DNA from: Breznakibacter xylanolyticus
Lineage (GTDB): Bacteria > Bacteroidota > Bacteroidia > Bacteroidales > Marinilabiliaceae
Direction of reading: 5' to 3'
Length of the DNA stretch: 64,000 bases
Assembly (NCBI RefSeq): GCF_003254275.1
Contig: NZ_QKZK01000013.1
Location: 887 to 64,886 of the forward strand
Part shown: positions 1 through 64,000 of the stretch, piece by piece
Numbering within the stretch: position 1 is the stretch's first letter
How the letters are laid out: each line of letters starts with the position of its first letter
Program-made: the position numbers and the translations under genes
Notes under the pieces: generated by a model
The model's input: the letters and a program-made list of their open reading frames with translations, nothing else
Told to the model about the DNA's origin: nothing
Database searches by the model: none

Positions 1-1400
1 GGCTGAATGTCTGCTCCCACAATGGGTGAGTAGATGCTTAAATCGACTACCGGCTGGGGAAACCACGAAATGGTAGCTGTGTCTGAATTGATACATCCGT
101 TGATGTCGGTGATGGATACCCATGCTTCGCCTTCTTCGGTGGCTGTGTATTGTTGGTTTGTTGTCCCATCATGCCATAAATAGTTAGCCATTCCTGCCGG
201 AGCGATGATGTTGGTTGGTGTGTTGGCGCAAATGGTGCTGTTTGATAAGTTAATGTCGGGTAATGGGTTGACGGTAATGGTTTTTGTTTGGATTGTCCCG
301 CAATTTTCGGTGTTCCATACGGTTAGTCGGATGTCGTAAGTGCCTGTGTTTGTTGGAATGAAGTAGTTGTTGGTTTGGGTGGGATCAATGGGTTGTCCTA
401 CAATTTCCCATTGAGTTTTGGCGTTGTTGGTGGTGTTAAATATGGTGTCGCCCAGGCAGATGGATGATGGCGCGTTGCTCAGGTCGATCATCGGGCTTTC
501 ATACGTGATTAATGTGACCGTGTCAGTGATGATGCAATTGTTCTGGTCATTTGCTTGCACCCATACGATCTGTGTTTGATTGGAGGGCACCAAAACCGAA
601 ATAGTACTGGTGTTGGTTTCTCCGGTACTCCATAGGTAATTGTTGTATGTATCCTGGGCGTTGAGGATGATGGGGTTTTCAGGACAGAAATAGATGCTGT
701 CAGGATTGGCTGTACCAAATATGCCGGTGTCGTAAGTGATGTCAATGATTGATTGTGGATGCCATGAATAGATAATGGTGTCCATGGCTGAGCATCCTTT
801 GTCGTCCGTGATTTTCAGCCAGTAAGTATCGGGTTGTGTGGCGTTGTAGCTGGATGTGGTACTTCCATCTTGCCACAAAAATGAAACGGCATTGGCCGGT
901 CCCTGTATGACCTGTGATGTGTTAGGACATCCTATGATGTCAGGGATGTCGAATTCAGGCAATGGGCTGACGGTGATGTTGATGTCGATGGTGGTGTTGC
1001 AGCTGTCGGGACTCCAAGCGGTTAGCTTGTAGATGCCACCTTGTTGGGGGATCAGATAGTTGGCGTCCGATTGAATAACCTGTCCGTCAAGCTCCCATCG
1101 GTAATGAGCCATGGGGGTGGTGTTGAAAATGGTGTCGCCCATGCATACATTGATGGCCGTGCCGGGAATCAATGGTTCTGAGCCGATGGTCAGGTTGACC
1201 TCGGCGCCCGGATAACCAATGATATCGACAGTGTCGCGGTTGGTGCAGCCCAGATCATCGGTAACCTCGAGCCATATTTGTGACTGCGAGTCGGCAATGC
1301 CGCTTAAATCAAGTGAGGTGCCTGTGGCGCCGGTGCTCCATTGGTAATCGGCATGTGTGGTGGGTGCCTGTAGGGTGTACAATTCACCCGGGCAGAGGTT
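1..1400 (-). repeat. tandem Ig/PKD-like protein modules, about 687 bp (229 residue) period
   Basis: Two successive module sets are visible in translation. Each runs from a CPxx...W-S-T-G-E/A-T unit, through a C-x-G-D-T-I-F-N-T-T unit, to a C-x-N-T...L-W-x-D-G unit ending in ITD(D/I)xGC. The GDTIFNTT codons end at about 1140 in the first set and about 453 in the second, a spacing of 687 bp. Similar modules probably continue beyond the left edge. Confidence 0.65.
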
Positions 1401-1901
1401 GATGCTCTCGGGAAAGTTGATTTCAGGCAGTATAAATTCCACATCAATAGAGTCGGTCGCAGAACAGCCATTGGGTGTTAATGAGGTCAGATAGAAACGA
1501 TCAGTGCGGTTGATGTCGATGTAGGGCTGTGTGGAGAGGATTTCATCACCTGTTGATTGCGATCGCCAGATGTAGGAGAGTTGTGGGCTCTTGGTCTCCA
1601 AGTGAATCATGTTGCCATTGCATTCCAGGGTGGGGCCAACAATTTTGACATTGCTGTACGACGAAAAATACCCAAAGTTGAGTCCGGTGTGTTGCTTGTC
1701 GTGCGACCATTCCGTGAGGTTGACCACGCTCATGTGAAACAGTCCGGTGCTGTTGGTCATGGTGTAGACCTGATATTGCGACAGGATGGCCGACATGTCG
1801 ATGCTGGCCACGTACCATTTCTCTAACGGAACGGTGATGCCGGTCGGCACTTCACGCCATGTGATGCCTGTTGTAAAGTTGATGGTGGCGCCGTTTTTGT
1901 C
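1..1901 (-). pseudogene. C-terminal continuation of the modular surface protein, cut off by an in-frame stop and by the window edge
   Basis: Reading the minus strand in the same frame as the gene at 1902-3110, the sequence stays open from position 1901 to the window edge, with no further stop. The translation resumes with DKNGATINFTTG and then enters Ig/PKD-like modules typical of Bacteroidota gliding-motility/type IX-secreted surface proteins, with motifs such as YQWSTGATG, GDTIFNTT and LWQDGSTTSS, each ending near D(D/N)xGC. It has no start signal or signal peptide of its own, so it is best read as the downstream part of the same gene. The type IX C-terminal sorting domain, if present, lies outside the window. 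A sequencing error at the stop is as possible as a true nonsense mutation. Confidence 0.7.
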
Positions 1902-3110
1902 TTATAGGGTGAAGTTGTCTCGGTCTTTGCCTTTCACCATCAGTTGCAGGTTAAAGGTGCTCGAGAAATTGCGGGTGAAGCTGATGGTTCGGGAGCCGGT
2001 ACAGGCAATGTGTGGCAGTATGGCACTCCCGAAATCATTCCTGTTTTGTTGTTGGAGACCCGATATTTGGTAGACGTAAATAGGCTTGTTTGTTTTGATG
2101 TAAATGTCACCTGTTTGGTTGGTAACCGGGAACGAGAATTGCTGGTTGGTGCCCAGCAATCCTTTGTATTGTCCGAAAATCTCAAATTCCGTGTCGTCTT
2201 CGGTGGTGACAATAAAGATGCGGTCGAAATCGGGGGGCGATGTTCCGGTGCGTATGGCAATATATTCGGTTCCCAGTGTGGTGACCGGGATAAGTTGGTC
2301 GCCAATGAGGTCGCGTGGCTGCACTTTGGCTGCACCTCCCGATTGTTTGATGGAGTCGTCTGAGATGGTCACTGCAATGTCCTTGTCTGCATTGATTTCG
2401 ATGCCGGCCAGGTTGATGGCATCGTCCTGACTGGTCGATTGCACGCTGTAAGTCTCACCTTTGTTGAGGGTGAGTGTGATGGTGGAGCCTGCCGCATGTC
2501 CTGCCAGGCTTTTGTTGGCAGGGACGGTGATAGTGACGGTGGTGTTGTCTTCAGTGGCCACAATATTGACCTGCTCGTAGGGTTTGGGGTTGCCCACGGT
2601 GTCATCGTTGTTGAATTCGTCCTGTGATGGCACAATGAATCGGGTTCCCAACGCATTGTCTCCTTTAAGAATAAAGGCTTCAGGGTTGCCGGGGTTTAGG
2701 GCTTCGTAATAGGTGGTGATGGGTGATGTAGCGGTGATCAGAAGCCCTTTGTTATTAATTGTGTTGATTGGTTTGTTTTCAACTTTTGCTGTGTTGAATA
2801 AAGCTGAATAGGCCGGGTCGTCTGAGCGGACAGTTAATTGGGTGTTGGCGGGAATGTTGACTGTGAATGGTGTGAATCCTGCTTGTGCCGGCATGCTGAT
2901 GGTGACGGTGGCAGGTTCATCGAAGGCTGTAAAACGCAATGCGATGGGTTCATCACCCACCGATGATGAAATGTCGGGTGCCACAAACCAAAATTCGGTG
3001 TCGGTTTGCGATTGTGCCACATGTTGGTTTAACCCGGTGAGGAGGGCGATAATGCAAATGGCTTTGTATAGAAGGCGAGTCCAACGGGAGAGTGGATGAC
3101 TGGCTGACAT
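1902..3110 (-). CDS. secreted protein with IgGFc-binding-type N-terminal region (N-terminal fragment of a larger surface protein)
   Basis: 402 residues. An N-terminal signal peptide is visible (basic MSASHPLSRWTR, then hydrophobic LLYKAICIIALLTGL). The rest resembles the IgGFc-binding N-terminal domain found at the start of large Bacteroidota cell-surface proteins: DTEFWFVAPDIS near the mature N-terminus, repeated TxITxxxxTxVTITVP strands, and FILKGDNALGTRFIVPSQ. The product probably sits at the cell surface in adhesion or gliding. The frame ends at TAA (1902-1904 on the plus strand) but stays open past it for at least 1.9 kb, so the annotated end is probably artificial. Nothing upstream is co-oriented, so this gene starts its own unit. 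Confidence 0.75.
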   Translation of the reverse strand: MSASHPLSRWTRLLYKAICIIALLTGLNQHVAQSQTDTEFWFVAPDISSSVGDEPIALRFTAFDEPATVTISMPAQAGFTPFTVNIPANTQLTVRSDDPAYSALFNTAKVENKPINTINNKGLLITATSPITTYYEALNPGNPEAFILKGDNALGTRFIVPSQDEFNNDDTVGNPKPYEQVNIVATEDNTTVTITVPANKSLAGHAAGSTITLTLNKGETYSVQSTSQDDAINLAGIEINADKDIAVTISDDSIKQSGGAAKVQPRDLIGDQLIPVTTLGTEYIAIRTGTSPPDFDRIFIVTTEDDTEFEIFGQYKGLLGTNQQFSFPVTNQTGDIYIKTNKPIYVYQISGLQQQNRNDFGSAILPHIACTGSRTISFTRNFSSTFNLQLMVKGKDRDNFTL

Positions 3111-3584
3111 GGTGCAGTTGGTTTTTCAGTTGGAGGGCAAGGTTCGGATGGCAGATTGCTCGTGAGGTTAAATATCTTTAACGGTAGCTTTTGGGTGAGG
3201 TTTCACTTTCGATTTCCTGCATTATCTTATGAATGTATTTATGTTAATATGTGTTTAGTGCAAAACGTTGGTTGTCTGTTGGTGTAAGAAAAATGACGTT
3301 TCGTCAAAAAAAATAAAGTGGGCTCTTTTTTATATTGAGGCGCAGATGGGTTTCGTTTTTCTTTGTAAAATTTACAGAATAATGGTTGAAAGGTTAAGTG
3401 GATTATTCTGTTGATGTGATCTAATTTGAAATGCCTGCAATTGAGAATTTCTTCTTTCTATTGGCAATGATTGCTATTTCCATCCTGGCTGAAGATGAGG
3501 GGTGGCTTGGTTGTGTGTTCTCTGTCGTTTGATGGTATGCGGCGGTGTGGAATGATTATCTTTGCGCCCGGAAATAAAGTCGGT
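3111..3584. other. intergenic region
   Basis: AT-rich spacer between the divergent surface-protein gene and the small gene at 3585. Apart from the -7-like element at 3557-3564 I see no gene, hairpin or repeat in it. Confidence 0.5.
3557..3564 (+). promoter_or_regulatory. Bacteroidota -7 promoter element (TATCTTTG)
   Basis: Exact match to TAnnTTTG, 20 nt before the ATG at 3585. A TTTG at 3528-3531 could be the -33 part, but the spacing (25 nt) is longer than the usual 19-21. Confidence 0.45.
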
Positions 3585-3923
3585 ATGTTAATGTTGTTTC
3601 GTTTTTTGTGTGTCGGGTGGTTCTTGTTGATGACAAGTGCCGGAGCTGATGTGCATCAGCGGGAGATCATGGCCACATCCGAGACGCAGTCCATTGAAAC
3701 ACCTTCCGGGTGGTTGGCATTGTCGGGTGAACCCGGTACATCGGTGCGTCTTGTGGTGCCTTCTGCATCGGTTGTTCCCCTGTTTTGGGTTTTTTGCGCC
3801 ATGCTTCAATATGATGGGTGGCGCATCGGCGTAACTTTTAAGGACGCTATGTTTCCCCGTTTGTCATGGGTGTTGATGCAAGCCCATTTCAGATTGTTGT
3901 TTCCTTTTCATTCTTTTTGGTGA
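3585..3923 (+). CDS. small hypothetical exported or membrane protein
   Basis: 112 residues from the ATG at 3585. That start is preferred over in-frame starts further upstream because the -7-like element TATCTTTG lies just before it. The N-terminus (MLMLFRFLCVGWFLLMTSAG) looks like a signal peptide. A second hydrophobic stretch (VVPLFWVFCAML) follows around residues 62-74, and the C-terminus is rich in Phe, His and Trp. I do not recognise the family. The gene stands alone, and the next gene, also of unknown function, starts 107 nt downstream. It could be non-coding, since support is a plausible promoter, an open frame and a signal-like start only. Confidence 0.35.
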   Translation: MLMLFRFLCVGWFLLMTSAGADVHQREIMATSETQSIETPSGWLALSGEPGTSVRLVVPSASVVPLFWVFCAMLQYDGWRIGVTFKDAMFPRLSWVLMQAHFRLLFPFHSFW

Positions 3924-4030
3924 TGATGATTGTTTCGTCAAACGACCTGGGTTGTTTGCTTTTCGGATGGTGCGCTTGGTGTCATCCGTGTTTTTACGCG
4001 TAATTCATTTATCTAAAAAAGATTGAAACA

Positions 4031-4504
4031 ATGACATTGATTAATATTCTCGTGGTGGTTCTGTTAATTGGGCTGCCAATCTATTTTATGCTTCGAAGTG
4101 CAAAAGGTGGTCAGCGCAAAATGGTGCAACAACTGACCGATAGTGCCATAGTCAAAGGGTTTATGGCATCTGAGGTGCTTGTGTTTTCAACCCGTTTGGC
4201 GGTGGCGGTTGATGCCCTTCGGCACACCCTGCTGGTGGGCAACTGGCGCGAGGGGGCGATGACCATGGAGGCTATCGCGCTTGAGGCGTTCGAACAGATT
4301 AAAGTGGTTGAAAAGAAAATGTCGCAATCCGATTCGTCTGTTGGTGAATTGGAGCTGGTGCTTTTATCTCGTGGTCGTGAGTGGCGTCTGCAACTTTTTC
4401 ATGCCTACACCGATGGGTTAAATTCCGGAGCCGAAGCTGTTGGCAAGGCACAAACCCTCAAGGCGCAGTTGTTGCCTTGTATTAAGGCTGATCACACGGC
4501 TTGA
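4031..4504 (+). CDS. hypothetical protein with one N-terminal membrane anchor
   Basis: 157 residues. Residues 4-22 (INILVVVLLIGLPIYFMLR) form a clear transmembrane helix, followed by a basic turn and a mostly helical soluble part of about 130 residues. I see no catalytic motif. A hairpin with a T-run follows the stop, so the gene is probably monocistronic. Conserved-hypothetical Bacteroidota proteins of this kind exist, but I cannot name a family. Codon usage and framing look genuine. Confidence 0.6.
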   Translation: MTLINILVVVLLIGLPIYFMLRSAKGGQRKMVQQLTDSAIVKGFMASEVLVFSTRLAVAVDALRHTLLVGNWREGAMTMEAIALEAFEQIKVVEKKMSQSDSSVGELELVLLSRGREWRLQLFHAYTDGLNSGAEAVGKAQTLKAQLLPCIKADHTA

Positions 4505-4522
4505 TGATGGTGGGATTGAGTA

Positions 4523-4572
4523 AGCCATGGTTGTCGTTTCCCTTGGGACGCGAGAGCCATGGCTCTTTTTTT
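4523..4572 (+). terminator. candidate Rho-independent terminator
   Basis: AGCCATGG at 4523-4530 pairs with CCATGGCT at 4557-4564 and is followed by a run of T. The loop is long (26 nt), but an alternative short self-complementary hairpin AGAGCCATGGCTCT sits directly before the T-run. Confidence 0.45.
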
Positions 4573-4573
4573 G

Positions 4574-4581
4574 TACTTTTG
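4574..4581 (+). promoter_or_regulatory. Bacteroidota -7 promoter element (TACTTTTG)
   Basis: Matches TAnnTTTG, 38 nt before the ATG of the pseudouridine synthase gene at 4619. No convincing -33 element at standard spacing. Confidence 0.45.
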
Positions 4582-4618
4582 CGGTGCGGTCATTTCATTT
4601 GCTGGCCGGTGAAAATAT

Positions 4619-6322
4619 ATGGTTAATCAGGCATCGTTATTTGAACAGGAAGGTTATTTGCATCGTTTTAAAGCAGATGTGAATGAGATTGCGCTACCTG
4701 ATCGTTTCAACTATCCCTTTCATTATGTGCCTCATTCGTTGGCGGTGATGGCTGCCGATGAAGTCCAGCAGCACCTTCTTTTACAATCCTCTTGGGTGCA
4801 TGATTTTGGCATTCATCAGCGCGTTAATGGCTCCAATATTGGAAAGATGTTTGGCGTGTTGGTGGTGCGCGACCGGCATGGAGATTTGGGATATCTGGCC
4901 GCTTTTTCAGGCAAATTGGCTGGAACCAACCATTTGCCGGGTTTTGTGCCTCCTGTGGTCGACTTGCTCGACGAAACCGGATTTTATCGCCGGGGGGAGG
5001 CGTTGATTTCTGAGATAAACCATCAAATCAAATGTCTGGAATCCTCCTTCGACCTTGCGCGCTTGAAAGAGCAGCACCAACAATTGGTTTTACAGTTGGA
5101 TGCCCAATTGGCTGATTACCGGCAGGCAATGAAACAAGCTAAGAAGTTACGCGACGCTCAACGCGAAGTGGCTCAGGGCAACTGTTCATCGGAATCTTTG
5201 GATGATCTCAAAGCCCGTTTGAAGAACGAAAGCTTGAAATGGCAATATGACCTTAAGGTGATGCTCAGACGGCGTGACGAGCAAGTCGATCAAAACCGTC
5301 AACTTCTCGATGCTTATCTTAATAAAATACAGGACTTAAAGGACGAACGAAAGACCCGCTCGGCTGCGCTTCAGCAGCAAATGTTCGACTGCTATGCTTT
5401 TCTCGATGCAAGGGGGCAGCGTCGCAATTTGCGCGATATCTTCAGTGCCACCGAATTGCAGGTGCCGCCGGCGGGTGCCGGTGACTGTGCTGCCCCTAAG
5501 TTATTGCAATATGCGTATTTACATGGATTACAGCCGGTGACCATGGCTGAATTCTGGTGGGGGCAATCTCCGGCTTCCGAAGTTCGGCGTCACGGCCATT
5601 TTTATCCTTCGTGCAACAGCAAGTGTAAACCCATTTTGGGGCACATGCTGCAAGGGTTGTCGGTCGATCCTAATCCGGTGCTGGCAACGGCACTTGTGGG
5701 TGTTGAACCGCAGATAATTTATGACGATGATGTGATGGCTGTGGTCAACAAACCGGCCGAATATCTGTCTGTTCCCGGCAAGACAGAGGCGCCATCGGTG
5801 TTCACATTTGTGCGTAATCGGTACCCTCAAGCCGATGGACCATTGATGGTGCATCGGCTCGATATGTCCACTTCAGGGCTCATCGTTATCGCTAAAAACA
5901 TGCAGGCCTATCATCATTTGCAAAACCAGTTTCAGAACCATCTGATCCGAAAACGGTACGTGGCGCTGCTCGATGGCGTGGTGCCGGAAGAACGTGGCGT
6001 GGTGCAACTGCCCTTGCGGGTCGATTTGGATGATCGTCCGCGGCAGCTGGTTTGTTTTGAACATGGCAAACCATCGGTCACCCATTGGCGCGTTATCGGG
6101 CGCGGGGAGAAAACCACCCGGGTACATTTTTTTCCGCTAACCGGCCGCACCCATCAGTTGCGCATGCACGCGGCTCATTCCCTGGGGCTCAATTGTCCCA
6201 TTGTGGGTGACGATTTGTATGGTCAGCCGGCCAATCGGCTTCATTTACACGCCGAAACACTCGAGTTGGTGCATCCGGTCAGCGGTAGTGCAATGAAGTT
6301 TTTTGCCCCGCCCGATTTTTAA
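4619..6322 (+). CDS. RluA-family RNA pseudouridine synthase with long N-terminal extension
   Basis: 567 residues, about twice the length of a minimal RluA enzyme. The catalytic domain is in the C-terminal third (about 355-567). It starts at IIYDDDVMAVVNKPAEYLSVPG and contains the motif HRLDMSTSGL, where Asp415 is the expected catalytic aspartate, and the distal motif TGRTHQLRMH. Residues 1-350 are not found in E. coli RluA. They include a charged, probably coiled-coil stretch (about 140-260) and a region with Cys and His (GDCAAP, CNSKCK) at about 285-345. The enzyme isomerises uridine in rRNA or tRNA, and its target site cannot be read from sequence. Similar long forms are common in Bacteroidota. 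Confidence 0.9.
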   Translation: MVNQASLFEQEGYLHRFKADVNEIALPDRFNYPFHYVPHSLAVMAADEVQQHLLLQSSWVHDFGIHQRVNGSNIGKMFGVLVVRDRHGDLGYLAAFSGKLAGTNHLPGFVPPVVDLLDETGFYRRGEALISEINHQIKCLESSFDLARLKEQHQQLVLQLDAQLADYRQAMKQAKKLRDAQREVAQGNCSSESLDDLKARLKNESLKWQYDLKVMLRRRDEQVDQNRQLLDAYLNKIQDLKDERKTRSAALQQQMFDCYAFLDARGQRRNLRDIFSATELQVPPAGAGDCAAPKLLQYAYLHGLQPVTMAEFWWGQSPASEVRRHGHFYPSCNSKCKPILGHMLQGLSVDPNPVLATALVGVEPQIIYDDDVMAVVNKPAEYLSVPGKTEAPSVFTFVRNRYPQADGPLMVHRLDMSTSGLIVIAKNMQAYHHLQNQFQNHLIRKRYVALLDGVVPEERGVVQLPLRVDLDDRPRQLVCFEHGKPSVTHWRVIGRGEKTTRVHFFPLTGRTHQLRMHAAHSLGLNCPIVGDDLYGQPANRLHLHAETLELVHPVSGSAMKFFAPPDF

Positions 6323-6794
6323 TGTCTATTCAAGTATGTGGTTGGCGTGAACGTGAGGCTCTCATGTGGCAAAGCCGTTGGCTGGCTTTCTGTTTTTGTC
6401 GCTTTTGATTCCTTGGCACATTGCACTATGACGAGCGAGAGTGACGTGGTCATGATAAAAATGATGGCGGTTGATCTGATTCGTCCCATGGCGATTGGTA
6501 TTATGGTTGACATGAATTTAAGGACGAATGGCTCCGTTGTGCAAATGTTTTTTTAGGATGAATGGTAGCAACGTTGCAAAGGGCTTGAGTGAAGAAGTGC
6601 AAATGTGTCTGAGTAAGAAACATACTGACGAATCGACAACGTCGCTTTACCGAGCAACGAAAGTGGAAACGCAGGAGGGTTGCTAAGCATGAAAGAGCAA
6701 GAGTACAGGCGTGTCATTAAAAGGCTCCCTTGGGGGGATTTAGGGGGCTGCAATAAAAGTTTACCCTCCGGGATGGGCTCATAAAACTAAAAAA
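6323..6794. other. intergenic region with a G-rich repeat near its right end
   Basis: No convincing gene. Short open frames on both strands lack signals. The G-rich element at 6719-6750 is the only recognisable structure. Confidence 0.5.
6719..6750 (+). repeat. G-rich intergenic element, copy 1
   Basis: Core TCCCTTGGGGGGATTTAGGG followed by GGCT, ending 44 nt before the ATG at 6795. It is related in sequence and orientation to the elements at 13361-13392 (minus strand) and 54312-54343. Confidence 0.6.
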
Positions 6795-7058
6795 ATGAAA
6801 TTTACCCGCGAAGATTATAACCGAAGGATTATTGATGTCGATGGAAAAATTCCTGACGATGAACCCGTTTTTTTACTGCGAGCTCAGGATAAATTCGCCT
6901 CGTTGACCCTCAAGAAATATTGTGAATTCCTTGAACAGGAAGCTGAAATTACCCACAACACTGCCTTGATGGAAATGGCCAAAGAGTTGCGTGCGCATGC
7001 CCACGACATGCTCATGTGGAAATATTCGCATGTGCCCGACAAACCGGCTTCTAAATGA
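6795..7058 (+). CDS. small conserved hypothetical protein
   Basis: 87 residues, soluble and charged. The N-terminal part is MKFTREDYNRRIIDVDGKIP and the middle contains DDEPVFLLRAQDKFA. The second half looks alpha-helical (YCEFLEQEAEI, MAKELRAHAHDML). The segment around EPVFLLRAQDK resembles short conserved Bacteroidota proteins of unknown role. It is preceded by the G-rich element and faces the antiporter gene tail to tail across 33 bp. No catalytic residues are evident and I assign no function. Confidence 0.65.
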   Translation: MKFTREDYNRRIIDVDGKIPDDEPVFLLRAQDKFASLTLKKYCEFLEQEAEITHNTALMEMAKELRAHAHDMLMWKYSHVPDKPASK

Positions 7059-7091
7059 GTGGATGGTTTGCCGTCTGCTCTCGTGCTCCGG

Positions 7092-8045
7092 TTATGCCAT
7101 CAACAGCCAGCTGATGTATCCCACATACAACGACAGGAAAACCAGCCCTTCCCATCGATCAATTTGTCGACCCTTGCCGGTAAATAGAAATGCGAACAGA
7201 AGGATGGATGCCACAATGTTTATCATCAGGTCGAGGTTCGCTGCTGGTGTGATCGATACCGGAAAAATGGTGGCCGATGCTCCCAAGATCAGGAATGTGT
7301 TGAAAATGCACGATCCCACTACGTTGCCAATGGCCAAATCCACATTCCCCTTTCGTGCAGCCACCACCGAGGCGGCCAGCTCGGGTAGTGAAGTTCCTAT
7401 GGAAACGATGGTGATGGCGATGACCCGTTCCGACATTCCCGCCAGACGTGCCAGCTCAACGGCGGAGTACACAATGGCGCGTCCTCCGGCAATGAGCAAT
7501 CCTAATCCCAGCGCCAAAAACATCAGCGCTTTGGCAATGGTATAATCTTTTGATGGCACTTCGTCTTCGTTGCCCCCTTTGACGGACAGTGAAATGTTGT
7601 AAGCCAGAAATATCATAAAAAACATCAGTAAAACAATGCCTTCGGAGCGTGATATGACCATTGTGGCACTTTGGTCGAGAAATACATCACTGGCCATCAC
7701 CAGCATCACCACTGCCGCCAATAGTGCCAATGGAATCTCAATCCAGGTGGTTTGACGGTTCACCATCAATGGGTTGTATAAGGCTGCGATGCCCAGTATG
7801 GCAAGTATGTTAAAGATGTTGCTCCCGGTGACGTTGCCCATGACCATTTCAGGATTTTTGTTGACAGCCGCGAAGACGTTGACAATCAATTCGGGTGCCG
7901 ATGTGCCAAAGGCCACAATCGTTAGTCCGATGACTATGTTGGGGATGTTCATGCGTCGAGCCAGCGACGAGGCGCTTTCAATCATCAGGTGGGCGCCATA
8001 TATCAGAGCCGCAAATCCGGCAATGAGCAAAAGGGTGTAAAGCAT
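7092..8045 (-). CDS. calcium/sodium antiporter, CaCA family (YrbG-like)
   Basis: 317 residues from the ATG at 8045. Upstream in-frame residues are basic and lack a start context, whereas MLYTLLLIAGFAALIYGAHL is a proper first membrane helix. About ten transmembrane segments fall in two homologous halves. Each half carries the alpha-repeat signature of the cation/Ca2+ exchanger superfamily: FGTSAPELIVN in the first and IGTSLPELAASV in the second, each followed by GN(V/T)xGS(N/C)IFN. The acidic residues of the PEL motifs are the expected ion ligands. It exchanges Ca2+ for Na+ (or H+) across the inner membrane. It is monocistronic and convergent with the small gene before it. Confidence 0.92.
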   Translation of the reverse strand: MLYTLLLIAGFAALIYGAHLMIESASSLARRMNIPNIVIGLTIVAFGTSAPELIVNVFAAVNKNPEMVMGNVTGSNIFNILAILGIAALYNPLMVNRQTTWIEIPLALLAAVVMLVMASDVFLDQSATMVISRSEGIVLLMFFMIFLAYNISLSVKGGNEDEVPSKDYTIAKALMFLALGLGLLIAGGRAIVYSAVELARLAGMSERVIAITIVSIGTSLPELAASVVAARKGNVDLAIGNVVGSCIFNTFLILGASATIFPVSITPAANLDLMINIVASILLFAFLFTGKGRQIDRWEGLVFLSLYVGYISWLLMA

Positions 8046-8255
8046 TTTTTTTTGACGTTTTCGGCAAATATAAATCCTTCTATTGAGATGCAAGGTCTGC
8101 ATTTTGTTTTTTTCTTTTTTTTGTGTTGGGTCGATGTTGCTTGGCGACTTTACTTTTGGAGCTATTAGGTTTTGTATGCTCTTTCTGTCTCCAGCACTTT
8201 TCCCATCTTTAGATTGACAGGCAAAAGTGCTTTCGCCTTCGCGCCGATTATTTCG

Positions 8256-8263
8256 TATTTTTG
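8256..8263 (+). promoter_or_regulatory. Bacteroidota -7 promoter element (TATTTTTG) of umuDC
   Basis: Matches TAnnTTTG, 26 nt before the umuD ATG at 8289. I did not find an obvious LexA-type palindrome around it. Confidence 0.5.
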
Positions 8264-8288
8264 TGATGAAAATAATACCCCCTCGATT

Positions 8289-8759
8289 ATGAACACTCCC
8301 GACTTCCCATTGGGGATTTACAAACGCATTGTTCTGACTCCCAATCTCGAGTTTTTTATGCCCGAGGAGGAGTCCGATCTCAACGTGCCGCTGCTGGGGG
8401 AGGTTAGAGCCGGATTTCCATCGCCGGCAGGCGATTATATGGAGCTTCGGTTAGATTTGAATCGTGAACTGGTTCGAAATCCCGATGCCACTTTTTATGC
8501 CCGTGTGCGGGGCAAATCTATGATACACGCCGGCCTCGATGAAGGTGATGTGCTGGTCATTGATCGTAGCCTCGAACCTGTCTCCGGTAAAATTGCCGTG
8601 TGTTATGTCGATGGTGAATTTACCGTCAAGCGCATCCGTATTGAAAAGGATGTGTGCTGGTTGCTGCCTGCCAATGATGATTTTGAACCCATCCGCGTGA
8701 CTGCAGATAATGATTTTATTGTGTGGGGAATTGTTAGTTACGTTATCAAAAAGGTATGA
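8289..8759 (+). CDS. umuD: UmuD-like S24 autoprotease (LexA/UmuD family)
   Basis: 156 residues from ATG 8289, chosen over an upstream in-frame start at 8172 because family proteins begin close to this Met and the promoter lies between the two. The self-cleavage site is Ala41-Gly42 (EVRAGFPSP). Catalytic Ser77 is in RGKSMIHAG and Lys114 in GEFTVKRI, 37 residues apart as in LexA and UmuD. After RecA-stimulated cleavage the product becomes the accessory subunit of a translesion polymerase. Its stop overlaps the umuC start (ATGA), which implies translational coupling. There is no DNA-binding domain, so this is UmuD and not LexA. Confidence 0.93.
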   Translation: MNTPDFPLGIYKRIVLTPNLEFFMPEEESDLNVPLLGEVRAGFPSPAGDYMELRLDLNRELVRNPDATFYARVRGKSMIHAGLDEGDVLVIDRSLEPVSGKIAVCYVDGEFTVKRIRIEKDVCWLLPANDDFEPIRVTADNDFIVWGIVSYVIKKV

Positions 8760-10015
8760 TCGCTCTGGTCGATTGCAATAACTTTTATGCCAGCTGTGAA
8801 CGTCTTTTCCGTCCCGATCTCAAGACGAAACCCATCGTGGTGTTGTCAAATAACGACGGGTGTGTGATTGCCCGTTCCAATGAGTCCAAGGCGTTGGGCA
8901 TTCCCATGGGAGCGCCGGCGCATGAGTGCATCAAGCTGATTCGCGAGCACGACGTGCAGGTGTTTTCATCCAACTATACCCTTTATGGAGATATCAGCAG
9001 CCGCGTCATGAATGTGTTGTCACAGTTTGCGCCCGATATGGAAATTTACTCCATCGACGAAGCGTTTCTTTGTTTCGATGGTGTGACCTCTTCACCCGAA
9101 GAGCTTGGTCTTCAGATTCGACAAACGGTGATGAAGTGGGTGGGCATCCCTGTCAGCATTGGTTTTGCTCCGACCAAAACATTGGCCAAGGCGGCTAACC
9201 GAATTGCCAAAAAATTCCCGCAACTCAATAACGTTTTTGTCATCGAAAACGAGCAGCAGCGTGAAAAAGTGCTTCGATGGCTGCCCATTGAGGATGTGTG
9301 GGGATTAGGGCGACAGTACTCCAAGCGGATGGCTCAAATGCAGGTGTTTAAAGCCTGGGATTTTGTGAATTTAAGCGATGCATACGTGCGCAAGCATTTC
9401 ACGGTGGTGGGGTTGCGCATCAAGAACGAGCTCGAGGGGCAACGTTGTTTTACTTTTGAAGGGCTGCCCCCTGCTAAAAAAAGCATTGCCACCACCCGTA
9501 GTTTTGGAACCATGCTCACCTCGCTCGATGATGTGAAAGAGGCTGTGGTCAATCATGCTGTGAGTTGTGCTGCCAAGTTACGCCGACAAAGGTCGTGCGC
9601 GATGCAGTTGATGGTTTTTATTCATACCAACGGCTTTCGTACTGATTTGCCGCAATACATGCGTAACAAGGTTGTCGATTTACCCACGCCTACGAACAAT
9701 AGTTCGGTGTTAGCCAAGTATGCCGCTGCATTGCTTGAGTCAATTTTTCGCGATGGGTATCAGTACAAAAAGGCAGGGGTGGTGGTATTACAGTTGGTTC
9801 CTCAAAACCAGGTACAGCTCAATTTATTCGATCCGTTAGATATCGTCAAAGGAAATCGTCTGTTTGAAGTGGTGGATAAGCTCAATAACAGCTATGGCAC
9901 AGGTACGGTAAAGTTGGCGGCACAAGGCACTGGACGCAGTTGGAAACTCAAGCAGGAGCGCATCAGTAAAAAGTACACCACCGATTGGGGGGACTTATTG
10001 GACATAGGTAAATAG
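8756..10015 (+). CDS. umuC: Y-family translesion DNA polymerase, UmuC (Pol V catalytic subunit)
   Basis: 419 residues, full length. Catalytic carboxylates of Y-family polymerases are visible: Asp6 in ALVDCNNFYASCE and the Asp-Glu pair in YSIDEAFLCF. The conserved VLSNNDGCVIARS finger segment and GIPVSIGFAPTKTLAKAANR are also present, followed by the helix-hairpin-helix region (VWGLGRQ) and the little-finger domain. The C-terminal DUF4113-like tail (YGTGTVKLAAQGTGRSWKLKQ) is typical of UmuC. It acts with UmuD' in error-prone bypass of lesions. It overlaps umuD by 4 nt. Confidence 0.95.
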   Translation: MIALVDCNNFYASCERLFRPDLKTKPIVVLSNNDGCVIARSNESKALGIPMGAPAHECIKLIREHDVQVFSSNYTLYGDISSRVMNVLSQFAPDMEIYSIDEAFLCFDGVTSSPEELGLQIRQTVMKWVGIPVSIGFAPTKTLAKAANRIAKKFPQLNNVFVIENEQQREKVLRWLPIEDVWGLGRQYSKRMAQMQVFKAWDFVNLSDAYVRKHFTVVGLRIKNELEGQRCFTFEGLPPAKKSIATTRSFGTMLTSLDDVKEAVVNHAVSCAAKLRRQRSCAMQLMVFIHTNGFRTDLPQYMRNKVVDLPTPTNNSSVLAKYAAALLESIFRDGYQYKKAGVVVLQLVPQNQVQLNLFDPLDIVKGNRLFEVVDKLNNSYGTGTVKLAAQGTGRSWKLKQERISKKYTTDWGDLLDIGK

Positions 10016-10152
10016 AGGCATTTTCGTTTGAAGTGTGTTTCTATGTGTTTCGCATGATGCGCGTTTTTGCTTGCAGATGATTGTTTATTTGCCTTATGTT
10101 GTGAATAAAATTCCCAACCCTTAATTCCCATTCTTTATAAAACGATGTTGAA

Positions 10153-10827
10153 ATGTGTTTTTATTATCAACTGAGTCATTTGGCGCAGCGTCATGCTGCT
10201 CGGGCAAAAGAGCCTTTGATGGGCATCGTCGATTTGGTGAATGGGTTTCGTCATCCCTTGCTGCCGGTGGTCAGGCGCGATGGTGCTGTGATGATGCATT
10301 GGGGATTGGTGCCGGCAGCATCGCCGCAGTTCGATTTGTCGACATCACATCTCAACGCCCGGCGCGAAACGGCTCACGAGAAACCGGCTTTTCGTCATGC
10401 CATGGTTACGCAACATTGCCTGGTGCCTGCTACCGGTTTTTTTGAGTGGCAGCATGTCGGCAGTACCAAACAACCCTGGTTTGTCCGGTTGCGTAATGCT
10501 CATGACTTCTCGTTTGCAGGTATTTATGATGTGTGGCAGGATGACTCTTCAGGGCAGGTGTTGGCGTCGTTTGCCATTCTCACCACCGATGCGAATGATA
10601 CTATGGCAGGTATTCACAACACCCAAAAACGGATGCCGGTGATACTCCCCTTAGCCATGGAGCAGAAATGGCTGGCCCCTGACATATCTGATTCCGATAT
10701 TGTTGAACTCACCAATCCTCTCGATGATGCTCTTTTAGAAGCTTGGCCTGTAAAGCCCTTTCGTCCTCAACATCCTTCGCCCGATTTGTCAAAACGGTGG
10801 GATGGGGGTATGCAGTCGTTGTTTTGA
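10153..10827 (+). CDS. SRAP-domain protein (YedK/HMCES family), abasic-site crosslinking
   Basis: 224 residues. The start is fixed by biology: Cys2 directly after Met1 (MCFYYQ) becomes the N-terminal nucleophile that forms a stable link with abasic sites in single-stranded DNA. Other family residues are present: Asn in HLNARRET, Glu in PATGFFEWQ, and His in GIHNTQKRMPVIL. It is 137 nt downstream of umuC on the same strand and could be co-transcribed. SRAP genes are known to associate with SOS translesion genes. Length and motif order match the family. Confidence 0.93.
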   Translation: MCFYYQLSHLAQRHAARAKEPLMGIVDLVNGFRHPLLPVVRRDGAVMMHWGLVPAASPQFDLSTSHLNARRETAHEKPAFRHAMVTQHCLVPATGFFEWQHVGSTKQPWFVRLRNAHDFSFAGIYDVWQDDSSGQVLASFAILTTDANDTMAGIHNTQKRMPVILPLAMEQKWLAPDISDSDIVELTNPLDDALLEAWPVKPFRPQHPSPDLSKRWDGGMQSLF

Positions 10828-10873
10828 TGCTTCGGATGAAGGTGTGGTTTGCTTTTAATTGTGTGTTTTAATG

Positions 10874-11113
10874 CTATTTAATCATCTTTATCTGATCGCA
10901 CACTTTGTTGGCCACATCGGACCCTAAAAACAGGGTGAGTCCTTTTTTGATGGCTTCGGCCAGCGATGGAATGTGTTCAGGTTTGATGTCATCTTCACTG
11001 ATGCCGATGTTTTTCGACTGGGTTTTTAGCACGCCGCCGGCCATGAATTCCCCAACCAGGGGAAGCATGATTTCGTGTATTTTTTGTGCCAAGGGGTTTT
11101 TATATTGTCTCAT
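10874..11113 (-). CDS. small hypothetical protein downstream of a membrane protein
   Basis: 79 residues from the ATG at 11113. A TTG start 18 nt upstream is possible. Soluble and predicted alpha-helical. Recognisable stretches are NPLAQKIHEIMLPLVGEFM and LTLFLGSDVANKVCDQI, with a single Cys near the C-terminus. I do not recognise the family. Its start lies about 20 nt after the stop of the membrane-protein gene at 11133-11948, so the two are very probably one operon and perhaps functional partners. Confidence 0.6.
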   Translation of the reverse strand: MRQYKNPLAQKIHEIMLPLVGEFMAGGVLKTQSKNIGISEDDIKPEHIPSLAEAIKKGLTLFLGSDVANKVCDQIKMIK

Positions 11114-11132
11114 GGTTGTAGTTCTTCTCAAT

Positions 11133-11948
11133 TTAAATCTTAAACGATTCGATTAACTCCTTTTGGCGTAAAGCCGCGATGCCAATCGCCAAATAACCTG
11201 CATTCCATAACAGGTCTGTATAGTTCCCGTTTGAATAAAGGTCTTGCCAGTCGAGAACTGAATAGATTAAATCGGCCACCGTCATAAAAATAAATCCGAT
11301 GGTGAGAAACCGAAGGGGTTTTGACAGGATGGCTGTTCCAAACAGGGAGGTGATGTACATGAGAATAACGGCGGGGATAACCAAGAACAAATCGGCCACG
11401 GGATAAAACAGATAGAAGATTTTGGCAATAAGCGTTGTTTCATCGTCTTGCATTACCGGAATCAGCAGATATAGGATGACGCAACTGATTACAATAGAGA
11501 AAAGGGTTGCAAAGAGCCAGTATAGCTTGGTGTTACCCATGGGGAAGCCACTTTTTTTGTAGGCCCAGTAAAGCACCCACATGCCCGATACAAGGGGCAA
11601 ATAAGCATTGCACCAAAAAACATCTGCCAGTGTGGGGAACGACTCACTCATGTCGATGTGCGCATAAATCTCGAGAAAGGCATAGGTGCTTTCTGCCAGC
11701 ATATTCAGGATGGTGCCGATGAGAATGAGCATCCACGATAGCTTGGTGTGATCGAATGTCTTAAAGCTTTTAAAGGCAAGGAACAGACAGTAACATGCTA
11801 TCAATGATGTTAATATTGGCATAAAGTCGCTCACGTACCTCATGCTGAGGCTTCCATCGGGCAGTATTAAAAAAAGGAGTAGGTTAAGGGGGATGAGAAT
11901 TGCCGCTGTCCATCCCAAATTTTTTGAAGTAATCATTGGTGGTAACAT
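11133..11948 (-). CDS. integral membrane protein, resembles sensory transmembrane modules
   Basis: 271 residues with about eight hydrophobic helices covering nearly the whole chain and no soluble output domain. The segment SFPTLADVFWCNAYLPLVSG resembles the conserved PSxADxFxLxxYP loop in the membrane sensor part of some bacterial GGDEF and kinase proteins, where it precedes a signalling domain. Here it stands alone, followed by the small soluble protein at 10874-11113. This could be a split sensor-output pair, which is inference. It is divergent from the alkyltransferase gene, with a GTGTAA-T-TTACAC palindrome in the shared region (12026-12038). Confidence 0.6.
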   Translation of the reverse strand: MLPPMITSKNLGWTAAILIPLNLLLFLILPDGSLSMRYVSDFMPILTSLIACYCLFLAFKSFKTFDHTKLSWMLILIGTILNMLAESTYAFLEIYAHIDMSESFPTLADVFWCNAYLPLVSGMWVLYWAYKKSGFPMGNTKLYWLFATLFSIVISCVILYLLIPVMQDDETTLIAKIFYLFYPVADLFLVIPAVILMYITSLFGTAILSKPLRFLTIGFIFMTVADLIYSVLDWQDLYSNGNYTDLLWNAGYLAIGIAALRQKELIESFKI

Positions 11949-12025
11949 AGTTAGGTTTTTCTTTTATGCTTCTTCTTTAGAGTGCTTAAATTATGGATTT
12001 TTTTTGAAATGGTAATGCTTTATTT

Positions 12026-12038
12026 GTGTAATTTACAC
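12026..12038. promoter_or_regulatory. palindrome GTGTAATTTACAC in a divergent promoter region
   Basis: Perfect 6-bp inverted repeat around a central T between two divergent genes. It is similar in arm sequence to the inverted repeat at 45501-45519. The binding protein is unknown. Confidence 0.35.
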
Positions 12039-12115
12039 TTATTGTTGGTTGTGGTTTTCTTTGTGACGTGTTTGATATTCATAATGCGTTTGTGATGTGT
12101 GATTTCAATTGATTG

Positions 12116-12658
12116 ATGATGCAGCTATTTAATGTCTCGTTTGTAAATAAAGAGCTGGTTTTTTGCTGGCAATCGACTGGACTGGGGCGTTTATTGTTGG
12201 CGGCTTCTCCTACCGGCCTTTGTTATGCCGCATTTGACGATGGCCTTGCCATGGATAATTTATTCAGTCGTTTTCCCGGATGTTCTTTGGTGGAGCAATA
12301 CAATCCTGTTTTGCATTTGGCTTTGTTGTGTTTTCATTCGAAGGGATCACTTGTGGATTTGCGATTAGAGGTTACTGCGACGCCCTTTCAGTTTGCGGTT
12401 TGGAAGGCATTGTTGGATATTCCCTCGGGGAAAGTGGTTACTTATGGTGAAATTGCTGTCCGTGTGGGGCATCCCAAAGCTGTCAGAGCGGTGGGAACTG
12501 CCGTGGGGGCTAATCCCTTGGCGTTGTTTGTTCCCTGCCATCGAGTGGTGCCCCAATTGGGCGGTGTGGGTAATTATCGTTGGGGGCAGGAGCGTAAAAA
12601 ACAGCTGTTGGAGGTTGAAAAACAAAACCTCCATCCGGGAATTTGGTTGAGCCTTTAA
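12116..12658 (+). CDS. ogt: methylated-DNA--protein-cysteine methyltransferase (Ogt/MGMT)
   Basis: 180 residues from ATG 12116; TTG 12113 and ATG 12119 are alternatives. The C-terminal domain has the active-site motif PCHRVV (acceptor Cys141), the helix-turn-helix arginine-finger region AVRAVGTAVGANPL and the start motif TPFQFAVWKALLDIPSGKVVTYGEIA. It removes alkyl groups from O6 of guanine by suicide transfer to its own cysteine. Its stop overlaps the convergent crp/fnr-type gene by 4 nt. It lies 2 kb from umuDC/SRAP, forming a loose DNA-damage neighbourhood. Confidence 0.93.
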   Translation: MMQLFNVSFVNKELVFCWQSTGLGRLLLAASPTGLCYAAFDDGLAMDNLFSRFPGCSLVEQYNPVLHLALLCFHSKGSLVDLRLEVTATPFQFAVWKALLDIPSGKVVTYGEIAVRVGHPKAVRAVGTAVGANPLALFVPCHRVVPQLGGVGNYRWGQERKKQLLEVEKQNLHPGIWLSL

Positions 12659-13350
12659 CCTCGTTTGCTGATTTCTTCCAGCATTGGCCGATTGGTGAGG
12701 ATGATGTCCTTTTCATTGAGGATGATAAGGCCGTCTTTTTCAAAACTCTTGAGTAGTTTAACGGCGCTTTCGGTGGTGATGCCCGTAAAATCAGCAATGT
12801 CTTTTCTCGAAAAATACTGGAAGATGTCCGGGTGGGTTGTTTTGAGGGTGTCGATGTAAAGCAGGGTGTCGGCCATGCGTCCGTTCATCTGTTTAAAAGC
12901 CGATTGCTGCAAGGTGTGGTATAAATTGGCATTTTGAAGACAATAGCGTTTGATGATGTGAAAGGCAAACGTCCCGTTTTGTTGGGAAACATTGGCGATG
13001 GCTGCCTTGTCGATTAAAAATGCACGGCACTCGGTAATGGCCATCGATGAGTAATTGTACACCGGGGCTGCAAAAACATGCGAGAGACCAATGAATTCGC
13101 CGGGCTGGATAATTCGTAAGTTGAGCGTGCGCCCACTCTCGCCCTCGATGTATTGGCGCGACAGGCCATCCACGATGAATAAAATGTACGAGGCAAAGGC
13201 GCCTTGTTTGGTCAGTGTGTCACCCTTTCGAAACAGTACCTGTGTTTTGCTGGCTTTTACCAGTTCCATCTCCTCGGGGGTGAGCATTTGAAAGCAGGGG
13301 GCGCTGATGTTGCAAATAAATTCCGGTTGGTCGGCGGTGATGGTTTTCAT
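12655..13350 (-). CDS. Crp/Fnr-family transcriptional regulator
   Basis: 231 residues. The N-terminal cyclic-nucleotide-binding-type beta-roll (about 20-135) contains VLFRKGDTLTKQG and RIIQPGEFIGLS. A dimerisation helix follows, and the C-terminal winged helix (about 160-225) carries SRKDIADFTGITTESAVKLLKSFEKDG as two pieces of a typical Crp helix-turn-helix. The few cysteines are not arranged as in FNR, so there is no [4Fe-4S] site, and a cAMP-binding signature is not clear. The ligand is unknown. The G-rich element lies directly upstream of its start codon. Confidence 0.88.
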   Translation of the reverse strand: MKTITADQPEFICNISAPCFQMLTPEEMELVKASKTQVLFRKGDTLTKQGAFASYILFIVDGLSRQYIEGESGRTLNLRIIQPGEFIGLSHVFAAPVYNYSSMAITECRAFLIDKAAIANVSQQNGTFAFHIIKRYCLQNANLYHTLQQSAFKQMNGRMADTLLYIDTLKTTHPDIFQYFSRKDIADFTGITTESAVKLLKSFEKDGLIILNEKDIILTNRPMLEEISKRG

Positions 13351-13812
13351 GTGATTATAATTAAGCCCCCTAATCCCCCAAAGGGGGACTTGATGGTTTT
13401 GTCCTTCTTGTTGATATGGTGGAACTTGCCAATAATCATCCTTCTGTGTGAGTAAGGCTTATTCATGGCTCGTTTCTTGTTTTTTATGATTTTATTCCCT
13501 CATCCCCCCAAGCAGGGCTTTAGATGATTGGTACTGGTCGATAATTGATGTGGTTTGCATCACAATTTTACTGTTTTTTTTGATGTCTCGTGGTGCATGT
13601 GGGAATCTATTTCGGGGCATTACACGGTGTTGTGGTGTCAGTGGGTTGATGAATCCCTATGGATCGGTTGTGCAATCTCAATTTTTTTCTTGTTGTCGTC
13701 GATGGCTTATGTGTTGATTGGGAATGACTCCGGGGTTATTTTTGCACATATCTCAACCATGACTTCATGGTTGGATAATAAATGTCAGAACAACCATAAA
13801 AATGAATGAATC
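13351..13812. other. intergenic region with G-rich elements
   Basis: Holds the G-rich element at 13361-13392 and a degenerate relative at about 13497-13524. A short open frame in the rest (13555-13809) has no family resemblance and unusual composition, and I do not call it a gene. Confidence 0.5.
13361..13392 (-). repeat. G-rich intergenic element, copy 2
   Basis: On the minus strand it reads AAGTCCCCCTTTGGGGGATT then AGGGGGCTTAA, ending 10 nt before the ATG of the Crp/Fnr gene. It contains a CCCCC/GGGGG mini-hairpin. Same orientation relative to the downstream gene as copies 1 and 3. Confidence 0.65.
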
Positions 13813-14118
13813 ATGAAAGGGAATTTTCAAAATATTATCAATGATACACGGCCTGTAGTGGTCGATTTTTTTGCCACATGGTGTGGCCCTTGCAAAGCAC
13901 AAGCGCCAATATTGAACGAGTTGGCTTCTGAAATGGGCGAGCAGGTGCGCATTATCAAAATTGATGTGGATCAAAATCCCGATCTGGCATCCCGTTATCG
14001 GGTTCAGGGAGTGCCTACTTTGATGGTTTTTCAAAGTGGGCAGGTGCGTTATCAGCAATCGGGCGTGCACTCCAAACCTCAGCTTAAAGGGGTGCTGCAG
14101 CGAGTGATGGCATCGTAA
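13813..14118 (+). CDS. thioredoxin
   Basis: 101 residues, a single thioredoxin fold without signal peptide, so cytoplasmic. The active site is WCGPC (Cys24, Cys27), preceded by VVVDFFAT. The cis-proline motif is VQGVPTLMVF. It reduces protein disulfides. It is followed 86 nt later by a DUF6132 membrane protein on the same strand and by a shared terminator, suggesting a two-gene unit. Confidence 0.95.
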   Translation: MKGNFQNIINDTRPVVVDFFATWCGPCKAQAPILNELASEMGEQVRIIKIDVDQNPDLASRYRVQGVPTLMVFQSGQVRYQQSGVHSKPQLKGVLQRVMAS

Positions 14119-14204
14119 ATGATTTGCACCTCATTGCCGCTGTGCACTGATGTTGTTAATGTATAAATCAACGTTTTAATAGATGTTTGTAAATAAAGTA
14201 TATC

Positions 14205-14453
14205 ATGGATAATCAATGTAATTTGCCTCCTAAACCAAAGACATTTAAAGCCTTTATTCAATCCCGTTATTTCTTGCGCCCCTTTATTGGCGTGGTGGTC
14301 GGCGCTGTGGCTGGTTATTTGTATTATTATTTTGTAGGTTGTGCGGGCGGTAGTTGCCCGCTAACGTCCAATCCCTATGCGTCGGTTATTGGTGGTGGAT
14401 TGTTTGGTTATTTCATTGTCAACAGTCCGTGTACATCAGGGCGCTGTGGATGA
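14205..14453 (+). CDS. DUF6132-type small cysteine-rich membrane protein
   Basis: 82 residues. There are two hydrophobic segments (PFIGVVVGAVAGYLYYYFVG and VIGGGLFGYFIVN). The signature CxxGSCPLTSNPY links them and the protein ends with SPCTSGRCG. Five cysteines are therefore clustered around the membrane segments. The pattern matches what I know as DUF6132, a Bacteroidota family of unknown function often found beside thioredoxin or rhodanese genes. A role in membrane thiol or sulfur chemistry is inference from context. Confidence 0.75.
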   Translation: MDNQCNLPPKPKTFKAFIQSRYFLRPFIGVVVGAVAGYLYYYFVGCAGGSCPLTSNPYASVIGGGLFGYFIVNSPCTSGRCG

Positions 14454-14561
14454 GTATCTATTGGGTGAAGTGGTTAAATATGAGCGATTTTATTTGGCGC
14501 GATCTCTGTTTTAATACTGAATAATCTTCTTATGAGTCAGTATTTGATGCTTTTCAAATAT

Positions 14562-14607
14562 AAAAAGACGCAATGTGAACCTTGATTGGGTTGCTTTGCG
14601 TCTTTTT
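14562..14607. terminator. bidirectional Rho-independent terminator
   Basis: AAAAAGACGCAA (14562-14573) pairs with TTGCGTCTTTTT (14596-14607). T-runs follow on both strands, between the convergent DUF6132 gene and the Cys-rich gene at 14617. Confidence 0.8.
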
Positions 14608-14616
14608 TTTGATCCA

Positions 14617-14862
14617 TTACGAAAGTTTTTGCATCATTTCCATTTCGTGAATGATTTCGTCAATCGATCGAAAGGTGTTGGGGAGGATGTCCGGAGGGCA
14701 AAAGCCGGTTTTCTCTTTTACCAAATAGCGTTTGCAGCTGTTCCATCCTTCATGACCGGCATCGCAATATTTGCGTCTATAGTTGGATGCTGTGGTGGCT
14801 TTGTCTTTTAAAATGCCATTGTAGATGGGGCATTTTTCGTAGTTTTTGCAAGTAGTTTCCAT
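14617..14862 (-). CDS. small cysteine-containing conserved hypothetical protein
   Basis: 81 residues from the ATG at 14862. An upstream in-frame start would add 19 residues without family support. It begins METTCKNYEKCPIYNG, then YCDAGHEGWNSCKRY and GFCPPDILPN, giving five cysteines in short spacings that could hold zinc or an Fe-S cluster. The C-terminus is an amphipathic helix (IDEIIHEMEMM). Similar short proteins occur in Bacteroidota, but their role is not known to me. It faces the DUF6132 gene across a shared terminator. Confidence 0.6.
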   Translation of the reverse strand: METTCKNYEKCPIYNGILKDKATTASNYRRKYCDAGHEGWNSCKRYLVKEKTGFCPPDILPNTFRSIDEIIHEMEMMQKLS

Positions 14863-15051
14863 CTTATGGGTGTAGGTCGTTTGTTTTTGTTTGATTATTT
14901 GGGTTGCGAAATTAAACAAATAGCTTGCATTTTGGTGAAATGGTTTCTTAAAAAAAGTTAATATTTAATTTTCTTTGGGTTGATAATGAGTGTTTAAACT
15001 AATCTTTTCCGTGTTTGGGATTTGCGAACCGTTGTGTGCGTTTGCTCGACT

Positions 15052-15810
15052 TCAGATGTAGCCTTTTAGTTTGTAAACGGCCATTCCCAACCATTCTTTC
15101 ATGAGTAAATCCCAGTTTTGGAGGATGCCGGCCGAGGGAATTAGGATGTCGCCCGGCGTGACTTTTTCGAGTGGGCTGAGGAAGTCGGCTCCCACCGGTA
15201 CGACCCGAAATCCTTCTTTTTCGAAACACCTCTTGGCGCGCGGCATGTGCCAGGCCGAGGTGACCAGTACGATCTCTTTTTTAAGTTTTAAATCGTCAAA
15301 CAGGTGTGACGTGTGGAGGGCATTTTCGTGTGTGTTGCGCGAAAGGGTGTCGATGAGTATTAAGCTGTCTGCAAGCCAATTATTTTTTAAGAAATCGTAT
15401 AAGGCAGCAGCCTCGGGTCGCTGTTTTAACATGATGTTAGCCGAACCGCCTGTGATGATGAGGTGTTGGCTTTGGTTGGTTTTTACCATTTCAATGGCCT
15501 GCATCAGCCGGTCGGCACTTTGCGCAAAGCGGATGCGGTTGCTTGGGGCGTGGTGTGAACTCATGCCTCCCAGCACCACCACATTGCGGCAAGTCTGTAA
15601 GTCGGTTGGAAGGGGTTGAGGGGCTTCTTCCCATGCTTGAATGGCGCAGCGAAATAGAAATGGATTGCTGAATAACATTAGAATTGATAGCCCATAGGTC
15701 ATTATTGTCTTTCGATATTGTTTGAATATCAGGCTTGTAATGATGAAAATGGTGGACAGGTTGAACGGCGAAATAAGAAATGCAAGTAGTTTTGAGAGGA
15801 TAAAAAACAT
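15052..15810 (-). CDS. YdcF/SanA-like DUF218 membrane protein
   Basis: 252 residues from ATG 15810. The long upstream extension of this frame runs into the divergent crtB gene and is not credible. Two N-terminal hydrophobic helices (FILSKLLAFLISPF and IMTYGLSILMLFSNPFLF) precede a soluble DUF218 domain. The domain motifs are VVVLGGMSSHH at the first strand, HLIITGGSAN, SRNTHENALHTS and VTSAWHMPRAKRCFEKEG. Family members are thought to act in envelope or peptidoglycan-related steps, but the reaction is unclear. Confidence 0.85.
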   Translation of the reverse strand: MFFILSKLLAFLISPFNLSTIFIITSLIFKQYRKTIMTYGLSILMLFSNPFLFRCAIQAWEEAPQPLPTDLQTCRNVVVLGGMSSHHAPSNRIRFAQSADRLMQAIEMVKTNQSQHLIITGGSANIMLKQRPEAAALYDFLKNNWLADSLILIDTLSRNTHENALHTSHLFDDLKLKKEIVLVTSAWHMPRAKRCFEKEGFRVVPVGADFLSPLEKVTPGDILIPSAGILQNWDLLMKEWLGMAVYKLKGYI

Positions 15811-16017
15811 AAACGTCCGTTTGTGTGAATGAATATGGGTGAAGATAATGCTTTTCTTTTGTTTGAATGTGTGGCAACAATTGCTTTCGAATGGTTGTTG
15901 CAGTGAGTGAATCTTTGCATGCAGGCTTTGTGACATGGATGTTGCGATTGTTGGGAACGTGTTGTTTCTTGTGATAAATATGCTTATTTTTCTGTGCGAT
16001 AACCTAAACCGTTTTTT

Positions 16018-16857
16018 ATGGATGCTCTTTACCAATCTCTTTCGTTTCGGGTCAGTGAAAGTGTGACCCGTGCTTACTCCACTTCTTTTTCTGTCGCCGT
16101 TCGTATGTTGGCTCCGTCTATGCGTCAGGCTGTTCATGCCATTTATGGCTTTGTGCGCCTGGCTGATGAAATTGTCGATTCGTTTCACGATTGTGACCAG
16201 GAGCACCTTTTTGCGTTGTTGGAGCGTGATTTAAGCGAAGCTCGCCACATGGGCATGAGCATCAACCCTGTCATTCATGCTTTTGTGCAAACCGTTGATC
16301 GTTATCGCATTCCCGATGCTCACATTCGTGCTTTTATGCAAAGCATGCGTGCCGATTTGGTTAAAAAAGTTTACCACACACAGTCCGAAACCTCCGATTA
16401 CATCTATGGTTCGGCTGAAGTAGTGGGACTCATGTGCTTGCGGGTGTTTGTCAATGGCGACGATCATCTTTATGAGTCGCTGGAGCAACCGGCTCGAAAA
16501 CTGGGGGCTGCCTTTCAAAAGGTGAATTTTTTGCGCGACCTGAAAGCGGACAGCGAACAATTGCAACGTTGTTATTTCCCTGAGTTGAGAGATCAACAGT
16601 TTTCGGAGACAATTAAGCAACAGTTGATAGCCGATATGGAGGCTGATTTTCGTGAGGCTCGCGCCGGAATTCGTCACCTTCCGGGATCCGCGAGGGTGGC
16701 TGTGTTTGTAGCTTATCTCTACTTTAAGCAGTTGTTGGGTAAACTTAAACGGACGCCGGCACCGCGCATTGCCCGGCAACGTGTGCGCGTGAGCGATCAC
16801 CGCAAGCTGGCTTTGTTTGTGCAGGCTTATGTGGGATGTCGCCTGGGCTGGGTATAG
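16018..16857 (+). CDS. crtB: phytoene/squalene synthase family protein (CrtB-type)
   Basis: 279 residues. Both aspartate-rich motifs of head-to-head prenyl synthases are present: RLADEIVDSF (about 47-56) and FQKVNFLRDLKAD. The segment YIYGSAEVVGLMCLRVF between them is the conserved core helix. It condenses two prenyl diphosphates, C20 to give phytoene or C15 to give diapophytoene, and the chain length cannot be settled by eye. It is the first gene of the carotenoid operon, and cruF follows after 62 nt. Confidence 0.92.
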   Translation: MDALYQSLSFRVSESVTRAYSTSFSVAVRMLAPSMRQAVHAIYGFVRLADEIVDSFHDCDQEHLFALLERDLSEARHMGMSINPVIHAFVQTVDRYRIPDAHIRAFMQSMRADLVKKVYHTQSETSDYIYGSAEVVGLMCLRVFVNGDDHLYESLEQPARKLGAAFQKVNFLRDLKADSEQLQRCYFPELRDQQFSETIKQQLIADMEADFREARAGIRHLPGSARVAVFVAYLYFKQLLGKLKRTPAPRIARQRVRVSDHRKLALFVQAYVGCRLGWV

Positions 16858-16919
16858 CCATTTGCTTCGTTTGGATTTTACGTGTGTCGTCGTTTATCGG
16901 ATTTTAATCAATTGTATTT

Positions 16920-17591
16920 ATGCAACGTTTGGTGTCGTGGCTTCTTTCTTTTCGTGTGGATGAGGTCAAGCGTTTCTTGTTTATATTTTATCTGGTTGGT
17001 CTCATCGGTTTTTTAATGCCTTTTAGCCATTCCTTGTTTTTATGGTTGACACGTTGGGCGTTGCTCTTTAATGTTTTATTGCTGGTTCGTTTTTATGGCG
17101 ATGGGTTTACTGCGCGCCATGGCCTGGTGTATGTTGTGATAATGCTGGCCGGTTTTGCCGTTGAAATGGTTGGTGTCAACACCGGATTGGTGTTTGGCAG
17201 TTACGTTTACGGCCCTGCCTTGGGTCTCAAGTTGTGGGGCACTCCGTTAATGATTGGCCTTAACTGGTTGATGCTCACATTTTGTTGGTCCGCGGTTTTG
17301 CAGTCTTTTCGAATCCCCATTTTTGTGAAGGTGTTTTTGGCAGCGCTGGGCATGTTATTTTACGATGTGTTATTGGAGCCTTCAGCACCGTTGCTCGATA
17401 TGTGGGTTTGGCATAACGACGCCATCCCCCTGCAAAATTATGTGGCCTGGTTTGGCATTGCATTATTTTTTCAAGCGTTGGTGCATGGCATGCGAATGGT
17501 GCGTTTCCATCCGTTGGCACGGGTGGTGTTGTTGTCTCAAATGCTGTTTTTCTTCGGGTTGTGGATCGCTCAAATCATTGGATTATCATGA
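16920..17591 (+). CDS. cruF: carotenoid biosynthesis protein, CruF-type 1',2'-hydratase (DUF422)
   Basis: 223 residues, about seven transmembrane helices. The DUF422 signature is clear: GVNTGLVFGSYVYG and LGLKLWGTPLMIGLNWLML, then YDVLLEPSAP and LQNYVAWFG. CruF adds water across the 1',2' double bond of an acyclic psi end group, creating the tertiary hydroxyl used for glycosylation. It acts in the membrane. The stop overlaps the ATG of the acyltransferase (ATGA). Confidence 0.88.
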   Translation: MQRLVSWLLSFRVDEVKRFLFIFYLVGLIGFLMPFSHSLFLWLTRWALLFNVLLLVRFYGDGFTARHGLVYVVIMLAGFAVEMVGVNTGLVFGSYVYGPALGLKLWGTPLMIGLNWLMLTFCWSAVLQSFRIPIFVKVFLAALGMLFYDVLLEPSAPLLDMWVWHNDAIPLQNYVAWFGIALFFQALVHGMRMVRFHPLARVVLLSQMLFFFGLWIAQIIGLS

Positions 17592-18211
17592 TAACGGCTC
17601 GCCATCATTGGCTCATCAAACCTTTTTTCGATTTCTACACCTGCTGGCAGGTTAAGCGTCATTTTTATTCGGTGCGCATTGTCGGCGAATCGCACGATAG
17701 CGGTTTGCCTTTGTTAGTGGTTGCTAATCATGTGGGGTGGTGGGACGGATTTTGGATTAACTATTTGAATTTACACAATTATGGACGTCGGTTCCATTTT
17801 ATGATGCTCGAACGTCAGTTGCGTCGGTTTTGGTTTTTTCGGTTCGCGGGTGGTTTTTCGGTCAATCCCGGACATCGTCGCGTGATTGAGACGCTGCGTT
17901 ATGCTGCTTCTTTGCTTTCCAATCATGGCAACATGGTGTTGGTTTTCCCGCAGGGGCAAATGCGGAGCAGTTACGATGCTCATATCAGGTTTCAAAAAGG
18001 GTTGGCGCAAATCATCAGGCATTTGTCAGAACCTGTGCAGATGCTTTTTGTGGTGAATTTGTTTGATTATGCCGATTCTCCCAAGCCGCTGTTGACCATT
18101 TATGTGAAAAATTATGCCCTTCAAATGAATTGCATTGACCATATTGAGTCGGATTATCGCTGCTTTTATGATGAATGTCTTACACGTCAAATCAATTGTC
18201 AACCATCATGA
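17588..18211 (+). CDS. 1-acyl-glycerol-phosphate-type acyltransferase, probably acylating a carotenoid glycoside (CruD-like role)
   Basis: 207 residues from the ATG that overlaps the cruF stop. PlsC-family motifs are visible: NHVGWWDG (HX4D catalytic pair) and FPQGQMRSS (the FPEG-like block). No N-terminal hydrophobic anchor is obvious. Because it is coupled by 4-nt overlaps to cruF and to a glycosyltransferase, I infer that it esterifies the sugar of a carotenoid glycoside with a fatty acid, as CruD does in green sulfur bacteria and CrtO in staphyloxanthin synthesis. A general phospholipid role remains possible. Confidence 0.82.
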   Translation: MITARHHWLIKPFFDFYTCWQVKRHFYSVRIVGESHDSGLPLLVVANHVGWWDGFWINYLNLHNYGRRFHFMMLERQLRRFWFFRFAGGFSVNPGHRRVIETLRYAASLLSNHGNMVLVFPQGQMRSSYDAHIRFQKGLAQIIRHLSEPVQMLFVVNLFDYADSPKPLLTIYVKNYALQMNCIDHIESDYRCFYDECLTRQINCQPS

Positions 18212-19299
18212 CCATACTATCCTTGATTATTTTGGCTTTGATGATGTTATTGATGCTTGTTGCTTGGGTGAACGTGTTGTTTGGCGCACGCTTGGGGGCG
18301 CCGGTGATGACCGATGAACTGGTGTCGGTGTTGATTCCGGCTCGTAATGAACAGGCCAATATCGGACGGTTGCTGGATTCCTTGTTGCGACTCCGCCAAG
18401 CAAACATCGAGGTGTTGGTGTATGATGACCAAAGCACTGATGCCACTGCTGCCATTGTGCAATCGTATGAGCGACGCGACAAGCGTGTGAGATTGCTCCC
18501 CGGGGATCATTTACCGGAAGGGTGGATGGGAAAGAATCATGCCTGTCATCAACTTTCAACCCAGGCAAGCGGCCGTTGGTTGTTGTTTCTCGATGCCGAC
18601 GTGGTGCTCACGGGCAACATTATTGGCAGTTTGGTTGGTTATGCTTCCCGACATGAATTGGGATTGGTTTCCCTGTTTCCTCATCAGGTGATGCGAACCC
18701 GGGGTGAGAAAATTGCGGTGCCTTTGATGTATATCATCTTGTTGACTTTGTTGCCCTTGCCATTGGTGCGCCGTTCCGGGTTTTCGGCTTTGGCAGCAGC
18801 CAATGGTCAGCTGATGTTTTTCGATGCTCGGGTTTATGCATATCTGCAGCCTCACCGCACTGTTCGGCATCATCGGGTGGAGGACATTGCCATTGCCCGT
18901 TATTATAAATCATTGGGCGTGAGCGTTGCTTGTCTTATGGGCGATGCCCGCGTAATGTGCCGTATGTATGGTGGTTGGAAGGACGCTAAGGAGGGGTTTT
19001 CAAAAAATATTTTTGAGTTTTTTGGTGGTTTGTTATTGCCGGCTTTACTTTATTGCGTGTTGACAACCTTTGGGTTTGCTTTTATTGCCATTCAGGGAAG
19101 TTTGATTCTTACCGCTAGTTATTTTATGGTGTGGTGGTTAACGCGTGCCGGAGTTGCATTGGGGAGCCGTCAAATGGTGGTGATGCATCCGCGTTGGATG
19201 ACTTCGCAGCAAATGGCCATGGTCATCATCATGTGGCATGCGTTACGCAATCGGGTCAAAAAACAATTGTTATGGAAAGGTCGAAATGTATATGCTTGA
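18208..19299 (+). CDS. family 2 glycosyltransferase of the carotenoid cluster (CruC-like)
   Basis: 363 residues from the ATG overlapping the acyltransferase stop. Membrane helices occur at the N-terminus (about 1-30) and C-terminus (about 270-330). In between, the GT-A fold shows VSVLIPARNEQANIGRLL, the nucleotide-sugar motif VYDDQSTD, LFLDADVV (DxD) and a VEDIAIARY segment. Context with CruF and an acyltransferase suggests glycosylation of a 1'-hydroxy-carotenoid. The gene's 3' end overlaps the next gene by 28 nt. Confidence 0.88.
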   Translation: MTILSLIILALMMLLMLVAWVNVLFGARLGAPVMTDELVSVLIPARNEQANIGRLLDSLLRLRQANIEVLVYDDQSTDATAAIVQSYERRDKRVRLLPGDHLPEGWMGKNHACHQLSTQASGRWLLFLDADVVLTGNIIGSLVGYASRHELGLVSLFPHQVMRTRGEKIAVPLMYIILLTLLPLPLVRRSGFSALAAANGQLMFFDARVYAYLQPHRTVRHHRVEDIAIARYYKSLGVSVACLMGDARVMCRMYGGWKDAKEGFSKNIFEFFGGLLLPALLYCVLTTFGFAFIAIQGSLILTASYFMVWWLTRAGVALGSRQMVVMHPRWMTSQQMAMVIIMWHALRNRVKKQLLWKGRNVYA

Positions 19300-20006
19300 T
19301 CTTGATTTGGTGGTTTCCTCTGCTCTTATCGGGCAGTCATAAAGAGATCATTTATCGTGCGTATGTTCGTAACGATATGGTTATGTGGCAACAAACAATG
19401 GTTCGGATGGCAGCGTCGTCTTCTCTGTCGATCGATGATAAAATGGAGTTGCTCAACTATTATTATGGTTATATTGGCTGGGCCATTGGGAAAATGCGCA
19501 CCGATGAGGCTTCTCAATATCTGGACGATGCCTGGGAGTTACTCGAAAAGTTAGAGGCGCAAAATGTCTACCCTTCGATGACATCGGCTTATCGGTCGGC
19601 TTTTTATGGCTTTGCCATTGGTTTAAGCAACTATAAGGCTCCTTTTTATGGCCCCCGAAGCATTACATCGGTCAAAAAGGCTCTTGCGATGGACAGTCTG
19701 AATTGGTTTGCAACCATGCAGTATGCCCATGTGTTGTATTATATGCCCGAGATTTTTGGGGGCTCCAAAACTCAGGCGCTTTCCCTGTATGTTCGTTCTG
19801 AGCAGATTTACGAATCGAATGACTTTATTGCCGGCGATTGGAATTACCTCAATTTGTTGGTCACCATCGGACGGGTGTATGACGAGATGAACAATTTGGC
19901 ACAGGCGCGTCGTTATTACGAGAAAGCCATGTTCGTGGAGCCGCAATTCTGGTGGGTGAAAGAAAAGCTCTATCCTGAATTGTTGAAAAGGATTGCACCT
20001 CAGTGA
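19272..20006 (+). CDS. secreted TPR-like protein of the carotenoid cluster
   Basis: 244 residues from ATG 19272, inside the end of the glycosyltransferase gene. The start is supported by a signal peptide (MERSKCICLILIWWFPLLLSG) directly after it. The mature part is alpha-helical with tetratricopeptide-like stretches: DEASQYLDDAWELLEKL, then ALAMDSLNWFATMQYAHVLYY, and a clear TPR near the end (RVYDEMNNLAQARRYYEKAM). No enzyme motif. Embedding between the glycosyltransferase and crtI suggests a role in handling or localising the pigment in the envelope, which is inference only. Confidence 0.75.
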   Translation: MERSKCICLILIWWFPLLLSGSHKEIIYRAYVRNDMVMWQQTMVRMAASSSLSIDDKMELLNYYYGYIGWAIGKMRTDEASQYLDDAWELLEKLEAQNVYPSMTSAYRSAFYGFAIGLSNYKAPFYGPRSITSVKKALAMDSLNWFATMQYAHVLYYMPEIFGGSKTQALSLYVRSEQIYESNDFIAGDWNYLNLLVTIGRVYDEMNNLAQARRYYEKAMFVEPQFWWVKEKLYPELLKRIAPQ

Positions 20007-20114
20007 GTTGGTATTTTTTTATGATGTGTTTTTATTTGATGATGACGTTGTGGTCATCTGCTTATCTATTTGTATTAAATGTTTGTAAGTCATTTATCGA
20101 AATAATTTTAACCA

Positions 20115-21614
20115 ATGAATCCTTCTGTAATTATTGTTGGCGCCGGAATGGGCGGTCTGGCCACTGCTCTTCGACTGTCAACACTGGGCTATAAAGTTCA
20201 AATTGTTGAGAAGTTTTATCAGGCTGGCGGACGTTTGAATCGCATTCAAAAGGATGGTTTCACGTTTGATACCGGTCCGAGCTTTTTTAGTATGTCGTAT
20301 GAATTTCATGAGTTTGCCCGTGAATGTAATTTGCAGTTGCCATTTTCATTTCGCGAACTTGATCCCTTGTATTCTGTCAATTTCAGGGGCAGTGACCAAA
20401 CGTATTTTTTATACAAGGATATTGCTCGTTTGGCTGAGCAGTTCGAACAGGAGGAGCCTGATTTCGAAGCCAAAATGGAGCGTTATTTGGCCAAATGCGG
20501 TGGCTTGTTTCACGACACCGTTGATTTGGTGATCAAACAGAATTTTAATTCGCTGGTTCATTATCTCACTACGCTGGCTCGTGTCAACCCTCGCCATTTG
20601 CCGGTGTTATTCCGTAAGTTTCATGACCAGGTGAATCGCTATTTCGATTCGGAGCGTGCCCGACAAATCATTTCCCTGGTGGCTTTTTTCCTGGGGCGAA
20701 CTCCTTTTGATACCTCTGCGGTCTACACGCTATTGTCGTACACCGAATTCCGTCACGATGGTTATTACAATGTGGAAGGTGGAATGTACAAAATTGTAGA
20801 GGGATTGGTGGACGAATTGGCACGACGCGGCGTTTCCATCAACTATAATACTGAGATTTCTGCTGTTGAATCGCGCGATGGCAAAGTGACCGCACTGGTC
20901 GATCTGCACAACCATTTTTGGCGTGCCGATATGTTTGTGGTCAATGCCGATGCCGCATTTTTTCGAGGAAAGGTGTTGGAACGCAAGGCTTTCTCGCCCC
21001 GTAAGCTCGATATAATGCAGTGGACCATGGGCTATCTCACCATTTACCTGGGCATCAAGCGTCAATTACCCAATGTGCATCATCACAACTATTATTTGGG
21101 CGATAATTTTTACGATTATGCTCGTGATATTTATAAGAATCCCGGGACGTTGCAAAAGCCCTATTATTATGTGAATGTTTTGTCAAAGCACAACCCTGAT
21201 TGTGCCCCGCAAGGCTGTGAAAGCTTGTTCTTTGTGTGCCCTGTGCCCGACTTGCGTTACAAGGCCGATTGGAGCGACCGTGATGCCATTGTGGATAGCA
21301 TTATTGATGATTTTTCACAGCGGGTAGGGGTTGATATTAAGCCTGAAATTGTTTCTCGTACTGTTTTTACTCCACAGGAATGGGAAAAACACTTTAATTT
21401 GTATCGTGGCAGTGGCCTGGGGTTGGCGCATAACCTGATGCAGATTGGGGCTTTCAGACCCCATAATGTTGACGAAAAGTTCAAAAACCTATTTTATGTC
21501 GGGGCATCAACCGTGCCGGGCGCCGGCTTGCCAATGGCTGTGATTAGTTCTAAATTGGTCACGCAGCGCGTGGTGGCTTTACGACGAAAATTTGCTGCTG
21601 ATAAAGTGAGGTGA
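20115..21614 (+). CDS. crtI: phytoene desaturase family FAD enzyme (CrtI-type)
   Basis: 499 residues, full length. The N-terminal FAD-binding motif is VIIVGAGMGGLATALRLS, followed by GGRLNRIQKDGFTFDTGPS. The C-terminal family signature is NLFYVGASTVPGAGLPMAV. CrtI-type enzymes desaturate phytoene stepwise to lycopene. Related members (CrtN, CrtD) act on C30 substrates or on hydroxylated ends. It is the only desaturase in the window, so it may carry all desaturation steps or another gene lies elsewhere. Last gene of the pigment cluster, 108 nt after the TPR gene. Confidence 0.9.
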   Translation: MNPSVIIVGAGMGGLATALRLSTLGYKVQIVEKFYQAGGRLNRIQKDGFTFDTGPSFFSMSYEFHEFARECNLQLPFSFRELDPLYSVNFRGSDQTYFLYKDIARLAEQFEQEEPDFEAKMERYLAKCGGLFHDTVDLVIKQNFNSLVHYLTTLARVNPRHLPVLFRKFHDQVNRYFDSERARQIISLVAFFLGRTPFDTSAVYTLLSYTEFRHDGYYNVEGGMYKIVEGLVDELARRGVSINYNTEISAVESRDGKVTALVDLHNHFWRADMFVVNADAAFFRGKVLERKAFSPRKLDIMQWTMGYLTIYLGIKRQLPNVHHHNYYLGDNFYDYARDIYKNPGTLQKPYYYVNVLSKHNPDCAPQGCESLFFVCPVPDLRYKADWSDRDAIVDSIIDDFSQRVGVDIKPEIVSRTVFTPQEWEKHFNLYRGSGLGLAHNLMQIGAFRPHNVDEKFKNLFYVGASTVPGAGLPMAVISSKLVTQRVVALRRKFAADKVR

Positions 21615-21681
21615 ATGAACTTTGTTCCTCGAATAGGGCGTGTTGGTTATGATTTGGGATCGAAATTGATAGGATAGAGAT

Positions 21682-22200
21682 ATGAATTTTCAACAATTGG
21701 TGACCGAGCGTTTTTCGGTTCGTTCGTTTAAACCGGCCATGGTGCCCGATGTGTTATTGCATCAGGTTCTGGAGGCCGGCAGGTTGGCGCCTTCGGCTTG
21801 TAACAATCAGCCCTGGGCTTTTGTGGTGATTGATGCGCCGGAGGTGTTGGCGAAAATACACGCTGCTTATCCGCGCGAGTGGTTTGCCAAAACACGTCAG
21901 GTGATTGCCGTGTGTGGCAACCATGACCAGTCGTGGCGTCGTTCATACGACGGTAAGGATCATTGCGACATTGATGTGGCCATTGCCGTGGATCACATGA
22001 CGTTAATGGCTGCCGATTTAGGGTTGGGAACCTGCTGGGTGTGTCATTTCAACGCACAATTGGTCCATGACGCTCTTTCGTTGCCTGCTGCTTGGGAAGC
22101 CATGGTGTTGTTGCCCATCGGTTACCCGGACGTGGATGGGCAGCCCGTCAAAAAACGTAAACCTTTTGATGAAGTGGTTTTCCGTAATTCATTTAAGTGA
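21682..22200 (+). CDS. nitroreductase family protein
   Basis: 172 residues, the short form of the FMN-dependent nitroreductase fold. The N-terminal FMN-binding motif is RFSVRSFKP, followed by GRLAPSACNNQPWAFVVI. The C-terminal part has MAADLGLGTCWVCHF and LPIGYPD. It uses NAD(P)H to reduce nitro groups or quinones, and the physiological substrate cannot be told. It lies 67 nt after crtI and 23 nt before the M3 peptidase on the same strand. Confidence 0.9.
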   Translation: MNFQQLVTERFSVRSFKPAMVPDVLLHQVLEAGRLAPSACNNQPWAFVVIDAPEVLAKIHAAYPREWFAKTRQVIAVCGNHDQSWRRSYDGKDHCDIDVAIAVDHMTLMAADLGLGTCWVCHFNAQLVHDALSLPAAWEAMVLLPIGYPDVDGQPVKKRKPFDEVVFRNSFK

Positions 22201-22223
22201 TTTTCTCGTTAACTCCATTCTGT

Positions 22224-24245
22224 ATGAATAATCCTCTTTTGCACCCTTTTGCGACTTTATATGCAACGCCGCCGTTTCACCTCATTGAGACGCATCATTA
22301 TCTTCCTGCATTTGTGGCAGCCATGGATGATGGGCGTGCCGAAATTGCAGCCATCATCGACAATGATCAGTCGGCTACTTTTGCCAATACCATTGAGGCA
22401 CTTGATAAAAGCGGCTGGCAGTTGTCGCTGATTAGCAACATTTTTTTTAATCTTAATCATGCGCATACCAACGATACCATTCAGCAGATTGCCCGCGAGG
22501 TGTCGCCCCTGTTAACTGCCTATTCCAACGACATCTGGCTTAACGAGGCGTTGTTTGAGCGGGTCAAACGTGTCCACGATTCGGATGAGCGGGCAGTTTT
22601 GCGTCCCGATCAGGTGAAGTTGTTGAATGATACTTATAAGGCCTTTGTGCGCAAAGGGGCTTTGCTTTCGGGCGATGAGAAGGAGCGTTACCGAAAAATC
22701 ACCACCGAACTTTCGGAGTTGTCTCTTCGTTTTGGCGAGAACTTGCTGGCCGAAACCAACGATTATTTTTTGCATGTAACCGACGAAAACGACCTTGCCG
22801 GGTTACCCGCATCGCTCATTGAGCAAGCTAAAGCCGATGCCGGGGCGCGCCAGTTGGATGGATGGGTTTTCACGCTGCATTTTCCAAGTTACGTGCCGTT
22901 TATGAAGTATGCTCAAAATCGGTCATTGCGTGAGCAAATGTTTCGGGCTTACTCGGCTCGAGGCAATCAGGGCAACGAGCGCGATAACAAGCAGGTGCTC
23001 TCGCGCATTGTGCAGTTGCGCATCGAAAAAGCTCAATTGTTGGGTTTTCGCACTTATGCCGATTATGTGCTCGATGATCGTATGGCACAGTCTGTTGAGC
23101 GTGTGACACGGTTTCTCGATGAATTGTTGACTGCCTCAAAGCCTTTTGCCCTTCAGGATGTGGCCGATGTCAATGAGTTAGCACGTCGGGATGGTTTTAC
23201 AGAACCTGTGCAACGCTGGGATTTTACCTATTATTCCGAGAAGTTGAAATCGGAACGTTATGATATCAACGAGGAGGCTTTGCGTCCCTATTTTGCCCTC
23301 GATAAGGTCGAAGCATCGGTGTTTGCACTGGCTGGTACCTTGTTTGGACTTTCGTTTGTCGAAAATGGCGATATCCCGGTTTATCACCCCGATGTGAAAG
23401 CCTATGAGGTGACCGACGAAAAGGGTAATTTTCTGTCGGTGCTTTATCTTGATTATTTCCCACGTCCGTCAAAGCAAGGCGGTGCCTGGATGACTTCGTT
23501 TCGTGAGCAGGTGGGTGAAACTCGTCCCGTGGTATCGTTGGTGATGAATTTTTCACGCCCCGGTGTAAATACACCTTCGCTACTGACCTTTAATGAGGTG
23601 CGCACTTTCCTGCATGAGTTTGGTCACGCCCTGCACGGAATGCTAAGTCAGGTGGCTTACGTGTCCCAATCGGGCACTTCGGTGATGCGTGATTTTGTAG
23701 AGTTGCCTTCACAAATTATGGAAAACTGGGGCAACGAAAAAGCCTGGCTACGTGGCGTTGCCCGTCATTATCTAACCGGGGAAGTACTTTCGGATGAGTG
23801 GATTGATAAAATTGTGGCTGCCTCGAACTTTCAAAGCGGATATGCCACGATCCGTCAGTTGAGTTTCGGAATGCTCGACATGGCCTGGCATTCATTACCA
23901 GTGCAATCTGATTCGTCGGTGGTGTTGTTTGAAGCAGATGCACTGGCGCCTACGGAGCTTTTTCCTCCGGTAGATGGAATCTGCATCAGCACTGCTTTTA
24001 GTCATATCTTTAATGGTGGTTACGCAGCCGGATATTATGGCTATAAGTGGGCTGAGGTACTTGATGCTGATGCTTTTGAGCTGTTTCTCGAAAAAGGCAT
24101 CTTTAATGCCGAAGTGGCCGTTTCGTTCCGAACCAACATCCTCGAAAAAGGTGGGTCGGCTCACCCCATGGATTTGTACCGAGCCTTTAGGGGACATGAG
24201 CCTTCTATTGCTGCATTGTTGAAGCGTAGTGGGTTGACGAAATAA
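22224..24245 (+). CDS. M3-family metallopeptidase (peptidyl-dipeptidase/oligopeptidase A type)
   Basis: 673 residues from ATG 22224. A GTG at 22197 would overlap the preceding stop and is less likely. The zinc motif is HEFGHALHG, with the third ligand Glu in the following helix region (DFVELPSQIMENW). Other family blocks are RPGVNTPSLLTFNEVRTF and IFNGGYAAGYYGYKWAEVL. No signal peptide, so cytoplasmic. It degrades short peptides in late protein turnover. It runs convergently into the epimerase gene with a 10-bp gap and no obvious terminator. Confidence 0.93.
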   Translation: MNNPLLHPFATLYATPPFHLIETHHYLPAFVAAMDDGRAEIAAIIDNDQSATFANTIEALDKSGWQLSLISNIFFNLNHAHTNDTIQQIAREVSPLLTAYSNDIWLNEALFERVKRVHDSDERAVLRPDQVKLLNDTYKAFVRKGALLSGDEKERYRKITTELSELSLRFGENLLAETNDYFLHVTDENDLAGLPASLIEQAKADAGARQLDGWVFTLHFPSYVPFMKYAQNRSLREQMFRAYSARGNQGNERDNKQVLSRIVQLRIEKAQLLGFRTYADYVLDDRMAQSVERVTRFLDELLTASKPFALQDVADVNELARRDGFTEPVQRWDFTYYSEKLKSERYDINEEALRPYFALDKVEASVFALAGTLFGLSFVENGDIPVYHPDVKAYEVTDEKGNFLSVLYLDYFPRPSKQGGAWMTSFREQVGETRPVVSLVMNFSRPGVNTPSLLTFNEVRTFLHEFGHALHGMLSQVAYVSQSGTSVMRDFVELPSQIMENWGNEKAWLRGVARHYLTGEVLSDEWIDKIVAASNFQSGYATIRQLSFGMLDMAWHSLPVQSDSSVVLFEADALAPTELFPPVDGICISTAFSHIFNGGYAAGYYGYKWAEVLDADAFELFLEKGIFNAEVAVSFRTNILEKGGSAHPMDLYRAFRGHEPSIAALLKRSGLTK

Positions 24246-24255
24246 CCCATCGTTT

Positions 24256-25143
24256 TTATTTCCCAACCAGTTCTTTCATCGCCTTCTCGATGGTCGGATA
24301 TTCAAACATGAATCCGTCGTGGGGAAGGCGGTGCGCTTTTACGTATTGACCTTGGGTGATAAGTATGGCTGCTTCGCCCATCAACAGCTTCAGCATCCAT
24401 TGCGGCACGGGGAGCCACGACGGGCGATGCAAGGTTTTGCCCAATACTTGCGCAAATTTGCGGTTGGTGATGTTTTGCGGGGCGGTGAGGTTGTAAATTC
24501 CACCTGCCTTTGTGTTGTTGCACGCAAACCAAAATGCGCTGAGCACATCTTTGATGTGTACAAACGGAAACCACTGTTCGCCCGAAGCCATCCGACCTCC
24601 CAGGAAGAAACAAAAGGGTCGCCTCATTTTTGGGAATGCCCCTCCTTGACGCCCTAAAACCACCCCCAGTCTGAAGATGACTAACCTGACTTGTGTGTGA
24701 GTCAGTACAGTCATGGCCTCTGCTTCCCATTGCTGGCACACTTCGGCCAAAAAGGAATGGTCGTATTGCTCCGAAAATTCGTCGTGTATGTCGATGTGGT
24801 TGTAGATGCCTACTGCCGAAGTGGATATGAACACTTCGGGCTTTTGTGTCATTAGGGCGATGGCTTGTGAGAGGGTGCGCGTAGTGAGAATCCGGCTGTT
24901 AACGATTTCCTGTTTGTAAGTCGGTGTCCATCGTTTTTGAATGGTGGCACCTGCCAGATTGAAAATAGCCTGTACCGATTCCATTTTTTCGGCCACATGT
25001 TTGGCGCCTGCCTTGATGTCTTTACGGGTGATGGCAACAACCCGGTAGCCGTTTTGTATGAAAAAGGCACTGAGCGATTGACCGATAAATCCGGTGGCTC
25101 CGGTAATGGCAATAGTTTTTTGGGGAGGGGGTGTTGCTGTCAT
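24256..25143 (-). CDS. TIGR01777-family NAD-dependent epimerase/SDR protein (YfcH-like)
   Basis: 295 residues. The Rossmann motif is ITGATGFIGQSL at the N-terminus. Later blocks are FNLAGATI, STSAVGIYNH (the catalytic SxnY region) and RLGVVLGRQGGAFPKM. DUF1731-type C-terminal strands include HRPSWLPVPQWMLKLLMGEAA. The substrate of this family is not established. It starts 6 nt after the cdaA stop and is probably the third gene of folP-cdaA-epimerase. Confidence 0.9.
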   Translation of the reverse strand: MTATPPPQKTIAITGATGFIGQSLSAFFIQNGYRVVAITRKDIKAGAKHVAEKMESVQAIFNLAGATIQKRWTPTYKQEIVNSRILTTRTLSQAIALMTQKPEVFISTSAVGIYNHIDIHDEFSEQYDHSFLAEVCQQWEAEAMTVLTHTQVRLVIFRLGVVLGRQGGAFPKMRRPFCFFLGGRMASGEQWFPFVHIKDVLSAFWFACNNTKAGGIYNLTAPQNITNRKFAQVLGKTLHRPSWLPVPQWMLKLLMGEAAILITQGQYVKAHRLPHDGFMFEYPTIEKAMKELVGK

Positions 25144-25149
25144 GGTTGG

Positions 25150-25890
25150 TTACATTTTCAGGAGTTCTTCTTCCAATTGTTCGATGGTCAGATGTGTTTT
25201 GTAATTGGTTTTATCGAACAGCGAGATGGTTCCTTTTTCTTCCGATACCACAATGGCCAGGGCATCGGTCGATTCGGTGATGCCCATGGCGGCCCGGTGG
25301 CGCAATCCCATTTGCGTGGGCAAGTTTGGATTTTGCGAAACGGGCAGAATGCATGCAGCTGCCTGTATTTGGTTGTGACTGATGATGATGGCGCCGTCGT
25401 GTAGTGGGTTGTTTTTAAAAAACAGGCATTCAATGAGACGAGCCGAGGGGGTGGCTTGCATTTTTTCGCCTGTGTCAATGTAGTCCTGCAGGATGGCTTT
25501 CCGGGTAATTACGATGAGAGCCCCGGTGTAGCTGCGCGACATGTCCTCGCAAGCTTTCACGATGGGGTCAACCATCGTGTTTCGGGTTTTACCCCCTTCG
25601 CTGTAAGTAAACTTGTATTTTGTGCCAATATGGAGAAAAAAACGTCTGATCTCTTGCTGAAAAACGACAATCAGCGCCAGCACTCCCACGTTGACAAAGT
25701 TGTCGAGGATACTTGATGAGAGCTGCATTTTTAAAGCCTTGATGGTGACCCATAAGATGAGAAAGCCAAACATGCCGATGAAAATGTTCAGGGCAATGGT
25801 TCCCTGCACCATGCGGTAGGTCTTGTATAGGAGAAAGGCCACCAGGAGAATGTCGATGAGGTCAATGAGCCGAAATTCGAGAAATCCCAT
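25150..25890 (-). CDS. cdaA: diadenylate cyclase CdaA (c-di-AMP synthase)
   Basis: 246 residues from ATG 25890, 2 nt after the folP stop. Three N-terminal membrane helices (about 8-75) precede the DAC domain. The catalytic DGA motif is in NNPLHDGAIII and the RHR motif in MGLRHRAAMG, both needed to join two ATP into c-di-AMP. The membrane anchor and absence of a DisA C-terminal domain identify the CdaA type. In Bacteroidota it commonly follows folP, and that order is conserved here. Confidence 0.95.
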   Translation of the reverse strand: MGFLEFRLIDLIDILLVAFLLYKTYRMVQGTIALNIFIGMFGFLILWVTIKALKMQLSSSILDNFVNVGVLALIVVFQQEIRRFFLHIGTKYKFTYSEGGKTRNTMVDPIVKACEDMSRSYTGALIVITRKAILQDYIDTGEKMQATPSARLIECLFFKNNPLHDGAIIISHNQIQAAACILPVSQNPNLPTQMGLRHRAAMGITESTDALAIVVSEEKGTISLFDKTNYKTHLTIEQLEEELLKM

Positions 25891-25892
25891 GG

Positions 25893-26753
25893 TCAGCGTT
25901 TTTCTAGTTGTTGCATCAGGGTGATGCATTGGCGGGCTTCGGCCACGTCGTGCACCCTGAGAATTTTTGCTCCTTTGAGTAACGCCACGCTGTTAAGCGC
26001 CGTGGTGCCGTTGAGGGCATCGGCCGGAGTGATGTCCAGGGTTTTCCATATCATGCTTTTACGTGATAATCCGGCCAGCACGGGATAACCCAATCGGCAG
26101 AATTCATCCAGTCGGTTTAGTAGTTCAAAGTTTTGTTCTGTGTTTTTCGAGAACCCGAAACCGGGGTCAATGATAATGTCTCCAATGCCGGCATAGGTGA
26201 GTTTTTCGAGCTGGCGGGCAAAAAAGAGCATGATGTCGTTCATCAAATCTACGTAAGTGGTGTGTTGTTGCATGGTTTGAGGGCTTCCCTGCATGTGCAT
26301 GAGCACGTAAGCCACGTTTTGATGGGCAATGGCCGAAATCATGGCTTCATCGGCCATCCCGCCCGAAATGTCGTTGATAATGTTAACGCCGTAACGGTCG
26401 ATGGCGTATGTGGCCACTGCGCTACGGAAGGTGTCAATAGAAATGATGCAATCGGGGAAGTTCTCGCGAATGACCGACAGGGCTGTGTCGAGGCGGGCTA
26501 TTTCTTCTTCGACGGTGATGTCATCGGCACCCGGGCGTGATGAGTATGCCCCCACGTCAATGATGTCGGCACCCTGATGGAGCATCTCCCGGACCCGCTC
26601 CACGATGTCGTGTTGTTGATTCACCCGGCTGGGGGCATGAAACGAGTCGGGGGTAATGTTGACGATTCCCATCACCAATGGCGTTGATAAATCGAGCAAA
26701 GTACCGCCGGCATTGAGGGTGGATATGGGGGGGATGTGTTGTGTTTGCGTCAT
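25893..26753 (-). CDS. folP: dihydropteroate synthase
   Basis: 286 residues, full length. Signature motifs of the TIM barrel are VMGIVNITPDSF near the N-terminus, GADIIDVGAYSSRPGA, and FPVLAGLSRKSM-like (YPVLAGLSRKSMI) in the second half. DPGFGFSKNTEQN carries the pterin-binding loop. It condenses p-aminobenzoate with dihydropterin pyrophosphate in folate synthesis and is the sulfonamide target. First gene of a minus-strand operon with cdaA, divergent from the hybrid sensor gene. Confidence 0.95.
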   Translation of the reverse strand: MTQTQHIPPISTLNAGGTLLDLSTPLVMGIVNITPDSFHAPSRVNQQHDIVERVREMLHQGADIIDVGAYSSRPGADDITVEEEIARLDTALSVIRENFPDCIISIDTFRSAVATYAIDRYGVNIINDISGGMADEAMISAIAHQNVAYVLMHMQGSPQTMQQHTTYVDLMNDIMLFFARQLEKLTYAGIGDIIIDPGFGFSKNTEQNFELLNRLDEFCRLGYPVLAGLSRKSMIWKTLDITPADALNGTTALNSVALLKGAKILRVHDVAEARQCITLMQQLEKR

Positions 26754-26807
26754 GACGTAATTTTAACCTTTCGAAATTAATGAAATTCTTAAAATTTCCC
26801 TGAATGA

Positions 26808-26837
26808 TTGGCTTTCGATGTTGATTGTGTATATTTG
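26808..26837 (+). promoter_or_regulatory. complete Bacteroidota promoter of the hybrid sensor gene
   Basis: TTG at 26808-26810 (-33) and TATATTTG at 26830-26837 (-7), with a 19-nt spacer, fit the Bacteroidota consensus. The start codon at 26860 implies a leader of about 15 nt. Confidence 0.7.
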
Positions 26838-26859
26838 AAAAAATTTGTTAAAGAGAGAT

Positions 26860-29800
26860 ATGAGGCTGTTACATCTTGCGATATCATTGATTTTGATGTC
26901 ATCGGGAGTTTGGTCCCAAACCACCCATTATAAATTTCGGCGTTTAGACACATCGCGGGGTTTGTCGAATAACCAAATCCAGAACGTATTTGTCGATAGC
27001 CGCGGCTTTGCGTGGTTTTCGTCGGTGTCGGGATTGAACCGTTTTGATGGTTACAACGTGAAGGTGTTTCGTCATAATCCCGACGATTCGCTGAGTATTC
27101 CCTATCATTCAGTTACCCGAATTTATGAGGATTATAAGGGGTATTTGTGGACGTTTAGTTTCAATAACGAATTGGCCATTTATAATCCTCACCGTGAGAC
27201 TTTTGGTTTGGATGATGAAGTTTTTCGTCAAGCTGAGCCGGTGTCGAAAAACTACATCTCAGAACTGTTGTTGGATGGCGATTCAATGCAGTGGATCAGT
27301 AATCTACAGTTTGGGGTGTATCGTTACAATCCGCGCAATGGCAAGGTCGACCATCTGGTGCATCGCGAAGGAGACGCATCTACTCTGCGTACCGATCGCA
27401 TTGTGCACATGGCTTTAGATTCAAAAGGATTTTTGTGGACACTCAACCGTGATGCTTTGCTCGAAAAAATTGACCGTCGCACACTTAAGGTTGTTGATCG
27501 CATTCAGTTGGTGATTCCTGTGACATCCGAGGAAGAGCAATGGTATCAAATGTTCATTGATAGTGATGACGACTTTTGGGTATATTCCGACAACAATGCG
27601 TTGGGGTTGTTTCATTATAGCCTTCAGGAGCGTAAGCAATATGCGTTTCATTTGCAATCGGTGACAGGACGGCTAAGTAGTAATTTTATTGCCGGCGTGG
27701 TGCAGGATAAGCATGGCATGATTTGGGTGGGAACCGACCATGGTGGCATCAATTTGATGAATAAACGCGATTTTTCGGTGCGTGTGCTTCGCAACGAGCC
27801 GGGCGACCCTTACAGCTTGTCACAAAATAGCGTAAAAAACCTTTTTCAGGATCGTACGGGTGCCATCTGGGTGGGAACTTATAAAAACGGCGTGTGTTAC
27901 TATCATCCTGGCTTGTTTCAGTTTGGCTTGTTTCAATATAATCCTTTTAAACCTGCTGGTTTGCCTTCGAATGATATTGATTGCTTTGCCGAAGATCCCG
28001 CCGGTAACCTGTGGATTGGAACCAACGGCAACGGATTAATTTACCACGATCGTCAGTCGGGTACTTATCGCACGTTTCGTCACAATCCTTCCGATCCCCA
28101 AGGCTTGAGTAATGATGTCATTGTGTGCATGAGTGCCGATCATCAGGGGCGCTTGTGGGCAGGCACTTATTTGGGGGGGGTAAATATGTATGATGGCAAA
28201 CGGTTTAATGTGTTTCGACACGATCCCTCCGATCCCCGTACCATTGCCGATGATCGCATCTGGCAAATCATTGAGGATTCGCAAAAGCGCATGTGGTTTG
28301 GAACCCTTGGTGGTGGTTTGGATATGTATGATGTGCGTGAAAACAGGTTTCTGCATTATCGAAGCGGTGACTTAAATTCGATTTCATCCGATTTTGTGCT
28401 GGCATTGGCCGAAGAACCCGGGGGTAAACTGTGGGTGGGAACCTCGTCGGGGCTCGATGTGCTGGATTTTAAAGGTGGCCGCTTTAATCATTTTGCCAAT
28501 GATGTCGATCGACCCGGAACATTGAGCAATAATCTGGTGTTAAGTGTGTTGTGTGACAAGCGTGGCTGGATCTGGGTGGGAACCCGAAGCGGCTTGAACT
28601 GTTATGACAAGGAGAGTGGTAATTTTCGTGTGCTGCGCACCGATGATGGCTTGCCCGACAATAGCATTATTTCGTTGCAGGAAGATGACCAGGGTAACAT
28701 CTGGATGAGCACCCTCAATGGGCTGGCCTGTGTGCGGATGGTGAACGCGACCTCGCCGTTGACCTTTGAATATGTCATTAAGACTTACGATTTGATGGAT
28801 GGCCTTCAGGGGATGGAGTTTAATGAACATGCATCGTATAAAACACATCGGGGGGAGTTGTTGTTTGGGGGTGTCAATGGGTTTAACCTGTTTGTGCCAT
28901 CACATATTGTCGATGTGGACGATCCCACCTCGGTGATTCTAACTGACTTTAAACTTCAGAACCGTAGTGTCAGGGTCGGCGAAGCCGTTGACGGGCGAGT
29001 GGTGCTCACTTCTGCCATTGGCTCCATGAGCGAAATACATTTAAAGCATTTTCAAAACGTCTTTTCTTTTGAGTTCTCGGCTCTCAACCATCTTTATCCC
29101 GACAAAGTTACTTATCGATATCAGTTGGAGGGATTTAATGAGCATTGGATCATGACCGACGCTCATAACCGAATTGCGACTTATACCAACCTCAATCCCG
29201 GCGAATATGTGTTGCGTGTCGCCGCAGCTGGCAATGATGGTCGCTGGGGGGAGGCTTTTGAACTTCGCATTCTCATCATTCCTCCGTTTTATGCGACTAA
29301 GGTTGCGTTTGTTATTTATTTTCTGTTGCTATTGGGAATGATTGTGTTGTGGGCCACCATCATTCGTCGTCGTGAGCACCTCAAGTATTTGCGTAAGCAG
29401 GAACGTGTTGAGCATCAGCGGATGCATGAGCTGGATGCCATGAAAATACGTTTCTTTACCAACGTGAGCCATGAATTTCGCACGCCGTTGACGCTCATTC
29501 TCACGCCTTTGGATAAGCTGATGCAGTTGGCACCTACCGAGGAGATGCGGGTGCAGTTGCAAATGATTCAGCGCAATGGCAAGCGTCTGCTGAATTTGGT
29601 AAATCAGTTGCTCGATTTTCGTAAAATGGAGGTGCAGAGCATTGCGTTGAATCCCTCGTACGGTAACATTGTGCGTTTTATGAAGGATACGGCCGATTCG
29701 TTTAACGACCTCTCGGAGTCAAAAAACATCTCTTATCAATTTAGGAGCAATGTCGATTCGTTTTTCATGTGGTTCGACCACGATAAAATGGAGAAAGTGC

Positions 29801-31047
29801 TGTTTAACCTGATGTCGAACGCTTTTAAGTTTACTCCCTCTGGTGGTGCTATTACTGTGTCGCTCAATGTCATTGCGGGTGATGGAAGAGGTGTTGCTGT
29901 AGTAGGTGCTGATTGTGTAGAGTTGCGGGTGAGCGATACCGGTATTGGCATTGCCCCTGATAAGCTTGAGAGGGTGTTCGATCGGTTCTTTCAGAACGAG
30001 GGTAACGGGGCGCTCACCAATCAGGGCAGTGGCATTGGTTTGGCGCTAACGCAGGAGTTTGTGCGCTTGCACAAAGGCGTTGTCTCGGTCGAAAGTGAGG
30101 TGGATTTGGGGAGTTCATTCATTGTTCAAATTCCAGTTGTGGGGGATGCCACTCATAAGCCTGTTGATGTTGATGGGGTTGTGACGGTTGATAATAAACA
30201 GGTTGATGCATTGCCCGGCCAAGTGTCTGATAATGCGGGGAATGCAGAAAATGAAGACAAGCCTTTGGTGCTGATTGTCGAAGATAATGAAGATTTGCGT
30301 TTTTACCTCAAGGAGAATCTTCGGATGCAGTATCGCATTGTAGAAGCCGCCGACGGGATGGATGGCTGGCAAAAAGTGCAGGCATTGCAGCCCACGCTGG
30401 TCGTCACGGACGTGATGATGCCCGTGATGGATGGCTTGGAGCTCTCGCGTAAAATGAAGCAGGATGCCCAAACATCGCACATTCCTGTGATTATTCTTAC
30501 GGCACGCAACACCCACGAGCAAAAGATTGAAGGCTTGGAGACCGGAGCTGACGACTATTTGACCAAGCCATTCAGTTACGAGATTTTGGAGCTCAAGATC
30601 AAGAAACTTATAGCCAGTCGTCAGGAGCTGCACAAAACGCTTAACCTGCAATACGAAATCAAACCGGGGGAAATTGGCATCACATCCATGGATGAAAAGT
30701 TCATTCAGCGGGCGCTCGATCTGGTGGAAAAGAACATCTCGAACACCGATTTTTCGGTCGAGAAGATGAGTCGCGAAATGGGGGTGAGCCGCGGACATCT
30801 GTACAATAAAACCATGGCGTTGACGGGCAAAACGCCCATCGAGTTTATCCGTATCATGCGATTGAAACGTGCTGCTCAGTTGTTGGCCAAGAGCCAGATG
30901 ACGGTGGCCGAAATCGCTTATGAAGTAGGTTTCAACGATCCCAAATATTTCTCAAAGTATTTTAAAGATGAATTTGGAATGTCTCCCTCGGAATATGCTA
31001 AAAAGATGATGGGGAAAGGCGCCGCAGAGACGAACAATGATGTTTGA
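26860..31047 (+). CDS. hybrid two-component system sensor-regulator (HTCS)
   Basis: 1395 residues from ATG 26860; an in-frame TTG 15 nt upstream is less likely. A signal peptide (about 1-20) leads a periplasmic Reg_prop double beta-propeller (about 25-690, repeated D-x-x-G-x-x-W-x-G motifs) and a Y_Y_Y domain (about 733-805). A single membrane helix follows (about 815-836). Next come the histidine kinase with His871 in NVSHEFRTP and ATPase boxes DTGIGIAP and GSGIGLALT, a receiver domain with Asp1184 in VVTDVMMP, and an AraC-type DNA-binding domain (about 1296-1390). HTCS proteins bind a saccharide in the periplasm and directly activate hydrolase genes. The enzyme cluster starting 3 kb downstream is the obvious candidate target. 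Confidence 0.95.
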   Translation: MRLLHLAISLILMSSGVWSQTTHYKFRRLDTSRGLSNNQIQNVFVDSRGFAWFSSVSGLNRFDGYNVKVFRHNPDDSLSIPYHSVTRIYEDYKGYLWTFSFNNELAIYNPHRETFGLDDEVFRQAEPVSKNYISELLLDGDSMQWISNLQFGVYRYNPRNGKVDHLVHREGDASTLRTDRIVHMALDSKGFLWTLNRDALLEKIDRRTLKVVDRIQLVIPVTSEEEQWYQMFIDSDDDFWVYSDNNALGLFHYSLQERKQYAFHLQSVTGRLSSNFIAGVVQDKHGMIWVGTDHGGINLMNKRDFSVRVLRNEPGDPYSLSQNSVKNLFQDRTGAIWVGTYKNGVCYYHPGLFQFGLFQYNPFKPAGLPSNDIDCFAEDPAGNLWIGTNGNGLIYHDRQSGTYRTFRHNPSDPQGLSNDVIVCMSADHQGRLWAGTYLGGVNMYDGKRFNVFRHDPSDPRTIADDRIWQIIEDSQKRMWFGTLGGGLDMYDVRENRFLHYRSGDLNSISSDFVLALAEEPGGKLWVGTSSGLDVLDFKGGRFNHFANDVDRPGTLSNNLVLSVLCDKRGWIWVGTRSGLNCYDKESGNFRVLRTDDGLPDNSIISLQEDDQGNIWMSTLNGLACVRMVNATSPLTFEYVIKTYDLMDGLQGMEFNEHASYKTHRGELLFGGVNGFNLFVPSHIVDVDDPTSVILTDFKLQNRSVRVGEAVDGRVVLTSAIGSMSEIHLKHFQNVFSFEFSALNHLYPDKVTYRYQLEGFNEHWIMTDAHNRIATYTNLNPGEYVLRVAAAGNDGRWGEAFELRILIIPPFYATKVAFVIYFLLLLGMIVLWATIIRRREHLKYLRKQERVEHQRMHELDAMKIRFFTNVSHEFRTPLTLILTPLDKLMQLAPTEEMRVQLQMIQRNGKRLLNLVNQLLDFRKMEVQSIALNPSYGNIVRFMKDTADSFNDLSESKNISYQFRSNVDSFFMWFDHDKMEKVLFNLMSNAFKFTPSGGAITVSLNVIAGDGRGVAVVGADCVELRVSDTGIGIAPDKLERVFDRFFQNEGNGALTNQGSGIGLALTQEFVRLHKGVVSVESEVDLGSSFIVQIPVVGDATHKPVDVDGVVTVDNKQVDALPGQVSDNAGNAENEDKPLVLIVEDNEDLRFYLKENLRMQYRIVEAADGMDGWQKVQALQPTLVVTDVMMPVMDGLELSRKMKQDAQTSHIPVIILTARNTHEQKIEGLETGADDYLTKPFSYEILELKIKKLIASRQELHKTLNLQYEIKPGEIGITSMDEKFIQRALDLVEKNISNTDFSVEKMSREMGVSRGHLYNKTMALTGKTPIEFIRIMRLKRAAQLLAKSQMTVAEIAYEVGFNDPKYFSKYFKDEFGMSPSEYAKKMMGKGAAETNNDV

Positions 31048-31068
31048 TGGGATGGATGCGGATATTTC

Positions 31069-31106
31069 AACCCCCGAAGGTTTTATAACCTTCGGGGGTT
31101 ATTTTT
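31069..31106 (+). terminator. Rho-independent terminator of the hybrid sensor gene
   Basis: Perfect 14-bp stem AACCCCCGAAGGTT / AACCTTCGGGGGTT (31069-31082 and 31087-31100), loop TTAT, followed by a T-rich tail. Confidence 0.9.
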
Positions 31107-31173
31107 ATAAGGTTGAATATTTTTTGATGTTTTTTTGTGTTGAAGATGTTGCATGATTGGGAGAAAAGATTTT

Positions 31174-31196
31174 ACTTTGTGATTCAAAGTTCTTTT
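31174..31196 (+). promoter_or_regulatory. operator-like inverted repeat, copy 1, overlapping a -7-like element
   Basis: ACTTTG-TGATT-CAAAGT (31174-31190) followed by TCTTTT, ending just before the ATG at 31200. The TTACTTTG within it resembles a -7 element, so a bound protein would block transcription. A second copy lies at 32314-32336 before creD. Confidence 0.6.
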
Positions 31197-31199
31197 AGA

Positions 31200-31838
31200 A
31201 TGAATCAAACCATATCACCTACCGAAGAGTTGAAGCGTATCCGCGAGATGATGGAGGCTTCGTCGAAGTTTATTTCGTTGAGCGGCCTGTCGGGCATGGC
31301 CGTTGGGCTGTGCGCGATGGCAGGCGCCCTGGTTGCACATTGGGTTTTGCTCGATGGCGGACAAGTGCATTACGATGAGTATCTCAACACGTTGGGGCGT
31401 GGCGCATCGGTGCGATGGGCTTTGGTGGCCGATGCGTTGGTGGTGTTGGTAGCGGCTTTGGTATCGGCATGGTACCTGAGTTACCGCAAAGCTCGGAAGT
31501 TAGGATTGGCATTTTGGACGCCGTCGGCCCGACGAATGGTTGTGAGTTTGATGGTTGTGTTGGGCACCGGGGGGATGTTTTGTCTCATTATGTTATTTCA
31601 AGGCTACTTCAAGTTGGTTGCCGCATCGATGTTGATATTTTATGGCTTGGCGTTGTTGCATGCATCTAAATATTCGAAGCACGATATTGCTTCGCTGGCT
31701 TATGTGGAAATTAGCCTGGGGCTTTTGGCGGCTGTGCTATTGAATTATGGGTTGCTGTTATGGACAGTGGGATTTGGTTTGGTGCATGTGGTATATGGTG
31801 TGGTGATGTATTGGAAGTACGATCGGGTGTCGGCTTAA
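31200..31838 (+). CDS. hypothetical membrane protein of the regulator-CreD unit
   Basis: 212 residues from ATG 31200. An upstream in-frame TTG would place the operator inside the gene. A short charged N-terminus (TEELKRIREMMEASSKF) precedes about six transmembrane helices. No catalytic motif. It is followed 21 nt later by a winged-helix regulator and then by creD. This three-gene order recurs in Bacteroidota as far as I know, suggesting a shared envelope-related role. Function unknown. Confidence 0.75.
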   Translation: MNQTISPTEELKRIREMMEASSKFISLSGLSGMAVGLCAMAGALVAHWVLLDGGQVHYDEYLNTLGRGASVRWALVADALVVLVAALVSAWYLSYRKARKLGLAFWTPSARRMVVSLMVVLGTGGMFCLIMLFQGYFKLVAASMLIFYGLALLHASKYSKHDIASLAYVEISLGLLAAVLLNYGLLLWTVGFGLVHVVYGVVMYWKYDRVSA

Positions 31839-31859
31839 GGTGAATAAAGATGGCTGAGT

Positions 31860-32165
31860 ATGGTGAATTTAATTGATGGGTTAAACAAGCATTTCGACAA
31901 TCGGGTGCGATTGGGGATGATGAGTGCCCTGATGGTGAACGACAGCCTTGAGTTTAACGTGTTGAAGGAGTTGTTGGGGGTGACGGACGGCAATTTGGCC
32001 AGCCATGTCAAGGCTTTGGAGGCTGCAGGTTTGGTGAGTGTGGTGAAACAGTTTGTGGGTCGTAAACCCAACACGTCGTTTGTGATGACGGATGAGGGAC
32101 GGCGTCAGTTTGAGGCGCATCTGGCGGCTTTAGAGAAGTTGCTGAGGGCTTCGGGTGGTAAGTGA
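31860..32165 (+). CDS. winged-helix transcriptional regulator
   Basis: 101 residues, single domain. The order is helix (HFDNRVRLGMMSALM), recognition unit (KELLGVTDGNLASHVKALEAAGLV), then the wing (VKQFVGRKPNTSFVMTDEGRRQFEAHL). This is the compact MarR/ArsR-like winged-helix type (HTH_34/PF13601-like). It is likely to bind the CTTTG-N5-CAAAG boxes in front of the preceding gene and of creD, which is inference from position. No ligand or metal motif visible. Confidence 0.85.
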   Translation: MVNLIDGLNKHFDNRVRLGMMSALMVNDSLEFNVLKELLGVTDGNLASHVKALEAAGLVSVVKQFVGRKPNTSFVMTDEGRRQFEAHLAALEKLLRASGGK

Positions 32166-32170
32166 AGGGC

Positions 32171-32262
32171 TTCGGGATGTGCGCGCGTGAGGGATAGGAG
32201 TGGAAAGCCCGCAGCACAGCGAGGACTTGGAGCGGATAGCCCGACCCGTAGGGGCACGCCCT
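32171..32262 (+). ncRNA. candidate structured RNA or repeated intergenic element
   Basis: GC-rich non-coding block directly after the regulator gene. Two related half-motifs stand in tandem: GGATAGGAGTGGAAAGCCCG (32192-32211) and GACTTGGAGCGGATAGCCCG (from 32224), then ACCCGTAGGGGCACGCCC. I recall very similar blocks between genes of other Bacteroidota but know no assigned function. It could be an RNA, a repeat or a transcript-processing element. Confidence 0.4.
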
Positions 32263-32313
32263 AATGATGATGGATTGACAGCGTTTGTGAGAGCGCTTTT
32301 TTTTGATGTTTAC

Positions 32314-32336
32314 GCTTTGAAATGCAAAGTACTTTT
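32314..32336 (+). promoter_or_regulatory. operator-like inverted repeat, copy 2, upstream of creD
   Basis: GCTTTG-AAATG-CAAAGT (32314-32330) followed by ACTTTT, 18 nt before the creD ATG. It aligns with the copy at 31174-31196 over both arms and the trailing CTTTT. Confidence 0.6.
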
Positions 32337-32354
32337 ATGTCTTAATTTTAAAAA

Positions 32355-33671
32355 ATGGAGAAAATGGAAAATCAAATGAATGGAAGTGGTCATTGGACTG
32401 AGGGGATGACTTTTAAGATGGGATTGGTGACGGTGATGGCATTGTTGCTGTTGATTCCGTTGGCGATGATAAAGCGGGTGATTGGTGAGCGGGAGGAGAC
32501 GTCGCAGCGCACGGAGAATGAGGTGTCGGCGCAGTGGGGCAATGCCCAAACGCTGGTGGGGCCGGTGTTGAACTTCCCGGTGGAGGTGCGGGGGGTGTTA
32601 CAAAACGGTCAGATAGAGGTGAGCCATACGTGGCTGCACGTGATGCCCGAGGAGCTGAAGGTGGCCGTGCAATTGGAGCCGGAGGTGCGTTACCGTGGCA
32701 TTTACAAGACGGCGGTGTACAATTCGACATCGGTAACCGAGGGTGCGTTTGTGCTTCCCGACGATATGACGGGGGTGCCGGGTGAGATAGATTGGGGGAA
32801 GGCTTACCTGACGTTTGGAGTGGGCGACAATCGGGGCATTCGGGGTGAAGTGACCGTTTTGTGGGACGGGGTAAAGCTGCCCACGCAGTCGGGATTGGTG
32901 AGTAATGACATTGCTTCGAGCGGGTTTAGTGTGAGATTGCCGGCGTGTAAGGATTGCGTGGGCAAGCGGATGGCGTTTCGCATTGAGATGGAGCTGAGTG
33001 GCTCGCAGGGGTTGTCGGTGTTGCCGCTGGGGCAAAACACGAGCATTGAAATAGCTTCGACGTGGACCGATCCCAGTTTTACAGGGTCGCTGTTGCCTCA
33101 GCGGCGCGAAATTAGTGAAAAGGGCTTTAAGGCTCAGTGGACGTTGACGCATCTCAATCGCAATTTTCCGCAATACTGGACGGGGCGCAAGTTTGATGTG
33201 GGTGAACATCAGTTGGGTGTGAGTTTGTTTTTACCGGTAAATCATTATCAAAAATCATTTCGTTCGGCTAAGTATGGCATTTTGTTTATTTCGCTTACCA
33301 TGTTGGTGTTTCTGTTTATGGAACTCACTAAAAAGAAACGGGTCCACCTTTTTCAGTATCTGCTGGTGGGCCTGGCGTTGGTTCTGTTTTTTTCGGTGCT
33401 CACGGCGTTGAGTGAGCATGTGGGATTTAATGTGGCTTATTGGGTGGCGGCTGCGGCCATTGTGGGGATGATTGGATTTTACTCGTTTGGCATTCTGCAC
33501 GATCGGGTGCTTGCCGGATGGGTGGTGGGTTTGCTGGTGGTGCTGTACGGCTTTTTGTTTGTGTTGTTGCAGCTCAACGATTTTGCCTTTCTGGCAGGTA
33601 ATATTGGCCTGATTGTGGTGTTGGGCATTGTGATGAAGGCCTCGCTGAAGCTCAAAGGTGAAGAGGAGTGA
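32355..33671 (+). CDS. creD: cell envelope integrity protein CreD
   Basis: 438 residues. One helix at about 20-40 (GLVTVMALLLLIPLAMI) is followed by a large extracytoplasmic domain (about 45-290) and five or six C-terminal helices (about 300-430). CreD family blocks are visible: GPVLNFPVEV, YRGIYKTAVYNSTS, FKAQWTLTHLNRNFPQYW and the first C-terminal helix segment KYGILFISLTMLVFLFMEL. It is an inner-membrane protein linked to envelope homeostasis, and its biochemical action is not known. Third gene of the unit with its own operator copy. Confidence 0.92.
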   Translation: MEKMENQMNGSGHWTEGMTFKMGLVTVMALLLLIPLAMIKRVIGEREETSQRTENEVSAQWGNAQTLVGPVLNFPVEVRGVLQNGQIEVSHTWLHVMPEELKVAVQLEPEVRYRGIYKTAVYNSTSVTEGAFVLPDDMTGVPGEIDWGKAYLTFGVGDNRGIRGEVTVLWDGVKLPTQSGLVSNDIASSGFSVRLPACKDCVGKRMAFRIEMELSGSQGLSVLPLGQNTSIEIASTWTDPSFTGSLLPQRREISEKGFKAQWTLTHLNRNFPQYWTGRKFDVGEHQLGVSLFLPVNHYQKSFRSAKYGILFISLTMLVFLFMELTKKKRVHLFQYLLVGLALVLFFSVLTALSEHVGFNVAYWVAAAAIVGMIGFYSFGILHDRVLAGWVVGLLVVLYGFLFVLLQLNDFAFLAGNIGLIVVLGIVMKASLKLKGEEE

Positions 33672-34063
33672 TGGGTGTGGCGTGTGATTGAAAAATCTCT
33701 GCGGTGTAAGCTGTGGGGATTTTTTTGTTTTGGGGATGGTGTGATGTGCAGATTATGAGATGGATAATGATGTTGTTTTATGGTTTGTATCAGTTTCTGA
33801 TTGATTTGTACAGGTGTTGGTGATTAATAAATGTTAATTTCATGTTTTCTTTTTTGCGGAAATGTTCGGTTGTGGATTGGGTGTGTAAGTGATTGGATGT
33901 GTGTTGTGTGATGGATTTTTGAGGACAAATGTCACCCCTTGGGAAGACAATCGGGTGTAGGGTTTGAACAATTCAGGCATCGATCAGAAACATTTCGGGC
34001 GGAATGGCTTGTGGTGTTAAAATATCTTTGCAATTGTACATCAATCCATAAAATAAGTAAACC
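33672..34063. other. intergenic region between creD and the carbohydrate enzyme cluster
   Basis: A weak hairpin with a T-run (AAAAATC at 33692-33698 with GATTTTT at 33719-33725) may terminate creD. The rest is AT/TG-rich with a -7 element at 34023. No gene seen. Confidence 0.45.
34023..34030 (+). promoter_or_regulatory. Bacteroidota -7 promoter element (TATCTTTG) before the first GH31 gene
   Basis: Exact TAnnTTTG match, 34 nt before ATG 34064. No convincing -33 element at usual spacing. Confidence 0.5.
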
Positions 34064-36907
34064 ATGATAAATATGACTCGAAAATTATTTCTTTGGATGT
34101 TGCCGTTGCTGGCTTTGGCAGCCTGTCAAAAGCAGGTTGAGAAGACCGAGACGGGAATGCTGGTGCGTTTGTCGGGCGACAACGCCAAAATGGTGAAGTT
34201 AGATGTGGTGAATCCGCACATCATACATGTGTCGGCCACGGCCGATGCGCAATTTTCTGATCGTAAGAGCCTGGTGGTTCCTGATACGCTCAAGAAAAGC
34301 GGCAATTGGGAGATGGAGCAGGCCAATGGTTTGGCAGTGCTCAAAACCGAATTTGTGCACGCGAGTGTGGATTTGAAAAGCGGTGAAGTGAAGTTCACTC
34401 GTCCCGATGGGACGCCCATTTTGATCGAGAAGCAGGGCGGCGGTAAGTCGTTTGTGCCATCGGCCACCGAAAAGGGCTTGTACGAGATTCAGCAGGTGTT
34501 TGAATCGTCGGACGATGAAGCTTTTTACGGGTTGGGGCAGCACCAGAGCGATGAGTTTAACTACAAGGGTCGCAACGAGGAGTTGTATCAATACAATACC
34601 AAAGTGTCGGTGCCTTTTGTGGTGTCGAACAAAAACTATGGTTTGTTGTGGGACAATTATTCTTTGACGCGCTTTGGTGACAAGCGTCCTTATGCCGACT
34701 TGGATCAGTTTAAACTCTATGGTGTGGACGGCAAAGAAGGTGGCCTGACGGCGACTTATCTGGTCGATTCGGATCCCAAGAACGTGTTTGTACAACGCAG
34801 CGAAAGCTCCATCGACTATGAGAACCTGACCACTGTGGCCAAGTTTCCCGAGAACTTCCCCTTTAACCATGCCACCATTACCTGGGAAGGTGAAATTGAA
34901 CCTTCCGAAAGTGGGATGTATCATTTTAAACTCTATTATGCCGGCTACACTAAAGTGTATGTCAACAACGAACTGGTGGTTCCCGAGCGTTGGCGCACCG
35001 CCTGGAATCCCAATACGTATAAATTCAAAGTGAACCTCGAAGCCGGCAAGCGGGTGCCCGTGAAGCTGGAGTGGCAGCCCGACGGCGGGGTGTCGTATGT
35101 GAGTCTTAAGGCACTCAGCCCTGTTGACCCGGCTCAGCAAAACCAACTGGCATTGTGGTCGGAAGCCGGCCGTCAAATGGATTATTATTTTATTGCCGGC
35201 GACAACATGGATGAAGTCATTAGCGGATATCGTCACATCACCGGCAAAGCACCCATCATGCCCAAGTGGGCCATGGGATTCTGGCAAAGCCGCGAGCGTT
35301 ACAAAACCCAGGAGGAGTTGCTACAGGTGGTGAATGAGTACCGTCGTCGCGGGATCCCCCTCGATAACATCGTGCAGGACTGGTCGTACTGGAAAGTGGA
35401 TGATTGGGGCAGTCATAAGTTTGACGAGACTCGTTTTCCCGATCCCAAAGCGATGATCGACAGCGTGCATGCCATGAATGCAAAAATTATGATTTCGGTG
35501 TGGCCTAAATTTTATCACACCACCGACAACTATAAAGCTTTTGACAACAATGGATGGATGTACCGTCGTGCCGTGGAGGACAGCATTCGTGACTGGATTG
35601 CACCGGGGTACATCGGTTCGTTTTACGATGCCTATAGCGAAGGCGCCCGCAAGTTGTTTTGGCAACAAATGAACGACGAGCTCTACAGCAAGGGCATTGA
35701 TGCCTGGTGGATGGATGCCTCGGAGCCTGACATCCTCTCGAATGCCAGCATGGAATACCGCAAAGCTTTGAGCACGCCCACTGCACTGGGGTCGTCTACC
35801 GAATATTTCAACACCTATGCTTTGATGAATGCCATGGCCATTTACGATGGTCAGCGTGCCGTGAATCCCAATACTCGTGTGTTCCTGCTTACCCGTTCGG
35901 GCTTTGCCGGTCTGCAACGTTATTCAACAGCCACCTGGAGTGGTGACATCGGAACCCGTTGGGAAGATATGAAAGCACAAATCTCTGCCGGTTTGAACTT
36001 TGCCATGTCGGGCATACCTTACTGGACAATGGATATTGGTGGTTTCTGTGTTGAGAAACGTTACGAAACGGCCAAGGAAGGGTCGGCTGATTTGGATGAG
36101 TGGCGCGAGCTCAATACCCGTTGGTATCAGTATGGTGCGTTTTGCCCGTTGTATCGTGCTCATGGTCAGTTTCCTTATCGTGAGATTTACAACCTGGCAC
36201 CCGAGCAGCATCCTGCTTACCAAAGCATGGTGTATTATACCAAGTTGCGTTACCGCCTGATGCCTTATATCTACACGCTGGCTGCCCGTACTTATTTTAA
36301 CGATTACACCATTATGCGTGCCATGGTGATGGACTTTGCTTCTGATAAGCAGGTGTTGAACATTGGCGATCAGTACATGTTTGGTCCTTCGTTGCTGGTG
36401 GCGCCTGTGTATGAGTATAAAGCCCGCACGCGCAATGTGTACCTGCCTAAAGGATGCGGTTGGTATGACTTCTACACCGGCGTGTTCTACGATGGTGGTC
36501 AAAATGTTCAGGCGGATGCTCCGCTCACTCAGATGCCGATGTTTGTGAAAGAGGGCTCCATTGTGCCCATGGGTGGCGACATTCAGTATGCCTCGCAACC
36601 CACCGATGAACCTGTGACACTGTATGTGTATACCGGTAAAGATGCTTCGTTTGATATTTACGAAGATGAAGATGTGAACTACAATTACGAGAAAGGTGCC
36701 TATGCGGTCATCCCCGTGTCGTACAACGAGGCCACCAAAACGCTCACCATCGGAGACCGTAAGGGTTCTTTCGAAGGCATGAAGCAAAATCGTCAGTTTC
36801 GCATCGTTTGGATGGATAAAGCCAATGCCATCAAAAAATCATCTGTTTCGAAAGTGGTCGATTACAGCGGGGCTGTGTTGACGCTTAAGAATGAGCAGCG
36901 CCCTTAA
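34064..36907 (+). CDS. GH31 alpha-xylosidase with inserted PA14 domain (lipoprotein)
   Basis: 947 residues. A lipoprotein signal (LLALAAC, lipidated Cys near 22) is followed by residues lacking the acidic surface-export signal, so a periplasmic face is likely. A PA14 domain is inserted before the barrel (about 235-370; motif SGMYHFKLYYAGYTKVYVNN). The GH31 barrel carries the nucleophile Asp551 in WWMDASEPD and the probable acid/base Asp628 in WSGDIGTRWE. GH31 plus PA14 is the architecture of xyloglucan alpha-xylosidases such as CjXyl31A and BoGH31A, which release xylose from xyloglucan oligosaccharides. First gene of the enzyme cluster, with its own terminator. Confidence 0.9.
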   Translation: MINMTRKLFLWMLPLLALAACQKQVEKTETGMLVRLSGDNAKMVKLDVVNPHIIHVSATADAQFSDRKSLVVPDTLKKSGNWEMEQANGLAVLKTEFVHASVDLKSGEVKFTRPDGTPILIEKQGGGKSFVPSATEKGLYEIQQVFESSDDEAFYGLGQHQSDEFNYKGRNEELYQYNTKVSVPFVVSNKNYGLLWDNYSLTRFGDKRPYADLDQFKLYGVDGKEGGLTATYLVDSDPKNVFVQRSESSIDYENLTTVAKFPENFPFNHATITWEGEIEPSESGMYHFKLYYAGYTKVYVNNELVVPERWRTAWNPNTYKFKVNLEAGKRVPVKLEWQPDGGVSYVSLKALSPVDPAQQNQLALWSEAGRQMDYYFIAGDNMDEVISGYRHITGKAPIMPKWAMGFWQSRERYKTQEELLQVVNEYRRRGIPLDNIVQDWSYWKVDDWGSHKFDETRFPDPKAMIDSVHAMNAKIMISVWPKFYHTTDNYKAFDNNGWMYRRAVEDSIRDWIAPGYIGSFYDAYSEGARKLFWQQMNDELYSKGIDAWWMDASEPDILSNASMEYRKALSTPTALGSSTEYFNTYALMNAMAIYDGQRAVNPNTRVFLLTRSGFAGLQRYSTATWSGDIGTRWEDMKAQISAGLNFAMSGIPYWTMDIGGFCVEKRYETAKEGSADLDEWRELNTRWYQYGAFCPLYRAHGQFPYREIYNLAPEQHPAYQSMVYYTKLRYRLMPYIYTLAARTYFNDYTIMRAMVMDFASDKQVLNIGDQYMFGPSLLVAPVYEYKARTRNVYLPKGCGWYDFYTGVFYDGGQNVQADAPLTQMPMFVKEGSIVPMGGDIQYASQPTDEPVTLYVYTGKDASFDIYEDEDVNYNYEKGAYAVIPVSYNEATKTLTIGDRKGSFEGMKQNRQFRIVWMDKANAIKKSSVSKVVDYSGAVLTLKNEQRP

Positions 36908-36958
36908 GGTGTTGGGATAGTTGATTTTTTAAAAGCTTTATTTCTATACATTTGAGAG

Positions 36959-36990
36959 AAGGCGCATGGCCAACGGCGTGCGCCTTTTTT
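36959..36990 (+). terminator. Rho-independent terminator after the first GH31 gene
   Basis: AAGGCGCA (36959-36966) pairs with TGCGCCTT (36979-36986), followed by TTTT. It excludes the earlier in-frame start of the next gene. Confidence 0.8.
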
Positions 36991-37022
36991 ATGAGGTTGT
37001 CCGTTGGATGCAATCATTTGTC

Positions 37023-39434
37023 ATGATGAGATTCAAATCTTTCCTTTTGGCATGGATGATGACCGCTGCTTTGTCGTCGATGGCTCAGGTAGTCCCCTTT
37101 GATACGCCCCGGTGTGGGTTCTCCAGCTGGATGCCCGCTCCGGTGTGGGAAGATGCCCTGCTGAGCGGCAACGGAACCATGGGCGCCATGGTATTTGGCA
37201 AGCCGCACGACGAAACCATCATTCTCAATCACGCCCAATGTTTTTTGCCCAATCGCATCCCCAAACAGGCACTTGATCAGGCTTCGCGCCTCGATGAGAT
37301 ACGCCAATTGCTTGCCGATGGCAAAAATCAGGAGGCTGCACGTATTCCTGTTGAGCAGAGCATGCTTGAGGGGTTTGGTGAACAGCACTGGATTGACCCG
37401 TTGGTGCCATTCGCGAACCTGAAGGTGTCGATGGCAGCGGGTAACATCTCTAACTATCGGCGGATGGTCGATTTTGCCACCGGCGAGGCCAAGGTCGAAT
37501 GGGAACAGAACGGGCAGTTGTTTCAGCGCTGCCTGTTTGTGTCGCGCCCCGACAGCGTGGTGGTGTTGCACATCCGTTCTACCGGAAAAATCAATGCTTC
37601 GCTTTCTCTGGCGCGTCATCAGGTCAACTGGGATCAGTGGAATTACATCAACAATGCCATCAAGAGCGTGGCTGCAGAAGCCGATGAAAAATACCTGAGT
37701 TATCGTACCGAATTTGTGCATCAATGGGAGGGCAACCCGCAAGGATTTGAAGGCGTTGCCCGGGTAAAGGCCGTGGGAGGCTCAGTTACTGTTGATGGGT
37801 CGCAAATGGTGATCGCCAATGCCGATGAGGTGTTGCTCACCATGGCCATTGAGCCCAATTATCACTACCATAAGTCGTTGCTGCCGGTGTTGAAAGAGCG
37901 TGTCGATCGCAAGTCATCTTCTTATCAGCAATTGCTGACCTCGCATGTGCAGGTGCACGGCGATTTGTTTTCGCGCGTGAAGCTCGACCTGGGAGGTGGC
38001 GCCGATGGTGCTTTGCAGTCTGAAGCGCTGGTGCTCAGGGCGCGCCAACAGGTGTCGCCGGCCATCATCGAAAAGCAGTTTGATGCGGCTCGTTACAACA
38101 TCCTTTCGTCGGTGGGCACCAACCCGCCCACGTTGCAAGGCATCTGGAGTGGTACCTGGACGCCTCCCTGGTCGTCGGGATTTACCCACGATGGCAATGT
38201 GGAAGTGGCCGTGTCGCACCTGCTTAGCAGCAACACGCCCGACCTGCTGAAGGCCTACATGGCTTATCACGAGCGCATGATGCCCCATTATCGCGACAAT
38301 GCCCGTAAACTTTACAATGCCCGGGGCATCTATGTTCCTGCGCACTCCAGTTCGCACGGATGGAACATCCACTTTAGCGATGTGTGGTGTCTCTCCTTTT
38401 GGACGGGCGGCGCCGGATGGACGGCCGGCATTCTCTACGATCATTATCTCTACACAGGCGACAAACAATATTTGGCTGGGCACATCTATCCCTTTATGAA
38501 GGAGAGTGCCTGGTTTTACGAAGACTTTCTGTTTAAGGGCAACGACGGCAAGTGGGCCTTTTCGCCCTCTTATTCACCCGAAAACAATCCCGCCAATGAT
38601 CCTTCGCAAGCGTGCATCAATGCCACCATGGATGTGATGATTGCCAAAGAGCTATTGCGCAATTGCATTGAAGCCGGCAAAGTGGTGGGGGAGAGCAAGG
38701 CACAACTAAAGAAGTGGAACGACATGCTGGCGGCCATGCCCAATTATCGTATTAATGATGAAGGTGCCCTGGCCGAGTGGCTGCCTGCCCACATGCAGGA
38801 CAATTATCACCACCGCCATGTGTCGCACCTTTACGCCTTGTACGAGCGCATCGACCCCGATTTCGTGGCCAGTCCCTCGTTGATGGAAGCCGCACGCGTG
38901 GCCGTGGAGAAGCGCATGGTTCACCGTCGGCGCGAGAATGGCGGCGAGATGGTATTTGGTCTGGCTCAGATGGGCATGGTGGCCGCCAATCTGGGCGATG
39001 CTCAAATTACCGGCGAAATCATCCAATGGATGTCGAAATATTATTGGGCACCATCGTTGGCCACCTATCACAATTCGGGTAACCTGTTCAATATGGACAT
39101 GAGCGGCGGCTTTCCGGCGGTGATTCTTCGTGCCCTGGCTTATTCCGAACCCGGTAAGGTGAAGCTATTGCCTGCTCTGCCCGCCGATTGGAAGCAGGGT
39201 GCCGTTGATGGCATGGCGCTGCGCGGACAGGTGGTGATGAATCGCTTGGCGTGGACGCCAGCCGGGCTCGAAGTGACCCTGACATCTCCCGTCGACCAAA
39301 CGGTGACCGTGGAACTGCCTCGTGCCATGACGGCATTCACCACTGACGCCAAAACCGTGCGCCGGCGTTCCGATCGTCTTCTGTCGCTGGGTTTGTTGGC
39401 CGGAAAAACCCTGAAAGTGGTGGTGAAGTATTGA
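37023..39434 (+). CDS. GH95-type glycosidase (alpha-L-fucosidase/galactosidase fold, divergent)
   Basis: 803 residues from ATG 37023; ATG 37026 is equally possible, and the terminator upstream rules out longer forms. A signal peptide (MRFKSFLLAWMMTAALSSMAQ) leads a GH65N-2-type N-terminal sandwich (about 30-290) and an (alpha/alpha)6 barrel. By eye, the general acid Glu520 (YSPEN) and Asp692 (NMDMSGG) of GH95 are kept. The usual NxN pair of characterised 1,2-alpha-L-fucosidases reads Asp390-Gly-Asn392 (THDGN). This suggests a different subgroup or specificity. In this context it may remove fucosyl or galactosyl side groups of hemicellulose. Confidence 0.8.
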   Translation: MMRFKSFLLAWMMTAALSSMAQVVPFDTPRCGFSSWMPAPVWEDALLSGNGTMGAMVFGKPHDETIILNHAQCFLPNRIPKQALDQASRLDEIRQLLADGKNQEAARIPVEQSMLEGFGEQHWIDPLVPFANLKVSMAAGNISNYRRMVDFATGEAKVEWEQNGQLFQRCLFVSRPDSVVVLHIRSTGKINASLSLARHQVNWDQWNYINNAIKSVAAEADEKYLSYRTEFVHQWEGNPQGFEGVARVKAVGGSVTVDGSQMVIANADEVLLTMAIEPNYHYHKSLLPVLKERVDRKSSSYQQLLTSHVQVHGDLFSRVKLDLGGGADGALQSEALVLRARQQVSPAIIEKQFDAARYNILSSVGTNPPTLQGIWSGTWTPPWSSGFTHDGNVEVAVSHLLSSNTPDLLKAYMAYHERMMPHYRDNARKLYNARGIYVPAHSSSHGWNIHFSDVWCLSFWTGGAGWTAGILYDHYLYTGDKQYLAGHIYPFMKESAWFYEDFLFKGNDGKWAFSPSYSPENNPANDPSQACINATMDVMIAKELLRNCIEAGKVVGESKAQLKKWNDMLAAMPNYRINDEGALAEWLPAHMQDNYHHRHVSHLYALYERIDPDFVASPSLMEAARVAVEKRMVHRRRENGGEMVFGLAQMGMVAANLGDAQITGEIIQWMSKYYWAPSLATYHNSGNLFNMDMSGGFPAVILRALAYSEPGKVKLLPALPADWKQGAVDGMALRGQVVMNRLAWTPAGLEVTLTSPVDQTVTVELPRAMTAFTTDAKTVRRRSDRLLSLGLLAGKTLKVVVKY

Positions 39435-39527
39435 ATGGATTGTGCGGATGTGTGAATCTTTCAAATAGCTCATTTGTAAACGCTGCACTTATTTTAAAAA
39501 TGAAACATGATACTGATATTATCCTTT

Positions 39528-39636
39528 GCTGGCGCAGATATGTGATCTGTGCCTTATTTGTTCAAATAAATTAATTTGAAGGCACGGATTGCAAATCCGC
39601 GCCAGCAGTGATCTGTGCCTTATCTGTTCAAATCAA
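39528..39636. repeat. REP-like inverted repeat with partial direct repeat
   Basis: Left arm 39528-39553 (GCTGGCGCAGAT...CTGTGCC) and right arm 39581-39606 (GGCACGGATTGCAAATCCGC then GCCAGC) are imperfectly complementary across an AT-rich 27-nt loop. After the right arm the left part recurs directly (GTGATCTGTGCCTTATCTGT at about 39608). It fills the gap between the GH95 and GH2 genes. Confidence 0.65.
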
Positions 39637-39679
39637 TAAATGACTTGGTAATTTGACTAATATCATAACACCATTAATT

Positions 39680-42547
39680 ATGACTTTACACAAACGAACC
39701 ACAAGCACCCTTATTCTGCTGTTTTGCATCGGGATGCTGATGACTGCTTCCGCTCGGGAGCGTTTGTTGATGGACTTTGGATGGAAGTTTGCCTTTGGCC
39801 ATCCATTCGATAAGTCCCGCGATTTTAATACAGGAACCAGTTATTTCTCCTACATGGCCAAGGCCGGTTATGGCGATGGTGCCGCAGCAGCCGGGTTCGA
39901 TGATCGCACCTGGCGCTCGCTCGACGTGCCCCACGACTGGGCGGTTGAAGCGCCTTTTGAGGGGCGCGCCAGTCACAGTCATGGCTACAAAGCGGTGGGA
40001 CCCGGTTTTCCCGAAACCAGCGTGGGGTGGTATCGCAAGACGTTTACCATGCCGGCGGCCGATAAGGGCAAACGCATCTTTTTGGAGTTTGATGGTGTGA
40101 GCCGCGATGCCAGGGTGTGGGTCAATGGTTTTTATTGTGGCAACGAGCCCAGTGGTTACAACAGCTTTTCGTTCGATGTGAGTGAATATCTCAATTATGG
40201 CGGCAGCAACGTCATTGCCGTGCGTGCCGATGTCACCACCGAAGAGGGCTGGTACTACGAGGGTGCCGGCATTTATCGCCATGTGTGGCTGACCAAAACC
40301 GACCCGCTGCACGTGCCTCAGTACGGCACTTTTGTCACTTCTCAGGTCGATGGCAATAATGCAAAGGTGACCGCACGGGTGAAGGTGATGAACAAACACC
40401 TCTCCGCCGTTTCCTTTGATGTGCATCATCGGGTGGTGGATGCCCTGGGTGCCACTGTTGCCGAAGCTTTGGAACGTGGCAAGTCGCTCAAGTCGTTTGG
40501 GAAAGATGAGTTTGTTACTGAGTTTGCAGTGCCCAATGCCCGTCTGTGGTCGCTCAACGACCCACATCTGTATCAATTGCACACCACCCTTACCCGCGAT
40601 GGCAAGGTGGTGGATGAATATCATACCAATTTCGGCATCCGCACCATTCGTTTCGATGCCAATAAAGGATTTTTCCTCAATGGCGAGCATGTGAAACTGA
40701 AGGGCACCAACAACCATCAGGATCATGCCGGCGTGGGGGTGGCCATGCCCGATGGGTTGCAGGAGTATCGCATTCGTCAGCTCAAGGTCATGGGCAGCAA
40801 TGCTTATCGCTGTTCGCACAACCCGCCCACGCCCGAGCTGCTCGATGTGTGCGACCGTTTGGGCATGCTGGTCATCGACGAGAACCGCCTGATGGGCATC
40901 ACCGATCACGACCTGCATCAGTGCGAACGACTGATTGTGCGCGACCGCAACCACCCCAGTATCATTGCCTGGAGCATTGGCAACGAAGAGTGGGCCATCG
41001 AAACCTACGAGCGCGGTGCCGATATTGTGCGGGTGATGCAGGCCTTTGTCAAAACCATCGACTCGACCCGTTATGTCAATGCCGCCGTGAGCGGTGCTTG
41101 GGAAACCGGCATCGGCACTGCCATTGATGTGATGGGGTTCAATTACCTGCGTCATGGCAATACCGATGTGCATCATGCCAACCACCCCTGGCAACCATCC
41201 ATGGGCACCGAAGAAGGTTCGACCAATACCACTCGTGGCATCTACTTTGATGACCCCGAAAAACAATATCTCTCGGCCTACGACCGACCCACCAACGGGT
41301 TTGTGAGCATTCAGCAAGGATGGAAACATTATGCCGAGCGCGATTACCTGGCCGGCATGTTCATCTGGACCGGGTTTGACTATCGTGGCGAGTCGACGCC
41401 CTACAGTTTCCCCTCGGTGGGTTCCTATTTTGGGATGCTCGATCAGTGCGGATTCCCCAAGGACAACGTTTATTATCTCCGTTCGTGGTGGGGCAACGAG
41501 CCGGTGCTGCACATCTTGCCACACTGGAACTGGCCGGGACGCGAAGGTCAGGAAATAGATGTGTGGGTGTATAGCAACATGGATGAGGTAGAACTCATCG
41601 TCAATAAAAAAAGCCTCGGACGTCAAACCATGCAGCGCAACGGCCATCTGTCGTGGAAGGTGCCTTATGCTCCCGGTACCGTTGAGGCCATTGGCTACAA
41701 AAACGGCAAGCGTTTTATGAACAAACTGGTGAGCACCACCGGAACCCCGGCTGCCGTGGCTCTGGTGCCCGACCGCGCCAGCGTGAAGGCCGATCGTGAA
41801 GATATTTCGGTGGTGACCGTGCAGGTGGTCGATAAAAAGGGCGCTGTGGTGCCCGATGCCAACCACGAGGTGATGTTCGAGATTACCGGTCCCGGTCGAA
41901 TCATTGGCGTGGGCAACGGCGATCCCACTTCGCACGAGGCCGACCGTTTTGTCGAGTCCGTCAAGGTGTTGTCTACTTCCGGCTGGAAGGAATATGCCGC
42001 TCAGTCGCTCGATGTGAATGCCGCCGTGCAGCCTGCTTTTGATGATGCCACATGGCACGATGCTTTCCCCGGTGGCGGGTTGGCTCCCGGCAGTGTGCCC
42101 CAAACCACCGTGTATCGAGGCACAATACAGGTTGCAGAAACCGAACTCAAAGGACAAATCAACTGGATGTTTCGCAGCATTGGCCGCCACCAAAAGGTGT
42201 ATGTCAATGGTCGTCTGCTGGCTGATGGTTTGAGCGACGATGTGGCACGTCACGAGTTTGCCCTGAGCGCTGATTGGCTCAAGCCAGGGAACAACGTGGT
42301 GGCCATTGTGGCCGAACCCTTTGTGAAGAAGCATGCCTGGGACAATGTGAATGTGCATCCCGGCGACGTGCAGGTGGTGCTGCCCCCTGCTCAGTGGCAA
42401 CGCAAAACCTTTAACGGACTGGCGCAAATCATCATTCAAAGCACCCGGCAACCCGGCGATATTGTGCTGACAGCAACATCGAAAGGGCTTAAAAGTGGTT
42501 CGCTGGTGATAAAGTCTCTTCCGGCTAAGGTTCGCCCCAGTCTGTAA
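39680..42547 (+). CDS. GH2-family glycosidase, probable beta-galactosidase
   Basis: 955 residues from ATG 39680, directly before a signal peptide (TLILLFCIGMLMTASA). Domain order is sugar-binding sandwich (about 30-210, WYRKTFTMP), immunoglobulin-like domain (about 220-320) and TIM barrel (about 325-610), then DUF4982-like and further beta-sandwich domains to the end. Acid/base Glu436 is in WSIGNEEWA and nucleophile Glu571 in FDYRGEST. Such long exported GH2 proteins with DUF4982 are usually beta-galactosidases in Bacteroidota loci. Beta-glucuronidase or mannosidase activity cannot be excluded by eye. No other gene shares its unit. Confidence 0.88.
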   Translation: MTLHKRTTSTLILLFCIGMLMTASARERLLMDFGWKFAFGHPFDKSRDFNTGTSYFSYMAKAGYGDGAAAAGFDDRTWRSLDVPHDWAVEAPFEGRASHSHGYKAVGPGFPETSVGWYRKTFTMPAADKGKRIFLEFDGVSRDARVWVNGFYCGNEPSGYNSFSFDVSEYLNYGGSNVIAVRADVTTEEGWYYEGAGIYRHVWLTKTDPLHVPQYGTFVTSQVDGNNAKVTARVKVMNKHLSAVSFDVHHRVVDALGATVAEALERGKSLKSFGKDEFVTEFAVPNARLWSLNDPHLYQLHTTLTRDGKVVDEYHTNFGIRTIRFDANKGFFLNGEHVKLKGTNNHQDHAGVGVAMPDGLQEYRIRQLKVMGSNAYRCSHNPPTPELLDVCDRLGMLVIDENRLMGITDHDLHQCERLIVRDRNHPSIIAWSIGNEEWAIETYERGADIVRVMQAFVKTIDSTRYVNAAVSGAWETGIGTAIDVMGFNYLRHGNTDVHHANHPWQPSMGTEEGSTNTTRGIYFDDPEKQYLSAYDRPTNGFVSIQQGWKHYAERDYLAGMFIWTGFDYRGESTPYSFPSVGSYFGMLDQCGFPKDNVYYLRSWWGNEPVLHILPHWNWPGREGQEIDVWVYSNMDEVELIVNKKSLGRQTMQRNGHLSWKVPYAPGTVEAIGYKNGKRFMNKLVSTTGTPAAVALVPDRASVKADREDISVVTVQVVDKKGAVVPDANHEVMFEITGPGRIIGVGNGDPTSHEADRFVESVKVLSTSGWKEYAAQSLDVNAAVQPAFDDATWHDAFPGGGLAPGSVPQTTVYRGTIQVAETELKGQINWMFRSIGRHQKVYVNGRLLADGLSDDVARHEFALSADWLKPGNNVVAIVAEPFVKKHAWDNVNVHPGDVQVVLPPAQWQRKTFNGLAQIIIQSTRQPGDIVLTATSKGLKSGSLVIKSLPAKVRPSL

Positions 42548-42601
42548 CCCCTTCCGTTCTTTTGTGCGGTGCTTTATATGAAGAGCTGACGGGGAGATGG
42601 T

Positions 42602-42663
42602 AAATTCACCGCGGTCGATTTTAAATTCACCGCGGTGAATTTAAAATTCACCGCGGTGAATTG
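42602..42663. promoter_or_regulatory. three 20-bp palindromes at exact 21-bp period
   Basis: Units start at 42602, 42623 and 42644. The middle unit is the perfect palindrome AAATTCACCGCGGTGAATTT. The first has two changed bases in its right arm (CGATTT) and the third differs in its last base. The period equals two DNA turns, placing all three on one face. They lie between the GH2 stop and a terminator hairpin. Confidence 0.75.
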
Positions 42664-42666
42664 GGT

Positions 42667-42707
42667 AAAAGCCCGCCGCCTTTTGAGGAAAAGCTCTCGG
42701 GCTTTTT
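42667..42707 (+). terminator. terminator-like hairpin
   Basis: AAAAGCCCG (42667-42675) pairs with CGGGCTTTTT (42698-42707), long loop, T-run. Probably terminates the GH2 transcript after the palindrome array. Confidence 0.65.
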
Positions 42708-43149
42708 GTAAACGAAGAGAATAAACGCAGAGGTAGTTCATTTCTCATGCTTTGCATTTTGTCAAATCAGATCCAATGTCGTTAAGTGAGTCCGATGTGT
42801 CGAAGAGATAAGAAGATGACTAGACAAAAGACAGGCAGATTAGACCGAAGAGACGAACAGTACGGATCTAAACATCTGTTTACTTCTCATCATCGGTTTA
42901 TTTATCTGGTATCTTTTTATCTTGATTAAATGACATTGAAATCCGATAACTCAAATAGTCGTTTCACGGTTGTACATCAATCCTTGATTCGAATGATTGA
43001 TGAAATTCATAGTCTTGTGTCTTGATACTACTATTTAACTCTTTTGAGTTATCTGCTTTCTTATATAAACGCAAAATGTTACAGATTAACTTAGCGCCTT
43101 TGCGCCTCAGCGTTTAATTCTACTCATGTCTTAATACTTTCATAAACAG
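42708..43149. other. intergenic leader of the GH3 gene
   Basis: No gene. Near 43090-43115 the sequence TTAGCGCCTTTGCGCCTCAG resembles the TTTGCG-rich intergenic repeats common in Bacteroidota. An ACGCAGAGG piece of the complementary type lies near 42725. A promoter is expected here but I find no clean consensus. Confidence 0.4.
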
Positions 43150-45348
43150 ATGAAAACAAACAATCTACTTCTCGTGGCCGGATGTGCGGCCATCATGGCG
43201 GCTTGCCAGGTGCAGCCCCAAACGGATGCGCCCGGGGTGGTGGCCATCTCCAATCAATACGATGCCAAAATCGACAGCATTGTGGGCGTGCTCACGCTCG
43301 ACGAAAAAGTGAAGCTGTTGCATGGCAGTGGCATGTTTTGGTCGGGCGGTATTGAGCGCCTGGGCATTCCCGAACTGCAATATGCCGATGGCCCGTTGGG
43401 CATTCGCGAAGAGATTGAGCGAGACTCGTGGAACCCCATCGGGTGGACCAACGACTCGGCCACCTTCTTTCCCGCCGGCACAGCACTGGGGGCGACCTGG
43501 AACGTGAAATTGGCGCATCAATACGGGCAGGCCATTGCTGCCGAAGCCCGCGCCCGCAAAAAGGACATCCTGCTGGCGCCGGCCATCAACATTATGCGGA
43601 CTCCTTTGTGTGGTCGCAACTACGAGTATTTTAGCGAAGATCCTTATTTGATTGCACAAATGGCCACACCTTACGTCATTGGGGTGCAGGAGCAAAATGT
43701 GGCCGCCTGCGTGAAGCATTATGCCATCAACAACCAGGAAACCAACCGCGGATCTATTGACGTTCAGGCCAGCGAACGCGCCATTCGCGAGATTTACCTG
43801 CCGGCCTTTAAAGCCACTGTGCAGCAGGGACAGGCGTTTTCGGTGATGGGGGCATACAACCGTTTCAGGGGAGAGTTCCTTTGCGAAAACGACTACATGC
43901 TCAACCAGGTGCTGCGTAACGAATGGGGATTTAAAGGCATCGTGATATCCGACTGGGCCGCCGTGCACAACACCGTCAAGGCTGCCAAAAATGGTTTGGA
44001 CATCGAGATGGGGACGGTAGCTCCCTTCGATTCCTTTTTCATGGCTCAGCCCTTGGTGGATGCGGTGAATGCCGGCCAGGTGGACGTGAAATTCATCGAC
44101 GAAAAAGTGCGTCGCATCCTTCGGGTGATGTTCAATTTGCAAACGACATCTAAAAATCGCCCTGCAGGTGCCATTAACACACCCGGGCATTCCAAAATTG
44201 TGTACGATGTGGCGGCCGAAGCCATTGTGTTGATGAAAAACCAGGTCAACCTCTTGCCGGTAGATGCATCCACCATTAAAAGCATGGCTGTGATTGGCGA
44301 CAATGCCGCGCGCGTGCATGCACAGGGCGGTTTTGGTGCCGGCGTGAAAGCCCGTTATGAGGTGTCGCCGCTGCAAGGTTTGGTCAATCGCATTAGCGAC
44401 CGCGTGGAGTTGCGTTACGCCCGTGGTTACGAAGATACTTACCTCAAGGGCGCCAACGATGGTCACGGCTATGGTCGCGACATCGACTACACGCCCAATC
44501 CCAAGCTCATCGCCGAAGCGGTCGAGAAGGCCAAAAACAGCGATGTGGCGGTGATTTTTGCCGGGTCGAACCGAAGTGTGGAATCTGAGTCGGTCGATCG
44601 CAAGGACATCCGTTTGCCTTTTGCGCAAATGGATTTGATTAAGGCCGTGATGGCCGTCAACCCACGCACCATTGTGGTGCTTATTGGCGGTGCGGCCTAC
44701 GAGTTGGGCGATTTGGATGCCGTGGCACCCACCATTCTGTGGGCGTGGTTCAATGGTTCGGAGGCCGGTAATGCGCTGGCCGATGTCATTATTGGCACTG
44801 TGAATCCGTCGGGTAAGCTGCCCTTTACCTTCCCTGCCAAACTGGCCGATATGGGTGTGCATGCTCTCAATGCTTTCCCCGGCGACGACGTGAAGGTGGA
44901 ATACCTCGAGGATATTTTGGTGGGATATCGCTGGTTCGACACCAAGCAGGTTGATCCCCAGTTTTGTTTCGGGCATGGTCTTTCATATACCACTTTTGAG
45001 TATGGCGATGTGGTTGTGAACCAATCGTCGGCCAAAAGCAGTGATGTGGTGCAAGTGGCTCTGACGCTTACCAACACCGGTTCACGTGCAGGTGCCGAGG
45101 TGGTGCAGCTCTACGCCGGCATCGAAACCTCAAAAGTGGAACGTGCTGCTAAGGAGCTTAAGGCTTTTGAGAAAGTATTTCTTCAACCCGGCGAAAGTAA
45201 GCGTGTTGAGCTCTCTCTGCCTGTTGCTGATTTGGCTTACTACGATGAAGCTTCGCGTGCCTGGTTGGTGGAGCCTGGTAATTATACATTCTCGGTTGGC
45301 AGTTCCTCTCGCGATATTCGTAAAAATGTGGCGTTGGTGGTGAAGTAG
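43150..45348 (+). CDS. GH3 beta-glucosidase (lipoprotein)
   Basis: 732 residues. A lipoprotein signal peptide (VAGCAAIMAAC) is not followed by an acidic export signal, so a periplasmic location is likely. The GH3 N-terminal barrel has KHYAINNQETNRG and the nucleophile Asp268 in GIVISDWAAVH. The alpha/beta second domain (about 380-590) includes FAGSNRSVESESVDRKD, where an acid/base is expected. A C-terminal Fn3-like domain contains FGHGLSYTTFEYGD. It cleaves beta-linked glucose (or xylose) from oligosaccharide ends, matching the last step of xyloglucan backbone breakdown. Its own terminator follows. Confidence 0.92.
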   Translation: MKTNNLLLVAGCAAIMAACQVQPQTDAPGVVAISNQYDAKIDSIVGVLTLDEKVKLLHGSGMFWSGGIERLGIPELQYADGPLGIREEIERDSWNPIGWTNDSATFFPAGTALGATWNVKLAHQYGQAIAAEARARKKDILLAPAINIMRTPLCGRNYEYFSEDPYLIAQMATPYVIGVQEQNVAACVKHYAINNQETNRGSIDVQASERAIREIYLPAFKATVQQGQAFSVMGAYNRFRGEFLCENDYMLNQVLRNEWGFKGIVISDWAAVHNTVKAAKNGLDIEMGTVAPFDSFFMAQPLVDAVNAGQVDVKFIDEKVRRILRVMFNLQTTSKNRPAGAINTPGHSKIVYDVAAEAIVLMKNQVNLLPVDASTIKSMAVIGDNAARVHAQGGFGAGVKARYEVSPLQGLVNRISDRVELRYARGYEDTYLKGANDGHGYGRDIDYTPNPKLIAEAVEKAKNSDVAVIFAGSNRSVESESVDRKDIRLPFAQMDLIKAVMAVNPRTIVVLIGGAAYELGDLDAVAPTILWAWFNGSEAGNALADVIIGTVNPSGKLPFTFPAKLADMGVHALNAFPGDDVKVEYLEDILVGYRWFDTKQVDPQFCFGHGLSYTTFEYGDVVVNQSSAKSSDVVQVALTLTNTGSRAGAEVVQLYAGIETSKVERAAKELKAFEKVFLQPGESKRVELSLPVADLAYYDEASRAWLVEPGNYTFSVGSSSRDIRKNVALVVK

Positions 45349-45420
45349 TTCTTTCCACTCAGCATGAAAGGATGTCTCATTACTTCCTTTATAATGGTAA
45401 AATGTTTCGATGTTTGATAG

Positions 45421-45450
45421 AACCTCCGGAGGTAAATCCGGAGGTTTTTT
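45421..45450 (+). terminator. Rho-independent terminator after GH3
   Basis: AACCTCCGGA (45421-45430) pairs with TCCGGAGGTT (45437-45446), followed by T-run. Confidence 0.9.
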
Positions 45451-45500
45451 ATTGGGGTTGGTTTTGTTATCTGTTTGAATGCCAAGGTGGCGTGTGTGAT

Positions 45501-45575
45501 GTGTAAATACATTTTACACCCTTTTTAGCGACAAAAAGGACTGCTGAGTGTAAGTGTGACACACTATTTTTACAC
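45501..45575. promoter_or_regulatory. cluster of inverted repeats before the second GH31 gene
   Basis: GTGTAAA-N5-TTTACAC (45501-45519) is a perfect 7-bp inverted repeat. AGTGTG-A-CACACT (45553-45565) and a wider GTGTAA...TTTACAC pair (45548-45575) follow. The ATG is at 45633. Arms resemble the palindrome at 12026-12038. Confidence 0.5.
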
Positions 45576-45632
45576 CTGTTAATTCTTTTTTACAACACCC
45601 GGTGTTTTTTGCGCGGGTTCTGATATTTAGAT

Positions 45633-48044
45633 ATGATGAAGAAGTCGAATGTTAAAAAATGTCTCATGCGGACAGCCCTGGGCGGTCTCTTTGGCATGAT
45701 GTGTTTGCCGGGTGCTCTGAACGCTCAGATTCAACAGATGGGGCTCCAGAATGAGCCGGTTGACATCAGCCGTGATTTTTACAATTTCACCAATACCTAT
45801 TATCTGGCCGACAGTTTGGCCGGTTTCGACCCGTCAACGGGCAAGGGGGCTTTGGTGTATCGTCGTCATGAGTATTCCACTCGCATGGCATTTAATAACA
45901 TGCTGGGAGTGTTGCGTCCCGTGCTTCCCAACGAGTTCCCCACGGGCGAATATGCCGTGTCGCCCTCATTGCCCATCGAGATTGATTTTGTGTCCGAGAA
46001 GACGGTTCGCATCAAGGCGGCATCGGGTTTCAATGCCTCAGAGCGTGAAGCCTCGTTGATGTTGGTTGATGGCAAAGCCCCTTCGCTACGCAGCGCCTGG
46101 AAATATACCCAAACTGCCATAGGCCATGAGTATAGCAATGCCCATGGCAAGGTGGTCATCAACACTTATCCGTTTCACGTGGCCATTTACGATGGCAAAG
46201 GCAAACTGTTGACCTCCACCGTGCATTTTGATGACGTGAAGGAATCGACTTACACGCCTGTATTGCCCTTCTCGTATGTTCGCCGTGCGTCGGATTACTC
46301 GCGCAGCTTCAATGCCTGTTTCACTCTCTCGCCCGACGAAAAGATTTTTGGTTGTGGCGAATCTTTTACCCGTCTCGATAAACGCGGGCAAAAGGTGGTG
46401 CTCTGGACCGATGATGCCAACGGCATCGAAAACGAAACCATGTACAAGCCCATTCCTTTTTATATGAGCAGTAAGGGATACGGCGTGTTCATGCACACCT
46501 CGTCGCCCATTACCTGCGATTTTGGCAAATATTACACCGAGGCTTCACAGTTGATGATTGGTGATGATCAGCTCGATATGTTCATCTTCTTAGGTTCTCC
46601 CAAAGATATTCTCGATCAGTACACCAACCTTACCGGCAAGGCATCTATGCCTCCGCTCTGGTCGTTTGGCTTGTGGATGAGCCGCATCACTTATTTCTCC
46701 GAGGCCGATGGGCGCAATGTGGCCGACAAACTGCGTGAGAATAAAATTCCGTCGGATGTCATCCATTTCGACACCGGCTGGTTTGAGACCGATTGGCGTT
46801 GCGACTACCAGTTTTCATCATCACGTTTCAAGGATGCCCGTAAGATGATGGAGGACTTGAAAAAGCAGGGTCTTCATGTATGCTTGTGGCAGTTGCCTTA
46901 TTTTGTACCCAAAAATACGTTGTTTGATGAGATTGTTTCCAAAGGTCTGTACGTGAAAGATGCCCGTGGCGGCATCCCTTACGAAGATGCGGTGCTCGAT
47001 TTCTCCAATCCGGCAATGGTTGAGTGGTATCAGCAAAAAATTGCCGGACTGCTCGAGATGGGCGTGAGTGCCATTAAGGTCGACTTTGGCGAGGCTGCCC
47101 CGGCCAATGGCATTTACCACAATGGTCGCACAGGTTTTTACGAGCACAATCTTTTCCCCTTGCGATACAATAAGGCGGTGGCCGAAATCACCAAAAAAAC
47201 CAACAACGAAAACATCATGTGGGCGCGTAGTGCCTGGGCCGGCAGTCAACGTTACCCTCTGCACTGGGGTGGCGATGCGGCCAATACCGATAATGCCATG
47301 CAGGCTCAGTTACGGGGTGGTCTGTCTCTCGGGTTGAGTGGCTTTTCCTTCTGGAGCCACGACATTGGCGGCTTTGTGCTGAAGACGCCTGAAGAACTCT
47401 ATCTCCGTTGGATGCCTTTTGGGATGCTCACGTCGCACAGCCGTTGCCATGGCATGCCGCCCAAAGAGCCTTGGGAATATGGCAAGGCTTTTACCGATAA
47501 ATTCCGCAAGTCGGTGGAATTGAAATACAAGCTCATGCCTTATATCTATGCCCAGGCCAAGGAAAGCAGTGAAAAGGGTTTGCCCATGATGCGTGCCCTT
47601 TTTGTGGAATTCCCCGACGATCCCGGCGCATGGCTCATCGATAACGAGTACCTTTTTGGCAGCGACATATTGGTGGCACCTTTGTTCGACCAGGGATCTA
47701 CCTCTCGCGATGTTTATCTGCCCAAAGGCAAATGGATCGATTACCAAACCGGGAAAGTGTACGATGGCGGTTGGCATCATATCGCAGCCGGAGAGATTCC
47801 GGTGGTAATGCTGGTGCGTGACGGGGCTGTGATTCCTCACATCAAGCTGGCGCAAAATACCCGCGACATGGACTGGACCAAATTGCAGCTCATGGTTTAT
47901 GCCGCTTCTGCAAAACCTTCGGATGCGTTGGTTTGTCTGCCCATGGACAATGTCCTCAAACGTGTGTCGGTTGCTCCCGATTTCAAATCGGTGTCCAACA
48001 ATCCGTTTGGCGGGTCTGTTGAGTTTTCGGTCGTGAAAAAGTAA
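45633..48044 (+). CDS. GH31 alpha-xylosidase, YicI type
   Basis: 803 residues. The N-terminal signal region is long and basic (MMKKSNVKKC) with hydrophobic LGGLFGMMCLPGALNAQ, so exported. The barrel has HFDTGWFETDWRCDY and the nucleophile Asp484 in KVDFGEAAP. Acid/base Asp548 is in WGGDAANTDN, as in the E. coli alpha-xylosidase YicI, and C-terminal sandwiches follow. The family also contains alpha-glucosidases, but KVDFGE with GGDA fits the YicI subgroup. Together with the PA14-type GH31 it gives two distinct alpha-xylosidases in one cluster. A strong terminator follows. Confidence 0.88.
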   Translation: MMKKSNVKKCLMRTALGGLFGMMCLPGALNAQIQQMGLQNEPVDISRDFYNFTNTYYLADSLAGFDPSTGKGALVYRRHEYSTRMAFNNMLGVLRPVLPNEFPTGEYAVSPSLPIEIDFVSEKTVRIKAASGFNASEREASLMLVDGKAPSLRSAWKYTQTAIGHEYSNAHGKVVINTYPFHVAIYDGKGKLLTSTVHFDDVKESTYTPVLPFSYVRRASDYSRSFNACFTLSPDEKIFGCGESFTRLDKRGQKVVLWTDDANGIENETMYKPIPFYMSSKGYGVFMHTSSPITCDFGKYYTEASQLMIGDDQLDMFIFLGSPKDILDQYTNLTGKASMPPLWSFGLWMSRITYFSEADGRNVADKLRENKIPSDVIHFDTGWFETDWRCDYQFSSSRFKDARKMMEDLKKQGLHVCLWQLPYFVPKNTLFDEIVSKGLYVKDARGGIPYEDAVLDFSNPAMVEWYQQKIAGLLEMGVSAIKVDFGEAAPANGIYHNGRTGFYEHNLFPLRYNKAVAEITKKTNNENIMWARSAWAGSQRYPLHWGGDAANTDNAMQAQLRGGLSLGLSGFSFWSHDIGGFVLKTPEELYLRWMPFGMLTSHSRCHGMPPKEPWEYGKAFTDKFRKSVELKYKLMPYIYAQAKESSEKGLPMMRALFVEFPDDPGAWLIDNEYLFGSDILVAPLFDQGSTSRDVYLPKGKWIDYQTGKVYDGGWHHIAAGEIPVVMLVRDGAVIPHIKLAQNTRDMDWTKLQLMVYAASAKPSDALVCLPMDNVLKRVSVAPDFKSVSNNPFGGSVEFSVVKK

Positions 48045-48127
48045 GGTTGTTTTCATTTTTTTTGATAGCGCTTTGAATTAATATTCAGTTTTTTCAAGAG
48101 TTTTTTTGTAGGGTTTGTTTTTGTTTG

Positions 48128-48166
48128 ACCGGGCACAATGATTAGGGTTGTGCCCGGTTTTTTTTC
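48128..48166 (+). terminator. Rho-independent terminator after the second GH31 gene
   Basis: ACCGGGCACAA (48128-48138) pairs with TTGTGCCCGGT (48148-48158), loop 9 nt, followed by eight T. Confidence 0.92.
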
Positions 48167-48187
48167 ACCTTTAATGTTTTATGAATC

Positions 48188-50341
48188 ATGCAATGGATAA
48201 AGGCTTCATTTGTGATGTTGGGTTATTGTTTGGTGTTGACAGTGTCGGCTCAGCATGTTTATCCCTTTCAAAATCGCGATTTACCTGTTGAAGAACGTAT
48301 CAACAACTTGTTGTCGTTGATGACGCTCGACGAAAAGGTGTCGGCTCTGAGTACCAACCCTTCGGTGCCTCGATTGGGGGTGAAGGGTTGCGGACACATC
48401 GAGGGACTGCACGGCGTGGCCATGGGTGGCCCGGCAGGATGGGGGCGTAAGGAAGCGCCAGTGACCACCACTCAGTTCCCTCAGGCTTATGGATTGGGGG
48501 CAACCTGGAATCCGGCCTTGATTGAGAAGATTGCGGCCTTGCAGGCTTACGAGGCGCGTTACTTGTTTCAAAGTCCCAAGTATCGTCAGGGTGCCTTGGT
48601 GGTGCGGGCTCCCAATGCCGATCTTGGGCGTGATCCTCGTTGGGGGCGCACCGAGGAGTGCTATGGCGAAGACCCGTTCCTGACCGGAACCTTGGCTGCC
48701 GCTTTCAGTAAGGGATTGCAGGGCAACGACCCGCGATACTGGATCACGGCTTCGTTACTCAAGCATTTTTTGGCCAATAGTAACGAGGATCGCCGCGATA
48801 GCTCTTCGTCGGATTTTGATGAGCGGTTGTGGCGCGAATATTATGCCATGCCCTTTTATAAGGCCATCACCCATGGCGGTGCCAACTGCTATATGGCTGC
48901 TTATAACGCCATCAATGGCACGCCGGCCACGGTGCATCCCATGTTGCGCGACATCACCATGCGCGAGTGGGGCGTCAATGGCATCATTTGCACTGATGGC
49001 GGGGCTTATCGCATGTTGATAAACTCGCACCATGCTTTTAGTGACCTCAATAGTGCCGCTGCTGCTTGTGTGAAAGCAGGCATCAATCAATTTCTCGACG
49101 ATTACCGCGAGGGAGTGTATGGCGCTTTGGCCAATGGCCTGTTGTTTGTCGATGACATCGATGCGGTGTTGCGTGGCAATTATCGGGTCATGATCCGTCT
49201 GGGGCTGCTTGATGATCCCCGCATGGTTCCCTATGCATCCATTGGGGTGAAGGACTCCATTGATCCATGGACTTTGCCTGCGCATCGTGAGTTGGCTCGT
49301 GAGGTAACCCGTCAGTCGGTGGTGCTGCTTAAGAACGATAAAGGACTGCTGCCTCTTCAGCAGGGTAAAGTGAAATCCGTGGCCATGATTGGCTTGCTGG
49401 CCGATACGGTGATGCTCGACTGGTACAGCGGGACGCCCCCTTACACCGTGACCCCTTATGCGGGCATGGCCTCCCGATTACCGGGGAAAGTGGCACTGGC
49501 TCGTGATAACGATTACAACCGGGCGGTTGATTTGGCTCGGGCATCCGAGGTGGCCATTGTTTGTGTTGGCAACAACCCCACCGGCAATGGCGGCTGGAAA
49601 GAGTGTCCGTTGCCCAGTGACGGTAAAGAAGCTGTCGACCGCAAGTCGCTCACCCTGGAGCAGGAGCAGCTCATCCGACAAGTGTTGGAGGTCAATCCCA
49701 ATACTGTGGTGGTGCTCATCAGCAGTTTTCCTTATGCCATCAACTGGACGGTGCAAAACGTCCCTGCCATAGTACATCTCACGCACAGCAGTCAGGAGTT
49801 GGGCAATGCCCTGGCCGATGTGCTCTGGGGCGACGTCTCTCCAGGGGGCAAACTCACACAAACCTGGCCGGCTTCCATTGACCATTTGCCCGAAATGATG
49901 GATTATGACATTCGCAAGGGACGCACTTATCAGTACGTTCGTCATAAACCCTTGTTCCCGTTTGGCTATGGGTTGAGTTATACCAAGTTTAAATGGTCGG
50001 ACATGGCATTTTCGCAGCGTCTAATTGCTGCTGGTGATTCTGTTGAAGTGTCGCTGCGGCTTACCAATACCGGCTCCATGAGCGGTGATGAGGTGGTGCA
50101 GCTGTATGCTACCTTTCCCGACTCGAAGGTCGATCGCCCCGTGAAGAAGTTGGTGGGGTTTGCCCGCGTGAGCCTGGCGCAGGGTGAATCGCGCCAGGTG
50201 CGCATCCCTCTTTCAGCCTTTGAGTTGATGGTTTGGGATGTGTCCCGACAAGCTTTCGTTCTTGAGTCCGGTAAGATATCCCTGACTCTTGGTGCTTCGT
50301 CCGATGATGTGAAGCTGACCCGATGGTTGACTGCCCGATAA
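48188..50341 (+). CDS. GH3 beta-glycosidase (beta-glucosidase/beta-xylosidase)
   Basis: 717 residues. A signal peptide (ASFVMLGYCLVLTVSAQ) makes it exported and not lipidated. The barrel contains GVKGCGHIEGLHG, RDPRWGRTEECYGEDPFL and KHFLANSNEDRR. The nucleophile is Asp270 in GIICTDGGAYRM. Second domain and Fn3-like C-terminus (FGYGLSYTKFKW, NTGSMSGDEVVQLY) are complete. It belongs to a different GH3 subgroup from the gene at 43150; the early RDPRWGRTEE block is frequent in beta-xylosidase/glucosidase enzymes. Exact sugar unknown. It is terminated by a strong hairpin. Confidence 0.9.
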   Translation: MQWIKASFVMLGYCLVLTVSAQHVYPFQNRDLPVEERINNLLSLMTLDEKVSALSTNPSVPRLGVKGCGHIEGLHGVAMGGPAGWGRKEAPVTTTQFPQAYGLGATWNPALIEKIAALQAYEARYLFQSPKYRQGALVVRAPNADLGRDPRWGRTEECYGEDPFLTGTLAAAFSKGLQGNDPRYWITASLLKHFLANSNEDRRDSSSSDFDERLWREYYAMPFYKAITHGGANCYMAAYNAINGTPATVHPMLRDITMREWGVNGIICTDGGAYRMLINSHHAFSDLNSAAAACVKAGINQFLDDYREGVYGALANGLLFVDDIDAVLRGNYRVMIRLGLLDDPRMVPYASIGVKDSIDPWTLPAHRELAREVTRQSVVLLKNDKGLLPLQQGKVKSVAMIGLLADTVMLDWYSGTPPYTVTPYAGMASRLPGKVALARDNDYNRAVDLARASEVAIVCVGNNPTGNGGWKECPLPSDGKEAVDRKSLTLEQEQLIRQVLEVNPNTVVVLISSFPYAINWTVQNVPAIVHLTHSSQELGNALADVLWGDVSPGGKLTQTWPASIDHLPEMMDYDIRKGRTYQYVRHKPLFPFGYGLSYTKFKWSDMAFSQRLIAAGDSVEVSLRLTNTGSMSGDEVVQLYATFPDSKVDRPVKKLVGFARVSLAQGESRQVRIPLSAFELMVWDVSRQAFVLESGKISLTLGASSDDVKLTRWLTAR

Positions 50342-50345
50342 CAAA

Positions 50346-50374
50346 ACAGCCCCTCCGGTTGTTGGAGGGGCTGT
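50346..50374. terminator. Rho-independent terminator between convergent genes
   Basis: ACAGCCCCTCC (50346-50356) pairs with GGAGGGGCTGT (50364-50374). The T-run is weak on the plus strand; the TTTTG on the other side would also serve the minus-strand gene at 50399. Confidence 0.8.
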
Positions 50375-50398
50375 GTATTTGATATGTCTTATGGACGA

Positions 50399-51028
50399 TT
50401 AAAAACGATAGCCGACCGAGAAGCCAAAGCCGGTGTTTTTCATGGAGGTGTCTTTGGGTTTCTCTCCATCATACTTAGGTACGATGTTAATGAAGCCCAA
50501 TTGTGTGTTTAGTTGAAATGATAGTCTGTTGCTGAATTCGTATCCGAAAAAGATGTTAGCTCCTGCATCGAAGGGTGCAACATACATTTTGTTGTCGTCG
50601 TCGCTCTCTTTTACATCACTTTTGAACTCGATATCCATTTCACCGCTGTCATTTTTAACCTTGCCTCCGATTCCATAGGCCAGGTAAGGGCCAAAGCCTA
50701 GAATTAAATGACCATCCCCAAACAGAGGTTTGTAGAGGAAGTTTAAGGGGACTTCAAGATAGTTGAGGTTTATTTTTGTGTCATTGTCCCCTTTTGCCCC
50801 TTTAACGGCAAATTGCAATCCTGGTTGGAAATAGAAATCATCGGCAACTGCGATTTCAGCGTTAACGCCCAGTAGAAAGCCAGTTTTGAGTTTGTTGTCT
50901 GTGTCTTCACCCGCTTCTTCTCCATTCAGGTTTTGAAAGTTAATTCCCCCGGTTACTCCAAACGAGGTTTGAGCTTGAGCCGCGAAAGCCATCATGGCAA
51001 CCGCTGCAGTAAAAATCAGTTTCTTCAT
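50399..51028 (-). CDS. outer-membrane beta-barrel protein (porin-like family)
   Basis: 209 residues from ATG 51028. A classic signal peptide MKKLIFTAAVAMMAFAAQAQ fixes the start. The mature chain alternates short amphipathic strands (FGVTGGINFQNL, GFLLGVNAEIAV, FYFQPGLQFAVKG, YLEVPLNFLYKP, LGFGPYLAYGIGG) and ends with GFGFSVGYRF, the aromatic C-terminal strand of outer-membrane barrels. It matches the small OMP_b-brl_2 type with an acidic loop (ESDDDNKMY). Substrate or role unknown. Confidence 0.85.
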   Translation of the reverse strand: MKKLIFTAAVAMMAFAAQAQTSFGVTGGINFQNLNGEEAGEDTDNKLKTGFLLGVNAEIAVADDFYFQPGLQFAVKGAKGDNDTKINLNYLEVPLNFLYKPLFGDGHLILGFGPYLAYGIGGKVKNDSGEMDIEFKSDVKESDDDNKMYVAPFDAGANIFFGYEFSNRLSFQLNTQLGFINIVPKYDGEKPKDTSMKNTGFGFSVGYRF

Positions 51029-51179
51029 TCTTTTATTGTTTTTAGTGATTTTTATTGATGGTTTGGTATGCGTTATTGTCGTTATCAGAGGTGTTGAATG
51101 CTGTACTGCGAGATAACGAATGAGGTCATTTTTCCTCAAAGTTTGTTCCTTAGGCACTCAGCTCCTCTGTCACTTTCTT

Positions 51180-51851
51180 TCATTTTCCGGCCTCTTTGGC
51201 TGCATCGGCTTTCATTTTTTCGTTGGCCGACACCAGGAACTCCACGCGGCGGTTTTGGCTGCGGCCATCGGCGGTGTCGTTGCTGTATTTGGGCGCTGTT
51301 TCGCCATAACCCACCGTGGTGAGACGCGATGATGAAATCCCTTTTGAGCGTAGGTAACTCGATACGGCATTGGCACGTTTCTCCGACAGGGTTTGGTTGT
51401 AGTTGTCCGAACCGGTGCTGTCGGTATGTCCCTGTATCTCAATGTTGGTGTCGGGATAGTTGTTGAATACCGTAATCATCTTGTCGAGGTTTTGTTTGGC
51501 TTGTGCCGATAGGTCGGAACTGTTGGTGGCAAACAATATTTTGTCGCTCAGCTCAATGACAATGCCTTCGCCCACGCGCTCAACTGTGGCATTGGGGATT
51601 TGCTTTTGCATTTCGGCTGCCTGTTTGTCCATTTTTTTGCCAATAATGGCACCTGTGGCACCTCCTACAGCACCTCCAATAACGGCGCCCATGGCTGTGT
51701 TACCCGCTGCACGGCCAATGATGGCACCTGCCGCTGCGCCGGCTCCTGTGCCGATGATCGCTCCTTTTTGTGTTCTGGTCATTGATTGACATCCGGCCAA
51801 CAGCATGCCTGTGGCAACAGCTGCGCTCAATAGAATTCTTCTTGTTTTCAT
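51180..51851 (-). CDS. OmpA-family lipoprotein with glycine-zipper segment
   Basis: 223 residues from ATG 51851. Lipoprotein signal with Cys in LLAGCQS. Residues about 30-75 form a Gly/Ala-rich glycine zipper (GTGAGAAAGAIIGRAAGN, GGAVGGATGAIIGKK), which may insert in or coat the outer membrane. The C-terminal OmpA domain (about 105-205) has LSDKILFATNSSDL, IEIQGHTDSTGS, LSEKRANAV and GRSQNRRVEFLV, the peptidoglycan-binding signature. It anchors the outer membrane to the cell wall. It lies upstream of the beta-barrel gene, with 151 nt between them. Confidence 0.92.
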   Translation of the reverse strand: MKTRRILLSAAVATGMLLAGCQSMTRTQKGAIIGTGAGAAAGAIIGRAAGNTAMGAVIGGAVGGATGAIIGKKMDKQAAEMQKQIPNATVERVGEGIVIELSDKILFATNSSDLSAQAKQNLDKMITVFNNYPDTNIEIQGHTDSTGSDNYNQTLSEKRANAVSSYLRSKGISSSRLTTVGYGETAPKYSNDTADGRSQNRRVEFLVSANEKMKADAAKEAGK

Positions 51852-52199
51852 GAATGTTCTGTTTTTTATTGATTTATCTTGGTAAGCTTTAAAAATCAAT
51901 GAGGATGAATTATAAACCAAATCGAAATTAACAATTTTCGTGCTTGAATGTTCTTTTGAAATGCTGATTTTACTTTTTTAATGGATTGTTCGCTTTATTA
52001 TTGTGTTAAAACTGTTGCGAAAATTAAAATAGCATGTAAGAATGTCAAAAAAAGCGCAATGATTGGGTGGAGAAAGTGATAATTTTGTATTGACAACTGG
52101 TGGGTATTGTGCTGCTTTTGGTGGGCAACTCGTCCGTGAATTAAGTAACTAAATGTCCAATGACACCTTTGGGGGATGCATGGGCTTTAATTGATAAGT
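51852..52199. other. divergent intergenic region
   Basis: AT-rich region between the ompA-type gene and GH97. No gene, hairpin or clear promoter consensus recognised by eye. Confidence 0.45.
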
Positions 52200-54176
52200 A
52201 TGAAAAAGAGACTATTCGTTTGTTTGTGGATGGCAGTGGTTGGCTGCGTGTCCCTGAGTGCGAAATCGCCTCAGCCATTGGAGCTCACATCGCCCGACGG
52301 CCGTTTGTCGGTGATGGTGGATGTGGCTCCTGATGTGACCTGGCAGATGAGCCTTCAAAATCGCATCATCATGGCGAAGGCTCCCTTGGCTTTATCGCTC
52401 GAAAAAGAAGGCATTTTGGGTAAAGATGCTGTCATCAAAGGGGTGGAACGGTTTTCGATGAATGAGAAAATTGTATCACCCGTCTATAAGAAAAGTACGG
52501 TCGATAATTTGTACAACCAAATGACCGTTCGGTTTGCCGGTAACTATGCCATTGAGTTTCGGGCTTTCAATACCGGCGTGGCATATCGTTTTGTAACCTC
52601 GTTCAAAAAACCCGTGACGGTGCTCAATGAACAGGCTTCTTTTGTGTTTCCTACGCATCAAAAAGCTTTTGTGCCATACATCGACACCAAGTTCGACAGA
52701 TATGCCACTTCGTTCGAGAGCCTTTATCATCACATTCCGTTGTCGGATGTGAAGCCCGACAGCCTCATCATCACCCCCATGCTGGTTGATTTGGGGCTGG
52801 GGCAAAAAGCAGTCATTACCGAAGCTGACCTGGAGGATTATCCCGGTATGTTTTTGACCATCAATAATAACAAAGATGGTTTTAATGGCGAATATGCCAC
52901 TGTACCTGTTGAACAGGAGCGGGGGGGCTATAATAATCTGCAACTCTTGGTCAATAAACGAGGTAGCTATATCGCCAAAACCAAGGGGACGCGCACTTAT
53001 CCCTGGCGCGTGGTGGCCATTAGTGAAAATGATGCCGAGTTGCTCAATAATGATCTGGTGTATTTGTTGGCTGCTCCTTCGCGCATTGCCGACGTGTCGT
53101 GGATTAAGCCCGGTAAGGTGGCCTGGGATTGGTGGAATGATTGGAACATCTCGGGCGTCGATTTTCGTGCAGGCGTCAACACCGAAACTTACAACTATTA
53201 CATCGACTTTGCGGCACAGAGTGGCATCGAGTACGTGATTATGGACGAAGGGTGGGCCTATAGCGATAACCTGATGAACATTGTTCCGTCAATTGATCTG
53301 AAAGCCATTTTGGCTCATGCCCAACAAAAAGGCGTGGGCATCATTCTGTGGGCAGGATGGCTGCCGCTCGATCAGGATATGGAAAACGTGTTCCGCACCT
53401 ATTCGCAGATGGGCGTCAAAGGTTTTAAAATTGACTTTATGGATCGTGACGATCAGCAGGTGGTTAACTTTTATTATCGTTCGGCCGAACTGGCAGCCAA
53501 ATACAAATTGATGCTCGACTTTCATGGGGCATACAAACCTACCGGTTTGCAGCGAACCTGGCCCAATTGCATGACTAATGAGGGCGTGAAAGGCCTCGAA
53601 AATCAAAAGTGGTACAACGACGATTATCCGTTTTACGATGTTTCCATCCCATACATCCGCATGCTGGCCGGCCCTATGGACTACACGCCCGGTGCCATGC
53701 GCAATGCCAATAAGGGCAATTTCCGTCCCATTCACTCCACGCCCATGAGTCAGGGAACGCGTTGCCATCAATTGGCCATGTATGTGGTGTACGAGTCTCC
53801 TTTGTCGATGCTGTGCGACAATCCTTCGGTATATAAAAAAGAACCGGAAAGCGTGGCTCTGATGGCCTCCATCCCCACTGTGTTTGATGAGACGGTGGCT
53901 CTTGGCGGCAACGTGGGCGAATCGGTGGTCATTGCCCGGCGCAAAGGCGATACCTGGTATGTGGGGGCTTTGACCAACTGGGATGCCCGAACCATGACCC
54001 TCGACCTTTCGTTTTTGGGCGATGGTGAATTTAAGGCTGAGGTGTTTCGCGATGGCATCAATGCCGACCGTGAAGGGAGTGACTACAAGCGCGAAGTCAT
54101 CACGGTCAGCAGGTCTCAAAAACTCGACATTCAAATGGCACCCGGCGGCGGTTGGGTGGCGGTGATTAAAAAATAA
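52200..54176 (+). CDS. GH97 retaining alpha-galactosidase type
   Basis: 658 residues from ATG 52200. Signal peptide MKKRLFVCLWMAVVGCVSLSA. The N-terminal super-sandwich (about 25-280) leads into a TIM barrel (about 285-545) and a C-terminal sandwich. The barrel motif GFKIDFMDRDDQ has Asp412 at the position of the nucleophile of retaining GH97 enzymes. Inverting SusB-type alpha-glucosidases have a VKTGYVG-like sequence there, lacking this Asp. Glu467 in NEGVKGLE is 55 residues later, the spacing I recall for the characterised enzyme. It should release terminal alpha-galactose. The neighbouring GH27 gene has the same predicted activity. Confidence 0.88.
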   Translation: MKKRLFVCLWMAVVGCVSLSAKSPQPLELTSPDGRLSVMVDVAPDVTWQMSLQNRIIMAKAPLALSLEKEGILGKDAVIKGVERFSMNEKIVSPVYKKSTVDNLYNQMTVRFAGNYAIEFRAFNTGVAYRFVTSFKKPVTVLNEQASFVFPTHQKAFVPYIDTKFDRYATSFESLYHHIPLSDVKPDSLIITPMLVDLGLGQKAVITEADLEDYPGMFLTINNNKDGFNGEYATVPVEQERGGYNNLQLLVNKRGSYIAKTKGTRTYPWRVVAISENDAELLNNDLVYLLAAPSRIADVSWIKPGKVAWDWWNDWNISGVDFRAGVNTETYNYYIDFAAQSGIEYVIMDEGWAYSDNLMNIVPSIDLKAILAHAQQKGVGIILWAGWLPLDQDMENVFRTYSQMGVKGFKIDFMDRDDQQVVNFYYRSAELAAKYKLMLDFHGAYKPTGLQRTWPNCMTNEGVKGLENQKWYNDDYPFYDVSIPYIRMLAGPMDYTPGAMRNANKGNFRPIHSTPMSQGTRCHQLAMYVVYESPLSMLCDNPSVYKKEPESVALMASIPTVFDETVALGGNVGESVVIARRKGDTWYVGALTNWDARTMTLDLSFLGDGEFKAEVFRDGINADREGSDYKREVITVSRSQKLDIQMAPGGGWVAVIKK

Positions 54177-54311
54177 GGCGATGCATCGTTGCAAGTTCTC
54201 TTTGTGCTTTGATGCTTTGCATGGTGGGTGTTGTCATTATTTAAATCATTGATTTTGATGTGGATTATCGTTAATTCATTCTGCTAATTTATATATCTCA
54301 TTTTTCTCTTT

Positions 54312-54343
54312 CGCCTCTCTTTGGGGGAGGTTGGGAGGGGCTT
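54312..54343 (+). repeat. G-rich intergenic element, copy 3
   Basis: CGCCTCTCTTTGGGGGAGGT then TGGGAGGGGCTT, ending 11 nt before the GH27 ATG at 54355, same orientation as copies 1 and 2 relative to the gene. Confidence 0.65.
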
Positions 54344-54354
54344 AAAACACATAC

Positions 54355-55557
54355 ATGAAAAAAACCATTCTTCTTGCCATGACCCTCTGCGTGATGGGGG
54401 CTTCGGCACAAAAGTTCGAAAATCTGGCCATGACTCCGCCCATGGGGTGGAACAGCTGGAACAAGTTCGCTTGCGACGTGAGTGAGCAACTGATTATGGA
54501 AACCGCCGATGCCATGGCTGCCAGCGGAATGAAGGCTGCCGGGTATGAGTACGTGGTGATTGACGATTGTTGGCAGGTGGGACGCGATAGCATGGGCTTT
54601 ATTGTGGCTGATCCGGTGAGATTCCCGTCGGGCATCAAGGCGCTGGCTGATTATGTGCACAGCAAGGGATTGAAATTTGGCATTTATTCATGTGCCGGCA
54701 CCGAAACCTGTGGCGGACGTCCTGGAAGCCGCGGCCACGAGTTTCAGGATGCTTATATGTACGCCCAATGGGGCGTGGATTACCTGAAGTTCGATTGGTG
54801 CAAAACCGACGGGCAAAATGCTGTGGAGTCGTATCGTTTGATGAGTCAAAAACTCAAAGAGGCCGGACGTCCCATTGTGTTTAGTTTGTGTGAGTGGGGT
54901 GACAATAAGCCCTGGAATTGGGGCAAGGAAATCGGCCACTTGTGGCGTACCACCGGCGATATTTACGACTGTTTCGACTGTGAAAAGAATCACGGTACCT
55001 GGTCGAACTGGGGCGTGATGCGCATTCTCGACATGCAGGACGGATTGCGTGAGTATGCCGGCCCGGGGCATTGGAACGATCCCGACATGTTGGAGGTCGG
55101 TAACGGTGGCTTGTCGCTGAACGAAGCGCGTGCCCACTTCTCGATGTGGTGTATGCTCGCTGCGCCTCTCATTGCCGGTAACGATTTGCGCAATATGAAT
55201 GCCGAAACGCTCTCGATTCTCACCAATGCTGATGCCATTGCCATTAATCAGGATCCCATTGGTGTTCAAGGACTGAAAGTAGATGCTGTTGATGGCCTCG
55301 AAACTTGGGTAAAACCGCTAAGCAATGGCGAGTGGGCGATTTGCTTTCTCAATCGTAGCGCTGAACCCAAAACCATTTCCTACGACTGGAAAACCAAAGT
55401 GGTGAAGGATGAGTTTGCCAAGCGTGAACTCAACGGTGCCTCTCAGCAATACAACATCAAAGATGTTTGGACCAAGAAATCACTCGGCAATACCCAAAAA
55501 ACGCTCAAGGCCACCATTCCCTCGCACGATGTGTTGATGGTGAAGCTTTCGAAATAA
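54355..55557 (+). CDS. GH27 alpha-galactosidase
   Basis: 400 residues. Signal peptide MKKTILLAMTLCVMGASAQ. It begins the barrel with MTPPMGWNSWNKFAC and EYVVIDDCWQ. The nucleophile Asp147 is in YLKFDWC and the acid/base Asp202 in WRTTGDIYD. The WNDPDMLEVG block follows, and paired cysteines (CAGTETC, DCFDC) are typical of the family. A C-terminal beta-sandwich is complete. It releases alpha-1,6- or alpha-1,3-linked galactose. It is convergent with the GH42 gene across a bidirectional terminator. Confidence 0.95.
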   Translation: MKKTILLAMTLCVMGASAQKFENLAMTPPMGWNSWNKFACDVSEQLIMETADAMAASGMKAAGYEYVVIDDCWQVGRDSMGFIVADPVRFPSGIKALADYVHSKGLKFGIYSCAGTETCGGRPGSRGHEFQDAYMYAQWGVDYLKFDWCKTDGQNAVESYRLMSQKLKEAGRPIVFSLCEWGDNKPWNWGKEIGHLWRTTGDIYDCFDCEKNHGTWSNWGVMRILDMQDGLREYAGPGHWNDPDMLEVGNGGLSLNEARAHFSMWCMLAAPLIAGNDLRNMNAETLSILTNADAIAINQDPIGVQGLKVDAVDGLETWVKPLSNGEWAICFLNRSAEPKTISYDWKTKVVKDEFAKRELNGASQQYNIKDVWTKKSLGNTQKTLKATIPSHDVLMVKLSK

Positions 55558-55577
55558 TGACGTTGAATGATGTCAAT

Positions 55578-55613
55578 AAAAAAAGCACGGGATGAAGATT
55601 CCGTGCTTTTTTT
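55578..55613. terminator. bidirectional Rho-independent terminator
   Basis: AAAAAAAGCACGG (55578-55590) pairs with CCGTGCTTTTTTT (55601-55613), between the convergent GH27 and GH42 genes. Confidence 0.92.
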
Positions 55614-55628
55614 ATAGGCTAAAGTTTT

Positions 55629-57710
55629 TTACTCCATCCACACCACTACTCCCGCCGGAGCAAGGTTGCTTTCTCCGATCACAATTTTCGCATTTTGGGG
55701 AATGTCTATGAGCTGTGTTTCGGAGCTGTAGTTCACGGCCGTCCAAAGCCCGTCGCGCCATTGTACGTAAACGCCTGCCGGATATTCCTCGGTGGTGGCA
55801 CCTGCCCTTTGGTACACTTGCTTAACCACTTCACGTTCCAGTTGATTATCGTCTGTGTCCACGCCAATGTAGGTTATGGTGCCTTTGCCGATGGTGTGCG
55901 TCACCACGGCTGCTTTGTCGGCATAAAACTGGTTGCTGTATGATGCCACAACCGATTGTGGATGGTTTGGGGTGAGCACGTCGGCCCAGTTGTTCCATGT
56001 ATATGAACGGTTTGCCATGTTTATTTCTCCTTTGCCCGAGGGGTGCATCTGATCAAAAAAATCAATCTTGGCATTGATGAGCGGGTAGATGGGAGCCGCC
56101 CAGTCGCTTTCCCAAATGTGTCCATGGCGGTTCTTAACGCCGGTACGTGGGGTGAGAACCAAATGACCGCCATTGTGCACATAATGTCTCCATTTTTCCA
56201 CCAACATTGTGTCCAGTAGCTCATAGGCTGGGGCAATCATGACTCGGTAAGCCGACCAGTCGTCGTTTTCTGAGACGATGTCTGTGGGGGCGCCCAGCGA
56301 TTTGGCCATCTCGTGATATTTTTGGAAGTGAGACATGGCATTCCATTGCACCGACTGGCTTTGGCGTTGCATGCTCCAAATGTTGTCGTTGTTCCAAAGC
56401 ATGGCTGTTTTTCGGGCTTGCAGCTGCTTGGGGAGCGGTGTGTTGGTGCGCGCCAGTTTGCGCAACGTTTTCATCTCCTTTATGGCTTGTTCAAATTCCC
56501 GCCCGCCCAGCGATGGTGTGATGCCATCGGTTTTCACTATGCCCGAGTGGTACTGCTCGGCGCTGTAATTGATTTGTCGATAGCGGTAGGTGCACGCAAA
56601 CGAAGCCCCCGCACCAAAGCAATGGTAAAGCCACATACGGGTGGTGCCCGGAAGCAGTTGGGCGTTGATGTTGGCCCAGTTCACCTGACCGGGTTGCAGT
56701 TCCATCACCCCGGTGATGCCTTTCACCGAGCGATAATAGTCGTTGGCAAACGAGAGTGTGAGCGGGTCTCCCATTCGAAAGCCTTGTTCCCCCAAGTTGG
56801 TGCTGCCATAATTGGGATAGGCCGTGAATGCTGCAAGGTCAAGCTTGGAAGCCCGCCGTGGGTCGGCGCCCGTACCTGTGCCAAGATAATTGGTTGTGAC
56901 AAACTGAGTAGGGGCAATGTGACCCCGTAAAATTTCGGCCTGAATGTCGAGGAATTCGCCCTGCACATCGGCCGAGAAGCGCTGAAAGTCGAGCAGCGCG
57001 TGCGGGTTGGTTCCCCACCAGCCCACCATTTGGGCATTGGGAATCTTCACCTGGTCGAAGCGGCTGTAGCGCTGGCTCCAAAATGCCGTGCCCCAGGCCG
57101 CGTTGAGTTTGTCGATGGTGCCATATTGTTTTTCAAGCCAAGTTCTAAAAGCGGCCTGCGCCGATGGGCTGAAGTCGTGCTTGGCCTCGGGTTCGTTGTC
57201 TATTTGCCAGCCGATAACGGCTTTGTGCTGCCCATAGCGTTGTGCCAGTTGGGTGACGATGGTGGCGCAGTATTGGCGGTAAATGTCGTTCGTGAGTGAG
57301 TTCATGGCTCGTGTACCGTGTTCCTGCCGAATGTAGTTGGCATTCATTAGGTAGATTTCCGGATGTTTTTCACCCAGCCACACCGGGGGGGTGATGGAAG
57401 GTGTGCAAAGAATCACCTTTAACTGATGCTTCTGAGCCAGGTCGATGACCCGGTCGAGCCACTCGAACTGAAAATGTCCTTCTTCGGGCTCCATGTCTAT
57501 CCATGCGAATTCGCCCAGGTGAATGAACTCGAAACCCATGTCGGCAATATTTTGAATGTCGCGCTCCCATTGCGATTCATTCCAATGTTCGGGATAATAA
57601 TAAACGCCAATGGTCATTAAATCCTTTTTTGGGAAAAAAGTGTTGTTGTTTTGGGCTATCAGGAGATTGCCCCATAACAAGGTGGCCAAAAGGAGTACGA
57701 TTCGATTCAT
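55629..57710 (-). CDS. GH42 beta-galactosidase
   Basis: 693 residues from ATG 57710. Earlier in-frame starts are rejected because a signal peptide (MNRIVLLLATLLWGNLLIAQ) begins here. The GH42 barrel starts TIGVYYYPEHWNESQWERDI. The acid/base Glu173 is in IDNEPEAKHD and the nucleophile Glu337 in GVMELQPGQVNW. A trimerisation domain (about 400-610) and a C-terminal sandwich follow. An exported GH42 would remove beta-galactosyl units outside the cytoplasm. It is the last enzyme of the cluster and the only one on the minus strand. Confidence 0.93.
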   Translation of the reverse strand: MNRIVLLLATLLWGNLLIAQNNNTFFPKKDLMTIGVYYYPEHWNESQWERDIQNIADMGFEFIHLGEFAWIDMEPEEGHFQFEWLDRVIDLAQKHQLKVILCTPSITPPVWLGEKHPEIYLMNANYIRQEHGTRAMNSLTNDIYRQYCATIVTQLAQRYGQHKAVIGWQIDNEPEAKHDFSPSAQAAFRTWLEKQYGTIDKLNAAWGTAFWSQRYSRFDQVKIPNAQMVGWWGTNPHALLDFQRFSADVQGEFLDIQAEILRGHIAPTQFVTTNYLGTGTGADPRRASKLDLAAFTAYPNYGSTNLGEQGFRMGDPLTLSFANDYYRSVKGITGVMELQPGQVNWANINAQLLPGTTRMWLYHCFGAGASFACTYRYRQINYSAEQYHSGIVKTDGITPSLGGREFEQAIKEMKTLRKLARTNTPLPKQLQARKTAMLWNNDNIWSMQRQSQSVQWNAMSHFQKYHEMAKSLGAPTDIVSENDDWSAYRVMIAPAYELLDTMLVEKWRHYVHNGGHLVLTPRTGVKNRHGHIWESDWAAPIYPLINAKIDFFDQMHPSGKGEINMANRSYTWNNWADVLTPNHPQSVVASYSNQFYADKAAVVTHTIGKGTITYIGVDTDDNQLEREVVKQVYQRAGATTEEYPAGVYVQWRDGLWTAVNYSSETQLIDIPQNAKIVIGESNLAPAGVVVWME

Positions 57711-57907
57711 GAAGCAGTTTTTTAGTATGTCTTCAACAAAAATAATCATCGGCACCCCTTGTCGGAGTGCCATTTGTTGTTAATTGGTAGATGAATTGTG
57801 TTTTTGAAACCGGAATGCCTTTTTTTTACAAATGGTGTCATGGTTATTGACGCACAAATACGAACTTTGATGCTTCAAAATTGTCACACCGCGATAAGAC
57901 CATTATC

Positions 57908-58675
57908 ATGATTGCCATTCTCTCTCCTGCAAAAAATATTGATTTCACCCCCTCATTTGTCGAGCTGCCGTTGTCTGTCCCCCTGTTTTCAGAGCAAGCC
58001 AATCGCTTGGCCGGTCATCTCAAAAACTACTCGATTGAGCAACTGGTTGATTTATACCATGTGAATCGCTCTATTGCTGATCTTAATTACGGGCGATGGG
58101 CGCATTGGCTCCAACAACCCGCAGCCGATGCCTTGCGACCTGCCGTAACGGCCTTTAACGGGGAGGTGTATCGTGGGCTCGATGCCCGTTCGTTGACCAC
58201 AGCGCAGCTTACGAAAGCCGACAAAGCATTGCGCATTCTTTCCGGTTTGTATGGCGTGTTGTCGCCTCTTGATGGCATTCAGGCATACCGGCTGGAAATG
58301 GGAACGAAAATTGATTTCGATGGCCATCGTGCCCTTTATCCTTTATGGCGGGAACGGGTGACGAAGGCCATTGTCGATGCCGTAGAAGCATCGTCGGGTG
58401 ATAAGGCATTGGTGAATTTGGCTTCGGCCGAATATGCCAAAGTCATTGATCAAAAAAAACTGCCTTTTCCCGTGATTGACATTGAGTTCAAGCAAGAGGT
58501 CAATGGTTCGCTCAAAAATATCACCGTTTATGCCAAGCGGGCAAGAGGCTTGATGGCCCGTTTTATGGTGGTTCACAATATTCAATGCGTGGAGCATCTG
58601 AAGGCATTCGACAGCGAGGGGTATTCTTTTAGCCAGCACCATTCTTCGCAACATCGTTGGGTTTTCCTCAGATAA
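57908..58675 (+). CDS. yaaA: peroxide stress protein YaaA (DUF328/UPF0246)
   Basis: 255 residues from ATG 57908. The N-terminal signature MIAILSPAKNIDF is typical of the family. It is followed by LSGLYGVLSPLDGIQAYRLEMG and near the end YAKRARGLMARFMV. Members bind DNA and limit peroxide-driven iron damage in E. coli, and no enzymatic activity is settled. Single gene, with the promoter of the next gene overlapping its stop. Confidence 0.93.
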   Translation: MIAILSPAKNIDFTPSFVELPLSVPLFSEQANRLAGHLKNYSIEQLVDLYHVNRSIADLNYGRWAHWLQQPAADALRPAVTAFNGEVYRGLDARSLTTAQLTKADKALRILSGLYGVLSPLDGIQAYRLEMGTKIDFDGHRALYPLWRERVTKAIVDAVEASSGDKALVNLASAEYAKVIDQKKLPFPVIDIEFKQEVNGSLKNITVYAKRARGLMARFMVVHNIQCVEHLKAFDSEGYSFSQHHSSQHRWVFLR

Positions 58676-58688
58676 AATCGTATCTTTA
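58657..58688 (+). promoter_or_regulatory. Bacteroidota-type promoter of the PAS kinase gene
   Basis: TTG at 58657-58659 (-33) and TATCTTTA at 58681-58688 (-7, one mismatch to TAnnTTTG), spacer 21 nt. The -33 lies inside the end of yaaA. Confidence 0.5.
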
Positions 58689-58729
58689 AAACCGTTCCTT
58701 TTCGCCATTTTTTAACCAACCATTTGTTC

Positions 58730-60937
58730 ATGATTTCTCACAACGAACTGTTGTTTGCCCTCGATTCAACCGATAATATTGTGGTGATGACCTCCCTCGA
58801 TGGCGTGATTACATACGTGAACAAAGCTTTTGAAACCACTTATGGTTATCGGCGTGATGAAGTGGTGGGGGCGAAAACATCTATCCTTAAAAGTGGACAT
58901 CATACCAAAGATTTTTACCGCGATTTGTGGGATACCATTACCAATGGTGAAACTTGGGAGGGTGATTTTTTAAACCACACCCGCGATAAACGCGAAGTGT
59001 GGGAACATACCAAAATTTCGCCCATTCACAACCAGCGCAGGCAGTTGACCGGCTTTATTGCGGTTAGTGATAATATTACCACCAAACGCATTTTGGAGCA
59101 GCAGATTCAGGAAGAACAATTCCTGCTCAATGAGCTGGTGGCCAACTCCCCGGTGGCCATCACCATTGCCCAGCCCTTAATGGTCAACGGACAGGTGGAC
59201 GACATCATTGTGCTGAAGGCCAATCCGGTGGCCGGCGTTATTTTTAACCGTCTGGGACTGACCGGCATGCGTTTTAGAGTCCTAATGCCTTCGTTTGCCA
59301 ACTATTTCGTGCAGCTCGACTCCATTACTTCTGAAAAACAAGCTCTGGAGGTGTATGTGCCCGAATTGGCTAAGCATTTGTCGTTTAGGACGTTTCCGTT
59401 GCCTAATGGCCGGTTTTGTGCCCTCTTTTATGATGTGACCGACTACAAACGCACCATTGCTGCCTTGCAGGAGAGCGAAGAACGTTATTCATCGTTGGTT
59501 GAAGATACTCCGGCATTGATTTGTCGGTTCGATAATCAGGCCAATATTACATACGTTAATAAGTTTTCACTCATTAACCGAAAGCTGGATGATATCATCG
59601 GACAGTCGTTTTATTCATTTTTTGATGAGGCTTCTGTTCGTATTATTCAAAAAAAACTCTCTCATATTAAGGGGCATGTAACCACGGTCGATTTTGAGGT
59701 GCAGATGCCGGTCAACAATCAGGTGAGGTGGCTCAAATGGGTGGTGCGCGCTTTGTTTGATGCCGAAGGTAAGATTTTCGATTACCAGGCCGTTGGCGTC
59801 GATTTTACCGATTTCAAGATGGCTGAACAGGCGTTGGCCGAAAATCGCAACATGCTCAATTCAATCGTCAATAACAGTCTGATTGGTGTCATGGTGGTGA
59901 ATGTGCGAAACGAAATTGTGTTTGTGAACTCGCGCATGGTCGAGATGTTTTTGTATGCCGAAGAAGAATTTTATCGCATGCAAAACCCTCACATTACTTT
60001 GGTTGACGACGAAAATGGCATTCGCCGACGTTTTACCGATATGCTCAACCACGAGCGCGATAGTTTCACTGCCGAGCGCGAATATGTGCGCAAGGACGGG
60101 ACGGTGTTTTGGGGCTCGCTTTATTTGTCGCCCGTGCGCGATGCCGGCGGTGAAATCCGCGAAGTGGTTGCCCTGGTGGCCGATATCGACCTGAAAAAAC
60201 AGTTTGAAATGCGCCTGATTGAGGACGAGAAGAAACTTAAAGCACTTAACGCCACCAAGGATAAACTTTTTTCCATCATCGCTCACGACATTAAAAATCC
60301 CTTCAACGCCATTTTGGGATTTGCGTCTCTGCTTCATGCCCAGTTAGATGATTTTTCGAAAGACGAAATTCGTGTTTTCATCGAAAAGATTCTCGAGGCC
60401 GGCGAAAATACTTACAAACTGCTCGAAGACTTGCTCACATGGGGGCGCTCACAATTGGGCAAACTCTCTATGAAGGTGGTGAGCAATTCGCCCCGTGCCA
60501 TGGTCGATGAGATTTTTCATTATTATACCATTTTAGCTCAAAACAAGTCGATTCAACTGGTTAACGCATTGCCCGACGACCTTTGTGTGATGGCCGATAC
60601 TGATATGCTTAAGTTTGTGTTGCGAAACCTCATTCACAACGGCATCAAGTTTACCAATACCCACGGAACGGTTGAATGTCGTGCTCAATCGGCCAATACC
60701 GATGGTCGTGTGGCGATTGCGGTGTGTGACAACGGCATTGGCATACGCCCTGAGAAATTGGGCGTCTTGTTCGATATTTCTGCCTTTTTGTCGACCACCG
60801 GAACCGCCAATGAAAAAGGAACCGGACTGGGATTGTCGCTCTCCAAGGAGATGGTCGAAAAAAATGGCGGTAACCTGTCGGTGGTTAGCGAAGTAGGGAA
60901 GGGAACCACCTTCTTGATTGAATTGCCGGTGGCTTAG
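58730..60937 (+). CDS. PAS-domain sensor histidine kinase
   Basis: 735 residues from ATG 58730. No membrane segment, so it is a cytoplasmic sensor. About four PAS units: 5-125 (ITYVNKAFETTYGYRRDEVVG), 130-240, 245-370 (ITYVNKFSLINRKLDDIIG) and 375-500. The kinase core follows: phospho-acceptor His519 in IIAHDIKNPFN, N-box LRNLIHNGIKF, G-boxes CDNGIGIRP and GTGLGLSLS. No receiver or regulator gene is adjacent, so the partner is elsewhere. The ligand or cofactor of the PAS units is unknown. Confidence 0.92.
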   Translation: MISHNELLFALDSTDNIVVMTSLDGVITYVNKAFETTYGYRRDEVVGAKTSILKSGHHTKDFYRDLWDTITNGETWEGDFLNHTRDKREVWEHTKISPIHNQRRQLTGFIAVSDNITTKRILEQQIQEEQFLLNELVANSPVAITIAQPLMVNGQVDDIIVLKANPVAGVIFNRLGLTGMRFRVLMPSFANYFVQLDSITSEKQALEVYVPELAKHLSFRTFPLPNGRFCALFYDVTDYKRTIAALQESEERYSSLVEDTPALICRFDNQANITYVNKFSLINRKLDDIIGQSFYSFFDEASVRIIQKKLSHIKGHVTTVDFEVQMPVNNQVRWLKWVVRALFDAEGKIFDYQAVGVDFTDFKMAEQALAENRNMLNSIVNNSLIGVMVVNVRNEIVFVNSRMVEMFLYAEEEFYRMQNPHITLVDDENGIRRRFTDMLNHERDSFTAEREYVRKDGTVFWGSLYLSPVRDAGGEIREVVALVADIDLKKQFEMRLIEDEKKLKALNATKDKLFSIIAHDIKNPFNAILGFASLLHAQLDDFSKDEIRVFIEKILEAGENTYKLLEDLLTWGRSQLGKLSMKVVSNSPRAMVDEIFHYYTILAQNKSIQLVNALPDDLCVMADTDMLKFVLRNLIHNGIKFTNTHGTVECRAQSANTDGRVAIAVCDNGIGIRPEKLGVLFDISAFLSTTGTANEKGTGLGLSLSKEMVEKNGGNLSVVSEVGKGTTFLIELPVA

Positions 60938-60962
60938 TGTATTCTTTTTAAGTGAAATTAAA

Positions 60963-60998
60963 AAAAGCACGAACAGGTGAATTCCTATTCGTGCTTTT
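60963..60998. terminator. bidirectional Rho-independent terminator
   Basis: AAAAGCACGAA (60963-60973) pairs with TTCGTGCTTTT (60988-60998), between the convergent kinase and ribH genes. Confidence 0.88.
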
Positions 60999-61022
60999 GT
61001 GTGGATGTCGCTACTTGTTGTG

Positions 61023-61517
61023 TTATTGCAAGTCCATGTTGAATTGCACCATTTTAATGGCCGTGATGGCCGCTTCATCGCCTTTGTTGCCATGGATGCC
61101 ACCTGCACGATCCAATGACTGCTGCAGGTTGTCGGTGGTGAGCACTCCAAAAATGAAGGGAATGTCGTATTGCAGGTTCAACTCGGTGATGCCTTGCGTG
61201 ACACCCTGGCACACGTAGTCGAAATGGGGGGTGTCGCCTTTGATGACACATCCCAGGCAGATCACGGCATCAATATCCGGACAGTGGTCGGCAATCATGC
61301 GGCCGCCGGCGGTGAGTTCAAAGCTGCCGGGTACATATTTCAGTAATATGTTTTCTTCTTTTATGCCGTGGCGTATGAGTGTGTCTACGGCTCCTTGTGC
61401 CAGGGCGTTGGTGATTTGTTCGTTCCACTCCGACACCACAACGGCGATGCGCATATCTTCGGCCGATGGAACTTTGGCCGGATCGTAATCTGAAAGGTTT
61501 TTTAAGCTTGTTGCCAT
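61023..61517 (-). CDS. ribH: 6,7-dimethyl-8-ribityllumazine synthase
   Basis: 164 residues from ATG 61517. An in-frame start 57 nt upstream lies within the terminator hairpin of the TPR gene. Family motifs are VSEWNEQIT near the N-terminus, [16 protein letters not shown], and the catalytic block [16 protein letters not shown] containing the conserved His. It joins the pyrimidine and butanone-phosphate precursors in the penultimate step of riboflavin synthesis and forms an icosahedral or pentameric assembly. No riboswitch is seen upstream. Confidence 0.95.
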
Positions 61518-61543
61518 GTTGTTTAATTCTATGGTGTGAATAC

Positions 61544-61582
61544 AAAAAAGGTTGTCGGATGCAATATCCGACAACCTTTTTT
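61544..61582. terminator. Rho-independent terminator downstream of the TPR gene
   Basis: Perfect 17-bp stem (61544-61560 with 61566-61582), core AAGGTTGTCGGAT, loop of 5 nt, T-runs on both strands. It separates the TPR gene from ribH. Confidence 0.92.
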
Positions 61583-61598
61583 GAAGATATCTGTTCGA

Positions 61599-62294
61599 TT
61601 ATTTATTCAATTTGAGTTCGGCACGGGTGATGTATTTGTCAATTGAGCGAGCTTCCATCGAGTTTTTGTATTTCTCTTTGATGGTGGTGTATGCTTCAAC
61701 GGCTTTGTCGAATTTCCCGTTTTCTTCCTGCAGGTAACCGATTTTCATCAGGTAGGAAGGTGCTGTGAGTTCGTTGTTGCCTTCTGCAGCATCTTTGTAG
61801 GCGTCCAAGGCTTTGTCTTTTTGCCCCAGTTCGTAGTAAGCATCACCCATGGCGCCTTTGGCAATGTATTTCAAAAATTCATCATCGGCCGAGAATGCTT
61901 TCAGGTGCTTAATGGCGTTTTCGTATTCACCCAGTTTCAGGTAGCTCAATCCGGCATAACACTGAGCCAGGTTGCCGGCTTTGGTTGAACCATATTCTTC
62001 AATCAAATCCAAAAAGCCATAAGCGTTTACATCTTTGTCGATGTTCAGCGCCAGTTTGAAACTATCTTGCTCAAAATAGCGTTGTGCTTCAAATAATTTG
62101 GTTTGTGCTGTGAGGTTGCGGGGTTGAATAATGAGTTTTTTGATGCCCCAGTATCCGCCAACCAAGACTAATAAGCCCAAAACGATTCCGATAATCAGTT
62201 TTTGGTTGTTTTCAATAAAATGTTCTGTTTTGGTCAAAGCGCTCTCTACTTGAGCCAAGTTATCTTCTGCGTTGGTGGTATTCGTATTCGACAT
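61599..62294 (-). CDS. TPR protein with N-terminal membrane anchor (YfgM-like)
   Basis: 231 residues. An acidic cytoplasmic N-terminus is followed by one helix at about 34-52 (LIIGIVLGLLVLVGGYWGI). The rest is a chain of tetratricopeptide repeats: LAQCYAGLSYLKLGEYENAI, AMGDAYYELGQKDKALDAYK and MKIGYLQEENGKFDKAVEAY. This resembles YfgM-type proteins that sit near the translocon or chaperones, but the partner here is unknown. It has a good promoter and a strong terminator, so it is monocistronic. Confidence 0.85.
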   Translation of the reverse strand: MSNTNTTNAEDNLAQVESALTKTEHFIENNQKLIIGIVLGLLVLVGGYWGIKKLIIQPRNLTAQTKLFEAQRYFEQDSFKLALNIDKDVNAYGFLDLIEEYGSTKAGNLAQCYAGLSYLKLGEYENAIKHLKAFSADDEFLKYIAKGAMGDAYYELGQKDKALDAYKDAAEGNNELTAPSYLMKIGYLQEENGKFDKAVEAYTTIKEKYKNSMEARSIDKYITRAELKLNK

Positions 62295-62322
62295 TTTCTT
62301 GTTTTTTTAAGATATGGATGCG

Positions 62323-62351
62323 CAAATGTAACCTTTTTCGGATTAAATCAA
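62323..62351 (-). promoter_or_regulatory. Bacteroidota promoter of the TPR gene
   Basis: On the minus strand, TTG (62351-62349) and TACATTTG (62330-62323) are separated by 18 nt, 28 nt before the start codon at 62294. Confidence 0.6.
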
Positions 62352-62432
62352 AATACATTGTTAAAAAATGGTGCGTTTGGTTTTTGGGGATAAAACCTCG
62401 CTTTGTGGTGTCGTGCATCGGTGGCGAATGAC

Positions 62433-62440
62433 TATTTTTG
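62433..62440 (+). promoter_or_regulatory. Bacteroidota -7 promoter element (TATTTTTG) of recF
   Basis: Exact TAnnTTTG match, 15 nt before ATG 62456, implying a very short leader. No -33 element at usual spacing. Confidence 0.5.
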
Positions 62441-62455
62441 TGCCAAACCGTTGGC

Positions 62456-63574
62456 ATGATTCTTCACAAAATTTTCGTCATCAATTATCGTAACATTGCC
62501 CAGGCCGATTTGCAATTCTGCCCGGGCATTAACTGTTTTGTGGGGGACAACGGCGCAGGGAAAACCAATTTTCTCGATGCCATTTATTATTTGTCGTTCT
62601 GTAAAAGCTTTATCAATGTCATCGATTCGCAAAATGTGCGTCACCACAGCGATTTCTTTGTCATTCAAGGTCAATACCTCAATGGTGACTCGGTGGATGA
62701 GATTTATTGCGGATTGCGTCAAAATCAAAAGAAACAATTCAAGCGCAATAAAAAGGAGTATCCCAAACTTTCCGACCACATTGGGTTGATCCCGTTGGTG
62801 ATGATTTCGCCTGCCGACGAGATGCTCATCATGGAGGGGAGTGAGTGGCGGCGGCGGTTTCTCGATAGCGTGATTTCGCAATACGACAAAGGATATCTCG
62901 ATACGCTCATTCGCTATTCGCGGGTGTTGGCGCAGCGCAATCAAATATTGAAGGATGCCGATGGTAATCCGCCTGCCGACATGCTCGATGTGTACGATGG
63001 TCAGTTGGCCATGTGGGGAGCGATGATATATGAAAAGCGCAAGGCTTTCATCAATGAGTTGTTGCCGGTTTTTAATCATCACTTCTCTAATATCTCCGGT
63101 GGGGCTGAGGTGATTGACATTCATTATCGATCGCATCTCTCGGGCGAGGATTTTGAGTTGCAGCTTTTTGCCTCCCGTCAGCGCGATGCGCAGTCGGGAT
63201 ATACCCATCGGGGGATTCATCGTGACGATTTGGAGTTTACCCTGGGCGGTCATCCTCTTAAAAAAGAGGGCTCGCAAGGCCAAAAAAAGACCTTTGCCAT
63301 TGCCTTGCGTTTGGCTCAGTTCGATTTTCTCACCCGTCATCAGGGAGTGAAACCCTTGTTGTTGCTCGATGATATTTTCGATAAACTTGACAGCTTGAGA
63401 AGTAAACGGCTGTTAGAGTTGGTGGGAGAGGATCATTTTAGTCAGATATTTGTGAGTCACACCAACCGTGACCATCTGGAGGCCATTTTGTCGGGTATCG
63501 GCAAAGAGGTGCTTTTTTTTGATGTGGCTAACGGTGAAATAAAACTCGATAATCAAAACCATCATGCGTCGTAA
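62456..63574 (+). CDS. recF: DNA replication and repair protein RecF
   Basis: 372 residues from ATG 62456; an in-frame TTG at 62438 lies within the -7 element. The Walker A motif is VGDNGAGKTN, after ILHKIFVINYRNI. The family block YTHRGIHRDDLEFTLGG and the ABC signature region SQGQKKTFAIALRLAQF follow. Walker B is PLLLLDDIFDKLD. RecF helps load RecA at single-strand gaps. The following DUF721 gene overlaps its 3' end by 11 nt, a common arrangement. Confidence 0.95.
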   Translation: MILHKIFVINYRNIAQADLQFCPGINCFVGDNGAGKTNFLDAIYYLSFCKSFINVIDSQNVRHHSDFFVIQGQYLNGDSVDEIYCGLRQNQKKQFKRNKKEYPKLSDHIGLIPLVMISPADEMLIMEGSEWRRRFLDSVISQYDKGYLDTLIRYSRVLAQRNQILKDADGNPPADMLDVYDGQLAMWGAMIYEKRKAFINELLPVFNHHFSNISGGAEVIDIHYRSHLSGEDFELQLFASRQRDAQSGYTHRGIHRDDLEFTLGGHPLKKEGSQGQKKTFAIALRLAQFDFLTRHQGVKPLLLLDDIFDKLDSLRSKRLLELVGEDHFSQIFVSHTNRDHLEAILSGIGKEVLFFDVANGEIKLDNQNHHAS

Positions 63575-63857
63575 AAACGTTCAGAACATCCGCGATGTGA
63601 TTCAGGAAATTATTGGCGCCGACACCCGACTGTCGAGTGGCCTGCTCGAAGCCCGTGTGGTGCAAAACTGGGCGCAGGTATTAGGACCTTCGGTGGCACG
63701 TGCCACCCGACGGGTGTATTTGTATGAGGGAAAGTTGTTTGTGGAGCTCAATTCGAGCGTGGTGCGCAACGAGCTGATGATGTTGCGCGATCGCATTGTG
63801 AAGTCTCTCAACCAATCGGTGGGCAGCGATGTGGTGAAGGAAATTGTGTTGCGCTAA
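63564..63857 (+). CDS. DUF721 (DciA-like) protein
   Basis: 97 residues. Features of DUF721: QEIIGADTRLSSGLLEARVVQNWAQVLGP split as helix and loop, LYEGKLFVELNSSVVRNEL, and the C-terminal RIVKSLNQSVGSDVV. The domain includes the KH-like fold of DciA, the replicative helicase loader, though this short form is only a likely relative. It overlaps recF (ATG inside its end), suggesting translational coupling in replication or repair. Confidence 0.88.
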   Translation: MRRKNVQNIRDVIQEIIGADTRLSSGLLEARVVQNWAQVLGPSVARATRRVYLYEGKLFVELNSSVVRNELMMLRDRIVKSLNQSVGSDVVKEIVLR

Positions 63858-64000
63858 GATTTTCCTTGGTCGCGGTATTCGGTGGGCGTCATTTTTTCAC
63901 TCTCTTTAAAACATCTCGAAAAGGCCGAAACAGAGCCGAAACCCGAATGCAGCGCTATGTCTGCAACGGGCAATTGGCGTTTTTCGATGAGCAGTTGTTT
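63854..64000 (-). CDS. AraC-family transcriptional regulator, C-terminal end (partial)
   Basis: 48 residues visible; the gene enters from the right edge. The translation contains LLIEKRQLPVADIALHSGF, then GSVSAFSRCFKESEKMTPTEYR, which is the second helix-turn-helix of AraC/XylS regulators with the usual SxFxRxFKxxxGxTPxxYR pattern (here SEKM replaces the usual glycine). The ligand domain lies outside the window. Its stop overlaps the DUF721 stop on the other strand. Confidence 0.85.
   Translation of the reverse strand, partial: KQLLIEKRQLPVADIALHSGFGSVSAFSRCFKESEKMTPTEYRDQGKS

Follow-up and report, generated by a model that had tools for sequence, protein, structure and literature searches.

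Results

Anatomy of the array between the GH2 and GH3 genes

The stretch of Breznakibacter xylanolyticus DNA analysed here (the window, 64,000 nucleotides) carries, between two genes encoding glycoside hydrolases of families 2 and 3, an array of three palindromic modules that is followed by two modules of the form AAAAG-N8-CTTTT and by two other dispersed repeats. The features of this region are:

39653-42547, + strand: upstream gene, glycoside hydrolase family 2 (GH2)
42602-42621, + strand: palindrome module 1, AAATTCACCGCGGTCGATTT; imperfect, two mismatches in the right arm (GTCGAT right arm)
42623-42642, + strand: palindrome module 2, AAATTCACCGCGGTGAATTT; perfect, centre of the nested hairpin
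42644-42663, + strand: palindrome module 3, AAATTCACCGCGGTGAATTG; a single mismatch, at the terminal base
42603-42662, + strand: nested hairpin of 27 bp, with interruptions, formed by the array in its entirety (-38.6 kcal/mol, z -9.1)
42667-42684, + strand: AAAAG-N8-CTTTT module, dispersed in the genome
42689-42706, + strand: another AAAAG-N8-CTTTT module at a step of 22 bp; the two together form a terminator-like hairpin
42770-42940, + strand: neighbouring purine-rich dispersed repeat of about 170 bp, in at least 27 further places of the genome
43027-43125, + strand: neighbouring dispersed repeat of about 99 bp, in at least 20 further places of the genome, ending shortly before the GH3 start
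43150-45348, + strand: downstream gene, glycoside hydrolase family 3 (GH3)

The place counts of the two neighbouring repeats are lower bounds, as 40 of 261 candidates were scored. Three near-perfect palindromes with a 21-bp period, starting at 42602, 42623 and 42644, had been reported from inspection of the sequence alone; positions and period are as claimed, and the description as near-perfect suits the second and third copies (no and one mismatch, respectively), although less so the first (two mismatches). Tandem Repeats Finder assigned the array (42602-42663) a score of 99 with 92% matches, and the core CACCGCGGTG, with up to one mismatch allowed, was found six times in the window, three of them inside the array, against 2.2 expected, a number reached by none of 100 shuffles. 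Both results make a chance origin of the array unlikely. The array starts 54 bp past the GH2 stop codon and, together with the adjoining hairpin, ends 439 bp short of the GH3 start, in a gap of which more than half is made of dispersed repeats from three families. A run of glycoside hydrolase genes (34064-50341; GH31, GH95, GH2, GH3 and GH31 according to Pfam, with the ORF at 48188 lying outside the search) surrounds it.

Copies in the same genome

Sites resembling ATTCACCGCGGTGAAT were found at four loci of the B. xylanolyticus genome (contigs C8, C13, C30 and C43), each adjoining AAAAG-N8-CTTTT-like blocks. When pairs of CACCGCGGTG and ACCGCGGT were searched with 1-31 bases allowed between them, all six pairs detected, at four unrelated loci of this genome, were spaced at exactly 21 bp, and none was detected in the other 70 genomes of the family. 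The array in contig C43 (locus L003) comprises ACCGCGGT, ACCGCGGT, ACCCGGGT, ACGGCCGT and ACGGCCGT at steps of 21, 21, 22 and 21 bp and is then followed by an AAAAG-N8-CTTTT block, different palindromes thus sharing one register within a single array. The array and its adjoining hairpin recur as a unit, with 85% identity over 106 bp in C30, where the copy comes after a cluster of four tRNA genes, and 88% over 88 bp in C43. AAAAG blocks of this genome follow each other at 22 bp, rarely at 21. A non-palindromic module, AAATTTGC..GCTTTTT, was seen in the same register in this genome (C1:204361-204421) as well as in Limimorpha and Culturomica bins (L017 about 1540-1563, L075, L128, L143 and L096). 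The sequence-only reading had named palindromes at random sites with variable spacing as the outcome that would speak against it. Half of this came about: the palindrome does occur at unrelated loci, but the spacing is not variable and stays at 21-22 bp. The spacing of two helical turns is accordingly real, and it is rigid in this genome, in the genomes carrying AAAAG blocks and in the arrays that were read.

Register and distribution in Bacteroidota

Similar blocks with other sequences recur across Bacteroidota. Among 61 genomes scanned for pairs of AAAAG-N8-CTTTT modules with 0-30 bases between them, three yielded 33 forward pairs with gaps of 4 (28 pairs), 3 (2) or 25 bases (3, one module being skipped), three of the 33 stemming from a contig that one assembly contains in duplicate; the reversed control gave none in all 61. 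At the level of the order, the exact two-block pattern occurred in 8 of 393 genomes, five of them with a single match, and since the reversed control matched in 3 of 393, some of the eight may be due to chance. A search of 84,980 species genomes, run without a reversed control, for three such units at 22 bp returned 79 stretches in about 44 assemblies (counted as accession prefixes); exact AAAAG/CTTTT arms and 22-bp steps were required, so other arrays are missed. Bacteroidota names are carried by 77 of the 79 stretches, the other two being Anaerolineales and Treponema metagenome bins. Steps at these outside loci, which were chosen by the 22-bp pattern and chained only at 20-24 and 43-44 bp, were 22 (259), 21 (35), 23 (4) and 43-44 bp (6). 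At the adjoining positions in register, on which the search pattern placed no demand, A-rich and T-rich arms persist in 154 units. The module cores vary freely between lineages and also within one array, and in direct arrays the flanks are conserved and the spacers change. With regard to the 4-nt spacer between AAAAG modules, 208 distinct pairs spaced by four bases were compared, in which ACCC/GGGT (21) and ACTC/GAGT (19) were the commonest, across several lineages.

Of 295 genomes searched for TTCACCGCGGTGAA, G199, which belongs to another family, has 11 copies, that of B. xylanolyticus (G000) 4, and three more a single copy each; the reversed control gave one match in each of 3 of the 295, B. 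xylanolyticus included. Eight G199 arrays built around this sequence were read with a tolerant module pattern. Each of the eight has three modules, every one of the 16 steps measures exactly 22 bp, and the linkers resemble CTAGTTAA.

Folding and symmetry

Folded as RNA, the window array yields 13 + 14 pairs (-38.6 kcal/mol, z -9.1), and as single-stranded DNA z -8.6. The folding anticipated by the sequence-only reading is therefore strong, although it takes the form of one nested hairpin instead of several competing ones. The terminator proposed to follow the array corresponds to a terminator-like hairpin at 42667-42706, the final four T of which lie within the stem with one further T beyond; nevertheless, this hairpin is unremarkable for its composition (z -1.27), and a simple terminator scan of 42400-43300 listed none. 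Six other arrays of the genome, folded without shuffles, also give long hairpins, and its AAAAG arrays contain an inverted module pair in seven of eight cases, the exception being the window's own pair. At the outside loci only direct module pairs were present in 51 of 79 and any inverted pair in 18 of 79, and purely direct arrays can form short hairpins only. In G199, modules that lack a palindrome of their own tend to match the reverse complement of another module of the array, with a mean of 1.27 mismatches (11 modules) versus 2.54 after shuffling (P 0.0002; 1 of 5000 shuffles as extreme), which is expected of a folded strand or a cruciform, unlike independent dimer sites.

In 27 co-directional arrays no bias between sense and antisense strands was observed in folding energy (P 0.71), nor any asymmetry in T-tracts (P 0.31), so nothing points to selection on the transcript as such, and RNA-specific selection was rejected on these two values. 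Dyad symmetry of the cores exceeded that of shuffles (total z 3.5, one core per cluster, 46 clusters, spacer lengths being confined to 3-4 by the pattern), and did so most strongly for the central base pair of positions; when clustering was looser (7 clusters), z was 1.8. As these two bases would lie in the loop of a one-module RNA hairpin, an excess of symmetry there leaves room for recognition of duplex DNA. Rfam 15 gave no match at the gathering score in 15 sources, and a known RNA family was consequently rejected; at E values up to 5 sub-threshold matches alone appeared, from microRNA models over the hairpin and, within GH2, from a single lncRNA model.

Position relative to genes

Gene context was assigned to the arrays with a simple, home-made ORF finder that scores dipeptides, on which all location statistics rest. 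Of 89 arrays, 27 at the edge of a contig and 1 within an ORF were excluded, and the duplicate locus L127 was dropped; of the others, 27 lie between convergent, 27 between co-directional and 7 between divergent genes, the copy in C30 being counted as divergent even though it comes after four tRNA genes. The corresponding numbers for array-free gaps of at least 80 bp at the same loci are 13, 82 and 37. Convergent and divergent junctions must be about equally frequent along a genome, and the ratio of 27:7 is therefore in itself unlikely (P 0.0008), bearing in mind that the counts are not fully independent because several arrays come from the same assembly. A cruder first ORF finder had given 20 convergent, 20 co-directional and 6 divergent, a further 23 arrays being placed at edges and 11 within ORFs. 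Between co-directional genes, 22 of 27 arrays are closer to the upstream 3' end (P 0.0015); in G199, six of the seven arrays in such gaps are so placed, and one further array lies between divergent genes. No bias towards start codons appeared in the orientation and distance counts, and the promoter location expected of operators was not found, as the arrays favour 3' ends.

Turnover and possible mobile origin

Two Anaerophaga genomes differ by whole modules: one orthologous gap holds eight modules in one genome and six in the other (manual count), and a second such gap contains an array in just one of the two. Judged by coinciding match positions, G028 and G012, both of the family studied here, seem to be the two records of Anaerophaga thermohalophila, which would probably place B. 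xylanolyticus in the family of Anaerophaga. Beside or near Anaerophaga arrays a MITE-like end, AGTGTYTGTCSATAAAGTRCC, was noticed (L145 about 2200-2240, L109 about 6284-6328 and L163 about 1820-1846), and over 30 of the 69 matches listed for genome G028 are this short MITE-like element. The Y1_Tnp family was detected in 27 of 30 genomes, 8 of the 10 with a match to the array pattern and 19 of the 20 without (counts of presence only); given its occurrence nearly everywhere in these 30 genomes, a REP transposase was tentatively set aside as the cause of the arrays. A plasmid or phage origin was rejected, because none of the 72,556 plasmid and 50,697 phage records searched had DNA similar to window positions 42560-42760. 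One stretch of a viral contig (L172) contains a three-module array; two other viral matches to the palindrome pattern are not array-like, the first (L173) lying in GC-rich, putatively coding DNA and the second (L174) being a 37-bp tandem repeat.

Discussion

Bidirectional intrinsic terminators lie between convergent genes and are composed of an A-tract, a GC-rich stem and a T-tract. The inverted module pairs of C5, C6 and C30 fold in the same manner (without shuffles), and C33 contains an exact inverted pair by sequence; however, modules in register, whether direct or palindromic, are not required for a single terminator. Among mosaic repeats, the neisserial dRS3 element is described in PMC3898611 as ATTCCC(N8)GGGAAT, found with RS elements in intergenic mosaics and reported as a target of prophage integration. 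The likeness extends to a short block with fixed inverted ends, a variable N8 core and clustering in intergenic mosaics with other repeats, and the GH2-GH3 gap is such a mosaic. dRS3 nevertheless has other end sequences and a 20-bp block, whereas the present arrays, from Bacteroidota, repeat AAAAG-N8-CTTTT plus four bases at a fixed 22 bp with hairpin-forming neighbours; their units are AAAAG-N8-CTTTT or ATTCACCGCGGTGAAT, and not ATTCCC(N8)GGGAAT.

REP/BIME sequences are presented in PMC3733652 as small extragenic palindromes hypothesised to act in termination and mRNA stability, with unpaired GTAG/CGTC tags and mostly as head-head dimers. The present arrays share with them small extragenic palindromes, often as inverted pairs, but unlike head-head dimers they keep a register of 21/22 bp. 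By description, and not by unit sequence, the nearest published relative found within the phylum is BrickBuilt, a minisatellite/MITE of Porphyromonas gingivalis with 23-nt repeats (22-nt repeats are mentioned in strain W83) that was reported from P. gingivalis and P. gulae (PMC4596501). Both are intergenic in Bacteroidota, with units in tandem that each span roughly two turns of the helix, and both are predicted to form long stem-loops and differ in unit number between strains (PMC4596501). BrickBuilt is described with a leader, a tail and IS5-like terminal repeats (PMC4596501); the unit of the present arrays is not of 23 nt, since AAAAG blocks in B. xylanolyticus step by 22 or 21 bp and the palindromes by 21. 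The arrays resemble neisserial mosaic repeats, REPs and terminators, but without the dRS3 unit or the BrickBuilt period. No description of a 21/22-bp modular array architecture was found in the open-access literature that was searched.

The array is probably a gene-end hairpin repeat instead of a private switch of GH2 and GH3. Palindromes two helical turns apart do resemble operators, and a regulator of the local polysaccharide locus had been suggested on that ground; nonetheless, we regard such an operator as highly improbable, given that the same palindromes lie at three other, unrelated loci of the genome, that arrays lacking any bias to start codons favour the 3' ends of unrelated genes and in one case follow tRNA genes, that cores change within one array, and that the 439 bp to the GH3 start contain two other dispersed repeats in a gap largely composed of them. 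The main rival is a dimeric or polymerising DNA-binding protein, nucleoid-associated or iteron-/centromere-like, that would read dyads every two turns, the arrays being its loading sites at gene ends. A register of 21-22 bp whatever the core or linker, the excess of dyad symmetry up to the two central bases, the multiplication of TTCACCGCGGTGAA in two families and the direct arrays with conserved flanks and changing spacers are all in line with it. It is unlikely, however, in view of cores that differ between lineages and within arrays with no common sequence beyond the AAAAG/CTTTT or TTCA/TGAA arms, of G199 modules complemented by a neighbour and not internally, and of a bias to 3' ends and not to promoters.

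Unit-number change and presence or absence between congeners, the purely direct arrays at most outside loci, the dispersed repeats adjoining the array and the sporadic distribution within the order would equally suit functionless minisatellite or MITE debris, in which slippage and gene conversion would add palindromic units, and these would persist at the least harmful places, between convergent genes and after stop codons. Slippage alone leaves unexplained both the same 18+4 architecture with AAAAG/CTTTT arms in unrelated lineages and the eight G199 arrays of exactly three modules at 22 bp with complementary pairs, and we consider debris rather unlikely. A modular repeat serving as a hairpin cassette at 3' ends, or at any rate tolerated in that role, best fits the anatomy of the array, its fixed register, its dispersal, the 3'-end bias, the foldability and the whole-module differences between two congeneric genomes. 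To the more definite statement that the window array belongs to a modular intergenic repeat which acts as such a cassette, in analogy to neisserial dRS3 mosaics and BrickBuilt, we assign a probability of about 0.5.

The repeat is composite and dispersed, with 21/22-bp palindromic blocks beside AAAAG-N8-CTTTT blocks, and tends to sit just downstream of genes. We hypothesize that transcripts of the upstream gene would include it at their 3' ends, where the RNA may fold into the long nested hairpin and then the terminator-like one, and the folded array could end transcription and/or shield the 3' end from exonucleases. Modules would multiply and be lost as whole units by slippage or recombination, and the composite may spread among intergenic sites in the manner of neisserial mosaic repeats; such turnover and spread would explain why the same register is found with different cores in different lineages. 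More tentatively, and with the odds against it, the arrays might form a single class throughout Bacteroidota, made of 22-bp dyad modules arrayed where genes end, in which a phylum-specific factor, either a protein or the 3'-end processing machinery, measures two helical turns and tolerates almost any palindromic core, the core being lineage-specific.

The present case is a warning that a palindrome next to polysaccharide-utilisation genes is not necessarily an operator, and it raises the question of what measures 22 bp. If our reading is true, a kind of repeat described in Porphyromonas would belong to an intergenic architecture that is widespread in Bacteroidota, lineage-specific and concentrated at transcript ends.
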